From a virus: DNA of 55,080 bases. The notes beneath the pieces are model-generated. The model was not told the DNA's origin. It saw only the letters and a list, made by a program, of their open reading frames with translations, and made no database searches. Made by a program: the position numbers and the translations under genes. This document shows, one piece after another, positions 1-55,080 of the stretch (position 1 is its first letter; every line of letters begins with the position of its first letter). The DNA lies in the IMG/VR virus record IMGVR_UViG_3300042402_001424, positions 1 through 55,080 of that record; one strand, given 5' to 3'.

Positions 1-23
1 AATATACGCAAGAGCTTTTTCAA
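1..23 (-). CDS. Possible 5' end of a gene cut by the window edge
   Basis: On the minus strand an AGGAG sequence at about 34-38 lies 10 bases before a TTG codon at 21-23, and the frame stays open to the window edge (M-K-K-L-L-R-I). A GTG at 39-41 is in the same frame, but it would lie at or before the expected transcription start. The extended -10 promoter at 46-54 supports a transcript starting here. Only seven codons are visible, so neither frame nor product can be confirmed. Confidence 0.25.
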
Positions 24-45
24 GTGGTGTACTCTCCTCACACCT

Positions 46-54
46 ATTATATCA
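46..54 (-). promoter_or_regulatory. Extended -10 promoter TGATATAAT
   Basis: The minus strand reads TGATATAAT, a perfect TGn plus TATAAT extended -10 box. No -35 hexamer is evident 17 bases upstream. It lies 25 bases beyond the T-tract of the terminator at 79-109, so it should start a new leftward unit whose body is outside the window. Confidence 0.6.
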
Positions 55-78
55 AATTATTCAGTTAGACATATAGGC

Positions 79-109
79 AAAAAGAAAGGGAGCCAGTTTC
101 CTGACTCCC
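79..109 (-). terminator. Rho-independent terminator after the secreted protein gene
   Basis: A 9-base-pair stem (arms 88-96 and 101-109, one C-A mismatch) closes a 4-base loop. On the minus strand it is followed by a T-rich tract (79-87). It starts 17 bases after the stop codon of the gene at 127-1533 and should end the leftward unit that begins at the promoter near 6,565. Confidence 0.85.
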
Positions 110-126
110 AAACTTTTAAGTTATTG

Positions 127-1533
127 TTACTTAACTAAAGCAACCTTAGCCTTTGGATTCTTCTTGTTCCACTGAGTGGCCAACTTGTTAAATGCAGCCT
201 TCATGGACTTAATCGCTGCAGCATTATCTGCAGTCAACTTAGCAATCTGTGCATCCTTAGCAAGAAGAGCAGCATCTGATGCAGTCTTTGCATCAGCAAG
301 TGCCTTTGCACCTGCTGCCTTCTCTGTTGCTACAGCATCTGCAACTGCCTTATCTGAAGCAGCCTTTGCATCTGCAATTGCCTTATCTGATGTAGCCTTT
401 AGATCAGCAAGTGCCTTGGCATGTGAAGCCTTTAGTTCTGCAAGTTCTGCAGTAACTATTGCAAGTGAAGCATTAGCTGCTTCCAACTCCAACTTGAACT
501 GTGCGATAATCTTATCTGCAGCAACGCCTGCTTCTGCAAGTGCCTTTAGAGCGCTTGCTTCTGCCTTCTTTGCATCAGTTGCTTCTGCTGCTGCCTTTAG
601 TAGTTCAGCATTAGCCTTTGCTAGGCTTGCTGCTAGGTCTGACTTAGCCTTAACTTCTGCTTCAAGCTGAGCCTTTGTAGATGCATGTGCAGCCTTTTCA
701 GCAGCAAGTGCAGCCTTCTCAGCAGCAAGCTCTGAAACTAGATCACGAACTGCAATTTCTGCAAATGGTGAAAGTGTACGAGCAGGAAGTCCAACTACGT
801 CTGCAGATGTTGCATCAGAAGATGTTGTTGGAGCAAATGTAATAAGTGATCGTGTTCCAGTTGCTGGTAGTGTTGCAGTAAACTTTGCAACTCCAAAATC
901 TGAAAGTGTTGCACCAGTTGTTACTGTTGCTGTATCTAGTGTTGCTGATGCAGCAAAGACTGCTGCTGTAATTGACTTACCAGATACCTTGTTACCAAAT
1001 GCATCTGTTGCTGTAACTAGAATATCATGCTTTGTACCAGCAGCTCCTGCTGATGGAGCAGATACTGTTAGGTTGTTGATCTTTCCAGCAGTTCCCTGTA
1101 CATAGTATGTAAGAGTTGTTCCACCGTTGTTGATTACAACTGTACCAATTGCTGTTGTCTTTGTGTAGACAAAAAATGTTGCAGTATTTCCAGTACCTGT
1201 TGCAATTGTCAAAGATGATGATCCTGACGATGCTCCTACTGGTGCTGCTGATGTGTGTAGTGCAGACACGATTGTTGCGTTAGTTGCTGAAGCAGTAACT
1301 GATGTTCCTGTTGCAACTGTTGCTACAAAGCGCAACGCATCTGCTGCATCAATTGTGTTGTCCTCTGGGACTGGCAATGAAGCAGGTGTAGCAATTACAC
1401 CATTAGTTGTATTTGCTACAGAGTTTAGCGTTACTGCAACAGTCATTACCGTTGCATTCGCAGGTGCTGCTGCGACAGTTCCCAAAGTCATGGCTGCAGC
1501 CACGGCAAGGGCGATCTTCTTAAATGAATTCAT
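127..1533 (-). CDS. Secreted surface-like protein: signal peptide, Ig-like region, long coiled coil
   Basis: The 468-residue product starts with a clear Sec signal peptide: K5-K6, a hydrophobic core at about 7-23, and probable cleavage after A-N-A at residue 27. Residues 30-260 are rich in Ser, Thr, Ala and Val and look like bacterial Ig-like beta domains (for example the stretch around 168-195). Residues about 262-447 form an Ala/Lys/Glu coiled coil, ending in a basic tail of about 21 residues. The start is set by AAGGAG five bases before ATG. It lies 11 bases after the terminase stop and is the last gene before a terminator. This plan resembles surface proteins of actinobacterial hosts more than a virion protein, which suggests acquisition from a host. 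No enzymatic motif is seen. It could act in the envelope of the infected cell or be a virion decoration. Confidence 0.8.
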   Translation of the reverse strand: MNSFKKIALAVAAAMTLGTVAAAPANATVMTVAVTLNSVANTTNGVIATPASLPVPEDNTIDAADALRFVATVATGTSVTASATNATIVSALHTSAAPVGASSGSSSLTIATGTGNTATFFVYTKTTAIGTVVINNGGTTLTYYVQGTAGKINNLTVSAPSAGAAGTKHDILVTATDAFGNKVSGKSITAAVFAASATLDTATVTTGATLSDFGVAKFTATLPATGTRSLITFAPTTSSDATSADVVGLPARTLSPFAEIAVRDLVSELAAEKAALAAEKAAHASTKAQLEAEVKAKSDLAASLAKANAELLKAAAEATDAKKAEASALKALAEAGVAADKIIAQFKLELEAANASLAIVTAELAELKASHAKALADLKATSDKAIADAKAASDKAVADAVATEKAAGAKALADAKTASDAALLAKDAQIAKLTADNAAAIKSMKAAFNKLATQWNKKNPKAKVALVK

Positions 1534-1544
1534 TTTTCTCCTTG

Positions 1545-3320
1545 TTATATTAGTTTTAGGTTATCAAGAAAACTCTTGACATCTTCAGGCATTTGCCTGT
1601 CTTCCAATTCTACCATAGCTCTCTGCTGTCTTGCAACTTTATCCGCAGATCCCCAGGTATGAATCTCTATCTCAATATTCATTTCCTTTGGGGTATGAGA
1701 AATGGCACCAAATACTGCCCCACAAACAGCATCTGCCAAGTCCTTAGACTTCTTTCTAGGGTGATCTACACGATTACCCTTCATGATCTTAAGCTCTGAC
1801 ATTTCTTCCAGAAGCAAGGGAATCATGGGCATAGCAATACGCTCTTCATAGACCATCATTGCTAAATCTTCGTAGTGTTTTTTGGCAACAGAAACAGTAT
1901 CAGTTCTTATTCCTACCTGCTTTAGCTCTTGCTGAATATCATATGACTGCCAACGGTCAAATGAAACAATACCAATATTAAAACCTTGTCTGCGTAGATT
2001 AATAATCCATTGTTTTACTTCAGATAGATTAACGGGTCCTTCTGCTTTTGGTTCCCACCATGCTACTGCATCTACTACAACTATGGGCGCTACCTGTTCA
2101 TAATCTTTAATTACCTGGATATTTACCCATTTATCTACGTGAGCAATAGCAACTGCACACTTATCGTGCTTCTGTGCAAGGTCAGCGTGAATGTAATATT
2201 GCTTGTCTGAGTCTGGCTTAAAGTTTTCTGCAAACCTTCTAAAACTATCCACAGGATTTGTTAAAGTCATACAGTTAATAAGTTTATCCTTTTGCTTAAA
2301 GAAAGCATCTGATGCGTAGGTTGGTGTACACAAAAAGCGCATCATTGCATCTCCTAAGTCTGTTAGGAATGCTATCTTAAAGTCATCAATCTGTCTAGTA
2401 GGATTTACATCCCATGTTGGTCTTTTTAATGCTAAGACTTTTGGAATCTTATAAGAAAGAATATGATCTTCCTCCCATGAAATTTCAAAGAAGTTGTCTG
2501 GGTTATCTTCTGGTAAGTCTTCGTTAATAATAAATCTGTGTGTTTTATCTATAATTTCTTTTTCAGCAACTACAGCATCATATCTCTGAGAAATAAAGTC
2601 TCCTGGGTATCTTGGAAAAGAAAGTAAAACTACCTTACCAAGATCAGGAAAACGAGAATCTACAGTTCCACGAAAAGCTTTATAGATGTTGTCAGCAGTC
2701 TTTCCTTGCTCGTTTCCTGTCGCTACCTCTGATGCAAAGCCAGAAATCTCGTCAAGTACAGCCATAAACAAGTTCAAACCCTCATGTGATTCACGCTCTG
2801 AGTGACCAGAATAAACTGTGATTGATTTATCAAACTCAATAGAGTCTGCTTTAGGATTATACTTTCCTGCAAACCATGGTGATCTTTCAATCTTTGACTT
2901 AAAGCCTTTAAAGAAAACATTCTTTGCTTGTTGAGCGTTAATAGCAACGTTAATAATATCAATAGCATCTCCTGCAGGCTTACCATAATAAACAGCAGGC
3001 TCTTTTAAGCATAGCATTTTATATACTACATATGCACATGCTACTGTTGATACGAAGTCTTTTCCAGATCCCTTGCCAAGTTGGAGAATAATTTCATTCT
3101 TTGTATATTTTTTAAAGTATGCTTCACCATCTTCACCACGAATATCTATGACATCTTCTTTACGATATATCTGGCTCATGGCTTCAACAATGTCATATTG
3201 GATATCAGAAAGTGGTGGTTGACCAAGATAATCTGGAGATTCAACAAATGTTTTTGCATCAACTGGCTTCTCAATAAAATGATTTTCTTTAAGAACTTCT
3301 AAAAATTCATCAAATATCAT
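1545..3320 (-). CDS. terL: Terminase large subunit
   Basis: This is the DNA-packaging motor: an ATPase that pumps DNA into the prohead and a nuclease that cuts concatemers. Counting from the ATG at 3320 (591 residues), residues 82-88 are a Walker A-like GKGSGKD in which Asp replaces the usual Ser/Thr, and residues 189-191 give a Walker B L-D-E. The RNase H-like nuclease acids are D380 (in A-D-L-A-Q), D455 (in S-F-D-R) and D530 (in K-D-L-A-D-A-V). The ATG overlaps the oxygenase stop as ATGA, which indicates translational coupling. A TTG two codons upstream is a less likely start. The portal and capsid genes are about 39 kb away in this window. Confidence 0.95.
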   Translation of the reverse strand: MIFDEFLEVLKENHFIEKPVDAKTFVESPDYLGQPPLSDIQYDIVEAMSQIYRKEDVIDIRGEDGEAYFKKYTKNEIILQLGKGSGKDFVSTVACAYVVYKMLCLKEPAVYYGKPAGDAIDIINVAINAQQAKNVFFKGFKSKIERSPWFAGKYNPKADSIEFDKSITVYSGHSERESHEGLNLFMAVLDEISGFASEVATGNEQGKTADNIYKAFRGTVDSRFPDLGKVVLLSFPRYPGDFISQRYDAVVAEKEIIDKTHRFIINEDLPEDNPDNFFEISWEEDHILSYKIPKVLALKRPTWDVNPTRQIDDFKIAFLTDLGDAMMRFLCTPTYASDAFFKQKDKLINCMTLTNPVDSFRRFAENFKPDSDKQYYIHADLAQKHDKCAVAIAHVDKWVNIQVIKDYEQVAPIVVVDAVAWWEPKAEGPVNLSEVKQWIINLRRQGFNIGIVSFDRWQSYDIQQELKQVGIRTDTVSVAKKHYEDLAMMVYEERIAMPMIPLLLEEMSELKIMKGNRVDHPRKKSKDLADAVCGAVFGAISHTPKEMNIEIEIHTWGSADKVARQQRAMVELEDRQMPEDVKSFLDNLKLI

Positions 3321-3844
3321 GACCAAAACCCTACTATTACATACTTAGTTCCAGAAATTACTGGCTCTGCTGAATGAGAGAAGTTGCTTGATGATGGAAA
3401 AACAACCAACATGTTTTTTGTTGGTTTGATAGAGATATTCAATTGTGAAAAAACTATTTCACCACCTAAATAATCTTCGTTTAAATATAACAAAGCTGAA
3501 ATTTTTCTTGGAAACTCTTCTGTGCTGTCTGTATGCTCAATAAAAAACTGTCCTTCTGTGTATTTAACCAGCTGATACTCACTAGAAAAAAAAGATATTT
3601 TGTTTTTTTTAGCATATTCATAAACAATTGGTTCAATTTTTTCAAATAAAATTTTTTGAATATCTTTAGAAATTTTAGTGGCAGAACAATTTCTTATGTC
3701 TGTATTTTTTACATTTGGTAAATGCTTATATCTTGAGTGAGCAGCTTGTGACTCTAGCCAAACATAGTTTGGATAAGACTTAACTATATCCTCTAAATCA
3801 ATGTCATCTATAGTTTCAACTAGAAACAAATCTTTGTCATTCAT
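3317..3844 (-). CDS. 2OG-Fe(II) oxygenase (prolyl 4-hydroxylase-like)
   Basis: The 175-residue product has the iron and 2-oxoglutarate signature of the P4H-like dioxygenases. H104-x-D106 (in E-H-T-D-S) and H157 (in F-S-H-S-A-E-P-V) would bind Fe(II), and K167 in G-T-K-Y would contact 2-oxoglutarate. The strands L-L-Y-L-N and G-G-E-I-V-F lie between them, as in the family. Such enzymes hydroxylate proteins, or in some phages modify nucleobases; the substrate cannot be read here. The start is ATG 3844, which overlaps the end of the small terminase gene, and its own stop overlaps the large terminase start. It is therefore locked between two packaging genes. Confidence 0.88.
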   Translation of the reverse strand: MNDKDLFLVETIDDIDLEDIVKSYPNYVWLESQAAHSRYKHLPNVKNTDIRNCSATKISKDIQKILFEKIEPIVYEYAKKNKISFFSSEYQLVKYTEGQFFIEHTDSTEEFPRKISALLYLNEDYLGGEIVFSQLNISIKPTKNMLVVFPSSSNFSHSAEPVISGTKYVIVGFWS

Positions 3845-4379
3845 TAACAACCTCTGATACTATTGTCAACACCTGTCCTTCTTTAGCAATAGTAGACAGT
3901 CTTTGCATAATAATATCTCTAACCTCTGGATGAGAAGAAGCAAGGTCTCTAAGTATTCCAACTAACACCTCTTGACGACGCTCAATCTCAACCATCTCTT
4001 CTGCAAGTTCTTTATTCTCAAGAAGTCCAGCTTTTTGAAGCATATCAATTCTTTTAGACTCAATATCCATTACAAGTTTAATTGCTGCAGTCTTTGCACT
4101 AAGGTTGTTTGTCATTGATGCTTCATCAATAACCTCATATGACTTTAGTATAAGCTTACTGTAGTGTGCATCTGCTCCAGCTAGTGCATCCTTAGCACGG
4201 GCACGGATTGCTGTATTATTAGATGTTTTTTCTTTCCATTCATCAATATATGCAACTACTCGTGTTCTAGGGATTGACAACTCTTTAGATATGGTGGTTG
4301 GATCACTACCCTTTAGATATTCGCCAACAACATCATTCATGATATCAAGATGCTTAACAAGATCTTCTTCAGTTGACAT
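3837..4379 (-). CDS. Probable terminase small subunit
   Basis: This 180-residue, mostly helical protein lies just upstream of the oxygenase and large terminase. Residues about 27-49 look like a helix-turn-helix (D-P-T-T-I-S-K-E-L then I-P-R-T-R-V-V-A-Y-I), followed by long charged helices that could oligomerise. This plan and position fit a small terminase subunit that recognises phage DNA and loads the large subunit. There is no diagnostic catalytic motif, so the call rests on architecture and context. The ATG overlaps the DUF3310 gene end, with AAGG upstream. Confidence 0.65.
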   Translation of the reverse strand: MSTEEDLVKHLDIMNDVVGEYLKGSDPTTISKELSIPRTRVVAYIDEWKEKTSNNTAIRARAKDALAGADAHYSKLILKSYEVIDEASMTNNLSAKTAAIKLVMDIESKRIDMLQKAGLLENKELAEEMVEIERRQEVLVGILRDLASSHPEVRDIIMQRLSTIAKEGQVLTIVSEVVNE

Positions 4380-4611
4380 ACTTGCCTTCTAATCTATTAA
4401 TTTCATCTTTGATATAAAAAATTGCTTTCTCAAGATCTTGTATAGTCTTTGACTCATCTTTAATTCCTGCACGCCAAAGATACTTAAATGCATTTCCAAT
4501 ATTAAAGTTACGATGACGAGTAATCTCTATGCACTCAACACCAGATGGGTCTGTTGTATAGTGACGTGGATGATTGACCTGATCTACCGTAATATTTAAA
4601 TTATCACTCAT
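4369..4611 (-). CDS. DUF3310 family protein
   Basis: The 80-residue product carries the DUF3310 pattern: N-H-P-R-H-Y near residue 13, G-V-E-C-I-E-I, then G-N-A-F-K-Y-L-W-R-A-G and a helical D-L-E-K-A-I-F-Y-I segment. Family members are common in phages and are sometimes named nucleotide kinase-like, without strong biochemical support, so no activity is assigned. The start at 4611 is preferred over an in-frame ATG 30 bases upstream because AGGAAAGTC directly precedes it. It overlaps the stop of the 44-residue membrane protein by eight bases. Confidence 0.8.
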   Translation of the reverse strand: MSDNLNITVDQVNHPRHYTTDPSGVECIEITRHRNFNIGNAFKYLWRAGIKDESKTIQDLEKAIFYIKDEINRLEGKYVN

Positions 4612-4738
4612 GACTTTCCTCTTCGTCATCTTCCCAATCAAATGCTTCTGGCATGCCCTTTAGTGCTGTTATGACATAAGTTATTCCAACAGCTCCTGCA
4701 ACACCAAGACCAATAACAACTCTTTGTAATTTATTCAT
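4604..4738 (-). CDS. Small single-span membrane protein (44 aa)
   Basis: The frame from ATG 4738 to TGA 4604 encodes 44 residues: a short basic N-terminus (M-N-K-L-Q-R), one hydrophobic segment (about residues 7-26, rich in Val, Gly, Ala and Ile), and a very acidic tail (E-D-W and D-D-E-E-E). Its start overlaps the upstream stop as ATGA, and its stop overlaps the DUF3310 start by eight bases, the same spacing used across this operon. That tight packing is the main evidence it is real. Its role is unknown; it may be inserted in the host membrane. Confidence 0.7.
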   Translation of the reverse strand: MNKLQRVVIGLGVAGAVGITYVITALKGMPEAFDWEDDEEESHE

Positions 4739-4890
4739 CGCCTACTCTTTCTTAGTCCAAATTTAGCAAGATAAACATAGATAGTTTCTACGCTTGCCCC
4801 ACACTCTTTTGCAATTTCTTCTGGTGACTTCTTATCAATAAGAAATCGTTTTTTTAGCCATACTTCTGATGTATATAGTTTACCAGGCAT
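4735..4890 (-). CDS. Small helix-turn-helix protein (51 aa)
   Basis: The product has a helix-turn-helix-like core at about residues 21-45 (S-P-E-E-I-A-K-E-C-G-A-S-V-E-T-I-Y-V-Y-L) and a basic end (R-K-S-R-R). It resembles the DNA-binding part of sigma-70 region 4-like or resolvase-type helices and is probably a small DNA-binding regulator. The start at 4890, just after the resolvase stop, is chosen because the longer frame would overlap the resolvase gene by about 98 bases. No strong ribosome binding site is visible. The stop overlaps the next gene as ATGA. Confidence 0.65.
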   Translation of the reverse strand: MPGKLYTSEVWLKKRFLIDKKSPEEIAKECGASVETIYVYLAKFGLRKSRR

Positions 4891-4894
4891 GATG

Positions 4895-5461
4895 TTATTT
4901 GTCAACCCCAATTGCCTTACTCCAGTTAGACAGAGCCCAATGCCCAATACCGCAAGCATCTGCAACATCATTGTCGCTAATAGTTCTATCATAAATAGTA
5001 TTAATAAATCTTATTGTTCTTTCTTTTCTAAGGTTTCTTTCATAAGACTTGTACCAAGAAACAGACTTTCCAGGGTTCGTAGACCTAATCATAAGTTGCT
5101 CTTCTTTTGATATCTTTTTGTTACCAATAAAGTTTTGCCATGTAATTGGAGAAACCTTTCCTATTATCTGTGTTCCAGTTTGTCCTGCTGATCCAAGAAT
5201 AGCTCCTTGAACCAAGGCAAGGTCTGCAGCAGTCTTAGGGCTATTCATAAATACTGTGTGCTCAATAATGATTGCTTCAAAGCCACCGTATATATCAAAA
5301 AAAGCTTTTACTTTTTTGCCTGCATCCATAACCTTTTCATAAGTATCCTTACCTTCAAAGTTAATCTTGCCCACTGTTACTATGCTTTTTGTAACTGTGT
5401 CAAACACTGAAAATGCAAGACTATTAGTGCTAGCATCAATTGCACAAATTCTTTTAGGCAT
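4895..5461 (-). CDS. RuvC-like Holliday junction resolvase
   Basis: The 188-residue product has the RNase H-fold pattern of RuvC-type endonucleases. D9 is in A-I-D-A-S-T, E67 is in I-I-I-E-H-T, and D165/D168 are in D-N-D-V-A-D-A. These four acids would hold two metal ions. It would resolve four-way junctions during recombination-linked replication or trim branched DNA before packaging, which fits the Cas4-like nuclease and terminase genes beside it. ATG 5461 has GGGGTG eight bases upstream and follows the previous stop. An upstream in-frame TTG at 5497 is less likely. Confidence 0.85.
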   Translation of the reverse strand: MPKRICAIDASTNSLAFSVFDTVTKSIVTVGKINFEGKDTYEKVMDAGKKVKAFFDIYGGFEAIIIEHTVFMNSPKTAADLALVQGAILGSAGQTGTQIIGKVSPITWQNFIGNKKISKEEQLMIRSTNPGKSVSWYKSYERNLRKERTIRFINTIYDRTISDNDVADACGIGHWALSNWSKAIGVDK

Positions 5462-5477
5462 AACTATAACACCCCAC

Positions 5478-5768
5478 TTAGTCTTGTTCATACTCAATAA
5501 ATCCCTTTATTTCTTTTAACATTTTATCAACTGCTTTTTTACTTACATTACAGTTTGCACAAAATCCAGAATCATTGTAGATAGAAAGAGAAGTATCGCA
5601 TCCGCCTAAACATCTACGATCCTTCCCCTTCCTCTTTTGTCTACGAGTTACTTGATATCTTTCTTTAATCTTATCTTTTGTAGCAAGGTCACGACATTCA
5701 AGGCTGCAGTAAATCTGATAACTGACCTTTGGATCAAACCTATTGTCACATCTGCTACAAAGCTTCAC
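5478..5768 (-). CDS. Double zinc-finger protein
   Basis: The 96-residue product has two cysteine clusters: C4-x2-C7 with C21-x3-C25, and C53-x3-C57 with C69-x2-C72. They are linked by a very basic stretch (R-R-Q-K-R-K-G-K). The pattern fits two small zinc-binding domains with nucleic-acid contact, but no named family was recognised. The GTG start at 5768 is supported by GGAGGAACTGA just upstream and overlaps the nuclease stop by 14 bases. It is co-transcribed with the Cas4-like nuclease and RuvC-like resolvase. Confidence 0.75.
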   Translation of the reverse strand: MKLCSRCDNRFDPKVSYQIYCSLECRDLATKDKIKERYQVTRRQKRKGKDRRCLGGCDTSLSIYNDSGFCANCNVSKKAVDKMLKEIKGFIEYEQD

Positions 5769-6540
5769 TCAGTTCCTCCAGAGATGCTATTTTCACAACA
5801 CCTACTCCAGCTTCATCACATGCCTTTTTAATTGGACAGTTTTTACAAACCTTAGAGTTTGATCTATAATTCTTTGTTGGAAGTTCTTTAACTTCCCAAG
5901 ACTTACGAACAACCCTCATCCATTCAAAAGCTTCATCAATCCACTTTCGGTAATGATCATTTACCTCAACTGGAATAACAAGAAGTTCGTGGTTATTTTT
6001 ATTTTCATAAATAAGAACACCCTTTGCCTTCTTAAGAATCTTCATATAAATAAGTATCTGTACAACGTGACCCATCTTAGGTTTACCTGTACGCTTGCGA
6101 TACTCAAACACTTCATTGTTAGTAGTCTTAACTTCAACAACTACCTCTTCACCTTTCCAATTAATAAAGTTATCTACATAACCAAAAATTGGAGGATCAT
6201 CATTAAAAATCTTAAACTCTGAATCAATTGAAATACCAGAGTTTTTAAACGCTGTCTCAATTCTTCCATGAGCAAGAGTTCCATTAGTCATATTTGCTAC
6301 TGCGTATGGATCAGAGTTGTCTTCAAATACCGCTCCCTCAAATGCAAGGTACCAATATCTTGGACACTCTCCATGCCCGTAGGCAATAGTAGATGGACCA
6401 AAAGTTTTCTTCTGTGTATGCTTAGGCTCACGCCCAACTAGATATCCAGCCTCAATAGCCTTTACAAGCTCTTGTGCATCAATCTGAGCTGGTGTCTCAA
6501 CCTCTTTAATCATTATTTGCTTTAGTAAATTCTTTGTCAT
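5755..6540 (-). CDS. Cas4/RecB-like PD-(D/E)XK nuclease with Fe-S cysteines
   Basis: The 261-residue product matches the Cas4/RecB-type exonuclease layout. H91 lies in L-A-H-G-R; the catalytic core is D123 (G-Y-V-D), then E136-V-K138. Four cysteines, C59 (G-E-C-P-R) and C232, C235 and C241 near the C-terminus, have the spacing used to bind an iron-sulfur cluster. A single-strand or end-processing nuclease in recombination is the likely role. With no CRISPR array or cas genes in view, a CRISPR adaptation role is not supported. It is the first gene after the promoter at 6561-6569, and AAAGGAATATA precedes the ATG. Confidence 0.88.
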   Translation of the reverse strand: MTKNLLKQIMIKEVETPAQIDAQELVKAIEAGYLVGREPKHTQKKTFGPSTIAYGHGECPRYWYLAFEGAVFEDNSDPYAVANMTNGTLAHGRIETAFKNSGISIDSEFKIFNDDPPIFGYVDNFINWKGEEVVVEVKTTNNEVFEYRKRTGKPKMGHVVQILIYMKILKKAKGVLIYENKNNHELLVIPVEVNDHYRKWIDEAFEWMRVVRKSWEVKELPTKNYRSNSKVCKNCPIKKACDEAGVGVVKIASLEELSEAL

Positions 6541-6560
6541 TATATTCCTTTGTTTATATA

Positions 6561-6569
6561 AGTATACCA
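6561..6569 (-). promoter_or_regulatory. Extended -10 promoter TGGTATACT
   Basis: TGGTATACT lies just after the stop of the gene at 6572-6874 and 20 bases before the nuclease ATG. The predicted leader is short and contains AAAGGA. It should drive the unit running from the Cas4-like nuclease through the terminase to the terminator at 79-109. Confidence 0.65.
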
Positions 6570-6571
6570 GG

Positions 6572-6874
6572 TTAGCGCATAATATATTTGAGTGCTGATA
6601 CCAAGTTGTTGATTGATTCTGCTGCCGTGTAATAAATGTTCTTTTTTGCCCTATCGTTTTTGTCTACATTAGCCATCCAAGTAGCCTTAAAAGCCATCTT
6701 TGCTGCTATTGCCTGAAGCCTTACTATCTCTACAGTTGCTACGTTTAGAGGGATATCTGGCTTAATAATGATCTTAGCAATAAATGTAAGAGCCTGTGTT
6801 AACTCTTCATCTTGCATATAATCAGCTATTTCAGATAGCCCATTTACCATTTCTATTGTTGTTTGTTCACTCAT
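6572..6874 (-). CDS. Hypothetical helical protein (100 aa)
   Basis: Not recognised. The 100-residue product is predicted mainly helical from its composition, with hydrophobic repeats (I-A-D-Y-M then L-T-Q-A-L-T-F-I-A-K-I) and no cysteine cluster, signal or membrane segment. ATG follows AGGAGAAGAAA and overlaps the previous stop by eight bases. It is the last gene before the promoter at 6561-6569 and closes the replication operon that contains RecA and the polymerase. Confidence 0.65.
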   Translation of the reverse strand: MSEQTTIEMVNGLSEIADYMQDEELTQALTFIAKIIIKPDIPLNVATVEIVRLQAIAAKMAFKATWMANVDKNDRAKKNIYYTAAESINNLVSALKYIMR

Positions 6875-7157
6875 TTTCTTCTCCTATTATTTGTTCTATT
6901 AGTTCAAACTCTGTAATCATTAATCTTATTTTTGAGTTACCCTCACCAAGCACAACAAGTATCGCTGGGTCGTTACCATTTCTGATTGCATCAGTAACTG
7001 CCTTAGCCCAAACATCTTTGTTCAACGTAAAAGACTTAGAACATTCCTTAAAGTCAACAGTAAAGTTTTTCCAGGTTGCATCACCTTTATGTGTGTTGCG
7101 ACCTGAGTTCTTGTGCTGCTTAGCACCTATTCTTTTACTTTCCGCTCTTTCGCTCAA
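6867..7157 (-). CDS. Small PD-(D/E)XK-like protein, candidate resolvase
   Basis: The 96-residue product has a basic N-terminus and a pattern compatible with a minimal PD-(D/E)XK nuclease: D26 in K-G-D-A, then D35-F-K37, followed by a helix and the strand A-I-L-V-V-L-G-E. Archaeal-type junction resolvases and some phage resolvases share this plan, but the match is by eye only. The TTG start at 7157 has AAGGAAAGAC immediately upstream and overlaps the previous gene by 23 bases. The window also encodes a RuvC-like resolvase, so this could serve another step, or be only a DNA-binding protein. Confidence 0.5.
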   Translation of the reverse strand: MSERAESKRIGAKQHKNSGRNTHKGDATWKNFTVDFKECSKSFTLNKDVWAKAVTDAIRNGNDPAILVVLGEGNSKIRLMITEFELIEQIIGEENE

Positions 7158-7317
7158 AGTCTTTCCTTGTCATAATAATTGGTACCCTTGACAGGTGTTT
7201 GTTAGAACACATCCATGTCAGGTCTGCACTTTCTTTCCATAATCTTACAGATGTAACTTCTTCTGCACATGTCTTACAAGGAAACTTTCCTGAAAATACT
7301 TTAAACTTTTCAGACAT
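7135..7317 (-). CDS. Small zinc-ribbon-like protein (60 aa)
   Basis: The 60-residue product contains C14-x2-C17 and later C36-S-N-K-H40, which could together bind one zinc ion. No enzymatic motif is seen. Its ATG overlaps the RecA stop by eight bases, so it is translated from the same message as RecA and the polymerase. A role in nucleic-acid binding is plausible but unproven. Confidence 0.65.
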   Translation of the reverse strand: MSEKFKVFSGKFPCKTCAEEVTSVRLWKESADLTWMCSNKHLSRVPIIMTRKDFERKSGK

Positions 7318-8323
7318 CTAAAATCTTATTCTTAATAGAATCTTGTAGATCTAGGTCTTCACGAACCCTATTGACAAAACCTTCTCTACCCTGCACTTTA
7401 GTTCCATCTGGCAACACATACCATGCACCAGTGCGCTCAACAATTCCCATCATTTCAGCCGTATCAACAAGATCGCCAATGCTATCAATACCAACATTAT
7501 CTCCCCTGAAATAAAAGTCATACTCGCCAGACTGAAAGCCAGGAGAAGTCTTAGAAAATTGTAGTTCCCAACGAATCTTGCGACCAATCTTTTCTTCAAT
7601 GAGCTTATCTCCAACATGAATCTTACCTTTAATCGCTTGATTGTCTGATTCTGATGAAAAAAGCTTAATGACTGTTGAAGAATAAAATTTAGTAGCCTGA
7701 CCACCAGTAGGCTGCTGGCTAGTATACATAGCACTAATATTATTACGAGACTGGCTAATAAGTACCAGCATAGTTGGCTTAACTTTATTATTAGCGTAGT
7801 TAAGCATTTTCCAAGCGTTGCTAAAGTCTCTAGACTCTGCGCCAATCTGTTTCGTATTTTCAAGTTGCTTAAGTTCATCTGAGTCCTTTTCAAAATAAAT
7901 TGCGGGTAATAAAGAAGTAATAGAGTCAATAACTATTATATCAACTCCAGCATTCATTAAGTTGGTTCCAACATCAACCATCTCGTTAATTGTGCGACAC
8001 TGCGAAACAATAAGCTTTGATGAGTCAACACCAAGACTTTCTGCCCACTTCTTGTCGTATGACATCTCAGCATCAATCCATGCACAGATCTTTCCTTCTT
8101 TCTGTGCTAGACCTATCATCTGAAGGCACAAAGAAGACTTTGCAGAAGACTTTGAGCCCCATACCAATACCTGACGACCATATGGAAGTCCACCATTAAG
8201 TGCACGGTTTAAACCAAAGCTAGGGGTTTGTGCATACTGTGTTGCTGGAATTGTATCTCCAGCCATGACTGTCTTTCTTAGCTTTGGACTAAGCTGAGCC
8301 AATACTTCTTCTACTGTCATCAT
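7310..8323 (-). CDS. recA: RecA-like recombinase
   Basis: The 337-residue product has the RecA core that forms filaments on single-stranded DNA and drives strand exchange. The P-loop at residues 56-63 reads GSKSSAKS, with Ala where the Walker A consensus has Gly. Walker B is V-D-I-I-V-I-D-S-I-T-S-L. Loop 1 (around K-Q-I-G-A-E-S-R) and the Gly-rich loop 2 (Q-Q-P-T-G-G-Q-A-T) are present, and I-S-Q-S-R matches the sensor strand. Two adjacent ATG codons (8323 and 8320) overlap the previous stop. It probably works with the SSB-like protein, polymerase and resolvases in recombination-dependent replication or repair. Confidence 0.9.
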   Translation of the reverse strand: MMTVEEVLAQLSPKLRKTVMAGDTIPATQYAQTPSFGLNRALNGGLPYGRQVLVWGSKSSAKSSLCLQMIGLAQKEGKICAWIDAEMSYDKKWAESLGVDSSKLIVSQCRTINEMVDVGTNLMNAGVDIIVIDSITSLLPAIYFEKDSDELKQLENTKQIGAESRDFSNAWKMLNYANNKVKPTMLVLISQSRNNISAMYTSQQPTGGQATKFYSSTVIKLFSSESDNQAIKGKIHVGDKLIEEKIGRKIRWELQFSKTSPGFQSGEYDFYFRGDNVGIDSIGDLVDTAEMMGIVERTGAWYVLPDGTKVQGREGFVNRVREDLDLQDSIKNKILDV

Positions 8324-8640
8324 CAGAATCTTACCCCATGCTTCTTTGGTCTATCAGAGTTCTTGTCCATCTTTTGTTTGATTGCAGAGTCTAAAGATTT
8401 TGTCATATACCCTGCCTTTACCATACCTGCATACAAGTCTAAGGTGCGAATGATAATATCTGCAAACTCATCTGACATTTGGTCTGGGTCCATTTCTTTT
8501 CTCAATGCTTCCATTGCCTCAACAACCTCAGAGACTATCATCATCATTTGTTTTGTTACAAAGATCTCATCTGCTGGGCGATCCCAAAATCCTTTTGCTA
8601 CTGCATTTGCGTGAATTTGTTCTGCTAGATTATCAAACAC
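8323..8640 (-). CDS. MazG-like nucleotide pyrophosphohydrolase
   Basis: The 105-residue helical product shows the acidic pattern of the MazG/dUTPase-type all-alpha NTP pyrophosphatases: S-E-V-V-E-A-M-E-A-L near residue 37, then D-E-F-A-D-I-I-I-R at about 57-65. These acids would hold magnesium. Family members hydrolyse NTPs or dNTPs to monophosphates, and phage versions may adjust nucleotide pools or alarmones; the substrate here is unknown. The GTG start is supported by GAGGTAGAAA upstream and overlaps the polymerase stop by eight bases. Confidence 0.75.
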   Translation of the reverse strand: MFDNLAEQIHANAVAKGFWDRPADEIFVTKQMMMIVSEVVEAMEALRKEMDPDQMSDEFADIIIRTLDLYAGMVKAGYMTKSLDSAIKQKMDKNSDRPKKHGVRF

Positions 8641-11600
8641 TTTCTACCTCATTCATTGTAATTGTTCCATCCTTTGTTTTTCCAAAATCAAACTTATATA
8701 CGCTTCCTTCTTCAATCTTCATGTAAGCTTTTGCAAACTGCATTGGGAATACAACTATTGAGTGCATCTCTCTTCCTGCATCAGCAACTACTAAAGATGC
8801 CATCTTCTTTCCAGCCTTTGTTACTCTTGGTTTAAATGAAACTACAAAGTGCTCACCCTCTTTATATGGCAACATCTTATAGTTTAAAAACTTTACCAAG
8901 GAACTCTTAGATCCTTTTATCTCGTCAGCAGGTACTGCAGATACAATCCTATTGTCACTTGCAAGAATAAGATAAGTGCGACCAGTCTCAATAGACGTAG
9001 ACTCTTCATCAAATATACCAACACTGCCAGTCTTGTCCAAAACTTCAACTCTTGACCATCCTGTTCCTCGTTTAATTGATTTTACCATACCTAATATTAC
9101 AAATGATCCAGTCTCTTCGTACTCTTCAACATCATTAATGTAAGCATAATAATGTTGTGGAATAGATGTGTTGAACTCAGGAAGGTTAAGGTACTCGTAA
9201 AGATTCTCTTTTACTTCCTGCGGATTAGCTGGATTATCTGGAAATGTAAGTGCTCCTACACATCTCATTGCCTGTAGTGCACGGCTATTTACTCCGTTAC
9301 CTTTTGTAAATGTAAACTCTTCAACATCCTTATATGATGCAAATGGACGACCTGCAATATATCTTTCAGCTATCTTGTCAGATATATACTTGATGCCAGT
9401 CAATCCAAACCTAATACCCTTGCCCTCAATTTTAAAATCAATATCTGAATCGTTAAGGTGAGGAAGCTTAATAGGGATACCCATACGCTTTGCCTCAATT
9501 AGGTATTCAGTTCTTCCGTCCTTGTCTTTTTCGTTCTTAAGCAACGCAAACATAAACTCAAGAGGATAATGATACTTTAACCATGCTGTCCAGTAAGATA
9601 GTGTTGAGTATGCTACTGCGTGAGACTTATTAAATGAGTACCCTGCGTGAGCCTCAAAGTCATGCCATAGATCTAACGCATCATTTGGCGAAAGGTATTG
9701 CGAAGCACCCTTAACAAATTGATCTTTAAAAACATCAAACTCTTTAGCATCTTTTTTCTTTCCAATGATCTTTCTAACTTTATCTGCTTCCGACATGGAC
9801 ATACCGCCAAGCTGTACGCATGCTTGCATAACTTGTTCCTGGTAAAGAATACAGCCATAAGTTTCCTCCGTAAATGATTTCATAACTTGGTGCTTATAAT
9901 CAATGTTCTCACGACCATGTTTACGAGCAATATAAGACTTACCAATAGTATTCATAGCACCAGGACGAACTAAAGCATTTGATGCTGCAAGTTCAGCAAG
10001 GTTCTTTACACGCATCTTAACTAGAAGGTTTGTGTATGGTGCTGCTTCACACTGAAACACGCCCTTAGTGTATCCGTCAGAGAGCATGTTATAAACGTTT
10101 GCATCATCCATATCAATCTTTAATAAATCAATCTTTGTTCCTTCACGCTCTTTGATAATATCAATACAGTCTTTAAGTACGCTTAAGGTCTTTAGACCAA
10201 GAGCATCAATCTTAATCAAACCAATGTTTTCTGCTTCACCCATATCAACTGCCACTACTGGGATTCTTTCATCTTGCCCAGTTACTGATCTTGTTTCTAA
10301 TGGTGCGTACCTAAATATTGGATCTTTACTTGTTACAACTCCTGCTGCGTGAATTCCAGTACCACGAATTCTGCCACGAAGCTGGTCTCCGTAACGCTCC
10401 ACTTCTGGATACTTTTCTCTAAACCAGTAGGTATTCTTTGATGTGCAGAAGTCATCCCATGTATCAACAACCTTAAGTACCTTATTAACATCTGGCAAAG
10501 GAATGTTTAAGCATCTTGCAACGTCTCTTACAACACCTTTGTCTTTAAACTGTAAGAATGTAGCAATAGATGCAACGTGTCTGTATTGTCTAACCAGGTA
10601 ATCTTTTACTTCGTCACGACGAGTATCTTGAATATCTGAATCAATGTCAGGAAAGTCGTTACGGTCTGGATTAATAAAACGGAAGAAAAGAAGTCCATGC
10701 TTTATTGGGTCAATGTCTGTGATACCAAGAGCATAGCATAGTAGTGAACCTGCTGCAGAACCACGACCAGGACCAACCATAATCCCTTCACTCTTTGCCC
10801 AGTTAAGCATGTTACGAACAACTAGAAAGTATGGACCAAAGTTTTTCTCACCAATAATTTCTAACTCTTCATCAAGACGTGTAAGGTATTCTTCGTTCTT
10901 GTCCAACTTTCTTTCCTTAAGACCTTCAAGTGCAAGCTTCTTAAGCTCGTCCATAGGCTTCTTATACTGCACTGGAAGAAGATCTAAATGTTCTTTAATA
11001 TCGTATCCTTCAACCTTATCAGCAATCTCATTGGTTGACACAAACATATCTTCACGATCAATGCCCTGCTTAAGCATTGCATCCTTCATCTCATCATATG
11101 AAAGAAGATGGATATCAAATTTATTAAAACTCATCATGCGATCAGCACCATAAAGGTAGTCAAGACGATCCATGAATGAATCATGCTTCTTTGACTTATC
11201 GTAAGTTACATCCTTCTGCAATTTAGCATGAGTATTAAGAAGAAGCATTAGCTCTTGAACTTCTTTTTGACTTGTGTCAGAGTGATGACAGTCTGGTGTT
11301 ACAACAATCTTTACCTTTGCTGCATCAGCAAGTTCAATAATTCCTTTATTAACTTCTGGTGGGTTGTGTGGCATTACCTCAATGTAGTAATCATCACCAA
11401 ATTCTTTTTTAAACCACTGTATGTGTTTCTTTGCTGTTGCAAGCTCACCTAACTCAACAGCTTTTGCTATCCAACCACTAAGACATGCAGAGGTTACGAT
11501 AATGCCTTCTTTATACTTTGCCAATGTTTCAAAATCAAATCTTGGCTTACTAAAGAAACCATCTGTCCATGCAATTTCATTAATCTTGTTAAGGTTTTCC

Positions 11601-11908
11601 AAACCTTGTTGGTTCTTAGCGAGAAGGACTATATGATGATAGTTTTGGTCAAGAGGGTCAAGGCGGTCTGCCTTTGCTCTCTTATCTGCCATACTTGTCG
11701 TCATATAGCCTTCTACACCAAGTATTGGCTTAATTCCATTTGCTTTTGCAATACGGTGCAGTTCCCTATGCCCAGATAAAGTACCGTGGTCAGTGATAGC
11801 AATTGCTTGCATCCCTAACTCAACTGCACGGTTCACGTATTCTTCTGGAGTAGCAACACCATCCATTAAGGAGTAGTGTGTATGGACATGTAAGCCAACG
11901 TAGTTCAT
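8633..11908 (-). CDS. dnaE: DNA polymerase III alpha subunit (C-family, DnaE-like)
   Basis: This 1,091-residue replicative polymerase has an N-terminal PHP domain (H7-V-H-T-H-Y-S, then D40-H-G). The palm has G-P-G-R-G-S at about 379-384 and the catalytic P-D-I-D-S-D at 420-425 (D421, D423). The third acid is D568 in I-K-I-D-A-L-G-L. Finger and helix-hairpin-helix regions follow, then an OB fold near the C-terminus (F-V-I-L-G-M-V onward). The C-terminal clamp-loader-binding part of cellular DnaE is not obvious. The start is ATG 11908, three bases after the SSB-like gene's stop, without a strong ribosome binding site. It extends primers laid down by the nearby primase and helicase. Confidence 0.96.
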   Translation of the reverse strand: MNYVGLHVHTHYSLMDGVATPEEYVNRAVELGMQAIAITDHGTLSGHRELHRIAKANGIKPILGVEGYMTTSMADKRAKADRLDPLDQNYHHIVLLAKNQQGLENLNKINEIAWTDGFFSKPRFDFETLAKYKEGIIVTSACLSGWIAKAVELGELATAKKHIQWFKKEFGDDYYIEVMPHNPPEVNKGIIELADAAKVKIVVTPDCHHSDTSQKEVQELMLLLNTHAKLQKDVTYDKSKKHDSFMDRLDYLYGADRMMSFNKFDIHLLSYDEMKDAMLKQGIDREDMFVSTNEIADKVEGYDIKEHLDLLPVQYKKPMDELKKLALEGLKERKLDKNEEYLTRLDEELEIIGEKNFGPYFLVVRNMLNWAKSEGIMVGPGRGSAAGSLLCYALGITDIDPIKHGLLFFRFINPDRNDFPDIDSDIQDTRRDEVKDYLVRQYRHVASIATFLQFKDKGVVRDVARCLNIPLPDVNKVLKVVDTWDDFCTSKNTYWFREKYPEVERYGDQLRGRIRGTGIHAAGVVTSKDPIFRYAPLETRSVTGQDERIPVVAVDMGEAENIGLIKIDALGLKTLSVLKDCIDIIKEREGTKIDLLKIDMDDANVYNMLSDGYTKGVFQCEAAPYTNLLVKMRVKNLAELAASNALVRPGAMNTIGKSYIARKHGRENIDYKHQVMKSFTEETYGCILYQEQVMQACVQLGGMSMSEADKVRKIIGKKKDAKEFDVFKDQFVKGASQYLSPNDALDLWHDFEAHAGYSFNKSHAVAYSTLSYWTAWLKYHYPLEFMFALLKNEKDKDGRTEYLIEAKRMGIPIKLPHLNDSDIDFKIEGKGIRFGLTGIKYISDKIAERYIAGRPFASYKDVEEFTFTKGNGVNSRALQAMRCVGALTFPDNPANPQEVKENLYEYLNLPEFNTSIPQHYYAYINDVEEYEETGSFVILGMVKSIKRGTGWSRVEVLDKTGSVGIFDEESTSIETGRTYLILASDNRIVSAVPADEIKGSKSSLVKFLNYKMLPYKEGEHFVVSFKPRVTKAGKKMASLVVADAGREMHSIVVFPMQFAKAYMKIEEGSVYKFDFGKTKDGTITMNEVESV

Positions 11909-11911
11909 CTA

Positions 11912-12568
11912 TTACCAGTCAATGTTTGCTGATGATGAAGATGAAGGAGTATCAAAGCCTAGATAAAAGGCTTCTTGTTCCGCATACGGAACCTTATTGA
12001 GAGCCTTCTCCAATGGATAAGGTTCAATTCCTGCCCAATCAAATGGTGCAGAATCTGGGCCACTTGGAATAAGTGTATAGCTTGTTTCAGTACCCTGACC
12101 GTTACGCTTTACCTTCCAAGTAAGATTTGAGATGCTACCTGTTTCAAGTGCATACTCACGAATAGTATTAAATGCTGATTGCTTGCTTACTCCCATGTTC
12201 CAGATAGCAACATATGGAGCCTCAATGCCATCATCTACAAGAACGTTGCAATAGAAACGAAGACGTGCACGCCATCCAGCCTTTGGATCCTTGCGATGCA
12301 TTTCTTCTGCCCAGTCACGTCCTTCTGATTCCATTGTATCTACAGCCTTGCGCTTGTAGTCCTTTGGGTTTGTGTGCTCTGATACAACTAGAGCCAATCC
12401 ACGATCTACGTTATAGTTTGCTGAATCTTCATCAAGCTCTTCAATAAAGCGAATCTTTACTGCTTGACCGTCAGCGATCTTAAACCAACGAACCTTTGCA
12501 CCTGTGCCTTCAAACTTTGGCTTGTCTACTAATGCGTTAATGTTTTTTAGTCCTTTTACAATTGCCAT
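11912..12568 (-). CDS. Probable ssDNA-binding protein
   Basis: The 218-residue product starts with a Lys-rich segment, continues as an OB-like region with many aromatic residues (V-R-W-F-K-I, then R-A-R-L-R-F-Y-C-N-V-L-V and Y-V-A-I-W-N-M-G), and ends with a Ser-rich linker and the tail A-N-I-D-W. Phage single-stranded DNA-binding proteins often have this plan, with an acidic or aromatic tail that recruits replication partners. Its place between primase and polymerase supports the role. ATG is preceded by AAGGAGAAATAAAA. The family match is by pattern only. Confidence 0.65.
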   Translation of the reverse strand: MAIVKGLKNINALVDKPKFEGTGAKVRWFKIADGQAVKIRFIEELDEDSANYNVDRGLALVVSEHTNPKDYKRKAVDTMESEGRDWAEEMHRKDPKAGWRARLRFYCNVLVDDGIEAPYVAIWNMGVSKQSAFNTIREYALETGSISNLTWKVKRNGQGTETSYTLIPSGPDSAPFDWAGIEPYPLEKALNKVPYAEQEAFYLGFDTPSSSSSANIDW

Positions 12569-12595
12569 TTTTATTTCTCCTTGTTTATTGTTTTT

Positions 12596-13522
12596 CTATT
12601 TTAGCATAGACATGATAGAGTTGTCAAACTGGAACTCCAGTTTTCTAATCTCATCATCATCCATGTCTCCTATGTCTTTGTATTTCTTGTCTAGATTGAT
12701 AACAGTTACAAGATGACCTAGTTTTTCAACTAACTTATCTTTCATAATGCTACCAGCCTCATCGTTGTCTGCAATAAGTACAACATTGTTGAAGTACTTT
12801 TCTAATAGTCTGATTTGAGATACAGACACATTAGCACCCAGCGTTGCAACTGCTGGAAAACCTACTTGGTCTAAGCGGATAGCATCAAATGATGATTCCA
12901 CTACATAAACTATACTAGAGCTTTTAACTCTATGCAAGTTAAACATTACCTTACTTTTTGGAAGTCCTGGAGTATTTTTAAATTCTTTTCCTTCAATAGT
13001 TCTAGCAACAAAACCAAGACACATTCCGTCAGGTGAGTGTACAGGTATTGTTACAGAGCCTTGCTTTTCAGAGTATCCTAAGTCAAACTTAACAACAGAT
13101 TCTTTTGTTACTCTACGACCATTAAAATAATTCATTGCTCGTGGTGCATCAAGTGCCTGTTTATTTAATCTTTTTATAAGTAGTTCATCATACTGTACAA
13201 AATCAGGTGGTGCGTATAGTGCTTTATCTACTATGGTCTGTATATCAGACTGTTGCTCTTTACCTTTGATGTACCGTACCGTTTCAAAATACGATCTATT
13301 AGAGGTGAACATAATAAGCTCAACAAGATTTTTTGTTACTTGACATCCAAAACAAAAGAACAAACCACTATCCTTTGCTACTTCTCCAGCAGGTGTTCTG
13401 GTATTGTTATGATATGGGCAATAGATAATGAAGTCATTGCCAAATTCAGCTTCAATATCTAATCCTGCACCGTTGAGAACACGACGAATCTGTTCTTCTG
13501 TATAAATCTCTTTACTTACCAT
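12596..13522 (-). CDS. DNA primase (CHC2 zinc finger plus TOPRIM)
   Basis: This 308-residue DnaG-type primase makes RNA primers at the fork. The zinc finger is C35-P-Y-H38 with C57-x2-C60. The TOPRIM core has V-V-E-S-S-F-D-A-I and later I-A-D-N-D-E-A-G, which hold the catalytic metals. It is shorter than cellular DnaG (about 600 residues) and has no C-terminal helicase-binding domain in evidence. ATG 13522 (after AAGGA) overlaps the helicase end by 11 bases. A longer reading frame to 13564 is unlikely because it would overlap further. Confidence 0.92.
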   Translation of the reverse strand: MVSKEIYTEEQIRRVLNGAGLDIEAEFGNDFIIYCPYHNNTRTPAGEVAKDSGLFFCFGCQVTKNLVELIMFTSNRSYFETVRYIKGKEQQSDIQTIVDKALYAPPDFVQYDELLIKRLNKQALDAPRAMNYFNGRRVTKESVVKFDLGYSEKQGSVTIPVHSPDGMCLGFVARTIEGKEFKNTPGLPKSKVMFNLHRVKSSSIVYVVESSFDAIRLDQVGFPAVATLGANVSVSQIRLLEKYFNNVVLIADNDEAGSIMKDKLVEKLGHLVTVINLDKKYKDIGDMDDDEIRKLEFQFDNSIMSMLK

Positions 13523-14735
13523 CTTCAAAATCCTTGTAACGATAGTAGCCCTTGTCAAAGTCACACTGTACTAAAAAGTCTCCCATAAAACCATTACGGT
13601 TCTTTCTAAAGGCACACTCAATAATATCGCTATTGCTAGCACGACCTAGAGCCATAACCCAGTCAGCATCATAAGCAATCTGTCTTGACCAAGCTGTTTG
13701 TGCAAGAGTGGGAACAGTAGACATGTCCTTTACATCATCAGGTGTAGCAGATGAAATAGCGATGATAGGAACTTCTTCGCTGATAGCCATGAGCTTGAGT
13801 TCACGAGAAAGGTTCTTCATCTTTACCGTTTCATTATCAGCCTTTTGATTTGGGCTCATCAACTGAAGATAATCAACTACAACAAAGTCTGGCTTATATT
13901 GATCTAGCTTTCCACGGATTACAGAAGGTGTTACCTCTCCACCAGAGTCATTTGAAATAATATGAAATGGTGGACGACCATCAATTCTATCCGCATGCCA
14001 CTTCTTCATCATGTCAAGTTCAATTTCACCATTTGATAATTTACGATGCGACCAAAGACCTTCACCCATGATTGTAAATACACGATTACGAACTTCTGTC
14101 TCGCTCATCTCAAGGGAAATAATAAGGGGCGTTTTACCCTGTTTCCAGGCCTGTACAGCAAAGTACAGAGCCATCCATGACTTTCCTATACCAGGGTAGG
14201 CTAAAAAGACTCCTAGCTGGCCAGGCATAATTCCAGAAGGCAAGTAGTTATCAAATCCTGGAAGTCCAGTCTTAATGCCACGAACTCCAAGAGCCTGTTG
14301 TTCTTTAACATTTTCAAAGTATGCAATAGCAGAATCAATATCTGTTGCATCAATATCACGAATAGAAGATGTATTTTTCTTTAGTGTTGATGTCTTGGTA
14401 ATGAGATCTTCAAGTGCTTGCACACCTTGTCCACCCTGAACTTCTGTTGCAGCAGATCGTAAAATATCTTTTAGACTATCATTTAAATACTCAGACTGTA
14501 GCTCTTCTAGATGATGCTTTGTTGCACCAACATCTTTAAGAATCTCAAAATCTCTAAACTTTTCTACAACTAAGGATGATGGTGGTACTGTTCCATTGTT
14601 TTCAGCATATAGGCGAATAAAGTTCCATACATCGTTGTGTGTTCTAAGTAATGTCTCTACGTTAGCTTGCAGCAGTACATGAAGTTGCTTATCTTGTAAT
14701 ACCGCTGAAATTACTTTAGCTTCCGTATTATTCAC
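13512..14735 (-). CDS. dnaB: Replicative DNA helicase (DnaB-like)
   Basis: The 407-residue product has an N-terminal helical domain (about 1-125) and a RecA-fold motor. Walker A is P-G-I-G-K185-S and Walker B is V-V-V-D288-Y-L-Q-L. A C-terminal F-R-K-N-R-N-G segment matches the basic motif of DnaB-family rings. It unwinds the duplex ahead of the polymerase and would stimulate the primase encoded next. The GTG start at 14735 has AAAGGAG upstream and overlaps the preceding gene's stop by eight bases. Confidence 0.94.
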   Translation of the reverse strand: MNNTEAKVISAVLQDKQLHVLLQANVETLLRTHNDVWNFIRLYAENNGTVPPSSLVVEKFRDFEILKDVGATKHHLEELQSEYLNDSLKDILRSAATEVQGGQGVQALEDLITKTSTLKKNTSSIRDIDATDIDSAIAYFENVKEQQALGVRGIKTGLPGFDNYLPSGIMPGQLGVFLAYPGIGKSWMALYFAVQAWKQGKTPLIISLEMSETEVRNRVFTIMGEGLWSHRKLSNGEIELDMMKKWHADRIDGRPPFHIISNDSGGEVTPSVIRGKLDQYKPDFVVVDYLQLMSPNQKADNETVKMKNLSRELKLMAISEEVPIIAISSATPDDVKDMSTVPTLAQTAWSRQIAYDADWVMALGRASNSDIIECAFRKNRNGFMGDFLVQCDFDKGYYRYKDFEDGK

Positions 14736-15036
14736 TTAGCCACTCCTTTGCTTTAGCCCTGCGCTCTTGTCTTTCTTTTAGATCCTGCTCTACATCTAGT
14801 TTACCATTAAGAATCTTTTCTGCGTTATATGCAAAATAATTCCAGCTTGCTTCTTGTGCAACAGAAAAGTAATAGTCTAATAAGTCATAACACTGCGACA
14901 TTCCATATGACTCAATGAGTCCATCTGCTGCCCACTGTTCAACATTTAAATTTAAAGATGGCTTTTGCTCATACTTTGCTGTGTGCAATTTTGAGTATCT
15001 ACTAAGCAAAGCCATGCGGTCTTTGCGTTCAGCCAT
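14728..15036 (-). CDS. Hypothetical protein upstream of helicase, possible helicase partner
   Basis: Not recognised by sequence. The 102-residue product is helical and charged, with an aromatic-rich middle (Y-D-L-L-D-Y-Y-F and W-N-Y-F-A-Y) and a basic, Arg-rich C-terminal helix. Its position immediately before the DnaB-like gene, overlapping it by eight bases, would suit a loader or replisome adaptor. No AAA+ motif is present, so that remains a guess. It begins at a TAATG junction with the gene before it. Confidence 0.65.
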   Translation of the reverse strand: MAERKDRMALLSRYSKLHTAKYEQKPSLNLNVEQWAADGLIESYGMSQCYDLLDYYFSVAQEASWNYFAYNAEKILNGKLDVEQDLKERQERRAKAKEWLSE

Positions 15037-15263
15037 TACTCGTTGATTTCAGACTTTGCTTCGTTAATCTTTTCAGTTAGCTTATCTTCTACAAACTTAT
15101 ACACACGCTCAAAAGCTTCGTTTGTAGTTTCTCCATCACGCTTACTATCTACAACTCCAAGATCAAGTCTAAGTGACTGAAAGTTACCTAGATTAAGTGT
15201 ATATCCTAGTGTTACATTTACCTTTGTTGGTTCGTTTGTTACTACGTAGTTGCTATTTTCCAT
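15036..15263 (-). CDS. Hypothetical small protein (75 aa)
   Basis: Not assigned. The 75-residue product has a beta-rich start (K-V-N-V-T-L-G-Y-T-L-N-L-G-N-F) and a long charged helix (E-A-F-E-R-V-Y-K-F-V-E-D-K-L). It reads like a phage family of unknown function. ATG 15263 is preferred over upstream in-frame ATGs because GGGTGGGG lies just before it and because it starts after the previous stop at 15283. It ends at a TAATG junction with the next gene. Confidence 0.6.
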   Translation of the reverse strand: MENSNYVVTNEPTKVNVTLGYTLNLGNFQSLRLDLGVVDSKRDGETTNEAFERVYKFVEDKLTEKINEAKSEINE

Positions 15264-15282
15264 TACCCCACCCATTTCTAAA

Positions 15283-15825
15283 TTATATAGACTCATTCCA
15301 CACTGGAATAAATCGTCCATCTTCTGTTCTCGTATATGTAAGTATACCGTCTCCCATTCGCCGTGTCAACTCTTGGCTTGTAGGAGTCATGTTGTTCGTT
15401 ATTAATTTGTCTTTTCTTGGTTGTCCAATATGTATACTTGCAAGTATAGCACGTATCTCTCTTACATGCGATTCTGAATAATAAGCTCTTACTTTAAATG
15501 ATCTTTCTCCGTTAAGTGATGCACCAATTGGAGGAGGAATGACTCCTCGTTTAATTAAACTTGGAATATATTTTCTGTGTCTATTGACAAGCTTAGCAGT
15601 TTCTGCTACACTGTATGCACGCTCACGATTTTTTTTAAAGTCAGCAAGTAAGCATGTTTCTAAACGATCTTTAGTTATATTATAAAATGTAACCATGCCA
15701 GTAGAACGAGAACTATGATAGACCTTAACAAGGTCTCCATTAATAAACCATACTTTAACTTTACCTTTTATTACAGGTTCGTTATTGTATGCTTGGCTCT
15801 GGATTTTTCCTTTTGAAGTATCCAT
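15283..15825 (-). CDS. DNA-binding protein with MerR-like helix-turn-helix
   Basis: The 180-residue product contains a winged-helix or MerR-like DNA-binding segment at about residues 71-128 (Y-S-V-A-E-T-A-K-L-V, R-H-R-K-Y-I-P-S-L-I-K-R-G-V-I, then R-A-Y-Y-S-E-S-H-V-R-E-I). The N-terminal part is probably beta-rich. It sits at the head of the replication genes and could be a regulator or an origin-binding protein; the sequence does not decide. ATG follows GAGGGACG. Its 5' end overlaps the upstream zinc-ribbon gene by 55 bases. Confidence 0.7.
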   Translation of the reverse strand: MDTSKGKIQSQAYNNEPVIKGKVKVWFINGDLVKVYHSSRSTGMVTFYNITKDRLETCLLADFKKNRERAYSVAETAKLVNRHRKYIPSLIKRGVIPPPIGASLNGERSFKVRAYYSESHVREIRAILASIHIGQPRKDKLITNNMTPTSQELTRRMGDGILTYTRTEDGRFIPVWNESI

Positions 15826-15962
15826 CGTCCCTCTTTTGTTGCTGAAGGTGGGTGATAGAATTTTCTATTCCCACAAGTAATGCATGCTGTTTCTAAGTGC
15901 TCAGAAGTTGTATACTGTCTATCAACAAAAATACGACCATTACATCTGTTACATTTTAGCAT
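15771..15962 (-). CDS. Small zinc-ribbon protein (63 aa)
   Basis: Two C-x2-C knuckles (C4-N-R-C7 and a later C-I-T-C-G) form a probable zinc ribbon of a type seen in small nucleic-acid-binding proteins. The C-terminus is basic. ATG 15962 has AAGGTCGTTG upstream; a TTG one codon earlier is in frame. Its last 55 bases overlap the start of the helix-turn-helix gene in another frame. No enzyme activity is implied. Confidence 0.65.
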   Translation of the reverse strand: MLKCNRCNGRIFVDRQYTTSEHLETACITCGNRKFYHPPSATKEGRWILQKEKSRAKHTITNL

Positions 15963-15970
15963 CAACGACC

Positions 15971-16156
15971 TTACTTAGAAACTTTGTCTTTAAGGCTTTT
16001 AGAATATTCTTCTGATGCCTTTTCTTTTTCTTCTTTTTCTTGTGCAAGCTGAGTAATATCTGCTCTTAGTATTGCAATCTGTGTTTCATAATTTGAAACA
16101 AGCTCACCAATACGTTGTTGTAGTGCCATAACTACAAGTTCTGCCTTGTTGTCCAT
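15971..16156 (-). CDS. Small coiled-coil protein (61 aa)
   Basis: The product is one long amphipathic helix with heptad spacing (L-V-V-M-A-L-Q-Q-R-I, then I-A-I-L-R-A-D-I-T-Q-L) and a Lys/Glu-rich second half. ATG is preceded by GGGGTGAAATAA. It is the third of three short helical genes at the head of this unit. The function is unknown. It could belong to the virion, following the tail genes, or act as an adaptor for replication proteins. Confidence 0.6.
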   Translation of the reverse strand: MDNKAELVVMALQQRIGELVSNYETQIAILRADITQLAQEKEEKEKASEEYSKSLKDKVSK

Positions 16157-16176
16157 TTATTTCACCCCTTTTGTTT

Positions 16177-16389
16177 TTATGATAAAGAATCTAGTTCTTC
16201 TTGAAGCACTTGCTTTTGAGCAAGGATGTCTGATAATTGATCAGTCAGTGTTTGTATGTTTTTTTGATTAGGATCCGATAGTACTTGTTCTTGTGCTAAA
16301 GATAGTACAGCATTATATTCTGAGTATGCAATGTTTTTTAAATGTTGTAAAACAATTATAGATTTTTCTTCATTAGTAAGATCTGACAT
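16177..16389 (-). CDS. Small coiled-coil protein, paralogue of the gene at 16398-16613
   Basis: The 70-residue product shares its plan with its neighbour: L-T-N-E-E-K and L-Q-H-L-K-N-I-A-Y-S-E-Y-N-A here against L-T-K-E-E-K and N-Q-H-L-K-N-L-E-Y-S-K-Y-N-S there. A Gln-rich helix follows in both. The two are tandem duplicates. Start ATG 16389 follows the previous stop with a weak TTAGGA. The function is unknown. Confidence 0.65.
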   Translation of the reverse strand: MSDLTNEEKSIIVLQHLKNIAYSEYNAVLSLAQEQVLSDPNQKNIQTLTDQLSDILAQKQVLQEELDSLS

Positions 16390-16397
16390 TTATTGTA

Positions 16398-16613
16398 TTA
16401 TCCTAAAGATGATATTTCTGACAATAGTGCAGCTGTCTTTGCATTAATGCTATCTATTTGACCCTGTATCTCATCAATTAAATTTTGCTGCGGTTCAATT
16501 GCAGCTGACTCTTCAACCAAAGAAATTTCAGAATTATACTTAGAATACTCCAAGTTTTTAAGATGTTGATTGATTATATCAATCTTTTCTTCTTTTGTCA
16601 ATGTGTATGCCAT
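16398..16613 (-). CDS. Small coiled-coil protein, paralogue of the gene at 16177-16389
   Basis: The 71-residue product is helical, with conserved H-L-K-N-x2-Y-S-x-Y-N in the first half and a second helix with heptad spacing. It is the first gene of the unit started by the promoter at 16642-16650, and AAGGAGCAATA precedes its ATG. It has no signal or membrane segment. Coming straight after the tail genes it could be a virion-associated protein, but it is transcribed with the replication genes. Confidence 0.65.
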   Translation of the reverse strand: MAYTLTKEEKIDIINQHLKNLEYSKYNSEISLVEESAAIEPQQNLIDEIQGQIDSINAKTAALLSEISSLG

Positions 16614-16641
16614 TATTGCTCCTTATTAGTAGTACATATAA

Positions 16642-16650
16642 AGTATATCA
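16642..16650 (-). promoter_or_regulatory. Extended -10 promoter TGATATACT
   Basis: TGATATACT lies between the stop of the 1,235-residue tail protein and the first small coiled-coil gene, 28 bases before its ATG. The leader holds AAGGAG. It should start the long replication unit (16613 down to 6572). No -35 box is evident. Confidence 0.65.
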
Positions 16651-16674
16651 TATGTAATCTTACTGTTTGTCTTT

Positions 16675-19600
16675 TTATACTGGACCGCCACCTGATGATG
16701 CCTGGGATGGTACAGACCATGCACTTACACCAGCAGCATTTCTTGCTCTTACAAAATACCAGCTTGCTGCAGTACGTGGTGCGGAGAACTGAGTATTAGT
16801 TATAGCAGGCTGACCAGATGCTGGGTAATCTGGAGTTACACTTGATGATGGTGCAGGGCTTGAACTTGACTGATACCAGATTTCATAGCTAGTTGCTCCA
16901 GATACTGCGTTCCAACTAATAACAGTACTTCCTCCAGAAATTTGTGCAAATACACCTGTTGGAGATGATGGAGGTGATGCTGGGGCAAAGGTTGGGAAGA
17001 ATGGGAAGAAAGGAGGGAAGAACGGTGGGAAGAATGGAGGGAAGAATGGTGGGAAGAATGGAGGGAAGAACGGACCAAATGTTGGGAAGAACGGTGGGAA
17101 GAATGGAGGGAAAAATGGAGGAAAGAATGGAGAAGCAGCAGAAGTTGTAACATCTTGGACAACACCTGGTGTATAAACCCCTACCTGATTTATGCCATAT
17201 ACCAATACACTATATGTTATTCCAGGTGCAAGACCAGTCAGTGCTCCTGAAGTTGTAAGAGTTGTAGTTTTAGGATATCCAGAAACGTTAGCTAAAGTTA
17301 CTTTTCTATATATGTCAACATAGTATTGTGATGCATTTGTTGATGACCAGCTTGCTGTAAATCCAGAAGAATTAATGTTTGTAATAGTAATAGATACTGG
17401 ACCTGATAATGTAACAAATGATGTTGAAGAAGCCACCGTATCGCTAGCACTTGATATGACAGATAAAGATGGTGAATATGCTGTATTTGGACTTAAACTA
17501 GTAATTGATCTTGAAGTAGCTGTTGTTCCTGTATATGGAGTAGAGGGTGCTCCTGGAATTGATATAGAGTAAGTTGACTGGTTTGTAGATCCCCAAGAAA
17601 GTGTAGTAGATGTAGCAGTAGGAGTAGAATTTGTAAGTGCTGAAGATATTGTTGGAATAACCATGGATATTGATGAAGCTGTTCCAGAACCAGTTGAATT
17701 CTTTGCTCTTACAAAAAATGTATTACTACCAGATAGTCCATTTACGCTGTAACTTAAATTATTACCAATATCTGTATATCCAAAGTTATTAATTTGAACC
17801 TCATAAGAGGTTACTGTTCCAGCTGGTGCTGACCATGTAAATGTTTTTGATCCACCATTTCCAGCAGACTTTGCTAGATTAGGTGGTGCACCTGGTATTG
17901 CTGCTGATGTAGTAAATGATGCACCAGTAGTTGTTGCAGTATCTCCATTAGGTCCAATTATTGTAAGAGTTGGAGTATATGTGGTGCTTGGTGTTAATGC
18001 ATTATTTACAGCATAAGATGTACCAGAACCACTTCCAGTAAATGGGCTTCCTGTTGCCCCTGGAATTGATAAAGAGAATGAGCTTTGATTACTAGATGTC
18101 CAACTAAAGGCTGCACTAACAGAGGTTACTGGGCTTGCAGCTGGGAATGTAGAAATAACTGGCGGTGTAAATTGTCCCGTACTTACTGATGATCCTGACC
18201 CTGAAGCATTAAAAGCTCTTACCTGAAAAGTGTTTAATCCGTTTATAACATTTAGTGAAACAGAAGTTGTTAAGCCATTATTAATCCATCCAAGATTATT
18301 AAGTTGATATTCATATCCAGTTGGAGTTGCTCCACCTGATGGTGCACCCCACGTAAATGTTTTAGCTAAACCGTTGCCTGTACTCCTTTGAAGGTTTGTT
18401 GGAGCTCCAGGGACAGGTGTTGCAGTTGTAAATGTTTGAGATGCTGAAGCCGTATCTCCACTTGAAGATGTAACTGTAAGTGTTGCTGTATATGTTGTGC
18501 TTCCAACAAAAGCATTGTTTACTGCATAAAATGTTCCAGAATCATTTCCAGTAAATGGTGTTCCAGTAGCACCTGGAATAGACAAAGAGTAGCTTGACTG
18601 ATTTGTTGATGTCCAGTTAAATAAAGCTGATACTGAGGTTACTGGACTTGGTGCTGGAAATGATAGTGTTGGAACTGTAAACTGTCCTGTGCTTACTGAT
18701 GTTCCAGGACCTGCTGCCGATCTTGCTCTTACCAAAAATGTTAAATTCTGACCAGCAATGTTTGTAAAGGATACAGACCTTGTTAGACCTGTGCTAACCC
18801 AGCCAGCACCACTTAAGTTATACTCGTATGATGTAGGTGTTGTTCCAGATGATGGTGCACCCCATGTAAATGTTTTATTTGGTCCATTTCCAAGTGTTCT
18901 TTGAAGGTTGGTAGGTGGACCTGGCACTGGAGCAAGGGTTGTAAATGCAGTTCCAGTAACTGTATGTGTATCTCCAGTGGACGAAGCAATAGTTAATGTA
19001 GGAGTATATGTTGTACTTCCCTGCAAATCAGTTGATGGTGTTGTGGTTATTGTTTCTGTAGTTCCAGTGTAAGGTGATGTTGCTCCTGATGGAGATAATG
19101 CTAAAGACCAACTTGCTTGATCATTAGATGCCCAATCTATTTCTGCAGCAGTAGAGTTAAAAGTTAAAGCAAATGGTGCTGTTGTAATTCTAGGAACAGT
19201 AAATGATGGAGTTGATACAGCAGAACTTTCAGCGGTTGGTCCAACCGACCTTACAGAAAATACATTGTTTGATCCATATACAGTTGTTATTGAAACACTT
19301 GTAGATAAATTATTACTAATCCATCCTGAATCACCAAAAGGTGATGTGTATCTGTATTCATACCGTGTAAGTGTTCCTCCTCCTACTGGAGCTGTCCAAC
19401 TAAAAGTTTTTGATGTTCCATTACCAAGAGTTCTTTGAAGATTTGTTGGAGGGTTTGGAGGTGTTTGAATTGGACCAAAAACTGCAAATTGTTGTACCCC
19501 AATAGTTGTTCCAAAGTTATAATCTGTTCCACTATTTTTTTGTGTATCAACTGCATAATAATATGTTCCTGCTGGAATAGTTGATGGTGTAACTAAGGAT

Positions 19601-20382
19601 GATGTAACATTATAAACACTAGAAGTAACAGATGGAGCACTAGTTGTTATTCCTGATGTTACCTCTGTTCCGTAGGTTGCTATGTTATCTGCTGTGTATG
19701 TGTTAGATGTTGCTGTATACCATTTTACTGAGCTTCTTGTTGAGTCTGGCAGATATTCTGCAGTACCGTTCCAAGATGAAGAGTATTGTAATGTAGCTGG
19801 CAAAGATGTAACAATGCCAATAATTCTTGGATTTACTCCTGATGCTTTTAATGGATTATTTCTAATTAATGGAATTCTATATCCAAGACCAGTTTCTATA
19901 TTGTCTGAATTGTCTGTACCAATGGTTCCAGTAGATGTTGTCGCTTTTACTGTAAGCAAAAGCCATTTACCATCCCACGAAGATGTATTAAATACAATTT
20001 CTACATATGATGCAGGCATTGATGTTTCAGATATTAAAGTTGTTAGTGGACCAGTATCAATTAGAGCAGATGTTGAACCTTCAAGTTTATATCTATAAGA
20101 TGATATAGTTTCTCCATTACCGTCCCAAACTCCTCTTTGAGCATATTTTGTTGAACCAAATATAATAGGTTCAATTACATAGTTATTTCCTGCTTGATCT
20201 GAAGAAAAATATGGAGCAGTCGTTGTAAATGGTCCTAACTTTGGCCAAAAAACTGACCATAGTGTTGCAGTTTTTTTAATCCATGCTCTTGTAACTGGAA
20301 CCCATTCTGTTGGACTTTTCTTAACCCATATCTTTGTACCAGGCACCCATGTGCTAGCATCTTTTTTAGTCCACAACCCCAT
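16675..20382 (-). CDS. Large Fn3-repeat tail protein with Phe-Pro spacer
   Basis: The 1,235-residue product starts with three Trp-containing units of about 15 residues (T-W-V-P-G-T-K-I-W-V-K-K, E-W-V-P-V-T-R-A-W-I-K-K, then a decayed third). A beta-rich region follows, then four fibronectin type III-like units (each opening P-x-P-P-T-N-L-Q-R or similar) alternating with Ig-like units of the form S-Y-S-L-S-I-P-G-A. Two further Fn3-like domains flank a block of about 49 residues made of Phe-Phe-Pro-Pro repeats. It has no signal peptide and lies last in the tail module, so it is probably a surface-exposed tail or fibre protein that binds cell-surface glycans. It starts one base after the previous stop with a poor ribosome binding site. 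Confidence 0.8.
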   Translation of the reverse strand: MGLWTKKDASTWVPGTKIWVKKSPTEWVPVTRAWIKKTATLWSVFWPKLGPFTTTAPYFSSDQAGNNYVIEPIIFGSTKYAQRGVWDGNGETISSYRYKLEGSTSALIDTGPLTTLISETSMPASYVEIVFNTSSWDGKWLLLTVKATTSTGTIGTDNSDNIETGLGYRIPLIRNNPLKASGVNPRIIGIVTSLPATLQYSSSWNGTAEYLPDSTRSSVKWYTATSNTYTADNIATYGTEVTSGITTSAPSVTSSVYNVTSSLVTPSTIPAGTYYYAVDTQKNSGTDYNFGTTIGVQQFAVFGPIQTPPNPPTNLQRTLGNGTSKTFSWTAPVGGGTLTRYEYRYTSPFGDSGWISNNLSTSVSITTVYGSNNVFSVRSVGPTAESSAVSTPSFTVPRITTAPFALTFNSTAAEIDWASNDQASWSLALSPSGATSPYTGTTETITTTPSTDLQGSTTYTPTLTIASSTGDTHTVTGTAFTTLAPVPGPPTNLQRTLGNGPNKTFTWGAPSSGTTPTSYEYNLSGAGWVSTGLTRSVSFTNIAGQNLTFLVRARSAAGPGTSVSTGQFTVPTLSFPAPSPVTSVSALFNWTSTNQSSYSLSIPGATGTPFTGNDSGTFYAVNNAFVGSTTYTATLTVTSSSGDTASASQTFTTATPVPGAPTNLQRSTGNGLAKTFTWGAPSGGATPTGYEYQLNNLGWINNGLTTSVSLNVINGLNTFQVRAFNASGSGSSVSTGQFTPPVISTFPAASPVTSVSAAFSWTSSNQSSFSLSIPGATGSPFTGSGSGTSYAVNNALTPSTTYTPTLTIIGPNGDTATTTGASFTTSAAIPGAPPNLAKSAGNGGSKTFTWSAPAGTVTSYEVQINNFGYTDIGNNLSYSVNGLSGSNTFFVRAKNSTGSGTASSISMVIPTISSALTNSTPTATSTTLSWGSTNQSTYSISIPGAPSTPYTGTTATSRSITSLSPNTAYSPSLSVISSASDTVASSTSFVTLSGPVSITITNINSSGFTASWSSTNASQYYVDIYRKVTLANVSGYPKTTTLTTSGALTGLAPGITYSVLVYGINQVGVYTPGVVQDVTTSAASPFFPPFFPPFFPPFFPTFGPFFPPFFPPFFPPFFPPFFPPFFPFFPTFAPASPPSSPTGVFAQISGGSTVISWNAVSGATSYEIWYQSSSSPAPSSSVTPDYPASGQPAITNTQFSAPRTAASWYFVRARNAAGVSAWSVPSQASSGGGPV
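16990..17131 (-). repeat. Phe-Phe-Pro-Pro coding repeat
   Basis: The minus strand here encodes about eight F-F-P-P units, broken by F-F-P-T, F-G-P and F-F-P variants, between two Fn3-like domains. The DNA is a 12-base degenerate repeat that is purine-rich on the plus strand (G-G-G-A-A-G-A-A type). It is in frame with the surrounding protein and not an independent element. Confidence 0.85.
17800..19530 (-). repeat. Tandem Fn3/Ig-like coding repeats, about 520 bases per unit
   Basis: Four copies of the Fn3 opening motif fall near 17,880, 18,400, 18,910 and 19,445, a regular period of about 515-530 bases. Each copy carries a K-T-F-T-W (or K-T-F-S-W) strand followed by a Y-E-Y or Y-E-V strand. 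The repeat arose within the gene by duplication of an Fn3 plus Ig-like pair. Confidence 0.75.
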
Positions 20383-20383
20383 G

Positions 20384-23300
20384 TTAAAAGTCTACCAGTA
20401 AATCTCCAGCGTATCCAGTATCTGCGGTTGGCGTGCTAGTTATTCCAGACCCTCTATAATAAATTCCCATACCAAGTCTAGCTTCACCTGAACCTGGATC
20501 TATCACAAGCATTCTTGATCTTGGATATCTTCCAAGTGGAGGAATTCCTCTGTAATTGTTACCACTTCCAGCATCTGTCATATCTACATCCCTATGAACC
20601 TGTATTCCAGATATAACAACACCATATGTTGGATCCATCTTAATTTGTGATGGAGCATCATATGCTATTGCTTCTTGAGTTGATGTAGGTCTTGTTCCAG
20701 CATTAGCTACTCCAGATGCGTATACGATTCCTTCACTTGCCCTTAATATTATAGAGCTAGATGTAAGATTAATATAATTACTTGATGAAGATTGAAGCCT
20801 AATTCCTGATGAGTCAAATTGTTGGTATACGTTAGAAGATATTTGTGTTCTAATTCCACTTGCATTAAATCGTTGCCAAATATCTGCAACTGCTTGAATT
20901 GTAATATTGTCATTTCTAAATGTTTGATGAGTATCTGAATCTATTTGAATTTTTATTCCTTCTGAATTCATTTGATAAGCAATATCATCTGTTGCCTTCA
21001 TAATAATTCTTCTACTTGCTGGAGTATCTGAACCTTCAACATTTATAAACAAAAACTCATCTGCAGTTAATTTAATTACTCTATTAGTAAAAGATGCCCA
21101 TGCTCCATACTCTGTATCTGGAGAATAAATAGGCTGTCCTTTTGAACCAAGAGTAGTTCTTTTTGCAGTATAAAACAACATTGCTTTTTGTCCTGTTGGA
21201 ATTGCGGGGGTAAGTTTATCTCCAGTTGATGCTGTTGCAGCATCTAAAAGTAATCCTATATCTGGTCCTGCTGATAGCTGGAGTCCTGTAGTTGTTGCTG
21301 TTATAAATGGCGTACTTGCTCCATTAGTAAAGTAATCCCAAGTCCCAGTAAATAATCCAGCTCCAACTGTAGGATTTCCCCAATAGTCTTTATAGCTAGA
21401 TCCAGCAGAAATGTATGGACCATTAACTGGACCACTACTTGATATATCGTTTCCACTTGTCCATGGCGGTGTTGCACTTGGACTAGTTAAATATATGTTG
21501 TTGTTTCTTGGAACTAAGTATGCTGCTGGACCAAAAGTACCAGGTGTTGTACCTGCTGTTTGCAATGACATATAACCATGTTCACCGTCCATGGTCATTT
21601 TTCCAAGTGCACCTACGCTTGATACTGTTCCAGTAATCTTAGCATTTGATGCATATAGGTTTCCAGCTAGCGTTACTCTGAAAGCATGAGTTGTTCCTAT
21701 AGCACCAGAACTATCTGAACCAGCCCAAAACACATTTTCTGTTCCAACAGGCGTACCGTTAATGTTATCTGATGGTGTACTGCCAGTAGATATGTATGGT
21801 CCATTTATTCCAGCTGTGTACCCCGCAATATTTTGTGAACTTACTGATATATTTCCATCGGATGAGTTTAATGATATATTTGCAGCACCAGACCTTGATA
21901 TAGATGAAGCATTTACATTCCAGCCACCAATAACAGCGCTTCTTGTAGTAAATAAACCATCTTCTGATCTTATTGTTGTTATATCTCTTGTTGTTGATGA
22001 GTTAAAGGTTAGGCCATCTTTGTTTAATATAAAACCAGTTCCTGTAATCAATATAACTGATCCAACTGAATCAGTAACTAAAGCATTAGTTGTATTAGCA
22101 ACAGTAAACGTGTTTGATGTCCTTGCTGTTATTTTAAACTTGCCGTTGTACCCTGCTGGCAAAAGTCCAGAAATAAGGATATCATCTCCAACTACATATT
22201 CATGGTTAGCAGTTGTTCTATAGGTTGCTGCTGTTGCTGTATAGGTAACTTGATCTATAGAAAATACTGTTGGTGGCGTAATAAATGATTGAAGAGATCC
22301 TCCTCCAGCAATTGTAACGTTTCCACTAAATGTTCCTTTTCTTGCAGAAATATTTCCATCAATTACAAAATCAGAACCGCTCCAGTCAATATAGTTTGAA
22401 TTTTCTCCACCAACCCTTATTGAAGCTGATTGATCTGAATCAATGCGCCAGTAGTTATACGGATTAAACCTTAATCCACGTTGTGATGGACCAGAGTCTT
22501 GAATTCCATATCCAAATCTAAAAGCTGTGCTGTCTAAATCAGATGCATTTGCTTTTGCTTGAAAATATCCAGAAACATTTACTTTTTCACTTGCAATGTA
22601 TGGAGTTCCACCTATTTGAACATTATTTCCAGCAAAGTAATTTGAAGAAAGATTATTGTACTGATCATATGTTGCAACCGCAATCTCATATTCTGCCCCA
22701 AGGCTTAGTCCAGTTAACCTATAAGATGTTGCGTCTCCAATTGAGTCTGCAGTTGAATATTTTGAAACTGGATCTGTAACTGGTCTATACCTTATTCTGT
22801 ATCCACGTATATCTCCAGCTGTTATTGGGCTCCATGAAAGGTCAATATATCCATTAAATCCAACTACTCCTGTAGAATCTATTCCACCTGATGTCTCAAG
22901 TGATGTAACATCTGGTGGCCCCTCATTGTCTGCACCTACAGAACTTGTTGGTGTTACTTTTTGAGCAGCAGAAAAAGCTGTGTATATTCCAGCATCTGAA
23001 GAAAATCTTGCCTTTACCCACCTTTGATTTGTTCCATCAGGGATTATGTTTGCTGGGTTTAATGATCCAAAATAAGTTCTGATATATGTAACACCTGTTG
23101 GCTCTGTTAAATCTGTAGACTCATATTCAACTACATCAATAGCATCATAAACATCTTCAGCTGGAGTTGTGTATGAAACACTATAGCCACCTTGAATTGG
23201 TTTAACATCAATAACTGGTATTGGCAAACTTAAAACATATTCTGGAACTGTGGAAGCACAAATTGTATTACTTATGTTATTAAGTGGATCTGCGGTTAGT

Positions 23301-23863
23301 ACGCAGACTGCAGAAAAACTTGTTCTAAACACATTAAACATTGATGTAATTATAGACTTTGTTACTGTTATAGTTTGTCTAGTTTGTGTTGTGTTTGGTA
23401 TAAAGATATTAGACTGCGATCTTTTTGTTACTCCACCTGAAGTTAGTTGTACAATAAACTGTGACACAGAATCATTAACATCATTAGCATAATCCCAGTC
23501 AAAGCTTATAACTAAATCATTTCCAACCCAAGCTACAGAAACATTTGTTGGGTCAGTTGGAACAACAATTACTGGTCCAGAACCACCAGGATATGTCTTG
23601 GGAGGTTTATTTCCTCCACGTGGAATAGTTATGCTACCAAAATCTGGAGGCAGTGGCGCAGGTGGAGTTCTTCCAGCAGGGTTGTTTAGATTTCTACCGC
23701 CACCTATTAATGCTTTTCCATCAAGACCAACAATATCAATTTCAGCACCTTGTCGTGCTTTTGTCTGTCCTATTTTACCTGGCTTTAGTCGTGGATCATC
23801 AACACCAATTGGTACCGTTTGATTTTTACCAACGGACTTACCACTTGTATATTTTGACTTCAC
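20384..23863 (-). CDS. Tail-tip or fibre protein with Fn3 domains and beta-rich C-terminus
   Basis: The 1,159-residue product begins with a basic, Pro/Gly-rich leader (about 1-100), continues with several Fn3-like domains (around 100-420), then a segment typical of phage tail-tip fibres (D-G-N-I-S-A-R-K-G-T-F-S-G-N-V). A long beta-rich shaft follows. Near residues 960-1060 short repeats of the form G-I-x-x-Q-I and Q-x-F suggest a beta-helix. Its place after the hub-like and lectin-like genes fits a central fibre or tip protein. The GTG start at 23863 has AAGAGGCCAAC upstream, 13 bases after the previous stop. Confidence 0.8.
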   Translation of the reverse strand: MKSKYTSGKSVGKNQTVPIGVDDPRLKPGKIGQTKARQGAEIDIVGLDGKALIGGGRNLNNPAGRTPPAPLPPDFGSITIPRGGNKPPKTYPGGSGPVIVVPTDPTNVSVAWVGNDLVISFDWDYANDVNDSVSQFIVQLTSGGVTKRSQSNIFIPNTTQTRQTITVTKSIITSMFNVFRTSFSAVCVLTADPLNNISNTICASTVPEYVLSLPIPVIDVKPIQGGYSVSYTTPAEDVYDAIDVVEYESTDLTEPTGVTYIRTYFGSLNPANIIPDGTNQRWVKARFSSDAGIYTAFSAAQKVTPTSSVGADNEGPPDVTSLETSGGIDSTGVVGFNGYIDLSWSPITAGDIRGYRIRYRPVTDPVSKYSTADSIGDATSYRLTGLSLGAEYEIAVATYDQYNNLSSNYFAGNNVQIGGTPYIASEKVNVSGYFQAKANASDLDSTAFRFGYGIQDSGPSQRGLRFNPYNYWRIDSDQSASIRVGGENSNYIDWSGSDFVIDGNISARKGTFSGNVTIAGGGSLQSFITPPTVFSIDQVTYTATAATYRTTANHEYVVGDDILISGLLPAGYNGKFKITARTSNTFTVANTTNALVTDSVGSVILITGTGFILNKDGLTFNSSTTRDITTIRSEDGLFTTRSAVIGGWNVNASSISRSGAANISLNSSDGNISVSSQNIAGYTAGINGPYISTGSTPSDNINGTPVGTENVFWAGSDSSGAIGTTHAFRVTLAGNLYASNAKITGTVSSVGALGKMTMDGEHGYMSLQTAGTTPGTFGPAAYLVPRNNNIYLTSPSATPPWTSGNDISSSGPVNGPYISAGSSYKDYWGNPTVGAGLFTGTWDYFTNGASTPFITATTTGLQLSAGPDIGLLLDAATASTGDKLTPAIPTGQKAMLFYTAKRTTLGSKGQPIYSPDTEYGAWASFTNRVIKLTADEFLFINVEGSDTPASRRIIMKATDDIAYQMNSEGIKIQIDSDTHQTFRNDNITIQAVADIWQRFNASGIRTQISSNVYQQFDSSGIRLQSSSSNYINLTSSSIILRASEGIVYASGVANAGTRPTSTQEAIAYDAPSQIKMDPTYGVVISGIQVHRDVDMTDAGSGNNYRGIPPLGRYPRSRMLVIDPGSGEARLGMGIYYRGSGITSTPTADTGYAGDLLVDF

Positions 23864-23876
23864 GTTGGCCTCTTAA

Positions 23877-24404
23877 TTACTTTGGCCCTATTGCCATCCA
23901 GTTTACAAAAAAAGTTCCAGTTATTGCGATTCCATCACTGTTAGTGCTATTTGGATTAGTTACTCTGTATGTAAAACCCTCTTGTGTTACAGCAACAACA
24001 GTTACTACAATATGAGAATTCCACTTTACTTTAGTAGATTGTGTATTCTGTAGTGTTGCAGTAACTATTGGAGGTGCGTCAAATGATGATGCTCCCGATA
24101 CGTCGTCTGCAAAAACAACATCGCCATAGTATACCTGTGGCACATTGTTTGTAGCTGAATCAAAGGTAATTCCTGGTAACTCTGGATTAAACTTGTTCTT
24201 ACCAAAAACAATCTTTTGTGATCCTGGGTCATACTCATGAGATAAGTCAGACTCACCTTGCCAGTTTGTCTCGCCTGTACCCTGAATTCCAAAATTATTG
24301 GTAATTGCGGTGATGCTATCGCTATGCTGATTAACAACATTAATAACTTGCTGCCATGCAGCAACGTCTATTACGTTTGGATCTGATATTTTAATGTATG
24401 ACAT
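23877..24404 (-). CDS. Tail protein with H-type lectin-like C-terminal domain
   Basis: The 175-residue product has a short N-terminal helical segment (V-A-A-W-Q-Q-V-I-N-V-V-N-Q-H) and a beta domain at about 100-175. That domain resembles the H-type lectin fold: F-D-A-P-P-I-V-T-A-T-L near its start, V-V-T-V-V-A-V-T-Q-E-G-F-T-Y-R-V in the middle, and V-N-W-M-A-I-G at the end. Such domains bind sugars, so it may help attachment to the host surface. It is the first gene after the promoter at 24424-24432, with AGGAGATTATA before the ATG. The assignment is by pattern only. Confidence 0.65.
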   Translation of the reverse strand: MSYIKISDPNVIDVAAWQQVINVVNQHSDSITAITNNFGIQGTGETNWQGESDLSHEYDPGSQKIVFGKNKFNPELPGITFDSATNNVPQVYYGDVVFADDVSGASSFDAPPIVTATLQNTQSTKVKWNSHIVVTVVAVTQEGFTYRVTNPNSTNSDGIAITGTFFVNWMAIGPK

Positions 24405-24423
24405 TATAATCTCCTAGATTTCA

Positions 24424-24432
24424 ATTATACCA
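24424..24432 (-). promoter_or_regulatory. Extended -10 promoter TGGTATAAT
   Basis: TGGTATAAT is followed about 19 bases later by the ATG of the lectin-like gene, with AGGAG between. No -35 box is seen. It should drive the late tail genes from 24404 to 16675. Confidence 0.7.
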
Positions 24433-24443
24433 CAGCCATCCTT

Positions 24444-27400
24444 CTAATCTAATCTATTCATCTTGATAGATGTTGAAAGCCCAGAATCAAATGAGTGTGA
24501 TACTGACTGAACCATGTATCTTTGGCTGCTAATACCATTTAGTGAGTAGGTTAGTCCCACTATGTCTCCTACTTGAATTAGTGGGTTGCCGAAGATATTT
24601 AAAGTTACCGTTTTTGAAAATCCATCCAGACCCATCTCAACAATCTTGAGCATTTTATATGCTGCCTCTTTTGATTGAATCCACTCAGAGTCTAACTGAA
24701 GAACTTCTGACATGTTGGATTGGTCAACAACCTTTTCAATAATCTCTGGATCTGATGGAGCCACAACTTCATGTGTCCACAAGTTAAAGTTAATAGTGAA
24801 TTGATTAATCTCATCAGATTCTTTGCGTAAGAAAACCATATGAGGAGAATTGTTGGCTACTGCTATCTTTGCTCTAAACCCAGTATTGATAGGAGTTGAG
24901 TATGCCAAAGAGTATTCATCAATAATCTTCTTTTGATAATTTTTTTGATCTTCTGGTTCATTTCCTGGGAAGTAGTACCACATATATTCAATTGGCAAAA
25001 CATCAACAGACACTGCAGCTGGAGTTGTATATTGAACATCATACACATTGATTCCTGAAATTTCTGGTGTTGTCTGCATAATATAACTTGGAGACAAGTT
25101 GGCTAGGCTTTGGTTTTGTATTAAACCATTTAAAAATTCTCTGTCTTGGTAAAAATAACTTACACTTCTTTCCTTTAAAGGCTTCTTGGTTGCATGTATT
25201 TCTCTTAAAGATGATGCATGATTTGAATCAGAGGGTGGGAACTGTAGTGGTGGCTCTAAACCATCTATTGCATTAGGAGCTGAAGATGATACAAATCCAA
25301 ACTTTGTGTCAAGAACCATGTCATTTGCTACAGATGGTTTTCTTCTCATTCCAGTTAATGGATTAATGCTTGTTGGCTTATATCCTGTTGCACCTGTATC
25401 AGGGTCTGATGGGTCTCCAGGAACTTGCCAGCTACTAATCTCAACATTATTTAAAAAGACAGAAAGAATATTCTTGCTTATTTCTGCTGTTCCGTCTTCA
25501 CCGTCTGATCCGTCAGAAATATATCTAACAACCTTTAGGTTAAATGCGTTATCAGTTACATAGTCGTACTGATATTTATTATCAACCTTGGTTTTATTAA
25601 TTATTTTAGCAAAATTATTTGTTATGCTCTGACATTCTCCAGTTACATCAGACCAAGCAACTATATATCCATCAGTACGAATTGTAAGGGCATACCTATA
25701 TCTTGGTGGATCATATAAGGTAACGGTTCCTGGTACTAAAACATTGTACTTAATCAGTTCAACAAAGTATGCCCAGTCAGTTGATTCTTCATCCTTCATA
25801 TTAAAAAATAAACCTGCTGTTGTTACAGCTTGATCTGGCATGTCAAACTTAACAGAATATGTTTGATATCCTATATCAAGCGCATCTGTTGGATATATTA
25901 AGGTCTTATTAGTTCCAAATGTTTCAACTCTAATTTTATCAATGCTTGGCAAGCTATCAGTTATTTCACCATTACTTGTTTTACTGTTAATTATAGAAGC
26001 ATCATTAGATGCTGACACATCAGTGTAATAATAATTTATAGATTTTTCGGAAAGGCTTTTGCTTGCTAACGAATCTATTCTAGCATGTTCTGCTGGGGCA
26101 GTACCAAACATTCCACGTTTTACGTTTGTTATTTTTCCAGTTGGTGTTATTAAAATGTCTGATGTAGAGGCAGTAAATGCAGAACCTGACTTAGTTACTG
26201 GGTCAAGAGAGTGAGATGTAGTAAGTATTAAAAAGCTAGTTGCATCTGCATCAAGCACTGTTCCAGATAAATTAAACTGAGTTGGAACCATACCGCTAAT
26301 GTTAACCCTATCACCAACAGCAAAATCATTTTCTGCATAGTATGTGTTTATTACTCCATCTCCTTCTGCATCAGTAACTATTGCAGACTTTTGATTTAGA
26401 CCAACACCGTACTGCTTAACAAACCTATTGATTTCTGAAGATAGCTCAAGGTTATTTTTTACCGAAACCTTTTCTGAAAGATTGGAGCTCATGTTTGTAA
26501 TTTCGTACTCTTTGTAAACAAAAGAAACAATCTCATTTTCAATAGCTGCATAGCCCTCATTATTCATGTTGAACGTGTGAAAAATATCTAACAAGTCGTT
26601 ATTGTTGATCTGAAACACGTTTGTATCTTCTGACATGTCCGCATTAAGATAGTTAAATCCAACAGAATCCAAGGTCTGCTGCTGCCACACCACATCATTT
26701 GAAGTTGTATAAATAAATGATGGAGAGTTTTTAATTTCTAGGTTTGTAACATTTTGTAGCGATGGCGATTGTTTAATTTTAGGTGTCTGATATCTTAGGG
26801 ATATTTTTCCTGGCTTAGCGTTATTGGATATTGAAAATCCACCTTCTAAAATATTTGAGTCTGAGATACTGAGTGATGTTGTTGTTGAAGACAGGATATC
26901 CTGCAAACTTAAAAACTTCATAATTCCATACTCATCAATATATGCGCCTATTTGATATGCAACAAAGATTTGGCTTAAAGCATCTAAAACTGTTGTATCC
27001 TTTGAGTTACAGTAGTAATAGGATAGGTCTAATGGTGCTGACTTATTATTACATATTCTATATAAAGAGTCATAGTCATAGTCTGTAAAACCAGCAAGAT
27101 CTAATATGTTTGTTATTACTTCAAATACAGTCTTTAGACTTGCTACATAGTCTGGTACTGGTGTTGACTGCAAATACCGTGAAATATCAAAGCACTGAAC
27201 GCTTATGTCGCTAATATCATTTTCTTCCCAAGTATCTGAATAGAATATACCCCCTGGAATGTATGTGCCTGATGTTGTTACGCTGCCAGGTGATGCATAA
27301 TCAATAAGGTTAAAGTTAACGTAAAACTTAATATTTTTTCTTAAAATATTTGCTAATATACTAGATGCTTGATTGCTTTGACTAGAAAAAATGGGAACCA

Positions 27401-28793
27401 GTGTTGATCCACTCATTGCTGGTATACCTGACAGGCTAATTCTTGCATCATTTGTATTAATTGAAGAAATTGGAAGAGCAGTTCCTCCAGCATCTAAAGA
27501 CTTATCTATGCTTATATTTTGTACAAAATCTGAAAGGTCTATTTCAAGTCTTGGAGAAACTTCTATTAAGTGCATTCTTTTTAGATCTAAAGATATATTA
27601 GAGTTGGCATTTGATACTCCAGTTATTCCAGAAAGTGCAGAATTTGCTTGGCTTGATGTTTGAGTTACCGTAATCTTTTTTAAATTTGTTGAAATAGACA
27701 ATGCCCCAGCTGAATCAAACTTTGGCATAACTGACCATTTACTTGTACTCCAAGCAGATCCTGTCCAATATAAAACTACAACTCCGCTACTACCAACAAC
27801 TACTGACTGAGAACTTGTTGACTCAGTTCCATTGACAACAGCAGTTATAGAGATGCTCACCGTTGGAACAGTCATTAATGTATTAAACTTTAAAACAATT
27901 TTATTTGTAGGAATTATTTTTTCATATACAGCAGTGATGCTTCTTGAGTTTGAGTCCGAAACAAAGTATTTATATGGTGCGATGTCAGACGGTAGCGCTG
28001 TCTTTATGTTTGGTATTGTTGATGCTGCAAGAAAAAACTTTGGGTTTTGTAGTATACAACTTACTGGAGAATACTTGTTTCCAAAAAATCCTCCAGTTGA
28101 AGACTCAGTGCTTAAAAGTTTAGAAGCTATTCTTCTATAGTTAGATGGAAAAGAATACTTTGAGTCTCCAGACGAAACATATGATTCTCCTGGTCTGAAG
28201 TATGTAAATGCACTTTCGGTTGGAAATAAAGAATGATTGTAAAAATCAAACGCTGTTGTCTCATATACTTCTGGCAACGTATAGCGAACTGTTGCAGTGA
28301 GATCATCTGCATCAGCACCGCTAATTGTGTTGGCTGTTATTTTATAAACAAAAGAAGATATTGTATCTAGGCTTCCAGAAGATCCTATGTATGTAACAGC
28401 CTTTGTCCAGCCAAGTGAATCAACATCTATATTTTCTGTACCGTACTGAGTATCTGATCCTTTTGCAGATGCTGTAACCATAACTGGAGTTGCTCTGTTT
28501 GTTTTTACATAAGTTACTATTTTATATGCTTTTCCAGACAATCCAGAGAATGTATACGAAACTGATCCAGTACCGCCTGACATTGTAAATTTTTTGGTTG
28601 TAAAGTTTTCTTTTGATTCTGCTGTTGTGGCATTTGTATCAGTTCCAGATGTTGGAGATATCTTTGTGCCTGTTCCAGCAGTGGTAATATATGGCTGATT
28701 AAATAAGTTATGATTCCATTCAGCAGAAACTACTGGTACTAATGTTATTGAGTTTGATCCTGTAAATACTGATGAGAGTTCGCTACTGAGCAT
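24444..28793 (-). CDS. Large tail hub-like / baseplate protein
   Basis: The 1,449-residue product comes after the tape measure and distal-tail-like genes, where siphoviruses encode the tail hub. The C-terminal region (N-P-L-I-Q-V-G-D-I-V-G-L, then R-Y-M-V-Q-S-V-S-H) matches the usual ending of hub proteins, where an OB-like fold reads N-P-x-x-x-x-G-D. The N-terminal half is beta-rich with a galactose-binding-like character. No lytic transglycosylase or peptidase motif was found, so a tail lysin role is not claimed. Its ATG overlaps the previous stop as TAATG, with GGAGATAT just upstream. Confidence 0.75.
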   Translation of the reverse strand: MLSSELSSVFTGSNSITLVPVVSAEWNHNLFNQPYITTAGTGTKISPTSGTDTNATTAESKENFTTKKFTMSGGTGSVSYTFSGLSGKAYKIVTYVKTNRATPVMVTASAKGSDTQYGTENIDVDSLGWTKAVTYIGSSGSLDTISSFVYKITANTISGADADDLTATVRYTLPEVYETTAFDFYNHSLFPTESAFTYFRPGESYVSSGDSKYSFPSNYRRIASKLLSTESSTGGFFGNKYSPVSCILQNPKFFLAASTIPNIKTALPSDIAPYKYFVSDSNSRSITAVYEKIIPTNKIVLKFNTLMTVPTVSISITAVVNGTESTSSQSVVVGSSGVVVLYWTGSAWSTSKWSVMPKFDSAGALSISTNLKKITVTQTSSQANSALSGITGVSNANSNISLDLKRMHLIEVSPRLEIDLSDFVQNISIDKSLDAGGTALPISSINTNDARISLSGIPAMSGSTLVPIFSSQSNQASSILANILRKNIKFYVNFNLIDYASPGSVTTSGTYIPGGIFYSDTWEENDISDISVQCFDISRYLQSTPVPDYVASLKTVFEVITNILDLAGFTDYDYDSLYRICNNKSAPLDLSYYYCNSKDTTVLDALSQIFVAYQIGAYIDEYGIMKFLSLQDILSSTTTSLSISDSNILEGGFSISNNAKPGKISLRYQTPKIKQSPSLQNVTNLEIKNSPSFIYTTSNDVVWQQQTLDSVGFNYLNADMSEDTNVFQINNNDLLDIFHTFNMNNEGYAAIENEIVSFVYKEYEITNMSSNLSEKVSVKNNLELSSEINRFVKQYGVGLNQKSAIVTDAEGDGVINTYYAENDFAVGDRVNISGMVPTQFNLSGTVLDADATSFLILTTSHSLDPVTKSGSAFTASTSDILITPTGKITNVKRGMFGTAPAEHARIDSLASKSLSEKSINYYYTDVSASNDASIINSKTSNGEITDSLPSIDKIRVETFGTNKTLIYPTDALDIGYQTYSVKFDMPDQAVTTAGLFFNMKDEESTDWAYFVELIKYNVLVPGTVTLYDPPRYRYALTIRTDGYIVAWSDVTGECQSITNNFAKIINKTKVDNKYQYDYVTDNAFNLKVVRYISDGSDGEDGTAEISKNILSVFLNNVEISSWQVPGDPSDPDTGATGYKPTSINPLTGMRRKPSVANDMVLDTKFGFVSSSAPNAIDGLEPPLQFPPSDSNHASSLREIHATKKPLKERSVSYFYQDREFLNGLIQNQSLANLSPSYIMQTTPEISGINVYDVQYTTPAAVSVDVLPIEYMWYYFPGNEPEDQKNYQKKIIDEYSLAYSTPINTGFRAKIAVANNSPHMVFLRKESDEINQFTINFNLWTHEVVAPSDPEIIEKVVDQSNMSEVLQLDSEWIQSKEAAYKMLKIVEMGLDGFSKTVTLNIFGNPLIQVGDIVGLTYSLNGISSQRYMVQSVSHSFDSGLSTSIKMNRLD

Positions 28794-29299
28794 TATATCT
28801 CCGTAAACTCAATACTCATATCAACATAGTCTGAAAGGTTTGTTCTGTTAATTATTGTTTTAGAAAAATCAGTCATAAAAACAGTGTATCTTTTTGCTCC
28901 AGTTTCAGTTGATCCACTATTAAGCGCTGTTTGTGCTGTGGTAAATGTTCCAGATGGTAGCGATCCTGCAGAAGAATCTGTAGCAAGTTCTGACGCTACA
29001 ACCTTTATGTATATTGGTACTCCTGCATTTGATTGATAAAAAGATTCAAGCCAAGCAGCTGCATTAAAACCGTCAGCAGATTCAGAAGTTTTTGATGGTA
29101 CATATTTCCATGATACTGATATTTTTCTTTTCTTGGCAACAACATATTTTCTCATTGTTCCATTAGCCATGCGTGACTGAGACTCAATTAGTTCTGTTGA
29201 AATCTGAATAGGCTCTCTATTATGGTCTGTAATGCTTTGCCAGCTATTATCTGCACCAGTCAAAGAAACCTGTATTCCTGCACCAATTGTATATGCCAT
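28793..29299 (-). CDS. Minor tail protein, possible distal tail protein
   Basis: The 168-residue product is beta-rich and has a stretch typical of distal tail or tube-like proteins (M-R-K-Y-V-V-A-K-K-R-K-I-S-V-S-W). It follows the tape measure directly, joined by a TAATG stop/start overlap, and is joined the same way to the hub-like gene. A distal tail (Dit-like) role or a second tube-like subunit are both possible. No cysteine or catalytic pattern is visible. Confidence 0.65.
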   Translation of the reverse strand: MAYTIGAGIQVSLTGADNSWQSITDHNREPIQISTELIESQSRMANGTMRKYVVAKKRKISVSWKYVPSKTSESADGFNAAAWLESFYQSNAGVPIYIKVVASELATDSSAGSLPSGTFTTAQTALNSGSTETGAKRYTVFMTDFSKTIINRTNLSDYVDMSIEFTEI

Positions 29300-32200
29300 T
29301 AGATGCTAACCTTGTTAGACTTATTATTCTTGTTAATCTCAACCTTTAGTCGTCTCATAACTTCGTTTGCAACACCCTCTGGGCTTGCATTGTTACTTGT
29401 AATAGGCATATTTATATTATACACTGTACCGCCAGAATTTGTGCTAATGTCTGCAGTTCCATTATTTACCGCATTCATTGCAGCAACTCCATAGTCCTTA
29501 ACAGATGATGCCTTTACAACAAACTCTCCATTTGATACACGAATTGATCCTCCACCTGCATATCCAAGTGTTGCTCTAATGGAGTCAGATCGTCCTGTTC
29601 CAGGGCCCTTGATAAGGCCACCATTGGCCTTCTTAGGCAGTTTTGCCTTCTCAACGCTAGTTAGCTTAGACCCATCTTTAATCTCAGTTACTCTTGCTCT
29701 TAGAGCATCAATTTCAGCATCCTTTTTTCTTAACTCTGTCTCTTTATTAAATTCCATTTGTACATTTCTTGACTGTTGACCAAGCATTGCTGCCTCTATG
29801 TAGTTTCCAGAAATTTTAGCTTGTACTGCCTGACTAGCCAGATCTTGAAGCTTCATCTGTAAATCAATCTGTCTTTGAACCTCTTCGTTTGCTGCTTTTT
29901 GTGCATCACGCTTAGCTTCTAGTTTATTAATCTCTTTTTCTAGCAGCTTAATGTATTGTTCTTCAGCAGTTAGTTTATCTTTGCCCTTGCCTGTTCCATC
30001 ATCTGGGCTTTGATAATCTTTTACATTTGCTCCTCCACTGCTACTTGTCAGCTTTCCAAGTGCTTTTCTTGCTGCATCTCTTGCAGCATTAAAGCTCTTT
30101 ATAACCTTTTCAGCATTATAAACTCTTATAGCATCATCTGGACCTGCAACTGTTGTATTTTGAAGTATAAGCATGGCCTCAATTGCTCCAGATAGTGCAC
30201 CAGTTAATCCTAGGGCTTGGGCTTCCATAATAGCTAACTTGTTACCTGTTCCAGTTATTCCTTGTGCAGCTTTTTGCAAGTTCTTTGGAAGGACCTTCAT
30301 CATTTCATTTAATAAAATAGTCTGTTCTGGTTTTGGCATTGTTGCAATAGCAGAACTAATTCTTGCAAATCCCTGAGCAAATTGTTCTGCAGAGATTGTT
30401 CCATTTTCTAGCTGTGCTCTTAATCCATTTATAAATCCATTAGCAGCATCAGCAGCTAGCTTAATATTTTGCTTAGCTCCTTCTGCATACTGAGTAATAA
30501 CCCCATTAGCTCCTCTTTGAGAGCTAACAAATATCTGACTAATTCCAGCATCTATATCTTTAAGTATAGCTGTGAAATTTTTATCAAAATTTAAAATTCC
30601 TTTATCTGTTGATAGATCAATGTTAGCAAAATCAAACTTAAAGTCTGTTTTACCAGACTCTTCTTGCAAAGCCTTTATAATTAAATCTATTTGCTCTTTA
30701 GCAAATCCAGAACCACGAAGCTGAATAGCAATAGAGTCAAATACTAGCTTAGCTTGCTCACTAGTTCCCTTTCTTAATGACTCAATGTCTTTCTTAAAGT
30801 CTTTTTGGAATGCTTCATTTGTTTGAAGTGAATCAATTGCAGACTGCTCCTGTGAATTGGATCCCGTTGTCGTTGCATTATCTCTAGAAAGAAAATCAAT
30901 CTTAGTAGGAACTACGCCAAAGAAGTCTCCAAGTGTTTTTAACTTCTTTTCAGATACTGTTGCTGCGTCTCCAAGACCTTCAACAGCAACACGCTCACGC
31001 TCTTTTGCTGCATTAAGAAGTTTAACTATACCCACTGTTGCTGCTAACCCTAAAGCTACTAACTTAAATGGTCCTGGTAGAAGACCTAGCACCATCTTTA
31101 GTGCTTGGAATCCAAATACCGCTGGCATAATCTTTTGTGCAAGCTCTCCCATTTTGCCAGGTAAGAATGCTGCTGCTATCAATGCAGAGTTTCCTGCCAT
31201 GCCAACTGCTGCTCCACGTCCTGCAAACTTAGATCCAACATTTGCTGCTGCACCCTTAGCCTTTGACATTCTAGATTGTTTTTCAGGAGTTGTCATTGGA
31301 AGGAATACTGTTCCAGCTGGTGCATTTGGACCAATTCCAGCAGGACCCTGTGCTCTAGATGCTTTTCCAGATTTTGTTCCAGAAACAACAGCATTTCCAA
31401 GGACTTGTCCTGCTTTGTTAGCATCTTTCTTTTTAGACTTTACACCATCTGCTAAACTTTTTCCTGCATTTGCTCCTGCATCACTCATCTCTTTGGATGG
31501 AGATGAAATACGAAGAGCTGATCTTGCACCACTAATAAGTGCAGATGTAGCTGATTCAACTAAACTTTTTCCTTTAAGAGCAAAGTCTTTTGCTACCAAA
31601 GCTGATATCTGAACAGCGCCACGTCCACCGTAAGCTGCCTGTCTTTCTCCTGCTTTTTGATTTAAGAAGCTAACTTTATTTGAGCTTCTTGGTCTTCCAG
31701 TGGCAGTGTCTCTAGCAACTCCTCCGCCTGTTCCTGCAGGTGCAACAACAAACTCACCAGTTCCTGACTTTATCATAGCTGCTAAATATTTACGCTTTGC
31801 TTCTAATATTTGCTTTTCTGTTGTTATTCCAGACTGCTTAAGTTTTGCTAATTCAGTGTCTACTTTTGAAAGTCTTTCATCAGCAATCATGCCTGCTTGC
31901 TCTACAGTAATTCTCTTACCGTCAATTTTAATTCTAGCATCTGCCAGCAATCCTTCAGTAATTGCTTGCTTAGCATTTGCTCTCATATAGTCAATTCTTG
32001 ATTTAGTTGCGCCGTTTGAGTCTTGTAGTAAAGCTCTTGCAGTTGCACCTTCTTTAGCTAACTGCTCAAGTTCTACTGTATGCTTTTGTGTTGAAACTTT
32101 ATTTTCTCTCAAAGCTACAGCTGCTTGATCCCCTGCTTCGGCCAAAGCATCTAGTGTAAAAGGCTCTCCCTTAACACCAATTGCATTAAACATTGTATTT

Positions 32201-34632
32201 CTTGAACCTGTGCCAAGAGTTGTTGTACCACCAAAGGATCTTCCCCCAGCTAGTACAGCATTATCATCTTGTACTGCACCAACCAACTCTTCTTGGCTCT
32301 TTACTAAATCATATCCTTCGCCATCTACTTTATTTGTAAGCTTAAGTACTGTTGTTGAAAATCCCTTTAGTTCATCTCCAACTAATCTAATTGTTCTTGC
32401 AAGTTCGCTTGGTGCTGTAACATCAAAGTGAGATGCTACTGCAGATGTAGAGGTATTTGTAACAAACCTAGATCCCAAACCTTCTGCATATCCAGGTATA
32501 TTGTCAGCAATCATTCCATTAATAAGACCAGCGTACTTCTTGCTCATCTTGGTTGGAATTACTGTTTCTCCTGGCATTAGTAATGCTAGTTCTGAATCTT
32601 GATTTCCTGTACCGCCAACTACCGCAGGCTTACCCTTTGCTCTCTTCTTGATTGGGCCACGGCCTATAGGAATGGCTGTTGGCATAAAGTTTCTTTGCGC
32701 TGCAATTGCTCTAGTGTATGCTCCAGTTAGCTTGTCTACTGATGCTGCTTCCGCTGTAAATGTTTGTGCAAGATTTCTATGAATTTGATCAAGAGATGCT
32801 GCTACTGCTGCTGCATTTCTTTGTTCAAGAGTCATGTACTTAACTTCAGTGCCAAGAGTTGCAGATGACTGACCAGTTTTATTAAAGAGGGTCTTCATTG
32901 CTGTAAAGCCCTTAATTATATTTGCAACACCGTTTGCAAGCAAACCGAATGTCATTAATAAGATTGGTCCTAGACCAGCAATAGCTGTTGTTGCAATAAC
33001 TATTGCTTTCTTTGTTCCATCTCCAAGATTATTAAATCTATCTAATATGTTTGAAACAAATTCAGCAATTGGTGTTACTGCCTTCAAAAACTCTTCACCT
33101 ACTGGAACCAATGAAAGCTTTAGATTTTCAACAGCACCCTTAAATTTATTCATAGCCGATTCTGAAGTCATGCCTAATTCTTTTTCAGACAGAGATGCTA
33201 GTTCTTGAACAGATGCACCAGCTAGGTCAAGAACACGTGCTGCCTGTGTACCATCTTTGGTAACGTTGGCAAAAAGTGTAGATAAACGAGCAAACTGGAA
33301 CTTACCAAACATTTGCTCAATAACCTGAGCTCTATTTAGTGGATCAAGTTGATTTAAAGCTGTAGCAAACTCAACAACAGTTGCCTTAAGGTTTCCTCTA
33401 TTATCTTCTACAATCTTTTTTGCATTGATTCCAAAAGCTAAAAGCATATCGTTTGCTTTTCCAGTTGGATTAATTAAAGATCCAAGACCAGACTTTAATG
33501 CGTTAGCCCCTTCTGATGCATTAATTCCACCTTCTTTCATTGCAGTCATAAAGAATGCTAAATCTTTAAGATCTCCACCAAGTTGTTCAACTACTGGTGC
33601 AGCTTTTGGAATTGCAGTTGACATATCATCAAGAGATAGAACAGTCTGGTTTTCTACTGCGTTAAGAAAATCAATTGATTCTGCAAGCTTTTCAGAAGAC
33701 ATTGAGAAAGCATTTTGTAAAGCAATTGTTGTTTCAAGAGCTTTTTGACTATCTACTTGTCCAAGAATAGAAAGCTTAGTTGCTGCAGTTGTTTGTCTTT
33801 GAAGATCTAACCCCTGAAAACCTGCTGCTGCAGCTTCTGCTGCAAGTCCAACTGTTTGAGAAACAGCAACACCATACTTAGTAAACTGCTTTCCAAGTTC
33901 TGTTATTCCTTCTAGTGCTGCTTGGGTTTCTGATGCTGGTGTAAATAAATCTCCGTATACCTTCTTAAAACGAATAGCCTGAGTTTCCATATCCATAAAA
34001 GTTTTTGATGCTGCTGCACCAACACTTATTAATGGAAGTGTAAAACCAACCATAAGCTGACGACCAGCCCACTGTGTATTCTTACCAAAGTTAAGTAGGT
34101 TTGTAGAGCCTTGCTTTAAAAGCTGATTAAGTAATGCTTGCTTTTCAGAAGCAATCATTGTCTTTGTTGCAAGATCATTCATGTCAAGAGACAGAGGTCT
34201 TACAGCAATTGCCTTCATAGCACCGTTTGCATCACGGCCCATCTTGATGTATTGTGTCTGAAGGTCTTTTACGTTTTCTCTAGCAACCTTGTTTATTGTC
34301 TCAAATTCAGACTTAAACAATCTACCAAAAGTTTTTGATGCTCCACCAGCATACCTAAAGTATTCTCCAAGTGAGAACTTATTCTTCTCTAAAGAATTTG
34401 TGAACGACTCAGTGGTTGTTCTGATTGTTTTCATCTGGGCAGAGAACTTGCCCGTAGCATTAATTGAGTTAATTAAGCCTTGCTGCATTTGAGCAGTAAC
34501 TGCATTAGCTGCAGCTCCGCCCTTTGCCATTGATGTATGAAAGGCTGATATCTGTCTCTGTAAGTTTTTGATATTCGCCAGTGCTTCAGCAGTATCAATA
34601 CTTACCTTAATATTGGACTGAGCATCAGCCAT
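29299..34632 (-). CDS. Tape measure protein
   Basis: The 1,777-residue protein sets tail length and is the longest product in the window. The N-terminal third has the phage tape-measure core (around residues 360-470: M-K-E-G-G-I-N-A-S-E-G-A-N-A-L, then A-T-A-L-N-Q-L-D-P). Hydrophobic segments near 530-560 and 1,180-1,220 suit membrane insertion. Gly-rich modules ending in P-G-E-T-V-I-P-T and N-G-E-F-V-V-K occur in the middle and near the C-terminus. ATG is preceded by AGAGGTGTAATGA. It follows the two tail assembly chaperone genes, the standard order. By the usual 1.5 angstrom per residue rule the tail would be roughly 250 nm, an estimate only. Confidence 0.95.
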   Translation of the reverse strand: MADAQSNIKVSIDTAEALANIKNLQRQISAFHTSMAKGGAAANAVTAQMQQGLINSINATGKFSAQMKTIRTTTESFTNSLEKNKFSLGEYFRYAGGASKTFGRLFKSEFETINKVARENVKDLQTQYIKMGRDANGAMKAIAVRPLSLDMNDLATKTMIASEKQALLNQLLKQGSTNLLNFGKNTQWAGRQLMVGFTLPLISVGAAASKTFMDMETQAIRFKKVYGDLFTPASETQAALEGITELGKQFTKYGVAVSQTVGLAAEAAAAGFQGLDLQRQTTAATKLSILGQVDSQKALETTIALQNAFSMSSEKLAESIDFLNAVENQTVLSLDDMSTAIPKAAPVVEQLGGDLKDLAFFMTAMKEGGINASEGANALKSGLGSLINPTGKANDMLLAFGINAKKIVEDNRGNLKATVVEFATALNQLDPLNRAQVIEQMFGKFQFARLSTLFANVTKDGTQAARVLDLAGASVQELASLSEKELGMTSESAMNKFKGAVENLKLSLVPVGEEFLKAVTPIAEFVSNILDRFNNLGDGTKKAIVIATTAIAGLGPILLMTFGLLANGVANIIKGFTAMKTLFNKTGQSSATLGTEVKYMTLEQRNAAAVAASLDQIHRNLAQTFTAEAASVDKLTGAYTRAIAAQRNFMPTAIPIGRGPIKKRAKGKPAVVGGTGNQDSELALLMPGETVIPTKMSKKYAGLINGMIADNIPGYAEGLGSRFVTNTSTSAVASHFDVTAPSELARTIRLVGDELKGFSTTVLKLTNKVDGEGYDLVKSQEELVGAVQDDNAVLAGGRSFGGTTTLGTGSRNTMFNAIGVKGEPFTLDALAEAGDQAAVALRENKVSTQKHTVELEQLAKEGATARALLQDSNGATKSRIDYMRANAKQAITEGLLADARIKIDGKRITVEQAGMIADERLSKVDTELAKLKQSGITTEKQILEAKRKYLAAMIKSGTGEFVVAPAGTGGGVARDTATGRPRSSNKVSFLNQKAGERQAAYGGRGAVQISALVAKDFALKGKSLVESATSALISGARSALRISSPSKEMSDAGANAGKSLADGVKSKKKDANKAGQVLGNAVVSGTKSGKASRAQGPAGIGPNAPAGTVFLPMTTPEKQSRMSKAKGAAANVGSKFAGRGAAVGMAGNSALIAAAFLPGKMGELAQKIMPAVFGFQALKMVLGLLPGPFKLVALGLAATVGIVKLLNAAKERERVAVEGLGDAATVSEKKLKTLGDFFGVVPTKIDFLSRDNATTTGSNSQEQSAIDSLQTNEAFQKDFKKDIESLRKGTSEQAKLVFDSIAIQLRGSGFAKEQIDLIIKALQEESGKTDFKFDFANIDLSTDKGILNFDKNFTAILKDIDAGISQIFVSSQRGANGVITQYAEGAKQNIKLAADAANGFINGLRAQLENGTISAEQFAQGFARISSAIATMPKPEQTILLNEMMKVLPKNLQKAAQGITGTGNKLAIMEAQALGLTGALSGAIEAMLILQNTTVAGPDDAIRVYNAEKVIKSFNAARDAARKALGKLTSSSGGANVKDYQSPDDGTGKGKDKLTAEEQYIKLLEKEINKLEAKRDAQKAANEEVQRQIDLQMKLQDLASQAVQAKISGNYIEAAMLGQQSRNVQMEFNKETELRKKDAEIDALRARVTEIKDGSKLTSVEKAKLPKKANGGLIKGPGTGRSDSIRATLGYAGGGSIRVSNGEFVVKASSVKDYGVAAMNAVNNGTADISTNSGGTVYNINMPITSNNASPEGVANEVMRRLKVEINKNNKSNKVSI

Positions 34633-34657
34633 TCATTACACCTCTTTATTTAATTAT

Positions 34658-34987
34658 TTACTCATCTGCATTGCTGGCAAAGAGTGTTGCTGCTTCAGAA
34701 ATTGGAACTCCTGATGCTACTTCAACAATCTTATACACAGTAGGCAAATCAATATTTTCTTCCAGAGCAGCAATATCTGATGCTAGTTCTGGCTTGTATT
34801 GCTCCATTGCGATTAGTACACATTCCATAAGCAGATTAATTGACTTTTCGTTATCATCTACTACCTCTGCAATACCCTCAAACTTTTTCATAAACTTTCG
34901 TAAAAGTGAAATCTTAAGCGGTCTTAGAGTAATTTCTGTACCATCAATTAGCTTAATCTGTTGTGCTTCATAAACAGTTGTTGCCAT
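34658..34987 (-). CDS. Tail assembly chaperone, short paralogue
   Basis: The 109-residue product has the single helical domain of siphovirus tail chaperones (gpG-like). It is clearly related to the N-terminal 95 residues of the product of 35015-35731: both share D-G-T-E-I near the start, P-L-K-I, and the stretch N-I-D-L-P-T-V at about residues 77-85. It would coat the tape measure until tube assembly. It has its own promoter at 35014-35022 and GGGAGG before the ATG, so no frameshift from the upstream gene is needed. Confidence 0.8.
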   Translation of the reverse strand: MATTVYEAQQIKLIDGTEITLRPLKISLLRKFMKKFEGIAEVVDDNEKSINLLMECVLIAMEQYKPELASDIAALEENIDLPTVYKIVEVASGVPISEAATLFASNADE

Positions 34988-35013
34988 GTTGATCCCTCCC
35001 TAGGTTTACATTA

Positions 35014-35022
35014 ATTATACCA
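35014..35022 (-). promoter_or_regulatory. Extended -10 promoter TGGTATAAT overlapping a stop codon
   Basis: TGGTATAAT spans the last codons and stop of the longer chaperone gene (TAA at 35015-35017 lies inside the -10 box). The short chaperone gene starts 26 bases downstream after GGGAGG. The tape measure and later tail genes probably share this transcript. Confidence 0.65.
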
Positions 35023-35731
35023 TGAGAGAGGGGTCTCTTGCGTCTTCATAATCAAGCCCTATACCAATTCCAAATCCTACCTTTTGAGCATTCTGACCTT
35101 GCAGTGCTAATATGTCATTACTATCATTTGTTGCGCCACCACTAAAGACTCTTGCCTTCATGTTTTCCCATTCTTTCTGACCACGATCTGAGTCATTTGA
35201 GTCTTCTAAATCAACACCTTGGATTGCTGCAAAAAACTTTTTTTCTTGATAGTCTAGATCTCTTTTGCTAGATATAATTGCTATTATTTCTGATAAAGAT
35301 AATGACTCTTCTAGTTCAGAGTAGTCCTTCCATATACCCAACAAAAATACTTCAGACTCTAACTTGGCTAAATCAAAATCTTCCCAAGATGGGCCTGGAT
35401 CCCCTTTTTGTGCTTGTGTCTTTACGTCTTCTTCTTTATTTTCACCAATTTTAATATTTCCAGCTATATCTAAAATTTCATGAACTGTTGGCAAATCAAT
35501 GTTGTCTTCTAATTCTTCTATGCTTTTAGATAGTAGTGGATAATACTGTTTCATAGCAATTCTTGTGCATTCCAGCAAAACTATCATAGCTTCATCATCA
35601 TTTGTGGTGTACTTAATCTTATCAAAAGCATCCATAAACTCTCTAAGGTACTTAATCTTAAGAGGCATAATCTCTATTTCTGTTCCGTCAAACAGATAAA
35701 TATTTTTTGTTTTATAAATTGATGTAGCCAT
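35015..35731 (-). CDS. Tail assembly chaperone, long in-frame G-T-like form
   Basis: The 238-residue product joins two parts in one reading frame. Residues 1-95 match the short chaperone encoded next. Residues about 105-238 are acidic, with W-K-D-Y-S-E-L-E-E-S and a helical Y-Q-E-K-K-F-F-A-A-I segment, like the T extension that most siphoviruses add by a -1 or +1 frameshift. It is predicted to bridge the tape measure and tube subunits. The start is ATG 35731. The promoter-like TGGTAAACT sits nine bases upstream and there is no SD, so the mRNA is likely leaderless or nearly so. Confidence 0.75.
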   Translation of the reverse strand: MATSIYKTKNIYLFDGTEIEIMPLKIKYLREFMDAFDKIKYTTNDDEAMIVLLECTRIAMKQYYPLLSKSIEELEDNIDLPTVHEILDIAGNIKIGENKEEDVKTQAQKGDPGPSWEDFDLAKLESEVFLLGIWKDYSELEESLSLSEIIAIISSKRDLDYQEKKFFAAIQGVDLEDSNDSDRGQKEWENMKARVFSGGATNDSNDILALQGQNAQKVGFGIGIGLDYEDARDPSLMV

Positions 35732-35740
35732 AGTATATTA

Positions 35741-35749
35741 AGTTTACCA
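35741..35749 (-). promoter_or_regulatory. Extended -10 promoter TGGTAAACT (variant)
   Basis: TGGTAAACT keeps TG, the first TA and the final T of the consensus. It ends nine bases before the ATG of the long tail chaperone, which would give a leader of about two or three bases. It directly follows the terminator of the tail tube gene (35750-35786). Confidence 0.5.
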
Positions 35750-35786
35750 CAAAAACAACAAAGCCCACCTCGTTATGAGATGGGCT
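35750..35786 (-). terminator. Rho-independent terminator after the major tail protein gene
   Basis: A 10-base-pair stem with one C-A mismatch (arms 35762-35771 and 35777-35786) closes a 5-base loop and is followed on the minus strand by a T-rich tract. It lies 22 bases after the stop of the tail tube gene and separates that strongly expressed gene from the chaperones. Confidence 0.85.
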
Positions 35787-35808
35787 AAGTCGTATTATTA
35801 AGTTGTTA

Positions 35809-36447
35809 TTATGATACTGGTACGAAGGTACGATCTACGATCTTACCGTATGAGCCAGAACCATCTTCTGGTAGTAGACGGAATGAAACTTCAAACATTG
35901 AAGCCTCGTCACGCTTTGCAGATACTGTTACATTCTCAATTGAGAGTGCACGGTATGCGGTGTATACACGCTCTACTGTAGTAGAGTTAGCACAGTCACC
36001 TGTTCCTGGACCAATTGCAACAATTCCTCGTTCAACTGGGCACTCACCGATTTGTCCAGCGGACAAGTTAAGAGAGCGTCCGTTTGAAGTTGACTTTGTA
36101 CCTGTAAGCTGTTCGTCTCTGCCTGCTAAAGCAAGTAGAAGATTTTCTAGTGTTGCTTCTGCAAATGCTGTTGCAAGATTAACCTGCATTCCTTGCTTGT
36201 AAAGCTTTGCTACGTCAAGAAATTGATCAACCTGAACTTCACCGAAGTCTGGTTGGAACTGTATTTCAAGACCGTTCATTGTAAAACCAACATTATTGTA
36301 TGTTGAATCGTTTTCCAATGTATCTTTAAAAGACTTTGCTGAATCAAAAGCCTCCAGCGTTGACGGAGTCAAAGTTGTGTCTGCAACAAAAAGTGCTGCT
36401 GCGCCAACGATAATGTTAGACGAAGTTCCACGATTATAGTTTGCCAT
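35809..36447 (-). CDS. Major tail protein (tail tube subunit)
   Basis: The 212-residue, beta-rich protein (T-R-K type strands such as V-S-A-K-R-D-E-A and a final Y-G-K-I-V-D-R-T-F-V-P-V-S) lies between the neck genes and the tail chaperones and tape measure, the standard place for the tube subunit. It has its own promoter (36511-36519) and its own terminator (35750-35786), as expected for a protein made in many copies. ATG follows AGAGGTGAAATAA. The leader is about 57 bases long. Confidence 0.8.
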   Translation of the reverse strand: MANYNRGTSSNIIVGAAALFVADTTLTPSTLEAFDSAKSFKDTLENDSTYNNVGFTMNGLEIQFQPDFGEVQVDQFLDVAKLYKQGMQVNLATAFAEATLENLLLALAGRDEQLTGTKSTSNGRSLNLSAGQIGECPVERGIVAIGPGTGDCANSTTVERVYTAYRALSIENVTVSAKRDEASMFEVSFRLLPEDGSGSYGKIVDRTFVPVS

Positions 36448-36510
36448 TTATTTCACCTCTTTCTGTAAAAATAGATATTTAATTGTACGGCGTTGTGTTT
36501 CCTCAACTCA

Positions 36511-36519
36511 ATTATAACA
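36511..36519 (-). promoter_or_regulatory. Extended -10 promoter TGTTATAAT for the tail tube gene
   Basis: TGTTATAAT sits just after the stop of the gene at 36525-37157. It lies 63 bases before the tail tube ATG, giving the longest clear leader among the promoters here. The leader contains AGAGGTG near its end and no obvious hairpin. Confidence 0.65.
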
Positions 36520-36524
36520 TTGTT

Positions 36525-37157
36525 TTATAGGACTATTTTTGTGGCTGGCTTAGGCTCTGGTCTCCAGGTACTGGCCGTTAGGTCTGGCATCTGATGGTAG
36601 TCAAAGTCAATAATTATCTTGTTACCGCCATAGGTACGGGCTGTGCCAAAGTCTATAATATCTCTGGTCTCCTCAAGTTGATATACCTTGAAGTTATGGA
36701 AATAGAACTGATTTTCTAGATCCACTGTGCCTGTTGGGGTTGTTACACGTATCACTCTATTTGAACACCAGTCATTAATCTCTTCTGCTGTTTCATCAAA
36801 TCTGTCCATAAGTCTAAGAACAGATTCCTGTATTGTAATCATTTTTTCTACTGGGTTTTCGCCTGTTGCATAAAAATAATAAAGCAACTGCTCACATTTA
36901 ATATGTGGAAAACCTTTTCTATTCATCTTAATAAGTCTATCCCATGTAGCAGCAACACCTTGTGTACTTCTACCAAAATAATCAGTTAGGTCGTCTATAG
37001 TAGATGGAGTTGATGGGAAAAATGGAAATGTAGCATTTTCTTCTCCATTATCATTTTGAAATATTCCAGATATCTGTTCCTGCAGATATTTATTAATCCA
37101 TAACACTGGAGTATTAAGAACCCCAGTTGATCCTATCCAAAGCTCTGCATACGCCAT
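36525..37157 (-). CDS. Probable tail terminator / tail completion protein
   Basis: The 210-residue product is the last of the head-tail joining genes before the tail tube, where siphoviruses encode the tail terminator that caps the tube. It has a helical core (V-E-K-M-I-T-I-Q-E-S-V-L-R-L-M) and beta strands near its end (F-Y-F-H-N-F-K-V-Y-Q-L). No signature motif is available, so the call rests on position and size. It starts at a 1-base overlap with the preceding gene (TAATG). Confidence 0.6.
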   Translation of the reverse strand: MAYAELWIGSTGVLNTPVLWINKYLQEQISGIFQNDNGEENATFPFFPSTPSTIDDLTDYFGRSTQGVAATWDRLIKMNRKGFPHIKCEQLLYYFYATGENPVEKMITIQESVLRLMDRFDETAEEINDWCSNRVIRVTTPTGTVDLENQFYFHNFKVYQLEETRDIIDFGTARTYGGNKIIIDFDYHQMPDLTASTWRPEPKPATKIVL

Positions 37158-37828
37158 TATTTAATCCCCGCATTCGCTATCCATCTATAGCCTACTTGGT
37201 ATCCCTTAGTTTTACCAGACGACTTTCCTGCTGACAGGTTCTTTCTGTATACATCTGCATTATTAAAGTATTGATAAATACCGCTTGTTTTTAAAAATGC
37301 TTGAGTAAAATATCTGGTAAAAAATGTGTCTACTACCTTTTGGAAAGAGCCAGTTGTTGCCCTTCCTCCAGGTGACTGTACTACAACCTCGCCTTTAGTA
37401 AAGACTGTTTCTCCGCCATCTTCAAAAACCAATACGTCTGATCTTTTTGGTCTTATGGTTACTGGAGTGCCTTCTTCCATTATTTTTGCCTTGTTATAAA
37501 AAGGTACTGATGAGCCATCTTTAATTGATGTTGATTGCTTAAATGTTGACACAAACGAAAGGCCAAGGTTGCTTATTGTATAGTTTATATCGTATAGACG
37601 TGCATCAGGACTTCCCACTTTAGACCATTCATATATATGGTGTAGTGCTTCTGGATTTACCCTGGCATTTGAGTCTATATATTGCTCTAATATTTCTTTT
37701 GTCATTACTCCAACATTATTTAAAAACTTGATTTTTCCTGCTTGTACTCCTTCTAAGAATCCAATTGAGTAGTTCATGATGTTCTTCATGTCTTTTTTAA
37801 AAGCAACGTCATTCATTATAACTTTCAT
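37157..37828 (-). CDS. HK97 gp10-like minor tail / neck protein
   Basis: The 223-residue product shows the layout of HK97 gp10-like tail components: an N-terminal helical region and then strands with P-V-T-I-R-P-K and G-G-R-A-T-T-G-S-F-Q. A role in the neck between connector and tail is likely from the gene order. It starts as TAATG at the end of the previous gene, indicating coupled translation; a second ATG four codons later is possible. Confidence 0.6.
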   Translation of the reverse strand: MKVIMNDVAFKKDMKNIMNYSIGFLEGVQAGKIKFLNNVGVMTKEILEQYIDSNARVNPEALHHIYEWSKVGSPDARLYDINYTISNLGLSFVSTFKQSTSIKDGSSVPFYNKAKIMEEGTPVTIRPKRSDVLVFEDGGETVFTKGEVVVQSPGGRATTGSFQKVVDTFFTRYFTQAFLKTSGIYQYFNNADVYRKNLSAGKSSGKTKGYQVGYRWIANAGIK

Positions 37829-38274
37829 TATAGGTCACTTGCCTGATTCTCTGATCTTCTCAAGACTACCTTATAGTACTCTACACTGCCAAAAGGACCA
37901 ACTATAGCTTCAGTTGATGCTATTTCATATATAGTTGAGCGTCCGTTTCTTGGGCCAGAAGTTTCTAGGTATACATCTTCTTGTTGTGGTGTCCTTATGT
38001 TTGTTACGACTACGTTAGTTACTGAGTTTCTATTGTTTGATGAAGAGACTCTAAGGTCTGTCTTAGTTCTGCCTAACAATATGTTTTCTTTGGTTATATT
38101 AACATTGGGCTTAACATCTTCAGATGCTGATTGACCAGTAGGTGCAAAGTTGCAGGCAATTGATCTGTCAAGAATCCACTGCTTCTTTACGTTACCGTAT
38201 GCTCCCTGATCTACTATTGGGTAGTAGACATCTGCAAGCATTGGGTATAAAAAGTCTGTTGGCTCGCATTGCAT
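37828..38274 (-). CDS. Probable head closure (stopper) protein
   Basis: The 148-residue product is beta-rich (A-D-V-Y-Y-P-I-V, then V-V-V-T-N-I-R and Y-K-V-V-L-R-R), as in head-closure proteins that plug the portal after packaging. It lies third in the order connector, closure, gp10-like, terminator. There is no diagnostic motif. Start and stop overlap both neighbours by one base. Confidence 0.6.
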   Translation of the reverse strand: MQCEPTDFLYPMLADVYYPIVDQGAYGNVKKQWILDRSIACNFAPTGQSASEDVKPNVNITKENILLGRTKTDLRVSSSNNRNSVTNVVVTNIRTPQQEDVYLETSGPRNGRSTIYEIASTEAIVGPFGSVEYYKVVLRRSENQASDL

Positions 38275-39239
38275 TAAAGAATACCTATTCTTGTTATGCT
38301 TTGCTTATACTTATCAAGGATTTTATCAACAAGCATGTTTCCAGTACCGTCCAAAACTGTCTTATCAAACTGAACTCTAAACTGCTCTGTGTTGTATGAT
38401 GTTACATATCTCTTGTAATAATCTATTTTGCCACACTTAATATCCTCAATTAGCATTGATGCTGCTTCATATATGTCATGTGGAACAACCTTGTATCCTG
38501 TTTCAAGCAAGAACAGATAATCCCATCCTTCTGGGAAATGTGATCCAGTTGAGAATGTATATGCATTCTCACTATAATCTGTATCGTAAACATTAAATGA
38601 ATCTGATGAAGCAGTACTAATAGTTGAACTCTTTTGCTCAGATCTATTGCCAATCATTCCTGCTTCTTCTGTATTTTTCATGATAGCAGTTTTATCTTTT
38701 GTTAATTCATATACCCATTCACCAAGAACAGGGGATTCTAAACTTGCATCATAAACTAATGCTGAATTTTCATATGCCTTTAAGATCTTGTAAGTTCTGT
38801 CCCAAATAGGAAGGTAATCCGTTCCTTGTCCAGTCTTATCAAGCCACTCAATCTTGTAGTAAAATCCACCAGTAATTGAGTCAATTATGGCTCTTGCAAT
38901 TCTCTCATACTGTGCATACTCTGCAATCTCAGATGCTGTTGTTGCTAACTTAGATGGGTTTACATATGGTCTTTTTATTTCTAGGTTATCTTCAACAACA
39001 ATTAAGTCTTGATCTTCTGTTAATCCCTCATATACAACTAAGTAGTAGCTGTCGTCATACTTAGTAAAATCCCCAGAAACCTCTATAGCAATTTTTGATT
39101 CTGAAGATGACTCCACTTCGTACTCTGCAAGTATGTCGTTTCTATCCTTGTCCTTGACATGTACTAGATGATCCGTGTTTGGCTCTGCAACGGTATACGT
39201 AACAAGGATAGGGTATGGTGGTAATCTTAAAGCTTCCAT
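38274..39239 (-). CDS. Probable head-tail connector protein
   Basis: The 321-residue product combines an N-terminal beta-rich domain (L-V-T-Y-T-V-A-E-P) with a helical C-terminal part (I-A-R-A-I-I-D-S-I-T-G-G near the middle and L-L-E-T-G-Y near the end). It is larger than a minimal gp6-like adaptor. Its position between the small Rho-N-like gene and the closure gene supports a connector role. It starts only three bases after the previous stop. Confidence 0.55.
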   Translation of the reverse strand: MEALRLPPYPILVTYTVAEPNTDHLVHVKDKDRNDILAEYEVESSSESKIAIEVSGDFTKYDDSYYLVVYEGLTEDQDLIVVEDNLEIKRPYVNPSKLATTASEIAEYAQYERIARAIIDSITGGFYYKIEWLDKTGQGTDYLPIWDRTYKILKAYENSALVYDASLESPVLGEWVYELTKDKTAIMKNTEEAGMIGNRSEQKSSTISTASSDSFNVYDTDYSENAYTFSTGSHFPEGWDYLFLLETGYKVVPHDIYEAASMLIEDIKCGKIDYYKRYVTSYNTEQFRVQFDKTVLDGTGNMLVDKILDKYKQSITRIGIL

Positions 39240-39242
39240 GGT

Positions 39243-39581
39243 TTACTTACCGTATGCTCTCTTCACTTCTTCTGGAGAGGCTGTACGTACAGACTTGTTT
39301 GTTATCCATTTATCAGCATTCTCCTTAGTGACTATGTTATACCCTACTGATAACTCTCCAACCCCATTCCAAAAAAGATTTCTGGATGAGTAGATTGCTA
39401 CCTTTTCTTTTGGCTCTTGCTCACTAACTACTAACTTTGATGACTCTTTAGGAACAAAGCTAAAAATTACTTCTAAAATATCATTTTTTGTGCTTACCCC
39501 AAATAGGTCAATGTTATTTTTTTTAGCGTATGACTTTAACTCAAATACGGTTTTACTTTTTAATTCTTCTATCAATGACAT
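39243..39581 (-). CDS. Head-tail region protein with Rho-N/SAP-like N-terminus
   Basis: The 112-residue product has an N-terminal helical unit (T-V-F-E-L-K-S-Y-A-K-K-N-N-I) like the Rho N-terminal or SAP fold and a second part with L-F-W-N-G-V and V-R-T-A-S-P-E-E-V. Similar small proteins lie next to the capsid gene in many actinophages. ATG 39581 has GGAGG seven bases upstream; a GTG four codons earlier is in frame. Its promoter is at 39598-39606. The exact function is unknown. Confidence 0.65.
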   Translation of the reverse strand: MSLIEELKSKTVFELKSYAKKNNIDLFGVSTKNDILEVIFSFVPKESSKLVVSEQEPKEKVAIYSSRNLFWNGVGELSVGYNIVTKENADKWITNKSVRTASPEEVKRAYGK

Positions 39582-39597
39582 ATTGACCTCCACTGCT

Positions 39598-39606
39598 ATT
39601 ATATCA
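39598..39606 (-). promoter_or_regulatory. Extended -10 promoter TGATATAAT
   Basis: TGATATAAT is 17 bases before the ATG, so the leader would be only about ten bases, just enough to hold GGAGG. It follows the hairpin at 39619-39644 and probably drives the head-tail joining genes. Confidence 0.65.
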
Positions 39607-39618
39607 GAATATGACTAA

Positions 39619-39644
39619 GGGAGACAGTTTTTACGCTGTCTCCC
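39619..39644 (-). terminator. Strong hairpin after the major capsid gene, likely terminator
   Basis: A perfect 9-base-pair GC-rich stem (arms 39619-39627 and 39636-39644) encloses an 8-base loop, 20 bases after the capsid stop. The following minus-strand sequence has only a weak T-tract (TTAGTCATATT), so termination may be partial and the hairpin could also stabilise the 3' end of the capsid message. Confidence 0.65.
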
Positions 39645-39664
39645 CTTGTCGTTGTAATCAGAGA

Positions 39665-40795
39665 TTATGATTCTGATGCTGCGTCTGCATAAGCGACTGC
39701 ATCAAGCTCTTCCCACTGAAGACCGAAGCGGACGAATACTGTGTACTCAATTGTGTCCTTCTTTGGTTGGTATGTGCGGTTTACAGTGATATCTCGCTGG
39801 AATCCCCATACACGGTTTGAAGGGAATGTAAGATCTACATAGCCTGTTGGGTAGTATGGAACTTCCTGTACGTCAACACCAAGAACACGTGTTGTACGTG
39901 CTCCACCGAATGTCTGTGCTCCACCATCTAGGTAAGCCTGACGATTAGCTTGTGTTGATCCTGCGATCTGTCCTGCAAATGCTTCTGCAACTGCATCAGC
40001 AAGTGTACCGTTATTCTTAACGATTCCCTGGAATGCATCTGTACCTGCGTAGAACTTTAGGTTGTTCTTGATTGCACGGTACTTGCGTGGCATTGCAAGA
40101 ATGATATCCTGCATAACTTCTGGTGTCCATGCATTGTCTGCAACAGTTACGATTGACTCATGTGCGCCACCGTCTGTCTTGACACGATTTACGAAACCTT
40201 CCATAATGTTAAGGAATGCGTTTGAGCCTGTTCCTGTACCATTAATAGCAAGATCTTCAATATCGTTTGCGAATGCATTGGTCATCAAGCGAACTAGATG
40301 ATCTTCAAGTGCTGCGCCTTCAATATTGTCTTCTAGTGCTTCTGTTGAAACTTCCCAGTCAAGACGAATCTTCTTGGTTGTAAGTTCTACCTTAGAGAAT
40401 GTTGCACCTGCATTTGTAAATTCAGGTTGTGCCTGTGCTGCTGCACGGATGACACGCTCTCCAACGTTAACCTTCTCAAGTTCCATTGTGTTAGCACGCA
40501 TTGTAACTCTACGACCATCCTTGGCTAGTACAGTTGCATCCCATACGTAATCAATGAAGCGACGAGCCTGCTCTGGTGCAAGAATACCACCTGGTGTACC
40601 AGTTGGATTTACTGCGTTTGGTCCATCTGTTAGTCCATAGTTTGCTGTGGCAATGTTACCAAGTGAAGCTGCTGGACTTAGATTTCCATTAGGTCCTTGT
40701 GCTGTTGCACCACCAATTCCACCTGATACGGCAACGCCATCACCTGTGGGATGATTAAAAGACTTTTGGAGCTCTGTGTTTGTTGTTTCTGACAT
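39665..40795 (-). CDS. Major capsid protein (HK97 fold)
   Basis: The 376-residue product follows the protease and scaffold, the canonical order. After a flexible Gly/Asn/Ala-rich N-terminal arm (about 1-70) it has the HK97-type segments: a helix with R-R-F-I-D-Y-V-W, a strand V-E-L-T-T-K-K-I-R-L, the spine-like helix H-L-V-R-L-M-T-N-A-F-A-N-D-I-E-D, and a C-terminal strand Y-T-V-F-V-R-F-G. Start ATG 40795 has AGGAGG eight bases upstream; a GTG three codons earlier is in frame but overlaps that site. Confidence 0.9.
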   Translation of the reverse strand: MSETTNTELQKSFNHPTGDGVAVSGGIGGATAQGPNGNLSPAASLGNIATANYGLTDGPNAVNPTGTPGGILAPEQARRFIDYVWDATVLAKDGRRVTMRANTMELEKVNVGERVIRAAAQAQPEFTNAGATFSKVELTTKKIRLDWEVSTEALEDNIEGAALEDHLVRLMTNAFANDIEDLAINGTGTGSNAFLNIMEGFVNRVKTDGGAHESIVTVADNAWTPEVMQDIILAMPRKYRAIKNNLKFYAGTDAFQGIVKNNGTLADAVAEAFAGQIAGSTQANRQAYLDGGAQTFGGARTTRVLGVDVQEVPYYPTGYVDLTFPSNRVWGFQRDITVNRTYQPKKDTIEYTVFVRFGLQWEELDAVAYADAASES

Positions 40796-40821
40796 ATTGT
40801 TCACCTCCTAGTGATTTTGTT

Positions 40822-41370
40822 TTAGTTAAATAGGTCGGAATTTGTGAGGAAACGTCCGCCCCATAGGGATTTCTGAATCACTTTAGGTGATTCCTGTACA
40901 ATCTCGCCGAGATCGCCAGACTTGCGGAAAGCGGTATCTGCAACTACGGCATCAACGGTCTTTCCAAATTCATTAAAGCTTCCCTTAACTTCCTTAACTT
41001 CCTCTGTTACGGATTCAAGAGACTTTGTAATTGCATCAACGTTGGCTTGCATAGCCTTTACTGTTGCTGCGAGATCGCTCAAGGCATTAGTTACAGAGTT
41101 CTGAATTTCAGAAACTGCCTTAGCAACTTCTGCTGTTGCTGTTGCAACCTCAATGATTGCTTCGTCAGCCTTCTCTGTTACTTCTTCAATAGAAGGAGCA
41201 CTAACCTCTTCAACAACTGCATCTGACTTTTCTGCTACAACTTCTTCTGTAACTTCTAGTGACTTTGCAACTGCCTCTGCAGGAGCCTCTGGAGCAACCT
41301 CAACTTCATTAACTACCTCTGCTGCTTTTGCTACTGGAGCATCAACAACTGCTGTTGTTTCTTCTGTCAT
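40822..41370 (-). CDS. Nested scaffold protein inside the protease gene
   Basis: An in-frame ATG at 41370 (codon 254 of the protease gene) is preceded by AAAGGAGG at 41379-41386 with an 8-base spacer, a near-perfect ribosome binding site. The 182-residue product would be just the acidic coiled-coil scaffold without the protease. Lambda Nu3 inside C is the known precedent. This would let the phage make many scaffolds per protease. No separate scaffold gene exists between protease and capsid. Confidence 0.8.
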   Translation of the reverse strand: MTEETTAVVDAPVAKAAEVVNEVEVAPEAPAEAVAKSLEVTEEVVAEKSDAVVEEVSAPSIEEVTEKADEAIIEVATATAEVAKAVSEIQNSVTNALSDLAATVKAMQANVDAITKSLESVTEEVKEVKGSFNEFGKTVDAVVADTAFRKSGDLGEIVQESPKVIQKSLWGGRFLTNSDLFN

Positions 41371-42129
41371 AGGATTATCCTCCTTTGCTATCTTAATTGT
41401 TCTAATGCCTTTTGCACTATCAACTAAGAACTTTATCATTTCTGTTTTTTCTGAATCATTCTTTTCAACAAAACCAATGTTTTTCATTTCTTCACCAGTG
41501 ACTGGACTTAGCTCTGATTCATTTGCTGACAAAGTTACTAGACCAGACTCTGAGTCGTAAAATACATTTTCAACAACTAGATTGGCTGATGATCCTGTTA
41601 ATGTATCTACTCCGTTAACCTTTTCAACGGATACAATATTTGCAAACTGATTTGCTGGGGAATCTACAAGACTCAACTCAATCAAATCATATTCCTTGAT
41701 AACTCTAATTGTCTTATCTGCTTTTTCATCATATGCATCATCCCACTTGTTCATTCGTCCCCCAATAGAAAAACCAGTGTATGTGCCATCAAGAACCTTT
41801 TCCCAGGCATCCTGTGCGCCCTTTGAAATATAGGCTGAAACAAAAACACCCTTGTAAAACTTCTTTGACTCTGTGTCAAAATATTTTTCTTCTTTAAATG
41901 AAACCATCTTGCCTACTGCTGATGGTTGATGCATTTCTCTAATGTTGCCACGGAACTTTGCAAAAGCTGCCATAGAAGCCTCTGTTGTTACAATGTCATC
42001 TTGCTTATCTAGATTATCCAAAGATGCGAATCCAGAAACAATGCGCTTCTCTTTGTCTACTTTTGTAAGAGGCATTGACAGACGTACATTATCGCCGTCT
42101 GTTGACCAATGTGCTTTAGTTATATTCAT
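40822..42129 (-). CDS. Prohead protease (S78-like) fused to scaffold domain
   Basis: The 435-residue product has an N-terminal capsid maturation protease of the S78/HK97 kind (about 1-165): H67 in R-E-M-H-Q-P, S121 in T-G-F-S-I-G-G-R, and E-L-S-L-V-D-S-P-A-N at about 151-160. Residues 254-435 form an acidic, Ala/Val/Glu-rich coiled coil typical of a scaffold, and this part is also predicted to be made alone (see 40822-41370). The start ATG is nine bases after a TATAAT box, so the mRNA is close to leaderless. The enzyme would digest the scaffold after capsid assembly. Confidence 0.88.
   Translation of the reverse strand: MNITKAHWSTDGDNVRLSMPLTKVDKEKRIVSGFASLDNLDKQDDIVTTEASMAAFAKFRGNIREMHQPSAVGKMVSFKEEKYFDTESKKFYKGVFVSAYISKGAQDAWEKVLDGTYTGFSIGGRMNKWDDAYDEKADKTIRVIKEYDLIELSLVDSPANQFANIVSVEKVNGVDTLTGSSANLVVENVFYDSESGLVTLSANESELSPVTGEEMKNIGFVEKNDSEKTEMIKFLVDSAKGIRTIKIAKEDNPMTEETTAVVDAPVAKAAEVVNEVEVAPEAPAEAVAKSLEVTEEVVAEKSDAVVEEVSAPSIEEVTEKADEAIIEVATATAEVAKAVSEIQNSVTNALSDLAATVKAMQANVDAITKSLESVTEEVKEVKGSFNEFGKTVDAVVADTAFRKSGDLGEIVQESPKVIQKSLWGGRFLTNSDLFN
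41379..41386 (-). promoter_or_regulatory. Internal ribosome binding site for the nested scaffold
   Basis: AAAGGAGG lies eight bases before the in-frame ATG at 41368-41370 within the protease coding sequence. It matches the 16S anti-SD core better than most gene starts in this window. Confidence 0.8.
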
Positions 42130-42138
42130 GACGATTCT

Positions 42139-42147
42139 ATTATACCA
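42139..42147 (-). promoter_or_regulatory. Extended -10 promoter TGGTATAAT
   Basis: TGGTATAAT ends nine bases before the protease ATG, so transcription should begin two or three bases before it. No SD fits this spacing. It lies after the portal stop and starts the protease-capsid unit. Confidence 0.65.
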
Positions 42148-42169
42148 AACCTTTTAAACATTTTCTCAA

Positions 42170-43774
42170 CTATTGAGACGCTCTGCCTTCACCCTGTGGA
42201 TTGCGTCCAGTTGTGGTTGCAGGTCCATCAGATTGACTATTGTTTCGTTCGGTATCTCTTGCTCTGTTACCAGATGCGTTTGCTCTAGCATCTGTTGCTT
42301 GTCTTGGAGACATCTCAAATGGAGTATCTCCATCTGGGTGCTGTGGAAGACCAATTGCTTCACGAGCTTCATTTGGCATCATTACCTGAGTCTTTACATA
42401 TCTTTCTAGAATCTGTGATTGAGTAATTTCATCTGTAAGTGTAAGTTCGTTAAACTTTAACTCAAGAACATCTGTTTTTTCTTTAATGATCTTATTAATA
42501 ACCTTATTCAAGTGTCCCTGTGCAGGACGAGAAACTTGTTCCTTAAATGTTCTATCTTGTGCAATTGATGCTGCAATTGCTGCTGAGTCAGTACCGCCAA
42601 GTTTTGAAATTGGCACCTGATGAGCAACAAGAATATCGTCACGATTTTGCTTACGATATTCCTTAAATGAACCATCTTGAATGCCATTCTCAATTGGCTC
42701 CATCTTAAACTCAACCTTATTCTGGTCAGTATCTCCAGGAAGTGGAATGTATAGAGTTCTGTGAGACTGTGCCTTAAGACCTGTCTGCAAGAAGCGGAAC
42801 ATCTTGTCCTCTGCTTCTCCAGAAAGCTTTGCGCCCTTTAGGGTTACTACATATCTTGGAACAGCCTTATTCTCAAAGTAATCAATATTATATTGTGATG
42901 CAAGTTGATCACCAATAAGTGAAGGAAGTGCTGCAATAATATCAGGAATTCCATAGAAAGTATTTAGTGGAGAATATTCCTTGATATGAATAATCTCATT
43001 TGGTCGTGGGTCTTCTGTAACTGGATTAGGATTGGTTGCACCAAAGTTTCTAAAGTAAACAATCTTTTGTGCAATGATCTGCATGTATCCGTCACGCAAA
43101 CGGCGAACACGAATTGTTGTTGATGGTATGTGTCCAACATATCCAATGTCTCCATTTACTGTGCGACCTATTTCAAGGTATCCATTTCCAGTAGACTCAA
43201 CATCTGTATAAACCTTTTCCATTGTTTTAGTAAATGAATCATCATCATTAAGATTTTCTAGCCAATCACGCATCTCAAGCTTCATTCTTTCCATACGCTT
43301 GCGTGCTTTATCTGTAGCGCTTTGCTCTTTACCTTCAAAAGAAAGCATGGTGCGGTCTGTTGGTTCAAAGGAATATCCAAGACCAACAATATTTGCAACC
43401 TTTGCATCAATAGCAGCATGGTTAGCAAAAGATGTATCATAAAAATTTGCAAGTTCATAAAGATTATATGGAGGAGTAATTACATCAAACAGTCCATAAC
43501 CATTTCTGTATACAGTTCCAGGATTAATTTGCTTTGATGAAGCATCTACACCTGATGGTGTAACATTTGCAGAATTTAGATATGCTGCATTATTTACATC
43601 TGCAAACTTGTTAAGGTTTCTTGCTGTTCTGCGACGAAAGTTTTGCTCTAGTCCAGAAAAATCTTTAAGTACGTCCCATGGCTTATTGAATGGGTCTTGA
43701 TCTCTAAAAGGGTTTTCTTTTTCATTTTGTGTATTTAAACTTGCAGAGATATACTGATATTCTTCATTATCCAT
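42170..43774 (-). CDS. Portal protein
   Basis: The 534-residue product is a portal of the PBSX/HK97 type. Characteristic parts are P-P-Y-N-L-Y-E-L-A-N-F-Y near residue 113, V-G-L-G-Y-S-F about 30 residues later, and the stem region with P-R-P-N-E-I-I-H-I-K-E-Y-S-P and P-D-I-I-A-A-L-P. The portal ring docks the terminase and lets DNA in. Start ATG 43774 is preferred (GGAAGAG upstream, eight-base overlap with the previous gene); further in-frame ATGs at 43795 and 43831 would lengthen it. Confidence 0.9.
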   Translation of the reverse strand: MDNEEYQYISASLNTQNEKENPFRDQDPFNKPWDVLKDFSGLEQNFRRRTARNLNKFADVNNAAYLNSANVTPSGVDASSKQINPGTVYRNGYGLFDVITPPYNLYELANFYDTSFANHAAIDAKVANIVGLGYSFEPTDRTMLSFEGKEQSATDKARKRMERMKLEMRDWLENLNDDDSFTKTMEKVYTDVESTGNGYLEIGRTVNGDIGYVGHIPSTTIRVRRLRDGYMQIIAQKIVYFRNFGATNPNPVTEDPRPNEIIHIKEYSPLNTFYGIPDIIAALPSLIGDQLASQYNIDYFENKAVPRYVVTLKGAKLSGEAEDKMFRFLQTGLKAQSHRTLYIPLPGDTDQNKVEFKMEPIENGIQDGSFKEYRKQNRDDILVAHQVPISKLGGTDSAAIAASIAQDRTFKEQVSRPAQGHLNKVINKIIKEKTDVLELKFNELTLTDEITQSQILERYVKTQVMMPNEAREAIGLPQHPDGDTPFEMSPRQATDARANASGNRARDTERNNSQSDGPATTTGRNPQGEGRASQ

Positions 43775-44177
43775 TTTCGTAAGCTTCTCTTCCATGTGTA
43801 TTAAGTGTGTCCTTTGCAGCTTTCCAAGCACCTAAGTCATTCTTAGAAGGTATTAAACCATTTACCATGCGATCAAGCTGTTCTGAATGCTCTTCCTCTG
43901 AAATACGTGTAAGTCCAGGAACAAAGATTGCTTCGCCATCACCTGAATCACCGTAGTACTTTGCTGCATTTTTTAGTTCAGATATCTTTGAAATGTCACC
44001 ACGCATAGACTCAATATTAAGAACGCTTCCATTACCGTCAGTAAACCAACTACCACTTGCTTTTTTATAGACGTATAGTCCCCAGTCGTAGTTCTTTTCA
44101 ATTACCTTTTTACGTACGTTTCCAACAATTGGCAAACCAGTGTTTGGATTGATTAATGGATTATTTGTTTGACTCAT
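43767..44177 (-). CDS. Conserved-looking small protein before the portal
   Basis: The 136-residue product is soluble, with W-G-L-Y-V-Y-K-K, a Gly/Asp-rich loop and a helical C-terminal half. Its position, overlapping the portal start by eight bases, suggests a head-related role, but no known family was recognised. The start is read as ATG 44177 (M-S-Q-T-N-N), because the TATACT box at 44185-44190 ends seven bases before it, which makes the mRNA leaderless. An ATG at 44183 would lie upstream of the predicted transcription start. Confidence 0.7.
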   Translation of the reverse strand: MSQTNNPLINPNTGLPIVGNVRKKVIEKNYDWGLYVYKKASGSWFTDGNGSVLNIESMRGDISKISELKNAAKYYGDSGDGEAIFVPGLTRISEEEHSEQLDRMVNGLIPSKNDLGAWKAAKDTLNTHGREAYENG

Positions 44178-44184
44178 AACCATA

Positions 44185-44193
44185 AGTATACCA
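44185..44193 (-). promoter_or_regulatory. Extended -10 promoter TGGTATACT, leaderless
   Basis: TGGTATACT ends seven bases before the ATG at 44177, matching the normal distance to the transcription start. A perfect 7-base-pair inverted repeat at 44201-44219 overlaps where a -35 box would lie. Confidence 0.65.
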
Positions 44194-44200
44194 TAATGAT

Positions 44201-44219
44201 GCTAGTGTGTACCACTAGC
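44201..44219. promoter_or_regulatory. Palindrome upstream of the 44185 promoter, possible operator
   Basis: GCTAGTG and CACTAGC form a perfect 7-base inverted repeat around a 5-base centre. It lies between the reductase stop (44225) and the promoter, covers the -35 position, and has no T-tract, so it looks more like a protein-binding site than a terminator. That is inference. Confidence 0.45.
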
Positions 44220-44224
44220 TACCA

Positions 44225-46258
44225 TTAATACAGCTTAATCTCACAAGCATCAGTTGAGCAGTATGCTTCACCCTCAGCCTCAAGATTTTCTACACCATCA
44301 TAAATCGCAGACCAATCAATCTTGCCAATTGTTCCTACATATGCGTTGTATTCTTCTCTTGAAATCTCACTGTAGGGTTGCTGTGGGTAAACCTTGTCTC
44401 CCATTGGCAAGAAAGATACCGCCTTTAGTTGACCCTCATACATATTTAGTGCTGGAGCTACAAACTGCTTTTCTTTGTCCTTATCAAATGAAAGTGTTAC
44501 AGAAACACCATTATCTGACCAGTACTTCTGTGCAGTTGCTGCCAAACCAATCTTCTCAAATAGGCTAACTTGTTTCTCTGCACGCTTATGTCCTGAAGCA
44601 ACTGGGAAGTATACTACTGAGGTATTTGCTGACACTAGATCTGCTTCAATCTTATACCCTGCAGCTTTGAAAAGGTGAAGCATTGGATCAGTGTTTCCAA
44701 AACGAATTGCACGTAGGTAGAATTCTCCACCAGGTCCCCAGTGAACTCCAGGAGTTGCACCAGAAAGAAGTGAAACAGATCCTGATGGCTTAACTGTTGT
44801 TACACGAACTGATTCACGAACACAAAGCCATTCTGAGTACTTATGATCGTAGTGACGAATCTTATTATATCCTTCGTCCATCCATTCACGTGTTGTTGGA
44901 AGACCATATGTGTCTGCAAATGATGCAATACCTGTCAATGATGTTCCAATACGACGATTTCTTTGCATGATACCGTTTGTTTGCTGCCAATGTGTAGGCA
45001 TAAGAGTTACAGTCTTTCCATAAAGATATGCAAACTTCAATGTCTTGAGGAAGTCCTCCTTAGATTCATGACGATTTAGGTGCACTTCTACAAGTGTACA
45101 TAGCTCATATGATTCCAATGGCTGCTCCGCACAAGGATTGAAGCCCATAATGCGAGCATCTTTATAGTCAGGTGCATCTGCAAGACGGCCATAATCACGA
45201 GCAACATCAAGCCAAATAAAACCTGGTTCTCCGTTATCCGCAATTAAATCTACATAGTCTTCATACTTTGTTCCAACTGTTGCTGAAATAGAATTGTTTG
45301 ACATCCAAGCCCATCCTGGTTTTTGTGGATCGTATGAGTTACGCTCTGGAAATACTTCTGGATTCTTAAGATTAATAAAATCATTATCATCTGGTGTTCC
45401 AAGTGCAAGAGTAGCAGAACGACGAACATTGCCAGAAACAACACATGTTCCAATAAGATTAATAATATCAACAATTGCACGGCTATCTAAGAACTCTCCT
45501 GCTCTAGAACCAATTACATTGCGAATACGTGTATGGAGATCAATAAGTGGTGCTGGACCGCTTGCAACGCCTCCGAAGCCCTTAATAGGGGCACCTAGAG
45601 GACGGATAAGGTCATAGTTAAATAGTTGAATTGACTGGTTCTGTCGTAGGAATGAATTTATAAGCATACGAACTGATTCAACCCAACCTTCACGAGTATC
45701 AGGAATGTCATAAACTGATTCTGGTTCTGTAGGTGCATAAATTGGCATCTTCTTGTCTTGTCCAAGGGTATCAAATCCAACTCCAATACCCAGCATTAAT
45801 GCATCCATTACCCAAGCAAATAGTGCGCCAGGGTCGTTGCGATCAAGGTCTCTTGTTGAAACCATTGCACAATTTTGAAGGGAGGCAGAGTTACGCTTCT
45901 CCATAGTCATAGGTGTACCAAATGCCCAAAGACCACGACCTGGTGGTGTCCACTTTAATTCAAACATTCTCTGAAAGGCTTCTTGTGCAGACTTTTGTGC
46001 TTTGTTATCATTCCATGGCAAACGATTATCTTTAGCATGATTTTTTTGTACTGAATACATACCCTCAATTACACGACGACAAACTTCATGCCAGCGTTCT
46101 TTAGTTCCATCTTCTTTGACACGAGAATATGTACGAATAAATGTTATCTCTCCCAACGAGTTAGACCCTGCATCTGAGAATCCAAATGGTGCTGGAATTA
46201 ATTGATATTTATTTACAAACTCATCTGACAAACGAAATGAAAATACACTTTCTGACAT
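44225..46258 (-). CDS. nrdJ: Adenosylcobalamin-dependent ribonucleotide reductase (class II)
   Basis: The 677-residue product reduces ribonucleoside triphosphates to deoxy forms, using coenzyme B12 for the radical, and supplies dNTPs for replication. It matches the monomeric RTPR type of Lactobacillus. The thiyl cysteine is C376 in N-P-C-A-E-Q with E378; the substrate-reducing pair is C130 (S-L-Q-N-C) and C387 (Y-E-L-C). A C-terminal pair C667 and C672 (C-S-T-D-A-C) would re-reduce the active site. G-N-V-R-R-S-A and G-I-G-V-G-F-D also match. It has its own promoter and lies between fibre and head genes rather than with the replication genes. Confidence 0.95.
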   Translation of the reverse strand: MSESVFSFRLSDEFVNKYQLIPAPFGFSDAGSNSLGEITFIRTYSRVKEDGTKERWHEVCRRVIEGMYSVQKNHAKDNRLPWNDNKAQKSAQEAFQRMFELKWTPPGRGLWAFGTPMTMEKRNSASLQNCAMVSTRDLDRNDPGALFAWVMDALMLGIGVGFDTLGQDKKMPIYAPTEPESVYDIPDTREGWVESVRMLINSFLRQNQSIQLFNYDLIRPLGAPIKGFGGVASGPAPLIDLHTRIRNVIGSRAGEFLDSRAIVDIINLIGTCVVSGNVRRSATLALGTPDDNDFINLKNPEVFPERNSYDPQKPGWAWMSNNSISATVGTKYEDYVDLIADNGEPGFIWLDVARDYGRLADAPDYKDARIMGFNPCAEQPLESYELCTLVEVHLNRHESKEDFLKTLKFAYLYGKTVTLMPTHWQQTNGIMQRNRRIGTSLTGIASFADTYGLPTTREWMDEGYNKIRHYDHKYSEWLCVRESVRVTTVKPSGSVSLLSGATPGVHWGPGGEFYLRAIRFGNTDPMLHLFKAAGYKIEADLVSANTSVVYFPVASGHKRAEKQVSLFEKIGLAATAQKYWSDNGVSVTLSFDKDKEKQFVAPALNMYEGQLKAVSFLPMGDKVYPQQPYSEISREEYNAYVGTIGKIDWSAIYDGVENLEAEGEAYCSTDACEIKLY

Positions 46259-46288
46259 CTTATATACCTTTCAAAGTAAAATTAACTG

Positions 46289-46313
46289 GAGTACTTCATG
46301 ATTTCTGAAGTAG
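46289..46313 (-). promoter_or_regulatory. Leader hairpin of the ribonucleotide reductase transcript
   Basis: The leader of about 55 bases contains an inverted repeat of TACTTCA and TGAAGTA separated by seven bases. It sits between the predicted transcription start and the ribosome binding site (AAAGG). It is far too short for a cobalamin riboswitch. It may be a protein-binding site or a simple stabilising hairpin. Confidence 0.4.
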
Positions 46314-46319
46314 TATCTA

Positions 46320-46328
46320 AGTATAACA
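46320..46328 (-). promoter_or_regulatory. Extended -10 promoter TGTTATACT for ribonucleotide reductase
   Basis: TGTTATACT is followed by TAGATA; the same 15 bases (TGTTATACTTAGATA) recur on the plus strand at the right end of the window (55055-55069). The box lies immediately after the terminator at 46335-46366 and about 62 bases before the reductase ATG. Confidence 0.7.
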
Positions 46329-46334
46329 CACTTT

Positions 46335-46366
46335 AAAAAGAAAAACACGCTCACTAGGAGCGTGTT
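46335..46366 (-). terminator. Rho-independent terminator after the large tail fibre gene
   Basis: A perfect 9-base-pair stem (arms 46344-46352 and 46358-46366) closes a 5-base loop and is followed on the minus strand by TTTTTCTTTTT. It lies 42 bases after the fibre stop codon and separates it from the reductase promoter. Confidence 0.9.
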
Positions 46367-46376
46367 AATCTATAGT

Positions 46377-46401
46377 ATAGAGTTAGTACTCTATTTTTTT
46401 A
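46377..46401 (+). terminator. Plus-strand hairpin plus T-run, likely terminator
   Basis: ATAGAGT and ACTCTAT form a 7-base-pair stem (arms 46377-46383 and 46388-46394) with a 4-base loop, followed on the plus strand by a T-run. It reads in the direction opposite to all genes here. Its purpose would be to stop antisense transcription. The stem is AU-rich and may be weak. Confidence 0.5.
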
Positions 46402-46405
46402 TAAG

Positions 46406-46414
46406 TGCTATACT
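46406..46414 (+). promoter_or_regulatory. Plus-strand extended -10-like box TGCTATACT
   Basis: The plus strand reads TGCTATACT, overlapping the fibre stop codon, directly after the plus-strand hairpin. It would transcribe antisense into the 3' end of the fibre gene. No plus-strand gene is evident downstream, so it may be fortuitous. Confidence 0.35.
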
Positions 46415-49400
46415 GTTAGATCTCCGATTAGTACCCAAGTATTAGCTGCACGCTTGATAAGTGTTGCTCCACCCCATTGTGCTCTAATCTTAAGTCCTGG
46501 AGTACCATTGACTGTTACACCGCCAGTTGCGACAACTGTGGTTTGTCCTGAGCCAACTTGCAAGATATCAATCTGTGTTCCTACTGGGAAGTTAACTGAT
46601 GAATCAAGAGGAACTGTTAAGTTGTTAGCAGAACCAACATTCATTTCAACCATCTTTCCTCTATCAGCAAGAACAAGTGTGTATGATGCTGTTTGTGCAT
46701 TAGTTGCAATTTCTGAGAGAACAACATTTCCTGTTCCAATTTCATCTGTAAGCATTGCTGCTAGGTTTGCAGATGATGGTGTTCCAAGGAATGTTGCTAC
46801 ACCTGTTCCAAGACTTGATAATCCTGTACCACCGTTAGCAGCAGTTAATGGATTTGTAAGTGTTAGAGTAGGTATTGTTACTGTTCCAGTGAATGTAGGT
46901 GATGCTGTGTTAGACTTTGCTGCGATAGCATTTGTTACTGTTGTTGAGAAGCTTGCATCATTTCCAAGAGCAGTTGCCAACTCATTAAGAGTGTTAAGTG
47001 CTGATGGCGCTGAGGCTACAAGGTCTGCTACTGCAGTTCCTACGAAAGCTGTAGTTGCTACCTGAGTAGTATTTGTACCAGCTGCTGCTGTTGGAGCTGT
47101 TGGTGTTCCAGTAAGTGCTGGGGAAGCAAGGTTAGCCTTGAGTCCAAGACTTGTTGATAATCCATCAATCTTAGACTGAGCAATAGCTGCTGTTGCACTT
47201 ATATCTCCATCAACAATTGTTCCGTCAAGAATCATTGCTGAAGTAACAGTTCCATTTGGAAGGGTTACTGTTCCTGTAAATGTAGGTCCAGCTAAGTTAG
47301 CCTTTAGATCAAGGGCTGTTTGCTGTGCTGTAGAAACTGGCTTTGCAGAATCTGCTGTATTATCAACATTTGCTAAACCAACCATAGACTTTGTAATACC
47401 TGCTACAGTTCCAGTGAATGTAGGGTTTGCAATCGGAGCTCTAGAAGTATCAGTTGCGTGAACGTGATCTGCACGAGCATACTTTAATGATGTTCCTACT
47501 GCAGCAGTTCCATCCATTACTGGAGCTGAAGATGATGCTTGACCAACAACATATGCTGTAGTAGCAATCTGTGTTGTATTAGTATCTGCTGCAGCTGTTG
47601 TAGAAAGAGGTGTACCAGTAAGTGTTGGTGAAGCAAGGTTAGCCTTTAGGTCAAGTGCTGTTTGTGTAGCAGTTGAGATTGGCTTAGCTGCGTCAGTTGT
47701 GTTGTCTACATTTCCTAGACCTACCATTGACTTGGTAATACCAGCAACTGTACCTGTAAATGTTGGTGATGCTAGTGGAGCCTTAGCAGCAAGGTCAGAT
47801 GTTAGGCCTGAAATCTTAGACTGTGCAATTGCTGCTGATGCGTTAACATCTGCGTCTACGATTGCTCCGTCAGCGATCATTGCTGATGTAACACTTCCAG
47901 AATCTGTTGTTAGAAGTGTTTTGTTAGATGGAATGCTTGTCCCATTAATTGATGTTGCTGTTGCTGATCCCAATACTGGGGCAACAAATGTCTTATTAGA
48001 TAATGTTTGAGAAGTGCTTAAGTCTACAGTGGTTCCAGTATTAATACTGAAAACAGTTCCAGTTAGAGTTAAGCCAGTGCCTGCTGTGTATGTACCAGCT
48101 CCTGAGAACTGAACAAATTCTATATCATCTGTTCCGATAATGGCAGGAGTATTAATTTGTACATATCCAGTGTTAGCATTAACTGTACCTTGATCTACGA
48201 ATACAAAGTCACCGCTATCAACTTCTGCTGCTGTGTCAAAGTCAAGTGCACGAGTTGGGGCACCAGAAGCAGCAACAACGTAAATACCGTTTTGCGATTT
48301 GGTTGTTTGATTCTTAACAAGAATACGATCTCCAGTAGCAAGAGTAACTCCGTCAAGAACGTCTCCATTTTCAACAGCAGTTGCAAGTGTTATGTTTGCT
48401 GTTGTAGCTGCCTTTACAGATGGATGAACGTGAAGCCCTTCTACTGCAGAATCTACATACTGCTTTGTTGCTGCATCATTAGCATCTGTTGGGGCAGCCA
48501 AACCTGTAATCTTTTGGCTATTTAAAGCAACGCTTGCTGTTGGAGCAGCCATTTGATCCAAACGACTTGTACGAACTTGTGTATCAAAGTTTGAAATTGT
48601 GCTAGCTGTCTGTGTACCAGTGTGGTTGGCACGGGCTAGTGGATCTGTAGCCAATTTAGACAAAGCAATTGCTGCAGAAGCGTTAATGTCTGCGTTTACA
48701 ATAGTTCCATCTAGAATCTTTGCTGATGTTACTGCACCGTCTGCTAAATCTCCAGCAACGATAGTTCCATCTAGAATCATTCCTGATGTAACAGTTCCTG
48801 AAGGAAGAGTTACAGTGCCAGTAAATGTAGGTGAAGCAAGTGGAGCCTTAAGATCTAATGCAGTTTGTGTTGCAGAAGAAACTGGCTTGTTTGCATCTGT
48901 AGTGTTATCTACATTTCCTAAACCAACATCTGACTTTGTAATTCCAGTTGGTGTAGTAATTGATGGAGATGTAAGTGTCTTATTAGTAAGAGTTTGTGTA
49001 CCAGTCAATGTAGCTACGGTTGAATCAATGTCAAGCGTAATTGTATTTGATGCGTCGTTGTATACCTTGTCTAGTCCAGTACCAGCAACAATTGCTGTAT
49101 TTACTGCATCTTGTGAAAGTTCTGCAATATCTGCAGTATTTGCCTTCAAGTCAAGTGCTGTCTGAGTTGCTGTAGAGATTGGCTTGTTAGCATCTGTTGT
49201 ATTGTCAACGTTACCAAGTCCAACCATTGCTTTTGTAATGCCTGCAACTGTTCCTGTAAAAGTAGGAGAAGCAATTGGTGCATAAGTGCTTGCTGCAGTT
49301 GCTGATGCAAGCTTTGCATCTAGTGCTGTTTGAGTTGCTGAAGATATTGGCTTGCTTGAATCTGATGTATTATCTACGTTTCCAAGACCAACCATAGACT

Positions 49401-51642
49401 TAGTAATACCTGAAACGGTACCAGTAAATGTTGGAGAATCTTTTGGTGCCTTAGCTGCAAGGTTAGTTGTTAGTGTTGCAGCAAAGTTTGCGTCATCACC
49501 AAGAGCTGCTGCAAGTTCATCAAGTGTATTGAGTGCTGCTGGTGCTCCAGCAATGACTGCATTTACCTGAGATGTAGCATCTGCGATAGCTTCTGACTTA
49601 GCAGTTGCAATTGCTGAAGCCTGTGCAGTAGATACTGGCTTATTGGCATCTGATGTATTGTCTACATTTGCTAAGCCTACCATTGACTTAGTGATACCAG
49701 CAACGGTACCGCTAAATGTTGGGTTAGTTGTTGGTGCCTTTGTATCAATCTGTGTTTGAATATTAGATGAAAGTCCATCAAGGTATCCAATTTCAGTATC
49801 TGTAATATTTGTAACACGAGCCTGAATTACTGTTGTATCTACAGAAACTGCTCCAGTTGCATCGTTGTATGAAAGACCAGTTCCAACAGCATTTCCTACA
49901 GCATCTTGTGCTCTTTCATCTGTAAAGTACTTGTTGTTTGATCCTTCTGAAAGGTTGTCTGTTGTAGAATCTCCAACTCCATTTTCAGCTGTGATTGTAA
50001 GACCATTCTTATTACCTGTAATAGTAATATTGGTCTTTGTTGCTGATGTTAGAAGGTTTGCTGCAGCAGTGATTGCGTCATCTCTAACAATAGTATCTTT
50101 ATCATCTACATATGTCTTTGTAGCAACTGTTGAATCTATATCAAGCTTTTCTGTATCTGGATTCCAGTCAAGTCCAACTCCACCAAGAAGCGATTGATCA
50201 GCTGTCACATTTCCAACTAATTCGTCAACATATACTGTTGTTGCAAGGGGTGCTACTGCATCTGAAATCTCTGTATCAACATATACTGTTGTTGCAAGAG
50301 GTGCTACTGCAGTTGATATTGCTGATGTAACTGTTGAAATTTCTCCATCAACATAAGATGTTGTTGCAAGAGGAGCAACTGCAGCTGATATTGCTGATGA
50401 AACCCCTGTATCAACATAATTTTTTGTTGCAAGAAGTGAAGTGTCTGCAATTCCATGAATATTGGTAGTATCAGAGCTGTGTGCTGTAAGTGCTGCATCT
50501 GCAGCTGTTTCTGCTGTTTGTCTAGCTGTATTAACAAAAGACTGAGTTGCAAGAAGTGAAGTATCTGCAATTCCATGAACATTTGTTGTGTCTGATGAGT
50601 GAGTTGATAAATTACCACCAACTGTATTTAATACATCTGTAATTTCTGCATCAACATAAGATGTGTCTGCCTTTGTTCCAAGAGCAGTAGTAACAGTTGC
50701 TGCGAATGATGAATCATCATTAATTGCTGCTGCAAGTTCATTAAGAGTATTAAGTGCTCCAGGAGCTGAGTCAATAAGATTTGCTACAGAAGAATCTGTA
50801 TAGCTTGCTGCTGAAGCTACTGCTGCATCACGAGCTGCTGTTGCCTTGCTTGTAGCATCAGCTGCTGCTGCAGATATTGCAGCTGCTTGTGCTGCGTTAG
50901 CCTTTGAAGTAGCATCTGCTGCTGCAGTTGATACTGAGGCTGCGTCGCCTGATACTCTAAGTGCTGCTTCTGCTGCTACTTTAGATGTTGCATCTGCTGC
51001 TGCAGTTGTAATTGCATCTGTTTCTGCCTGGTCTGCGTAAGATGTTAAAGCAAGTGTTCCAGAAGCATCTGGAAGACTTACAGTTCTATCTGCTGTTGGA
51101 TCTACTACTGAAAGAACGGTTTCAAACTCGTTATTTGTTGCGCCTTCAAAAGTGACAACGTGTGCATCTGGAAGGTAGATACCATGAATACGTACAGTTC
51201 CACCAGTAGCAGTAATTTCTCCTCCATTGATTGTTGGAGTTGTAAGAGTCTTATTTGAAAGAGTCTGTGTTCCAGTTGTTGTAACCAATAGACTTGTATC
51301 AGCAATACCGTGAATATCTGTAGTATCTGCTTGGTGGTTTGATAGGTTTGTAGCAATTGTTGTAAAGAATGCGGGATCATCATTAATAGCAGCTGCCAAT
51401 TCATTTAGTGTATTGAGGGCAGCGGGAGCACCATCAATAAGTGCTGTAACCTCTGCAAGAGCGCCTTCTCCATCTATGAAGTAATTAAGATCAACCCAGT
51501 GATTGATACCGTCACCAATTTTAAACTTGTTGGTGTCTATCTCAAAGCCAATTTCACCAGCGTTAAGTACTGGTCCATTACCTGAGTTTGTAGAAATCCA
51601 TTGTGCAGCGGTTCCTTTACGCTGTTGCATTCTTGTTGCCAT
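46408..51642 (-). CDS. Large repeat-rich tail fibre protein
   Basis: The 1,744-residue product has an N-terminal virion-attachment-like domain (about 1-55: K-G-T-A-A-Q-W, A-G-E-I-G-F-E, K-I-G-D-G) like many adhesion proteins. A very long shaft follows, with six copies of G-I-T-K-x-x-V-G-L-x-N-V-D-N-T, three of H-G-I-A-D-T-S-L-L, four of an A-L-N-T-L-N-E-L block, and Ala-rich coiled segments. The C-terminal beta domain (about 1,640-1,744) ends with A-N-T-W-V-L-I-G-D-L and probably forms the receptor-binding tip. It has its own promoter and terminator. ATG follows GGGAG. Confidence 0.85.
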   Translation of the reverse strand: MATRMQQRKGTAAQWISTNSGNGPVLNAGEIGFEIDTNKFKIGDGINHWVDLNYFIDGEGALAEVTALIDGAPAALNTLNELAAAINDDPAFFTTIATNLSNHQADTTDIHGIADTSLLVTTTGTQTLSNKTLTTPTINGGEITATGGTVRIHGIYLPDAHVVTFEGATNNEFETVLSVVDPTADRTVSLPDASGTLALTSYADQAETDAITTAAADATSKVAAEAALRVSGDAASVSTAAADATSKANAAQAAAISAAAADATSKATAARDAAVASAASYTDSSVANLIDSAPGALNTLNELAAAINDDSSFAATVTTALGTKADTSYVDAEITDVLNTVGGNLSTHSSDTTNVHGIADTSLLATQSFVNTARQTAETAADAALTAHSSDTTNIHGIADTSLLATKNYVDTGVSSAISAAVAPLATTSYVDGEISTVTSAISTAVAPLATTVYVDTEISDAVAPLATTVYVDELVGNVTADQSLLGGVGLDWNPDTEKLDIDSTVATKTYVDDKDTIVRDDAITAAANLLTSATKTNITITGNKNGLTITAENGVGDSTTDNLSEGSNNKYFTDERAQDAVGNAVGTGLSYNDATGAVSVDTTVIQARVTNITDTEIGYLDGLSSNIQTQIDTKAPTTNPTFSGTVAGITKSMVGLANVDNTSDANKPVSTAQASAIATAKSEAIADATSQVNAVIAGAPAALNTLDELAAALGDDANFAATLTTNLAAKAPKDSPTFTGTVSGITKSMVGLGNVDNTSDSSKPISSATQTALDAKLASATAASTYAPIASPTFTGTVAGITKAMVGLGNVDNTTDANKPISTATQTALDLKANTADIAELSQDAVNTAIVAGTGLDKVYNDASNTITLDIDSTVATLTGTQTLTNKTLTSPSITTPTGITKSDVGLGNVDNTTDANKPVSSATQTALDLKAPLASPTFTGTVTLPSGTVTSGMILDGTIVAGDLADGAVTSAKILDGTIVNADINASAAIALSKLATDPLARANHTGTQTASTISNFDTQVRTSRLDQMAAPTASVALNSQKITGLAAPTDANDAATKQYVDSAVEGLHVHPSVKAATTANITLATAVENGDVLDGVTLATGDRILVKNQTTKSQNGIYVVAASGAPTRALDFDTAAEVDSGDFVFVDQGTVNANTGYVQINTPAIIGTDDIEFVQFSGAGTYTAGTGLTLTGTVFSINTGTTVDLSTSQTLSNKTFVAPVLGSATATSINGTSIPSNKTLLTTDSGSVTSAMIADGAIVDADVNASAAIAQSKISGLTSDLAAKAPLASPTFTGTVAGITKSMVGLGNVDNTTDAAKPISTATQTALDLKANLASPTLTGTPLSTTAAADTNTTQIATTAYVVGQASSSAPVMDGTAAVGTSLKYARADHVHATDTSRAPIANPTFTGTVAGITKSMVGLANVDNTADSAKPVSTAQQTALDLKANLAGPTFTGTVTLPNGTVTSAMILDGTIVDGDISATAAIAQSKIDGLSTSLGLKANLASPALTGTPTAPTAAAGTNTTQVATTAFVGTAVADLVASAPSALNTLNELATALGNDASFSTTVTNAIAAKSNTASPTFTGTVTIPTLTLTNPLTAANGGTGLSSLGTGVATFLGTPSSANLAAMLTDEIGTGNVVLSEIATNAQTASYTLVLADRGKMVEMNVGSANNLTVPLDSSVNFPVGTQIDILQVGSGQTTVVATGGVTVNGTPGLKIRAQWGGATLIKRAANTWVLIGDLTV
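47350..49720 (-). repeat. Six degenerate G-I-T-K-S-M-V-G-L-x-N-V-D-N-T coding repeats
   Basis: Copies lie near 47,390, 47,730, 48,940, 49,230, 49,400 and 49,690. Each begins with S-P-T-F-T-G-T-V or a variant and ends with A-T-Q-T-A-L-D. Spacing is irregular, so the repeats appear to have moved by recombination within the gene. Confidence 0.8.
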
Positions 51643-51673
51643 TTATTGCTCTCCCTTGGTGGTATGTAATAGT

Positions 51674-51682
51674 ATTATAACA
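51674..51682 (-). promoter_or_regulatory. Extended -10 promoter TGTTATAAT
   Basis: TGTTATAAT lies just past the stop of the gene at 51688-52146 and 32 bases before the ATG of the large fibre, with GGGAGAG near the ATG. It should drive the fibre as a single-gene unit ending at the terminator at 46335-46366. Confidence 0.7.
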
Positions 51683-51687
51683 GATAA

Positions 51688-52146
51688 TTAGTTAAAGTTA
51701 TCTGTTGCCGTTCCTCCATCCCAGGTGTATTCCCAGGATGTTGTGTTATAGGTTCCTGCACTTACTAAAACTCCTGGCTCATCATAAGATCCGCCAGAAA
51801 TAAAAGTACTAACAATTAATCCATTTCCATCAATTGAAGTGTCATGGATGTGATCTTGAAGAACTTCTGCATCTTCAAGAGTTGCAATTGCTAACCATTG
51901 ACCGTCATAATAGACATGAACTCTTTGTGTTACATTGTCAAACCACAAATTACCATTTAAAGGAGATTGTGGAGGAGTATCTGAAACTGGAATAGATGGT
52001 GCTCCAGCTAGGTTATCAACATATTGCTTTGTTACCGCATGGCTTGGGCTTGTTGGTGTTCCTACAGTTACTGTTCCACCAAAGGATCCACCAAGGCCAA
52101 CGATTAGCCCATTTTTGACTTTAAAATCTTTGCTATTCGTTGACAC
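51688..52146 (-). CDS. Short fibre-like virion protein
   Basis: The 152-residue product shares its N-terminus with the upstream fibre: F-K-V-K-N-G-L followed by a Gly-rich segment. A K-Q-Y-V-D-N-L motif and W-F-D-N-V-T-Q-R-V-H-V-Y-Y-D-G-Q-W follow, typical of short fibre or baseplate proteins. The shared N-terminus suggests that both attach to the same partner. The GTG start at 52146 is supported by AGAGGAGAAACCAA. Confidence 0.7.
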   Translation of the reverse strand: MSTNSKDFKVKNGLIVGLGGSFGGTVTVGTPTSPSHAVTKQYVDNLAGAPSIPVSDTPPQSPLNGNLWFDNVTQRVHVYYDGQWLAIATLEDAEVLQDHIHDTSIDGNGLIVSTFISGGSYDEPGVLVSAGTYNTTSWEYTWDGGTATDNFN

Positions 52147-52166
52147 TTGGTTTCTCCTCTGTTAGA

Positions 52167-53843
52167 TTAAGCTACTAGTGTTCCTACAACAGTAACTGTT
52201 GAATCATTGTACTCTGTGTCTACTAACAGCTGTACATTGCTTCCTGATACTGTTGCAGAGATTGCTGATAGTGAACCGTTAGTTCCTACAATGCCGTACT
52301 CTGTGATTGAAATATTGTCTGAAGAATCAAGTGTTAGAAGAACCTTTGAAATTTCAGTGTGTGTTGAGTAAGCAACCTTTACAAGGTATTCTGCTGAACG
52401 ATATTCAGCCTTTGCAAAAGCGTGTGCTATCTGAACTCCTGCTGTTGGTGCTGATAGAGTTGCTGCAACCTGCTTAGCAACTGAGTTTAACTCAACTGCT
52501 GTAAAGTTTGGAACAACTGCTTCAAGAGCATCTACTGCTCTCTGTGCTGTAAAGTACTTGTTTGTTGTACCTTCTACAAGTTGGTCAGTATTAGAATCTG
52601 CTACACCGTTTTCTGCGGTAATAGTAAGTCCTGCACCTGTTCCTGTGATTGTAATGTTTGTAAGTGTTGCACCAGTCAAAAGACTTGCTGCTGAAGACTT
52701 AGCACGAGCATCTGTGAAGTACTGTGCTGTTCCTTCTGCTACATCAGATGTTGTAAGTGCATCTGCATATGCCTTAGCGTCTAGTTCTGCTTGGTCAGCG
52801 TATGCTTGGTAAGCAGTTGTAATTGCAGTTTCTCTACCATCTGTATAAGCATTTGCTGTGGTTACTGCATCTGATTCTGCTGTGTCAGCATATGACTGGT
52901 AAGCAGTTGTAATTGCTGTCTCACGGCCATCTGTATAAGCATTTGCTGTTGTGACTGCATCTGATTCTGCTGCATCAACATATTGCTTTGTTGCTGCACC
53001 AAGGTTTGCTGATGGATCTGCTGAAAGGACAAGAAGTCCAGTCATTGTATCGCCAGACTTTGCTACCTTTTCACCAATTGATGTTCCAATTGTTGAAGCA
53101 AACGAAGCATCATCATTGATTGCTGCTGCAAGTTCGTTAAGTGTATCAAGAAGTGCTGGTGCACCATTTACAAGGTCTGACACCTTTTGATCAGCATAAG
53201 CTTTAGCATCTACTTCAGCCTGATCTGCATAGTTTTGGTAAGCAGTTGTAATTGCACCTTCACGAGTATCTGTGTAAGCCTTTGCATCTGTTTCTGCTTG
53301 ATCTGCATATCCTTGATAGGCAGTTGTAATTGCACCTTCACGGGTGTCTGTGTATGCCTTGGCATCTACTTCTGCTTGATCTGCGTATGCTTCGTATGCA
53401 GTTGTGATTGCTGTTTCTCTGCCATCAGTGTAATCATTTGCTGCTTCTTCAGCTGCTGCTGCTGCACCAATTGTATCCCAAAGACCAGTGTTAGCAGTTA
53501 CTGCACGAGCATCAGTAAAGTACTTGTTTGTACCTTCTGCAAGATCGCCTGTGTCGTGGTTTGAAATGTCTGATACTGTACCAGTTACGTTACCTGTTAC
53601 GTTTCCTGTTACGTTTCCTGTTAGATTTGCTGTGATTGTTCCAGCAGCAAAGTTTCCATTAGCATCACGCTTTACAACCTTGTTTGCTTCGTTAGCAGAT
53701 GTGGCTGTTCCGCCAATAAGACTAACAATGTAGTCTTGGTCTGCTTGCTTCTTTGTAAGAACATCAAATCCGCCAACGGTAGCTGTTGCACCATCAACTA
53801 CAAGACCATTCTTTACTTTAAAGTTTTTATTTACTGTTGCCAT
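52167..53843 (-). CDS. Repeat-rich tail fibre protein with shared C-terminal domain
   Basis: The 558-residue product begins with the F-K-V-K-N-G-L attachment motif. Residues about 130-350 consist of repeats of the form E-x-A-I-T-T-A-Y-x-x-Y-A-D-x-A and D-A-K-A-Y, which form a coiled shaft, with one T-L-N-E-L-A-A-A-I-N-D-D block also found in the large fibre. The C-terminal domain (about 470-558: A-E-Y-L-V-K-V, I-S-I-T-E-Y-G, V-Q-L-L-V-D-T) is related to that of the gene at 53862-54308. ATG is preceded by AAGGAGATAAAAA. Confidence 0.8.
   Translation of the reverse strand: MATVNKNFKVKNGLVVDGATATVGGFDVLTKKQADQDYIVSLIGGTATSANEANKVVKRDANGNFAAGTITANLTGNVTGNVTGNVTGTVSDISNHDTGDLAEGTNKYFTDARAVTANTGLWDTIGAAAAAEEAANDYTDGRETAITTAYEAYADQAEVDAKAYTDTREGAITTAYQGYADQAETDAKAYTDTREGAITTAYQNYADQAEVDAKAYADQKVSDLVNGAPALLDTLNELAAAINDDASFASTIGTSIGEKVAKSGDTMTGLLVLSADPSANLGAATKQYVDAAESDAVTTANAYTDGRETAITTAYQSYADTAESDAVTTANAYTDGRETAITTAYQAYADQAELDAKAYADALTTSDVAEGTAQYFTDARAKSSAASLLTGATLTNITITGTGAGLTITAENGVADSNTDQLVEGTTNKYFTAQRAVDALEAVVPNFTAVELNSVAKQVAATLSAPTAGVQIAHAFAKAEYRSAEYLVKVAYSTHTEISKVLLTLDSSDNISITEYGIVGTNGSLSAISATVSGSNVQLLVDTEYNDSTVTVVGTLVA
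52770..53440 (-). repeat. Y-A-D / A-I-T-T-A-Y coding repeats in the second fibre
   Basis: Five close copies of a unit of roughly 20-26 codons (R-E-x-A-I-T-T-A-Y-x-x-Y-A-D-x-A-E) occur here in two clusters, with near-identical DNA. They encode a helical or coiled fibre shaft and are sites where recombination could change fibre length. Confidence 0.75.
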
Positions 53844-53861
53844 TTTTTATCTCCTTGTTGG

Positions 53862-54308
53862 TTATGCCTTTAAACCCATACGAGCAAATCGTACGGTTAT
53901 AGGCGTAATACCCACTGCTGGCGTTACAGAAAGATTTACTGTATTCGCCACCCTAGAGACGCTAATGGTGCCAATATTCCCATCATTGTCTATTGTTCCA
54001 TATTCGCTGACTGATACATCTGTACCGTCAACCAAAATTGTCATTTCTGTTGCGTAGAACTTATTATCTCCAGCAGTTGTCTTTTTGATGGAGATTATGT
54101 ATTTGACCATGCGCCATGCAGTAGCATCAAAATTATCAATTACCGTTGCTGATTCAATACCGTTAACAGTATTTTCATTATTACCTGCAGAACCTAAGTC
54201 TGTTGATTGAGCAGAGGTAGTGTCAATTAGGTTTTCATAATCTGTCTGTGTAGGACGATCACCTGTTTGAAATGTTGACTTTATTGTGCTTATTGGGAGC
54301 TTAGCCAT
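53862..54308 (-). CDS. Small virion-like protein with the fibre C-terminal domain
   Basis: The 148-residue product has an N-terminal segment with F-Q-T-G-D-R-P-T-Q-T-D-Y-E-N-L-I-D-T and a C-terminal beta domain (about 65-148) like the end of the fibre at 52167-53843: M-V-K-Y-I-I-S-I, V-S-V-S-E-Y-G, V-N-L-S-V-T-P. The promoter box at 54315-54323 ends six bases before the ATG, so the mRNA is predicted to be leaderless. It could be a small spike or a partner of the fibre tip. Confidence 0.7.
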   Translation of the reverse strand: MAKLPISTIKSTFQTGDRPTQTDYENLIDTTSAQSTDLGSAGNNENTVNGIESATVIDNFDATAWRMVKYIISIKKTTAGDNKFYATEMTILVDGTDVSVSEYGTIDNDGNIGTISVSRVANTVNLSVTPAVGITPITVRFARMGLKA

Positions 54309-54314
54309 GTCCTA

Positions 54315-54323
54315 ATTATAGCA
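54315..54323 (-). promoter_or_regulatory. Extended -10 promoter TGCTATAAT, leaderless
   Basis: TGCTATAAT ends exactly six bases before the ATG at 54308 (spacer TAGGAC). The transcription start should coincide with the ATG. Confidence 0.7.
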
Positions 54324-54331
54324 TATTTATA

Positions 54332-54559
54332 TTAAAGTATATAATTACTGTAACCTATGATTTGAAGCGGAATTGGTGGAATAGCATTTGCTCCACCTGC
54401 CTCAATGCGGATTGCTGTTAATCTAATTCTAAAAGGAAGAGTAGAGCTAATAGCTACTTTTTTACTTGGAGCACTAATTATTGATGTCTTAATTGAAAAT
54501 TCTTGTTCAATACGTTTTGTAAATATTGGTCTGTCTTCATAAATCTTAACAGTAGCCAT
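54332..54559 (-). CDS. Hypothetical small protein (75 aa)
   Basis: Not recognised. The 75-residue product is beta-rich (I-R-L-T-A-I-R-I, I-P-L-Q-I-I-G) with no signal or membrane segment. It begins at a TAATG overlap with the preceding Ig-like gene and lies among fibre genes, so it may be a small baseplate or fibre component. Confidence 0.6.
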   Translation of the reverse strand: MATVKIYEDRPIFTKRIEQEFSIKTSIISAPSKKVAISSTLPFRIRLTAIRIEAGGANAIPPIPLQIIGYSNYIL

Positions 54560-54972
54560 TATGCAGTCACATCTTCAAGGACAATAAGTTTGCCTTGAGC
54601 TACCGTCCAAACTATTGCGTCTCCACCTAAAGAAACCTCAATATCAAATATATCATTGGTTTGAAGCACTGAAGTTTGACTTGCTGAGAGAGAAACTGTA
54701 AATTCACCAACTAGATCATCAGCATCTTGTATTGGAGTTAGTGTATGAATAAGTGTTGCTGTGTCAGTAATTTCACCAGGAACCACTGGATTGGTTGTTG
54801 GACGCTTAATCTGCATAGAAATATTCCAGTCAGGAATAACCAAAGGAACTTTAGCGTCATCAGTTAAATAAACCTTAAATGCTGCTGTGTCACCCTTAAC
54901 AAAAGTCCAATTTACGAATGGTGGTCTTTCACCAATATCGTATGTAGATGCTTGTCCTCTAAATGTAGCCAT
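54559..54972 (-). CDS. BppU-like Ig domain baseplate/fibre protein
   Basis: The 137-residue product resembles the N-terminal Ig-like domain of BppU-type baseplate proteins (F-V-K-G-D-T-A-A-F-K-V-Y-L, then M-Q-I-K-R-P, and the C-terminal W-T-V-A-Q-G-K-L-I-V). Start ATG 54972 is chosen because TATAAT at 54979-54984 ends six bases before it. An upstream in-frame ATG at 55002 would lie before the predicted transcription start. The mRNA would be leaderless. It heads the leftward block of adsorption genes. Confidence 0.65.
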   Translation of the reverse strand: MATFRGQASTYDIGERPPFVNWTFVKGDTAAFKVYLTDDAKVPLVIPDWNISMQIKRPTTNPVVPGEITDTATLIHTLTPIQDADDLVGEFTVSLSASQTSVLQTNDIFDIEVSLGGDAIVWTVAQGKLIVLEDVTA

Positions 54973-54978
54973 TTTTAT

Positions 54979-54987
54979 ATTATACCA
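54979..54987 (-). promoter_or_regulatory. Extended -10 promoter TGGTATAAT, leaderless
   Basis: TGGTATAAT is followed by six bases (ATAAAA) and then the ATG of the BppU-like gene, the ideal geometry for leaderless transcription. No -35 box is clear. Confidence 0.7.
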
Positions 54988-55054
54988 CGATGAAAACAAC
55001 AAATAAAATAATTTAAAAAAATATTACAAAAACTTGCCTTTTGGGTCAATTTCA

Positions 55055-55063
55055 TGTTATACT
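55055..55063 (+). promoter_or_regulatory. Plus-strand extended -10 promoter TGTTATACT at the right edge
   Basis: The plus strand reads TGTTATACTTAGATA, 15 bases identical to the reductase promoter on the minus strand. A TTGCCT at 55034-55039 lies 18 bases upstream of TATACT and could be a -35 box. It points out of the window, so a rightward unit should begin here, divergent from the fibre genes. Confidence 0.6.
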
Positions 55064-55080
55064 TAGATAGTGCTACCAAC

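Follow-up and report, generated by a model that had tools for sequence, protein, structure and literature searches.

The window (the whole 55,080-nucleotide stretch of viral DNA analyzed here, IMG/VR record IMGVR_UViG_3300042402_001424) carries, on the minus strand at positions 127–1533, an intact, ATG-initiated open reading frame for a 468-residue putative surface protein, a secreted S-layer-like homologue with known relatives and the version that we call type 1. Its N terminus, MNSFKKIALAVAAAMTLGTVAAAPANA, has the basic, hydrophobic, and A-x-A portions of a Sec-type signal peptide (residues 1–28; positions 1450–1533, minus strand) and aligns with the signal of a host protein discussed below (FKKIAL in the phage, FKRIAL in the host). 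A simple heuristic scan of the 50 non-overlapping ORFs in the window identifies no other convincing Sec signal; one more ORF, at 35809, was flagged but lacks a proper basic start. An AlphaFold2 model (mean pLDDT 78) places two Ig-like beta domains after the signal (approximately residues 31–158, positions 1060–1443, and residues 159–263, positions 745–1059, both minus strand), followed by a long Ala/Lys-rich helix, or stalk (residues 265–458; positions 160–741, minus strand). The protein ends in a basic tail, NKKNPKAKVALVK (positions 130–168, minus strand), that is common to some type-2 phage proteins. The sequence, the signal scan, and the model therefore bear out the Sec signal, Ig-like region, Ala/Lys helix, and basic tail assigned in the preliminary description. 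A Foldseek search with the model, in which the first Ig-like domain was also recognized, returns as nearest solved folds tandem Ig-like domains from invasin, from intimin, and from two S-layer proteins, SbsC and SbsB, while a sequence search of solved structures gave nothing meaningful. It should be noted that the fold does not discriminate between kinds of protein: Ig-like domains are shared by S-layer proteins (SbsC, SbsB, and Sap among the matches) and many phage virion proteins.

Directly upstream lies the gene for the terminase large subunit (terL; positions 1545–3326, minus strand), recognized by PHROG hits and 53% identical to the terminase of Streptomyces phage Karimac. The start codon of the surface gene is 11 nt past the terL stop, with a Shine-Dalgarno sequence, AAGGAG (positions 1538–1543, minus strand), between the two, and its stop codon is followed by an intrinsic-terminator-like hairpin with a 9-pair GC-rich stem and a T-tract (positions 109–88, minus strand), the best terminator-like site within the first 9 kb of the window. 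The gene had been described as the end of a packaging operon: its terminal position agrees with the hairpin, but the unit consists mostly of replication and recombination genes plus the terminase, the genes before the surface gene being DnaB-like helicase, primase, SSB, DNA polymerase III alpha, UvsX, Cas4 exonuclease, RuvC, and terminase. The polymerase gene (positions 8633–11908) encodes a phage-borne, bacterial-type alpha subunit with a PHP domain. A small gene at positions 3317–3850, with PHROG hits annotated as endonuclease or oxygenase, is absent or swapped for a 46%-identical version in relatives that are otherwise 97% identical, and a 1744-residue protein encoded at positions 46408–51642 matches both a family of head-decoration proteins and many families of tail fibres.

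The place behind terL is a conserved slot. An ORF beginning with M[NK]S[FL][KQ] starts no more than 140 nt past the terL stop in 129 of the 130 terL relatives with readable downstream DNA, and the remaining one (L085) has the same start sequence with a GTG start codon, so that the slot is filled in 130/130. A terminase-only search brought in 80 loci; among the loci found by terL alone the slot ORF is present in 72 of 73, plus the GTG-initiated one. The distance from the terL stop to the start of the slot ORF is 11–49 nt, with an SD-like site ahead of the ORF in 132 of 133 relatives. Each phage genome carries one copy and one version of the surface gene, as judged from ten long contigs (58–118 kb), and in a second phage group, with a terL identity of just 56–57%, the gene is likewise single and lies several kb from terL. 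The nearest described phages are the Stanwilliamsviridae, for example Karimac, which have a related terminase and a similar RecA-Cas4-RuvC-terL gene order; there, however, an HNH endonuclease gene follows terL and the surface gene is absent.

What lies beyond base 1 of the window can be seen in a contig (L003) that extends past it and matches the window end at 100% protein identity. A secreted subtilase (Pfam Peptidase_S8; L003:10060-10914) is encoded there a few kb from the surface-protein gene, and a related subtilase is found in 39 of the 49 loci with enough DNA; such an enzyme might cut back or remove the surface layer of the host. Large proteins of 739 and 639 residues (L003:6493-8712 and L036:6460-8379) are encoded directly downstream of the surface gene and have a common C terminus, EKAQEVIIPVIIVSQIAN; the one in L003 has a signal-like N terminus, and the match of these proteins to PA14 is borderline.

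Relatives of the window protein are encoded on at least 495 IMG/VR stretches, which places the reality of the ORF far beyond chance. Profiles sort the slot ORFs into type 1 (the window), type 2, and type 3, and a pair within type 2 (L129/L149) forms a fourth distinct version, so the protein occurs across phages as at least four dissimilar versions. A tblastn search of 50,697 phage records gave no match for type 1 or for two other versions, and Pfam, PHROGs, and NCBIfam hold no family for the window protein. Known S-layer domains such as SLH were not found by Pfam or NCBIfam in the window protein, in phage types 2 and 3, or in the host proteins.

Relatives are found instead on chromosomes of Nanopelagicales (acI, lake actinobacteria; the order of Ca. 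Planktophila lacus), the hosts predicted from gene homology. In 296 Nanopelagicales genomes the type-1 profile finds full-length homologues in two, G146 (E = 4.5e-72) and G197 (E = 2.8e-58), with 38–42% identity over ~230 residues, the remaining matches being weak ones to the N terminus or the coil; among 346 genomes of the class the sole full-length match is again that in G197. (A profile scan of genome contigs with the type-1 alignment had returned no relatives at threshold, and the later genome search found the host homologues it had missed.) The tails of these two host proteins (L282 and L283) read ...LYNKLATKFKQKKIN, compared with ...WNKKNPKAKVALVK in the phage, and the type-1 tail motif (WNxKNPK) occurs in host genomes at chance level, the same as a reversed control. 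Because of this and because host homologues are rare, the host link is weaker for type 1 than for types 2–4. Type 2 has matches in 67 of 251 genomes, many of them full length and with E values down to 1e-116, type 3 has matches in three (G131, G069, and G056), and the fourth version, in L149, is 44% identical over 508 residues to a protein of G265. Contamination of genome bins as a source of these hits was considered and rejected, for type 2 because homologues are present in complete genomes (CP015605 and CP016769) and for type 1 because the genes in G146 and G197 are flanked by the same cellular genes. The likeness to surface proteins of small actinobacteria that had been noted at the outset is supported: the relatives are neither restricted to phage structural proteins nor lacking in hosts, every version having chromosomal homologues, and type 1 has no match in the phage records or in PHROGs.

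The host genes related to types 2–4 occupy a characteristic locus, in which an ECF sigma factor is followed by the secreted protein and then mostly by genes for cell-surface sugars (a Wzy-like polymerase/ligase, a UDP-glucose dehydrogenase, and an epimerase); a sigma-factor match is present in 63 of 121 genomes, and an MSTK-type secreted ORF in 24 of the best 30 sigma loci. This sigma-linked protein (MSTKTTFKRIALV..., e.g., Ca. Planktophila lacus G001 C1:89056-90957) resembles the phage proteins in its signal pattern, secreted ectodomain, and C-terminal coil, and phage types 2–4 align with it over their full length at 32–44% identity; it differs in being chromosomal and larger (565–836 residues in the 16 that were read), and the phage surface genes, located either after terL or at another place in the phage genome, adjoin no ECF sigma-factor gene. 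After a constant N terminus its ectodomain is hypervariable: in several pairs, sigma proteins that are 98% identical accompany surface proteins that align at only 47–60%. The sigma factor itself (L321:5501-6868 and relatives) has a long C-terminal extension with a probable membrane segment and may regulate the adjoining surface protein. With the sigma-linked protein, the window protein has only the signal and the general plan in common (its N terminus alone matches in the profile search, and there is no BLAST hit), its own homologue being the separate, rare host protein. The window protein nevertheless has the FK[KR]IAL-type Sec signal, secreted ectodomain, and C-terminal helix of the variable surface family of Nanopelagicales, and homology to a chromosomal member extends beyond the signal in all versions, for type 1 via G146/G197 and for types 2–4 via the sigma-linked proteins.

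Versions are repeatedly exchanged among the phages. On a terL tree with 78 rows we count ~15 version changes, where the minimum possible is 2, although the versions are still clustered relative to shuffles. Two phages that share 98.6% of terL (L086 and L089) carry different versions, and in other pairs 91–95% of the surface protein is shared at a terL identity of only 75–80%. Exchange also occurs within the gene: compared with the window, one type-1 relative (L017) is 73% identical in the ectodomain and 95% in the stalk, another (L030) is 90% identical in the ectodomain and its stalk measures 112 residues rather than 205, and the type-1 tail ends some type-2 phage proteins (L113, L124, and L142). 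The C-terminal part, 112–212 residues long among relatives, recombines separately from the ectodomain. Two type-3 phage proteins (L112:4767-4798 and L119:6067-6098) end in CVKGK..KKVT..P.CP.GYKKK, a C-terminal motif (CVKGK..KKVT) that is widespread in freshwater actinobacterial genomes and absent from the window; it may be an envelope-attachment signal. For the ectodomain of type 1, dN/dS has a median of 0.21, so the gene is kept by purifying selection.

The preliminary description had envisaged host-to-phage transfer and suggested a tree and a comparison of codon use. As a recent event, such a transfer is not seen in the tree, where the type-2 proteins of phages and those of hosts fall into separate groups with full support and the phage copies lie in clades of their own, nor in codon use, which is phage-like (GC3 0.226 in the surface gene compared with 0.253 ± 0.045, with alanine codons alike). 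Recent capture from a host was rejected on these two grounds, and together with the low dN/dS they indicate a long-kept phage gene. The two type-1 host proteins cluster together and attach beside those of phages L135, L148, and L160, a placement compatible with an old type-1 transfer in either direction.

What, then, might the protein do? We place slightly better than even confidence in the proposal that the phage exports a mimic of the host S-layer-like protein onto the infected cell, chiefly as a protection against superinfection and re-adsorption. The protein would be made during infection as the last product encoded on the replication/terminase transcript and would be exported by the host Sec system; its helical stalk and basic tail would keep it attached to the cell envelope, such that the infected cell displays a surface protein of the phage's choosing among or instead of the host protein, which we infer forms an S-layer. 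The likeliest benefit would be that adsorption of competing phages is blocked; its own newly made particles would likewise be kept from adsorbing to infected cells or to debris. Superinfection exclusion or receptor masking, the first of the functions put forward in the preliminary description, is a candidate function that fits. By swapping versions the phages probably change the infected-cell surface, and the variability of the host protein, presumably a phage target, offers a reason why several versions are kept and swapped. More tentatively, and at somewhat less than even confidence, the locus may hold an allelic series of host surface mimics that is exchanged among phages and tracks the host gene, with which phages "serotype-convert" infected cells and which forms, with the host gene, a shared, co-evolving pool.

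Other readings of the same data deserve consideration. That the protein decorates the virion, coating the capsid or tail and helping virions stick to the host or to particles, was also raised in the preliminary description and is suggested by the position of the gene beside terL and by the Ig-like domains so common in phage virion proteins. Proteins of that class are cytoplasmic, signal-free, and encoded in the structural block, whereas this gene lies apart from the head and tail genes, its product resembles none of the window's virion proteins (as had been noted from the start), and its host counterparts are chromosomal surface proteins. The Sec signal, conserved and shared with the host protein, would moreover remove it from the cytoplasm, where virions are assembled, and for this reason we regard decoration as unlikely. 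To the same degree we doubt that the protein is a decoy released to the medium, where it would bind the receptor-binding proteins of competitors or coat debris rather than be built into the cell surface: a Sec signal with no obvious membrane anchor or sorting motif, and homology to a presumed receptor-class protein, are what a decoy would have, but the C-terminal stalk and tail modules are kept and in types 2–4 match those of the host protein, which suggests the same attachment to the cell. Marginally less probable again is a role in maintaining or protecting the envelope, in which the protein replaces the host surface protein after host shut-off and, until the cell lyses, preserves its integrity or makes it less edible to grazing protists, without any anti-phage role; in favour of this, the gene is universal, is under purifying selection, and belongs to the family of the main variable surface protein of the host, but envelope maintenance alone does not predict that near-identical phages would repeatedly exchange versions so unlike one another. 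Finally, a captured host gene carried as cargo without function for the phage, as homology to host genes might suggest, is scarcely credible and already contradicted by the conservation of the gene in 130/130 loci and in two phage groups with only 56% terminase identity between them, at a dN/dS of ~0.2.

Exported proteins by which a phage protects the infected cell against further phages are represented by Spackle of T4 and Llp of T5. As a phage-encoded and, by prediction, exported protein the window protein is analogous to these, which are, however, small periplasmic or lipoprotein inhibitors and are not homologous to the main surface protein of the host. In the literature searched, as far as the accessible texts go, the only precedent for a phage-borne S-layer-like gene is Gene_23 of the OM43 phage Melnitz, a putative S-layer-type protein for which the authors postulated superinfection protection (PMC9004378). 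It is likewise a lytic-phage gene annotated as S-layer-type, but is a single annotated gene in a phage of Gammaproteobacteria, and a fixed slot, an allelic series, or matched host homologues are not reported in the accessible part of that paper (PMC9004378). No such surface gene is named in the available text describing the first Nanopelagicales phages to be isolated (39 kb), where Nanopelagicales microdiversity is attributed to phage pressure (PMC10202952); the words surface, S-layer, and superinfection are absent from a 2019 paper on freshwater phages (PMC6802176), and our literature search found no paper on a Nanopelagicales S-layer.

Nanopelagicales rank with the most abundant bacteria of fresh water, but little is known of their surface receptors and of how their phages counter them. 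A gene that is nearly universal in the phages and homologous to the most variable surface protein of the host provides a candidate for the receptor as well as one for an exclusion factor, and through it a link of surface variation to phage predation can be tested directly. Where CRISPR spacers are lacking, the gene may also serve as a marker for predicting which hosts lake phages infect.

Follow-up and report, generated by a model that had tools for sequence, protein, structure and literature searches.

The question raised by this locus is what a long stretch made almost entirely of Phe and Pro does in a phage tail protein. The window, the whole stretch of DNA that was analysed, comprises 55,080 nucleotides (positions 1 to 55,080 of IMG/VR virus record IMGVR_UViG_3300042402_001424). 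The features of its tail region are listed here.

16675..20382, minus strand: Fn3-repeat tail protein gene, 1235 amino acids (translation; Pfam fn3 E 2e-13; tail-module position)
16978..17130, minus strand: Phe/Pro block, residues 1085-1135 (FFPP units, one FFP unit, TFGP/TFAP variants)
17170..17400, minus strand: Fn3 domain N-terminal of the block, residues 995-1071 (best Pfam stretch; AlphaFold2 beta domain)
16717..16950, minus strand: predicted Fn3-like beta domain C-terminal of the block, residues ~1145-1222 (AlphaFold2 model)
20384..34632, minus strand: tail module upstream of the block gene (Pfam, gene order)
20384-23863, minus strand: Fn3 minor tail protein
24444-28793, minus strand: minor tail protein
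29299-34632, minus strand: tape measure

The 1235-amino-acid protein has both the Fn3 domains and the place in the tail module that mark an Fn3-domain phage tail protein; its gene (16675-20382, minus strand) shares its strand with the tape-measure and minor tail genes and comes after them. Translated from this minus-strand open reading frame, the block reads in context ...SAAS-PFFPPFFPPFFPPFFPTFGPFFPPFFPPFFPPFFPPFFPPFFPFFPTFAPA-SPPSS... and consists of 51 residues, of which 24 are Phe, 22 are Pro and one is Gly. At its peak, 45 of 49 residues are Phe or Pro, whereas 5000 shuffles of the whole protein never exceeded 21. The dense FFPP run that a preliminary description had placed at 16990-17131 is the core of the block at 16978-17130. 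Tandem Repeats Finder detects a 12/24-bp DNA repeat here. Pairwise comparison of the eight FFPP units gives 46 nucleotide differences, all at the third codon position and none at the first or second, which argues for selection on the protein sequence. In the AlphaFold2 model a beta domain lies on either side of the block, and the block itself is without secondary structure (low confidence, mean pLDDT 59). Together with the Pfam fn3 match upstream, this bears out the earlier view that the block is extended and lies between Fn3-type domains. The earlier interpretation as a whole, by which the sticky block may insert into or lie along a hydrophobic host layer, or bind a partner of its own, is partly supported.

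Relatives of the protein are encoded at nine loci. One independent contig, L136, is identical across the whole gene and carries the identical block in the contig interior. Seven further homologues span the site, and every one of them retains the block, with differing repeat numbers, although two of the seven (L134 and L144) align poorly outside the block. It ends three to eight residues from the C-terminus in four of these and is followed by a further C-terminal domain in three. L029 and L038 are identical over the 300 nt upstream, yet their blocks comprise 100 and 85 amino acids, respectively. The expectation that repeat number varies between related contigs was correct, both for this pair and for the seven homologues. 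The two outcomes named beforehand as fatal, an assembly artefact and absence from relatives, are excluded, the first by the identical block in L136 and the second by its presence in every homologue that spans the site.

A search for FFPP repeats in phages and hosts, as had been proposed, shows them to be abundant in viruses. A contig scan with the pattern (FFPP)3 detected them in at least 120 viral contigs, versus three genuine contigs in the prokaryote set, where a longer, four-unit pattern was used and gave six stretches among 84,980 species. The three genuine matches (L127, L129 and L132) code for FFPP proteins of PASTA or PASTA-like type, and their contigs are assigned to two metagenome-assembled genomes; the others (L128, L130 and L131) were set aside as apparent out-of-frame or chance matches. 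This fibre architecture, present in hundreds of uncultured contigs, was not detected in 50,697 GenBank phage records, where a BLAST search with three FFPP proteins as queries and the repeat itself masked found no relatives. A DNA search for the repeat gave weak scattered matches only, and a full-text literature search found no paper containing the string FFPPFFPP.

The unit is patterned. Across 118 distinct blocks its first position is Phe 1383 times, Tyr 226, His 21, Ser 12 and Trp 9, the second is almost always Phe, and the unit ends in one or two Pro; a few V-A counts in the unit table derive from an unrelated TPVAP repeat. A first position that admits Tyr and sometimes His, Ser or Trp, next to a near-invariant Phe, indicates a pattern rather than mere stickiness. 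The window block belongs to a widespread phage tail-fibre module of [F/Y/H/W]-F-P-(P) repeats. Ig-like domains (Fn3, PASTA and others) serve as anchors; the repeats lie either between them or on their distal side, and often reach or approach the C-terminus. Among the anchors are a pair of Fn3-like domains (~200 residues) and PASTA (L127, Pfam E 8.5e-10). After the block the protein may simply end, or it continues with a short Cys-rich tail, an Ig-like domain, a Peptidase_S74 chaperone (L036, E 5e-11) or a Hint-like domain. The last of these, a Hint/intein-like C-terminal domain, is seen in about a dozen fibres (L006, L033, L046, L070, L089 and L117 among them), with weak Pfam matches (E 0.003). 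Self-cleavage by such a domain could leave the block exposed as the tip of the mature fibre.

The repeat has its own codon style. Phe codons in the window block are TTC 20 times and TTT 4 times, versus 3 and 40 in the remaining gene, and 83 and 326 over 14 other window genes. CCG makes up 3 of the 22 Pro codons of the block, versus 5 of 417 in the same 14 genes. In the blocks of L001-L120, TTC accounts for ~87% of Phe codons whatever the genome GC, versus ~43% elsewhere in those genes. The TTC bias could reflect a repeat that spreads as a DNA module, or translational selection. Avoidance of slippage was considered and rejected as its cause: the frequency of TTTTTT pairs is close to the product of the codon frequencies, and single-Phe units are TTC-rich as well.

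Of major interest is what lies next to the FFPP genes, a feature absent from the preliminary description. Among 76 of their neighbours, 29 matched PF13640 (2OG-FeII_Oxy_3). These 2OG genes are situated downstream of the fibre gene and on its strand, often in ordered arrays in which Lys-type enzymes precede a cluster of Arg-type enzymes. In the first kb downstream, 73 matches to the 2OG profile were found in 90 loci, against one in 73 in the first kb upstream; further downstream the density is 0.4-0.6 per kb over several kb. These counts come from a profile built without three doubtful seeds (one PhyH-like; two non-2OG, one of these a sulfotransferase) and with an HxD..H filter; including the seeds led to the same result.

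A comparison within one anchor type was possible. A search with an aligned set of two-Fn3 anchors gave at least 576 related stretches, of which the best 80 were read; behind this shared anchor the distal repeat is of FFPP, FGFTPFGF or NFYNYAN type. Among complete genes with no less than 2.5 kb of downstream sequence, 60 of 60 FFPP-type fibres have a 2OG gene in the 3 kb that follow, versus 1 of 14 of the other two types (Fisher p 1e-13, a value that overstates independence, since on the anchor tree the repeat type changes only about three times, once on well-supported branches, so that a small number of independent events is involved). FFPP repeats on other, unrelated anchors also have 2OG genes nearby: PASTA in 13 of 16 cases, a Cys-repeat anchor in 2 of 2, and L058 and L073 in one of one each. 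Upstream of the two large anchor groups a 2OG gene was found in 0 of 36 and 0 of 17. Contigs with FFPP repeats hold 158 PF13640 genes in 1.62 Mb, versus 13 in 0.62 Mb for contigs with non-FFPP homologues; per record the numbers are 1-13, versus 0-2 in contigs with other repeat types.

In sequence, the FFPP-linked 2OG enzymes resemble peptidyl-prolyl hydroxylases, and proline hydroxylation is their putative activity. In the PF13640 alignment the iron triad HxD...H is kept in nearly all aligned rows (first His 97%, Asp 98%, distal His near 100%), and the 2OG-binding position is Lys or Arg. The 2OG profile matches Bacillus anthracis prolyl 4-hydroxylase, prolyl 3-hydroxylase, LH3 lysyl hydroxylase, PBCV-1 prolyl hydroxylase, PHD2 and an algal P4H. 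The window phage has an enzyme of this kind.

3317..3850, minus strand: prolyl-hydroxylase-like 2OG-Fe(II) oxygenase P0002, the proposed modifying enzyme (PF13640 E 1e-17)

P0002 carries HTD...H...K, and the nearest solved sequence is that of B. anthracis prolyl 4-hydroxylase. P0002 is the one enzyme that was modelled; its AlphaFold2 model (mean pLDDT 88) has the predicted fold of a peptidyl-prolyl hydroxylase, the double-stranded beta-helix of PHD2 and P4H. It superposes on PHD2 with Z 19.5 (2.5 A over 169 residues), on Pseudomonas putida P4H with Z 18.8 and on the PBCV-1 viral prolyl hydroxylase with Z 17.8.

One virus encodes both a 2OG enzyme and a proline-repeat structural protein in the window (3317-3850 and 16675-20382) and in G001 and G002, its two nearest larger relatives, whose tail proteins are 78-81% identical to that of the window. 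Both of these carry a second FFPP fibre, which has a 2OG gene directly behind it and then an array; the window contig may end before this region is reached. The P0002 gene itself lies 13 kb from the window block, between terminase-like genes (assigned by reading, the large one being without a Pfam match), and a 2OG gene has the same position in G003 and G008. This distance counts against hydroxylation, and it makes the link with the enzyme weaker for the window block than for the fibres with adjacent genes. The link between enzyme and repeat is genomic; the presence of hydroxyproline, a binding partner and any effect on the window block are inferences.

The explanation that we favour, and hold to be rather likely, is that of an extended fibre segment whose prolines are hydroxylated by the phage's own 2OG enzymes. 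The FFPP repeats would form this segment close to the tip of the tail protein and would be the substrate of prolyl-hydroxylase-type 2OG/Fe(II) oxygenases, which would modify some choice of the prolines before or during assembly. Hydroxylation stiffens and polarises segments, as in collagen and extensin; here it would make the fibre segment stiffer and more polar. The segment may have a role in adsorption. In a few phages the hydroxylated segment would possibly be a glycan acceptor. The candidate enzyme of the window phage would be the product of 3317-3850. Phages that have an FFPP fibre and a row of 2OG genes probably hydroxylate their own tail fibres. In view of the association, the prolines may carry hydroxyl groups, in which case the block would be less greasy than one would judge from its residues.

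Several observations count against hydroxylation. An adjacent 2OG gene was found in neither of the two evaluable P0001-type long Fn3 proteins, nor was one found near the FFPP genes L011, L019, L062, L064 and L074. No 2OG gene at all is present in G009, G011 and G012, which are FFPP contigs 30-38 kb long. FGFTP repeats also hold proline, yet are without these enzymes. The 2OG enzymes could, moreover, act on glycans or on another protein of the same cassette.

An unmodified hydrophobic adhesin, in which the exposed Phe-rich segment adheres to the host surface through a hydrophobic layer, lipid or glycan there and the 2OG genes serve other substrates of the cassette, is an unlikely alternative. 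It agrees with the fact that aromatic-rich distal repeats are a shared feature, FFPP, FGFTPFGF and NFYNYAN being swapped behind the same anchor, that the first unit position is nearly always Phe, Tyr, His or Trp, and that the block is often C-terminal and differs in length among close relatives. It leaves unexplained, however, why prolyl-hydroxylase-like genes go with Pro-Pro repeats and not with the equally aromatic FGFTP and NFYN repeats. An adhesive role of the aromatic residues is compatible with modification.

It is also improbable that the block is a passive, unmodified Pro-rich spacer between tip and shaft, with the 2OG association a matter of shared ancestry of a mobile cassette. The block does join Ig-like domains in the window and three relatives, lacks secondary structure in the AlphaFold2 model and belongs to a repeat that has changed few times independently on the anchor tree; but a spacer needs no strict Phe-Phe pattern, whereas the second Phe hardly ever varies, many proteins carry the block at their C-terminus, and the 2OG association recurs across unrelated anchor domains. 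An assembly artefact or out-of-frame low-complexity DNA has practically no probability: many scanned contigs do start or stop within such blocks, since assemblers break at repeats, but this reading is already refuted by the open frame with its third-position differences, by the interior copy in L136, by retention in all homologues and by hundreds of independent examples.

Hydroxylation of the FFPP fibres can be placed in a broader scheme, which is offered tentatively, at somewhat less than an even chance. Fibre-maturation cassettes would be modular, one anchor being combined with interchangeable aromatic-rich distal repeats, each with its own downstream enzymes: FFPP with ordered arrays of prolyl-hydroxylase-like genes and sometimes a gene of a GlcNAc-transferase family, and FGFTP or NFYN with a family termed A8. 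PF11397 glycosyltransferase genes do lie beside the FFPP fibres of L169 and L202; this family includes the Skp1 hydroxyproline GlcNAc-transferase, and its presence would fit glycosylation of hydroxyproline. If such cassettes exist, tail-fibre hydroxylation would be among the main functions of the 2OG oxygenases that abound in aquatic phages.

A conserved ~218-amino-acid family, A8, with an invariant HxH, His and Arg, follows FGFTPFGF and NFYNYAN fibres (L158:4020-4664, L163:5309-5977, L181:5357-6019 and others). It has no match in Pfam and none among PDB sequences, so that its label as another type of oxygenase, which it may be, is based solely on the conserved His/Arg pattern. Scattered through the 2OG arrays downstream of FFPP fibres are genes for DUF6065 (PF19541), which make up 21 of 63 non-2OG neighbours (e.g., L148:6941-7657).

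Likenesses to known systems are partial. The PBCV-1 chlorella virus prolyl 4-hydroxylase (vCPH) is also virus-encoded, and its fold matches P0002 (Foldseek E 9e-11); PBCV-1, however, is a eukaryotic virus, whereas the present cases are bacteriophages with FFPP tail-fibre repeats and up to 13 PF13640 genes per record. Collagen-like phage tail fibres share a repetitive proline-containing segment of variable repeat number but have Gly-X-Y, whereas the FFPP block is Phe-rich and without Gly-X-Y triplets. To our knowledge, a dedicated prolyl hydroxylase is not the usual partner of such fibres. Cyanophage 2OG-Fe(II) oxygenases are related PF13640-type enzymes (~24-35% identical), and in cyanophage ACG-2014h two 2OG genes come after a gp12-like short tail fibre gene; no FFPP-type repeats were seen in the four GenBank cyanophage 2OG regions inspected. 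For hydroxyproline in viral proteins of PBCV-1, Eriksson et al. (1999) are cited in PMC9301287. Prolyl 4-hydroxylase (P4HA) is reported to be abundant among viral genes of the Baltic Sea, its use by viruses being termed cryptic and collagen suggested (PMC9301287); here, FFPP tail fibres are the proposed substrate. A candidate substrate is thereby placed in the same gene cluster as viral prolyl 4-hydroxylase-like genes, and this points to post-translational protein hydroxylation as a step in phage fibre maturation.

The major capsid protein of the window is 43-45% identical to those of Streptomyces phages, a likeness that suggests an actinobacterium as host. The hosts of other FFPP phages may differ. 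Two further genes of the window, both on the minus strand, deserve mention. That at 127-1533 encodes a 468-amino-acid protein that begins with a signal-peptide-like sequence and also has an Ig-like region and a coil rich in Ala and Lys; it resembles a phage-carried secreted or surface protein, and similar genes occupy this position in G003 and G008. The gene at 46408-51642 encodes a repetitive fibre protein of 1744 amino acids with a Major tropism determinant N-terminal domain (PF18454).
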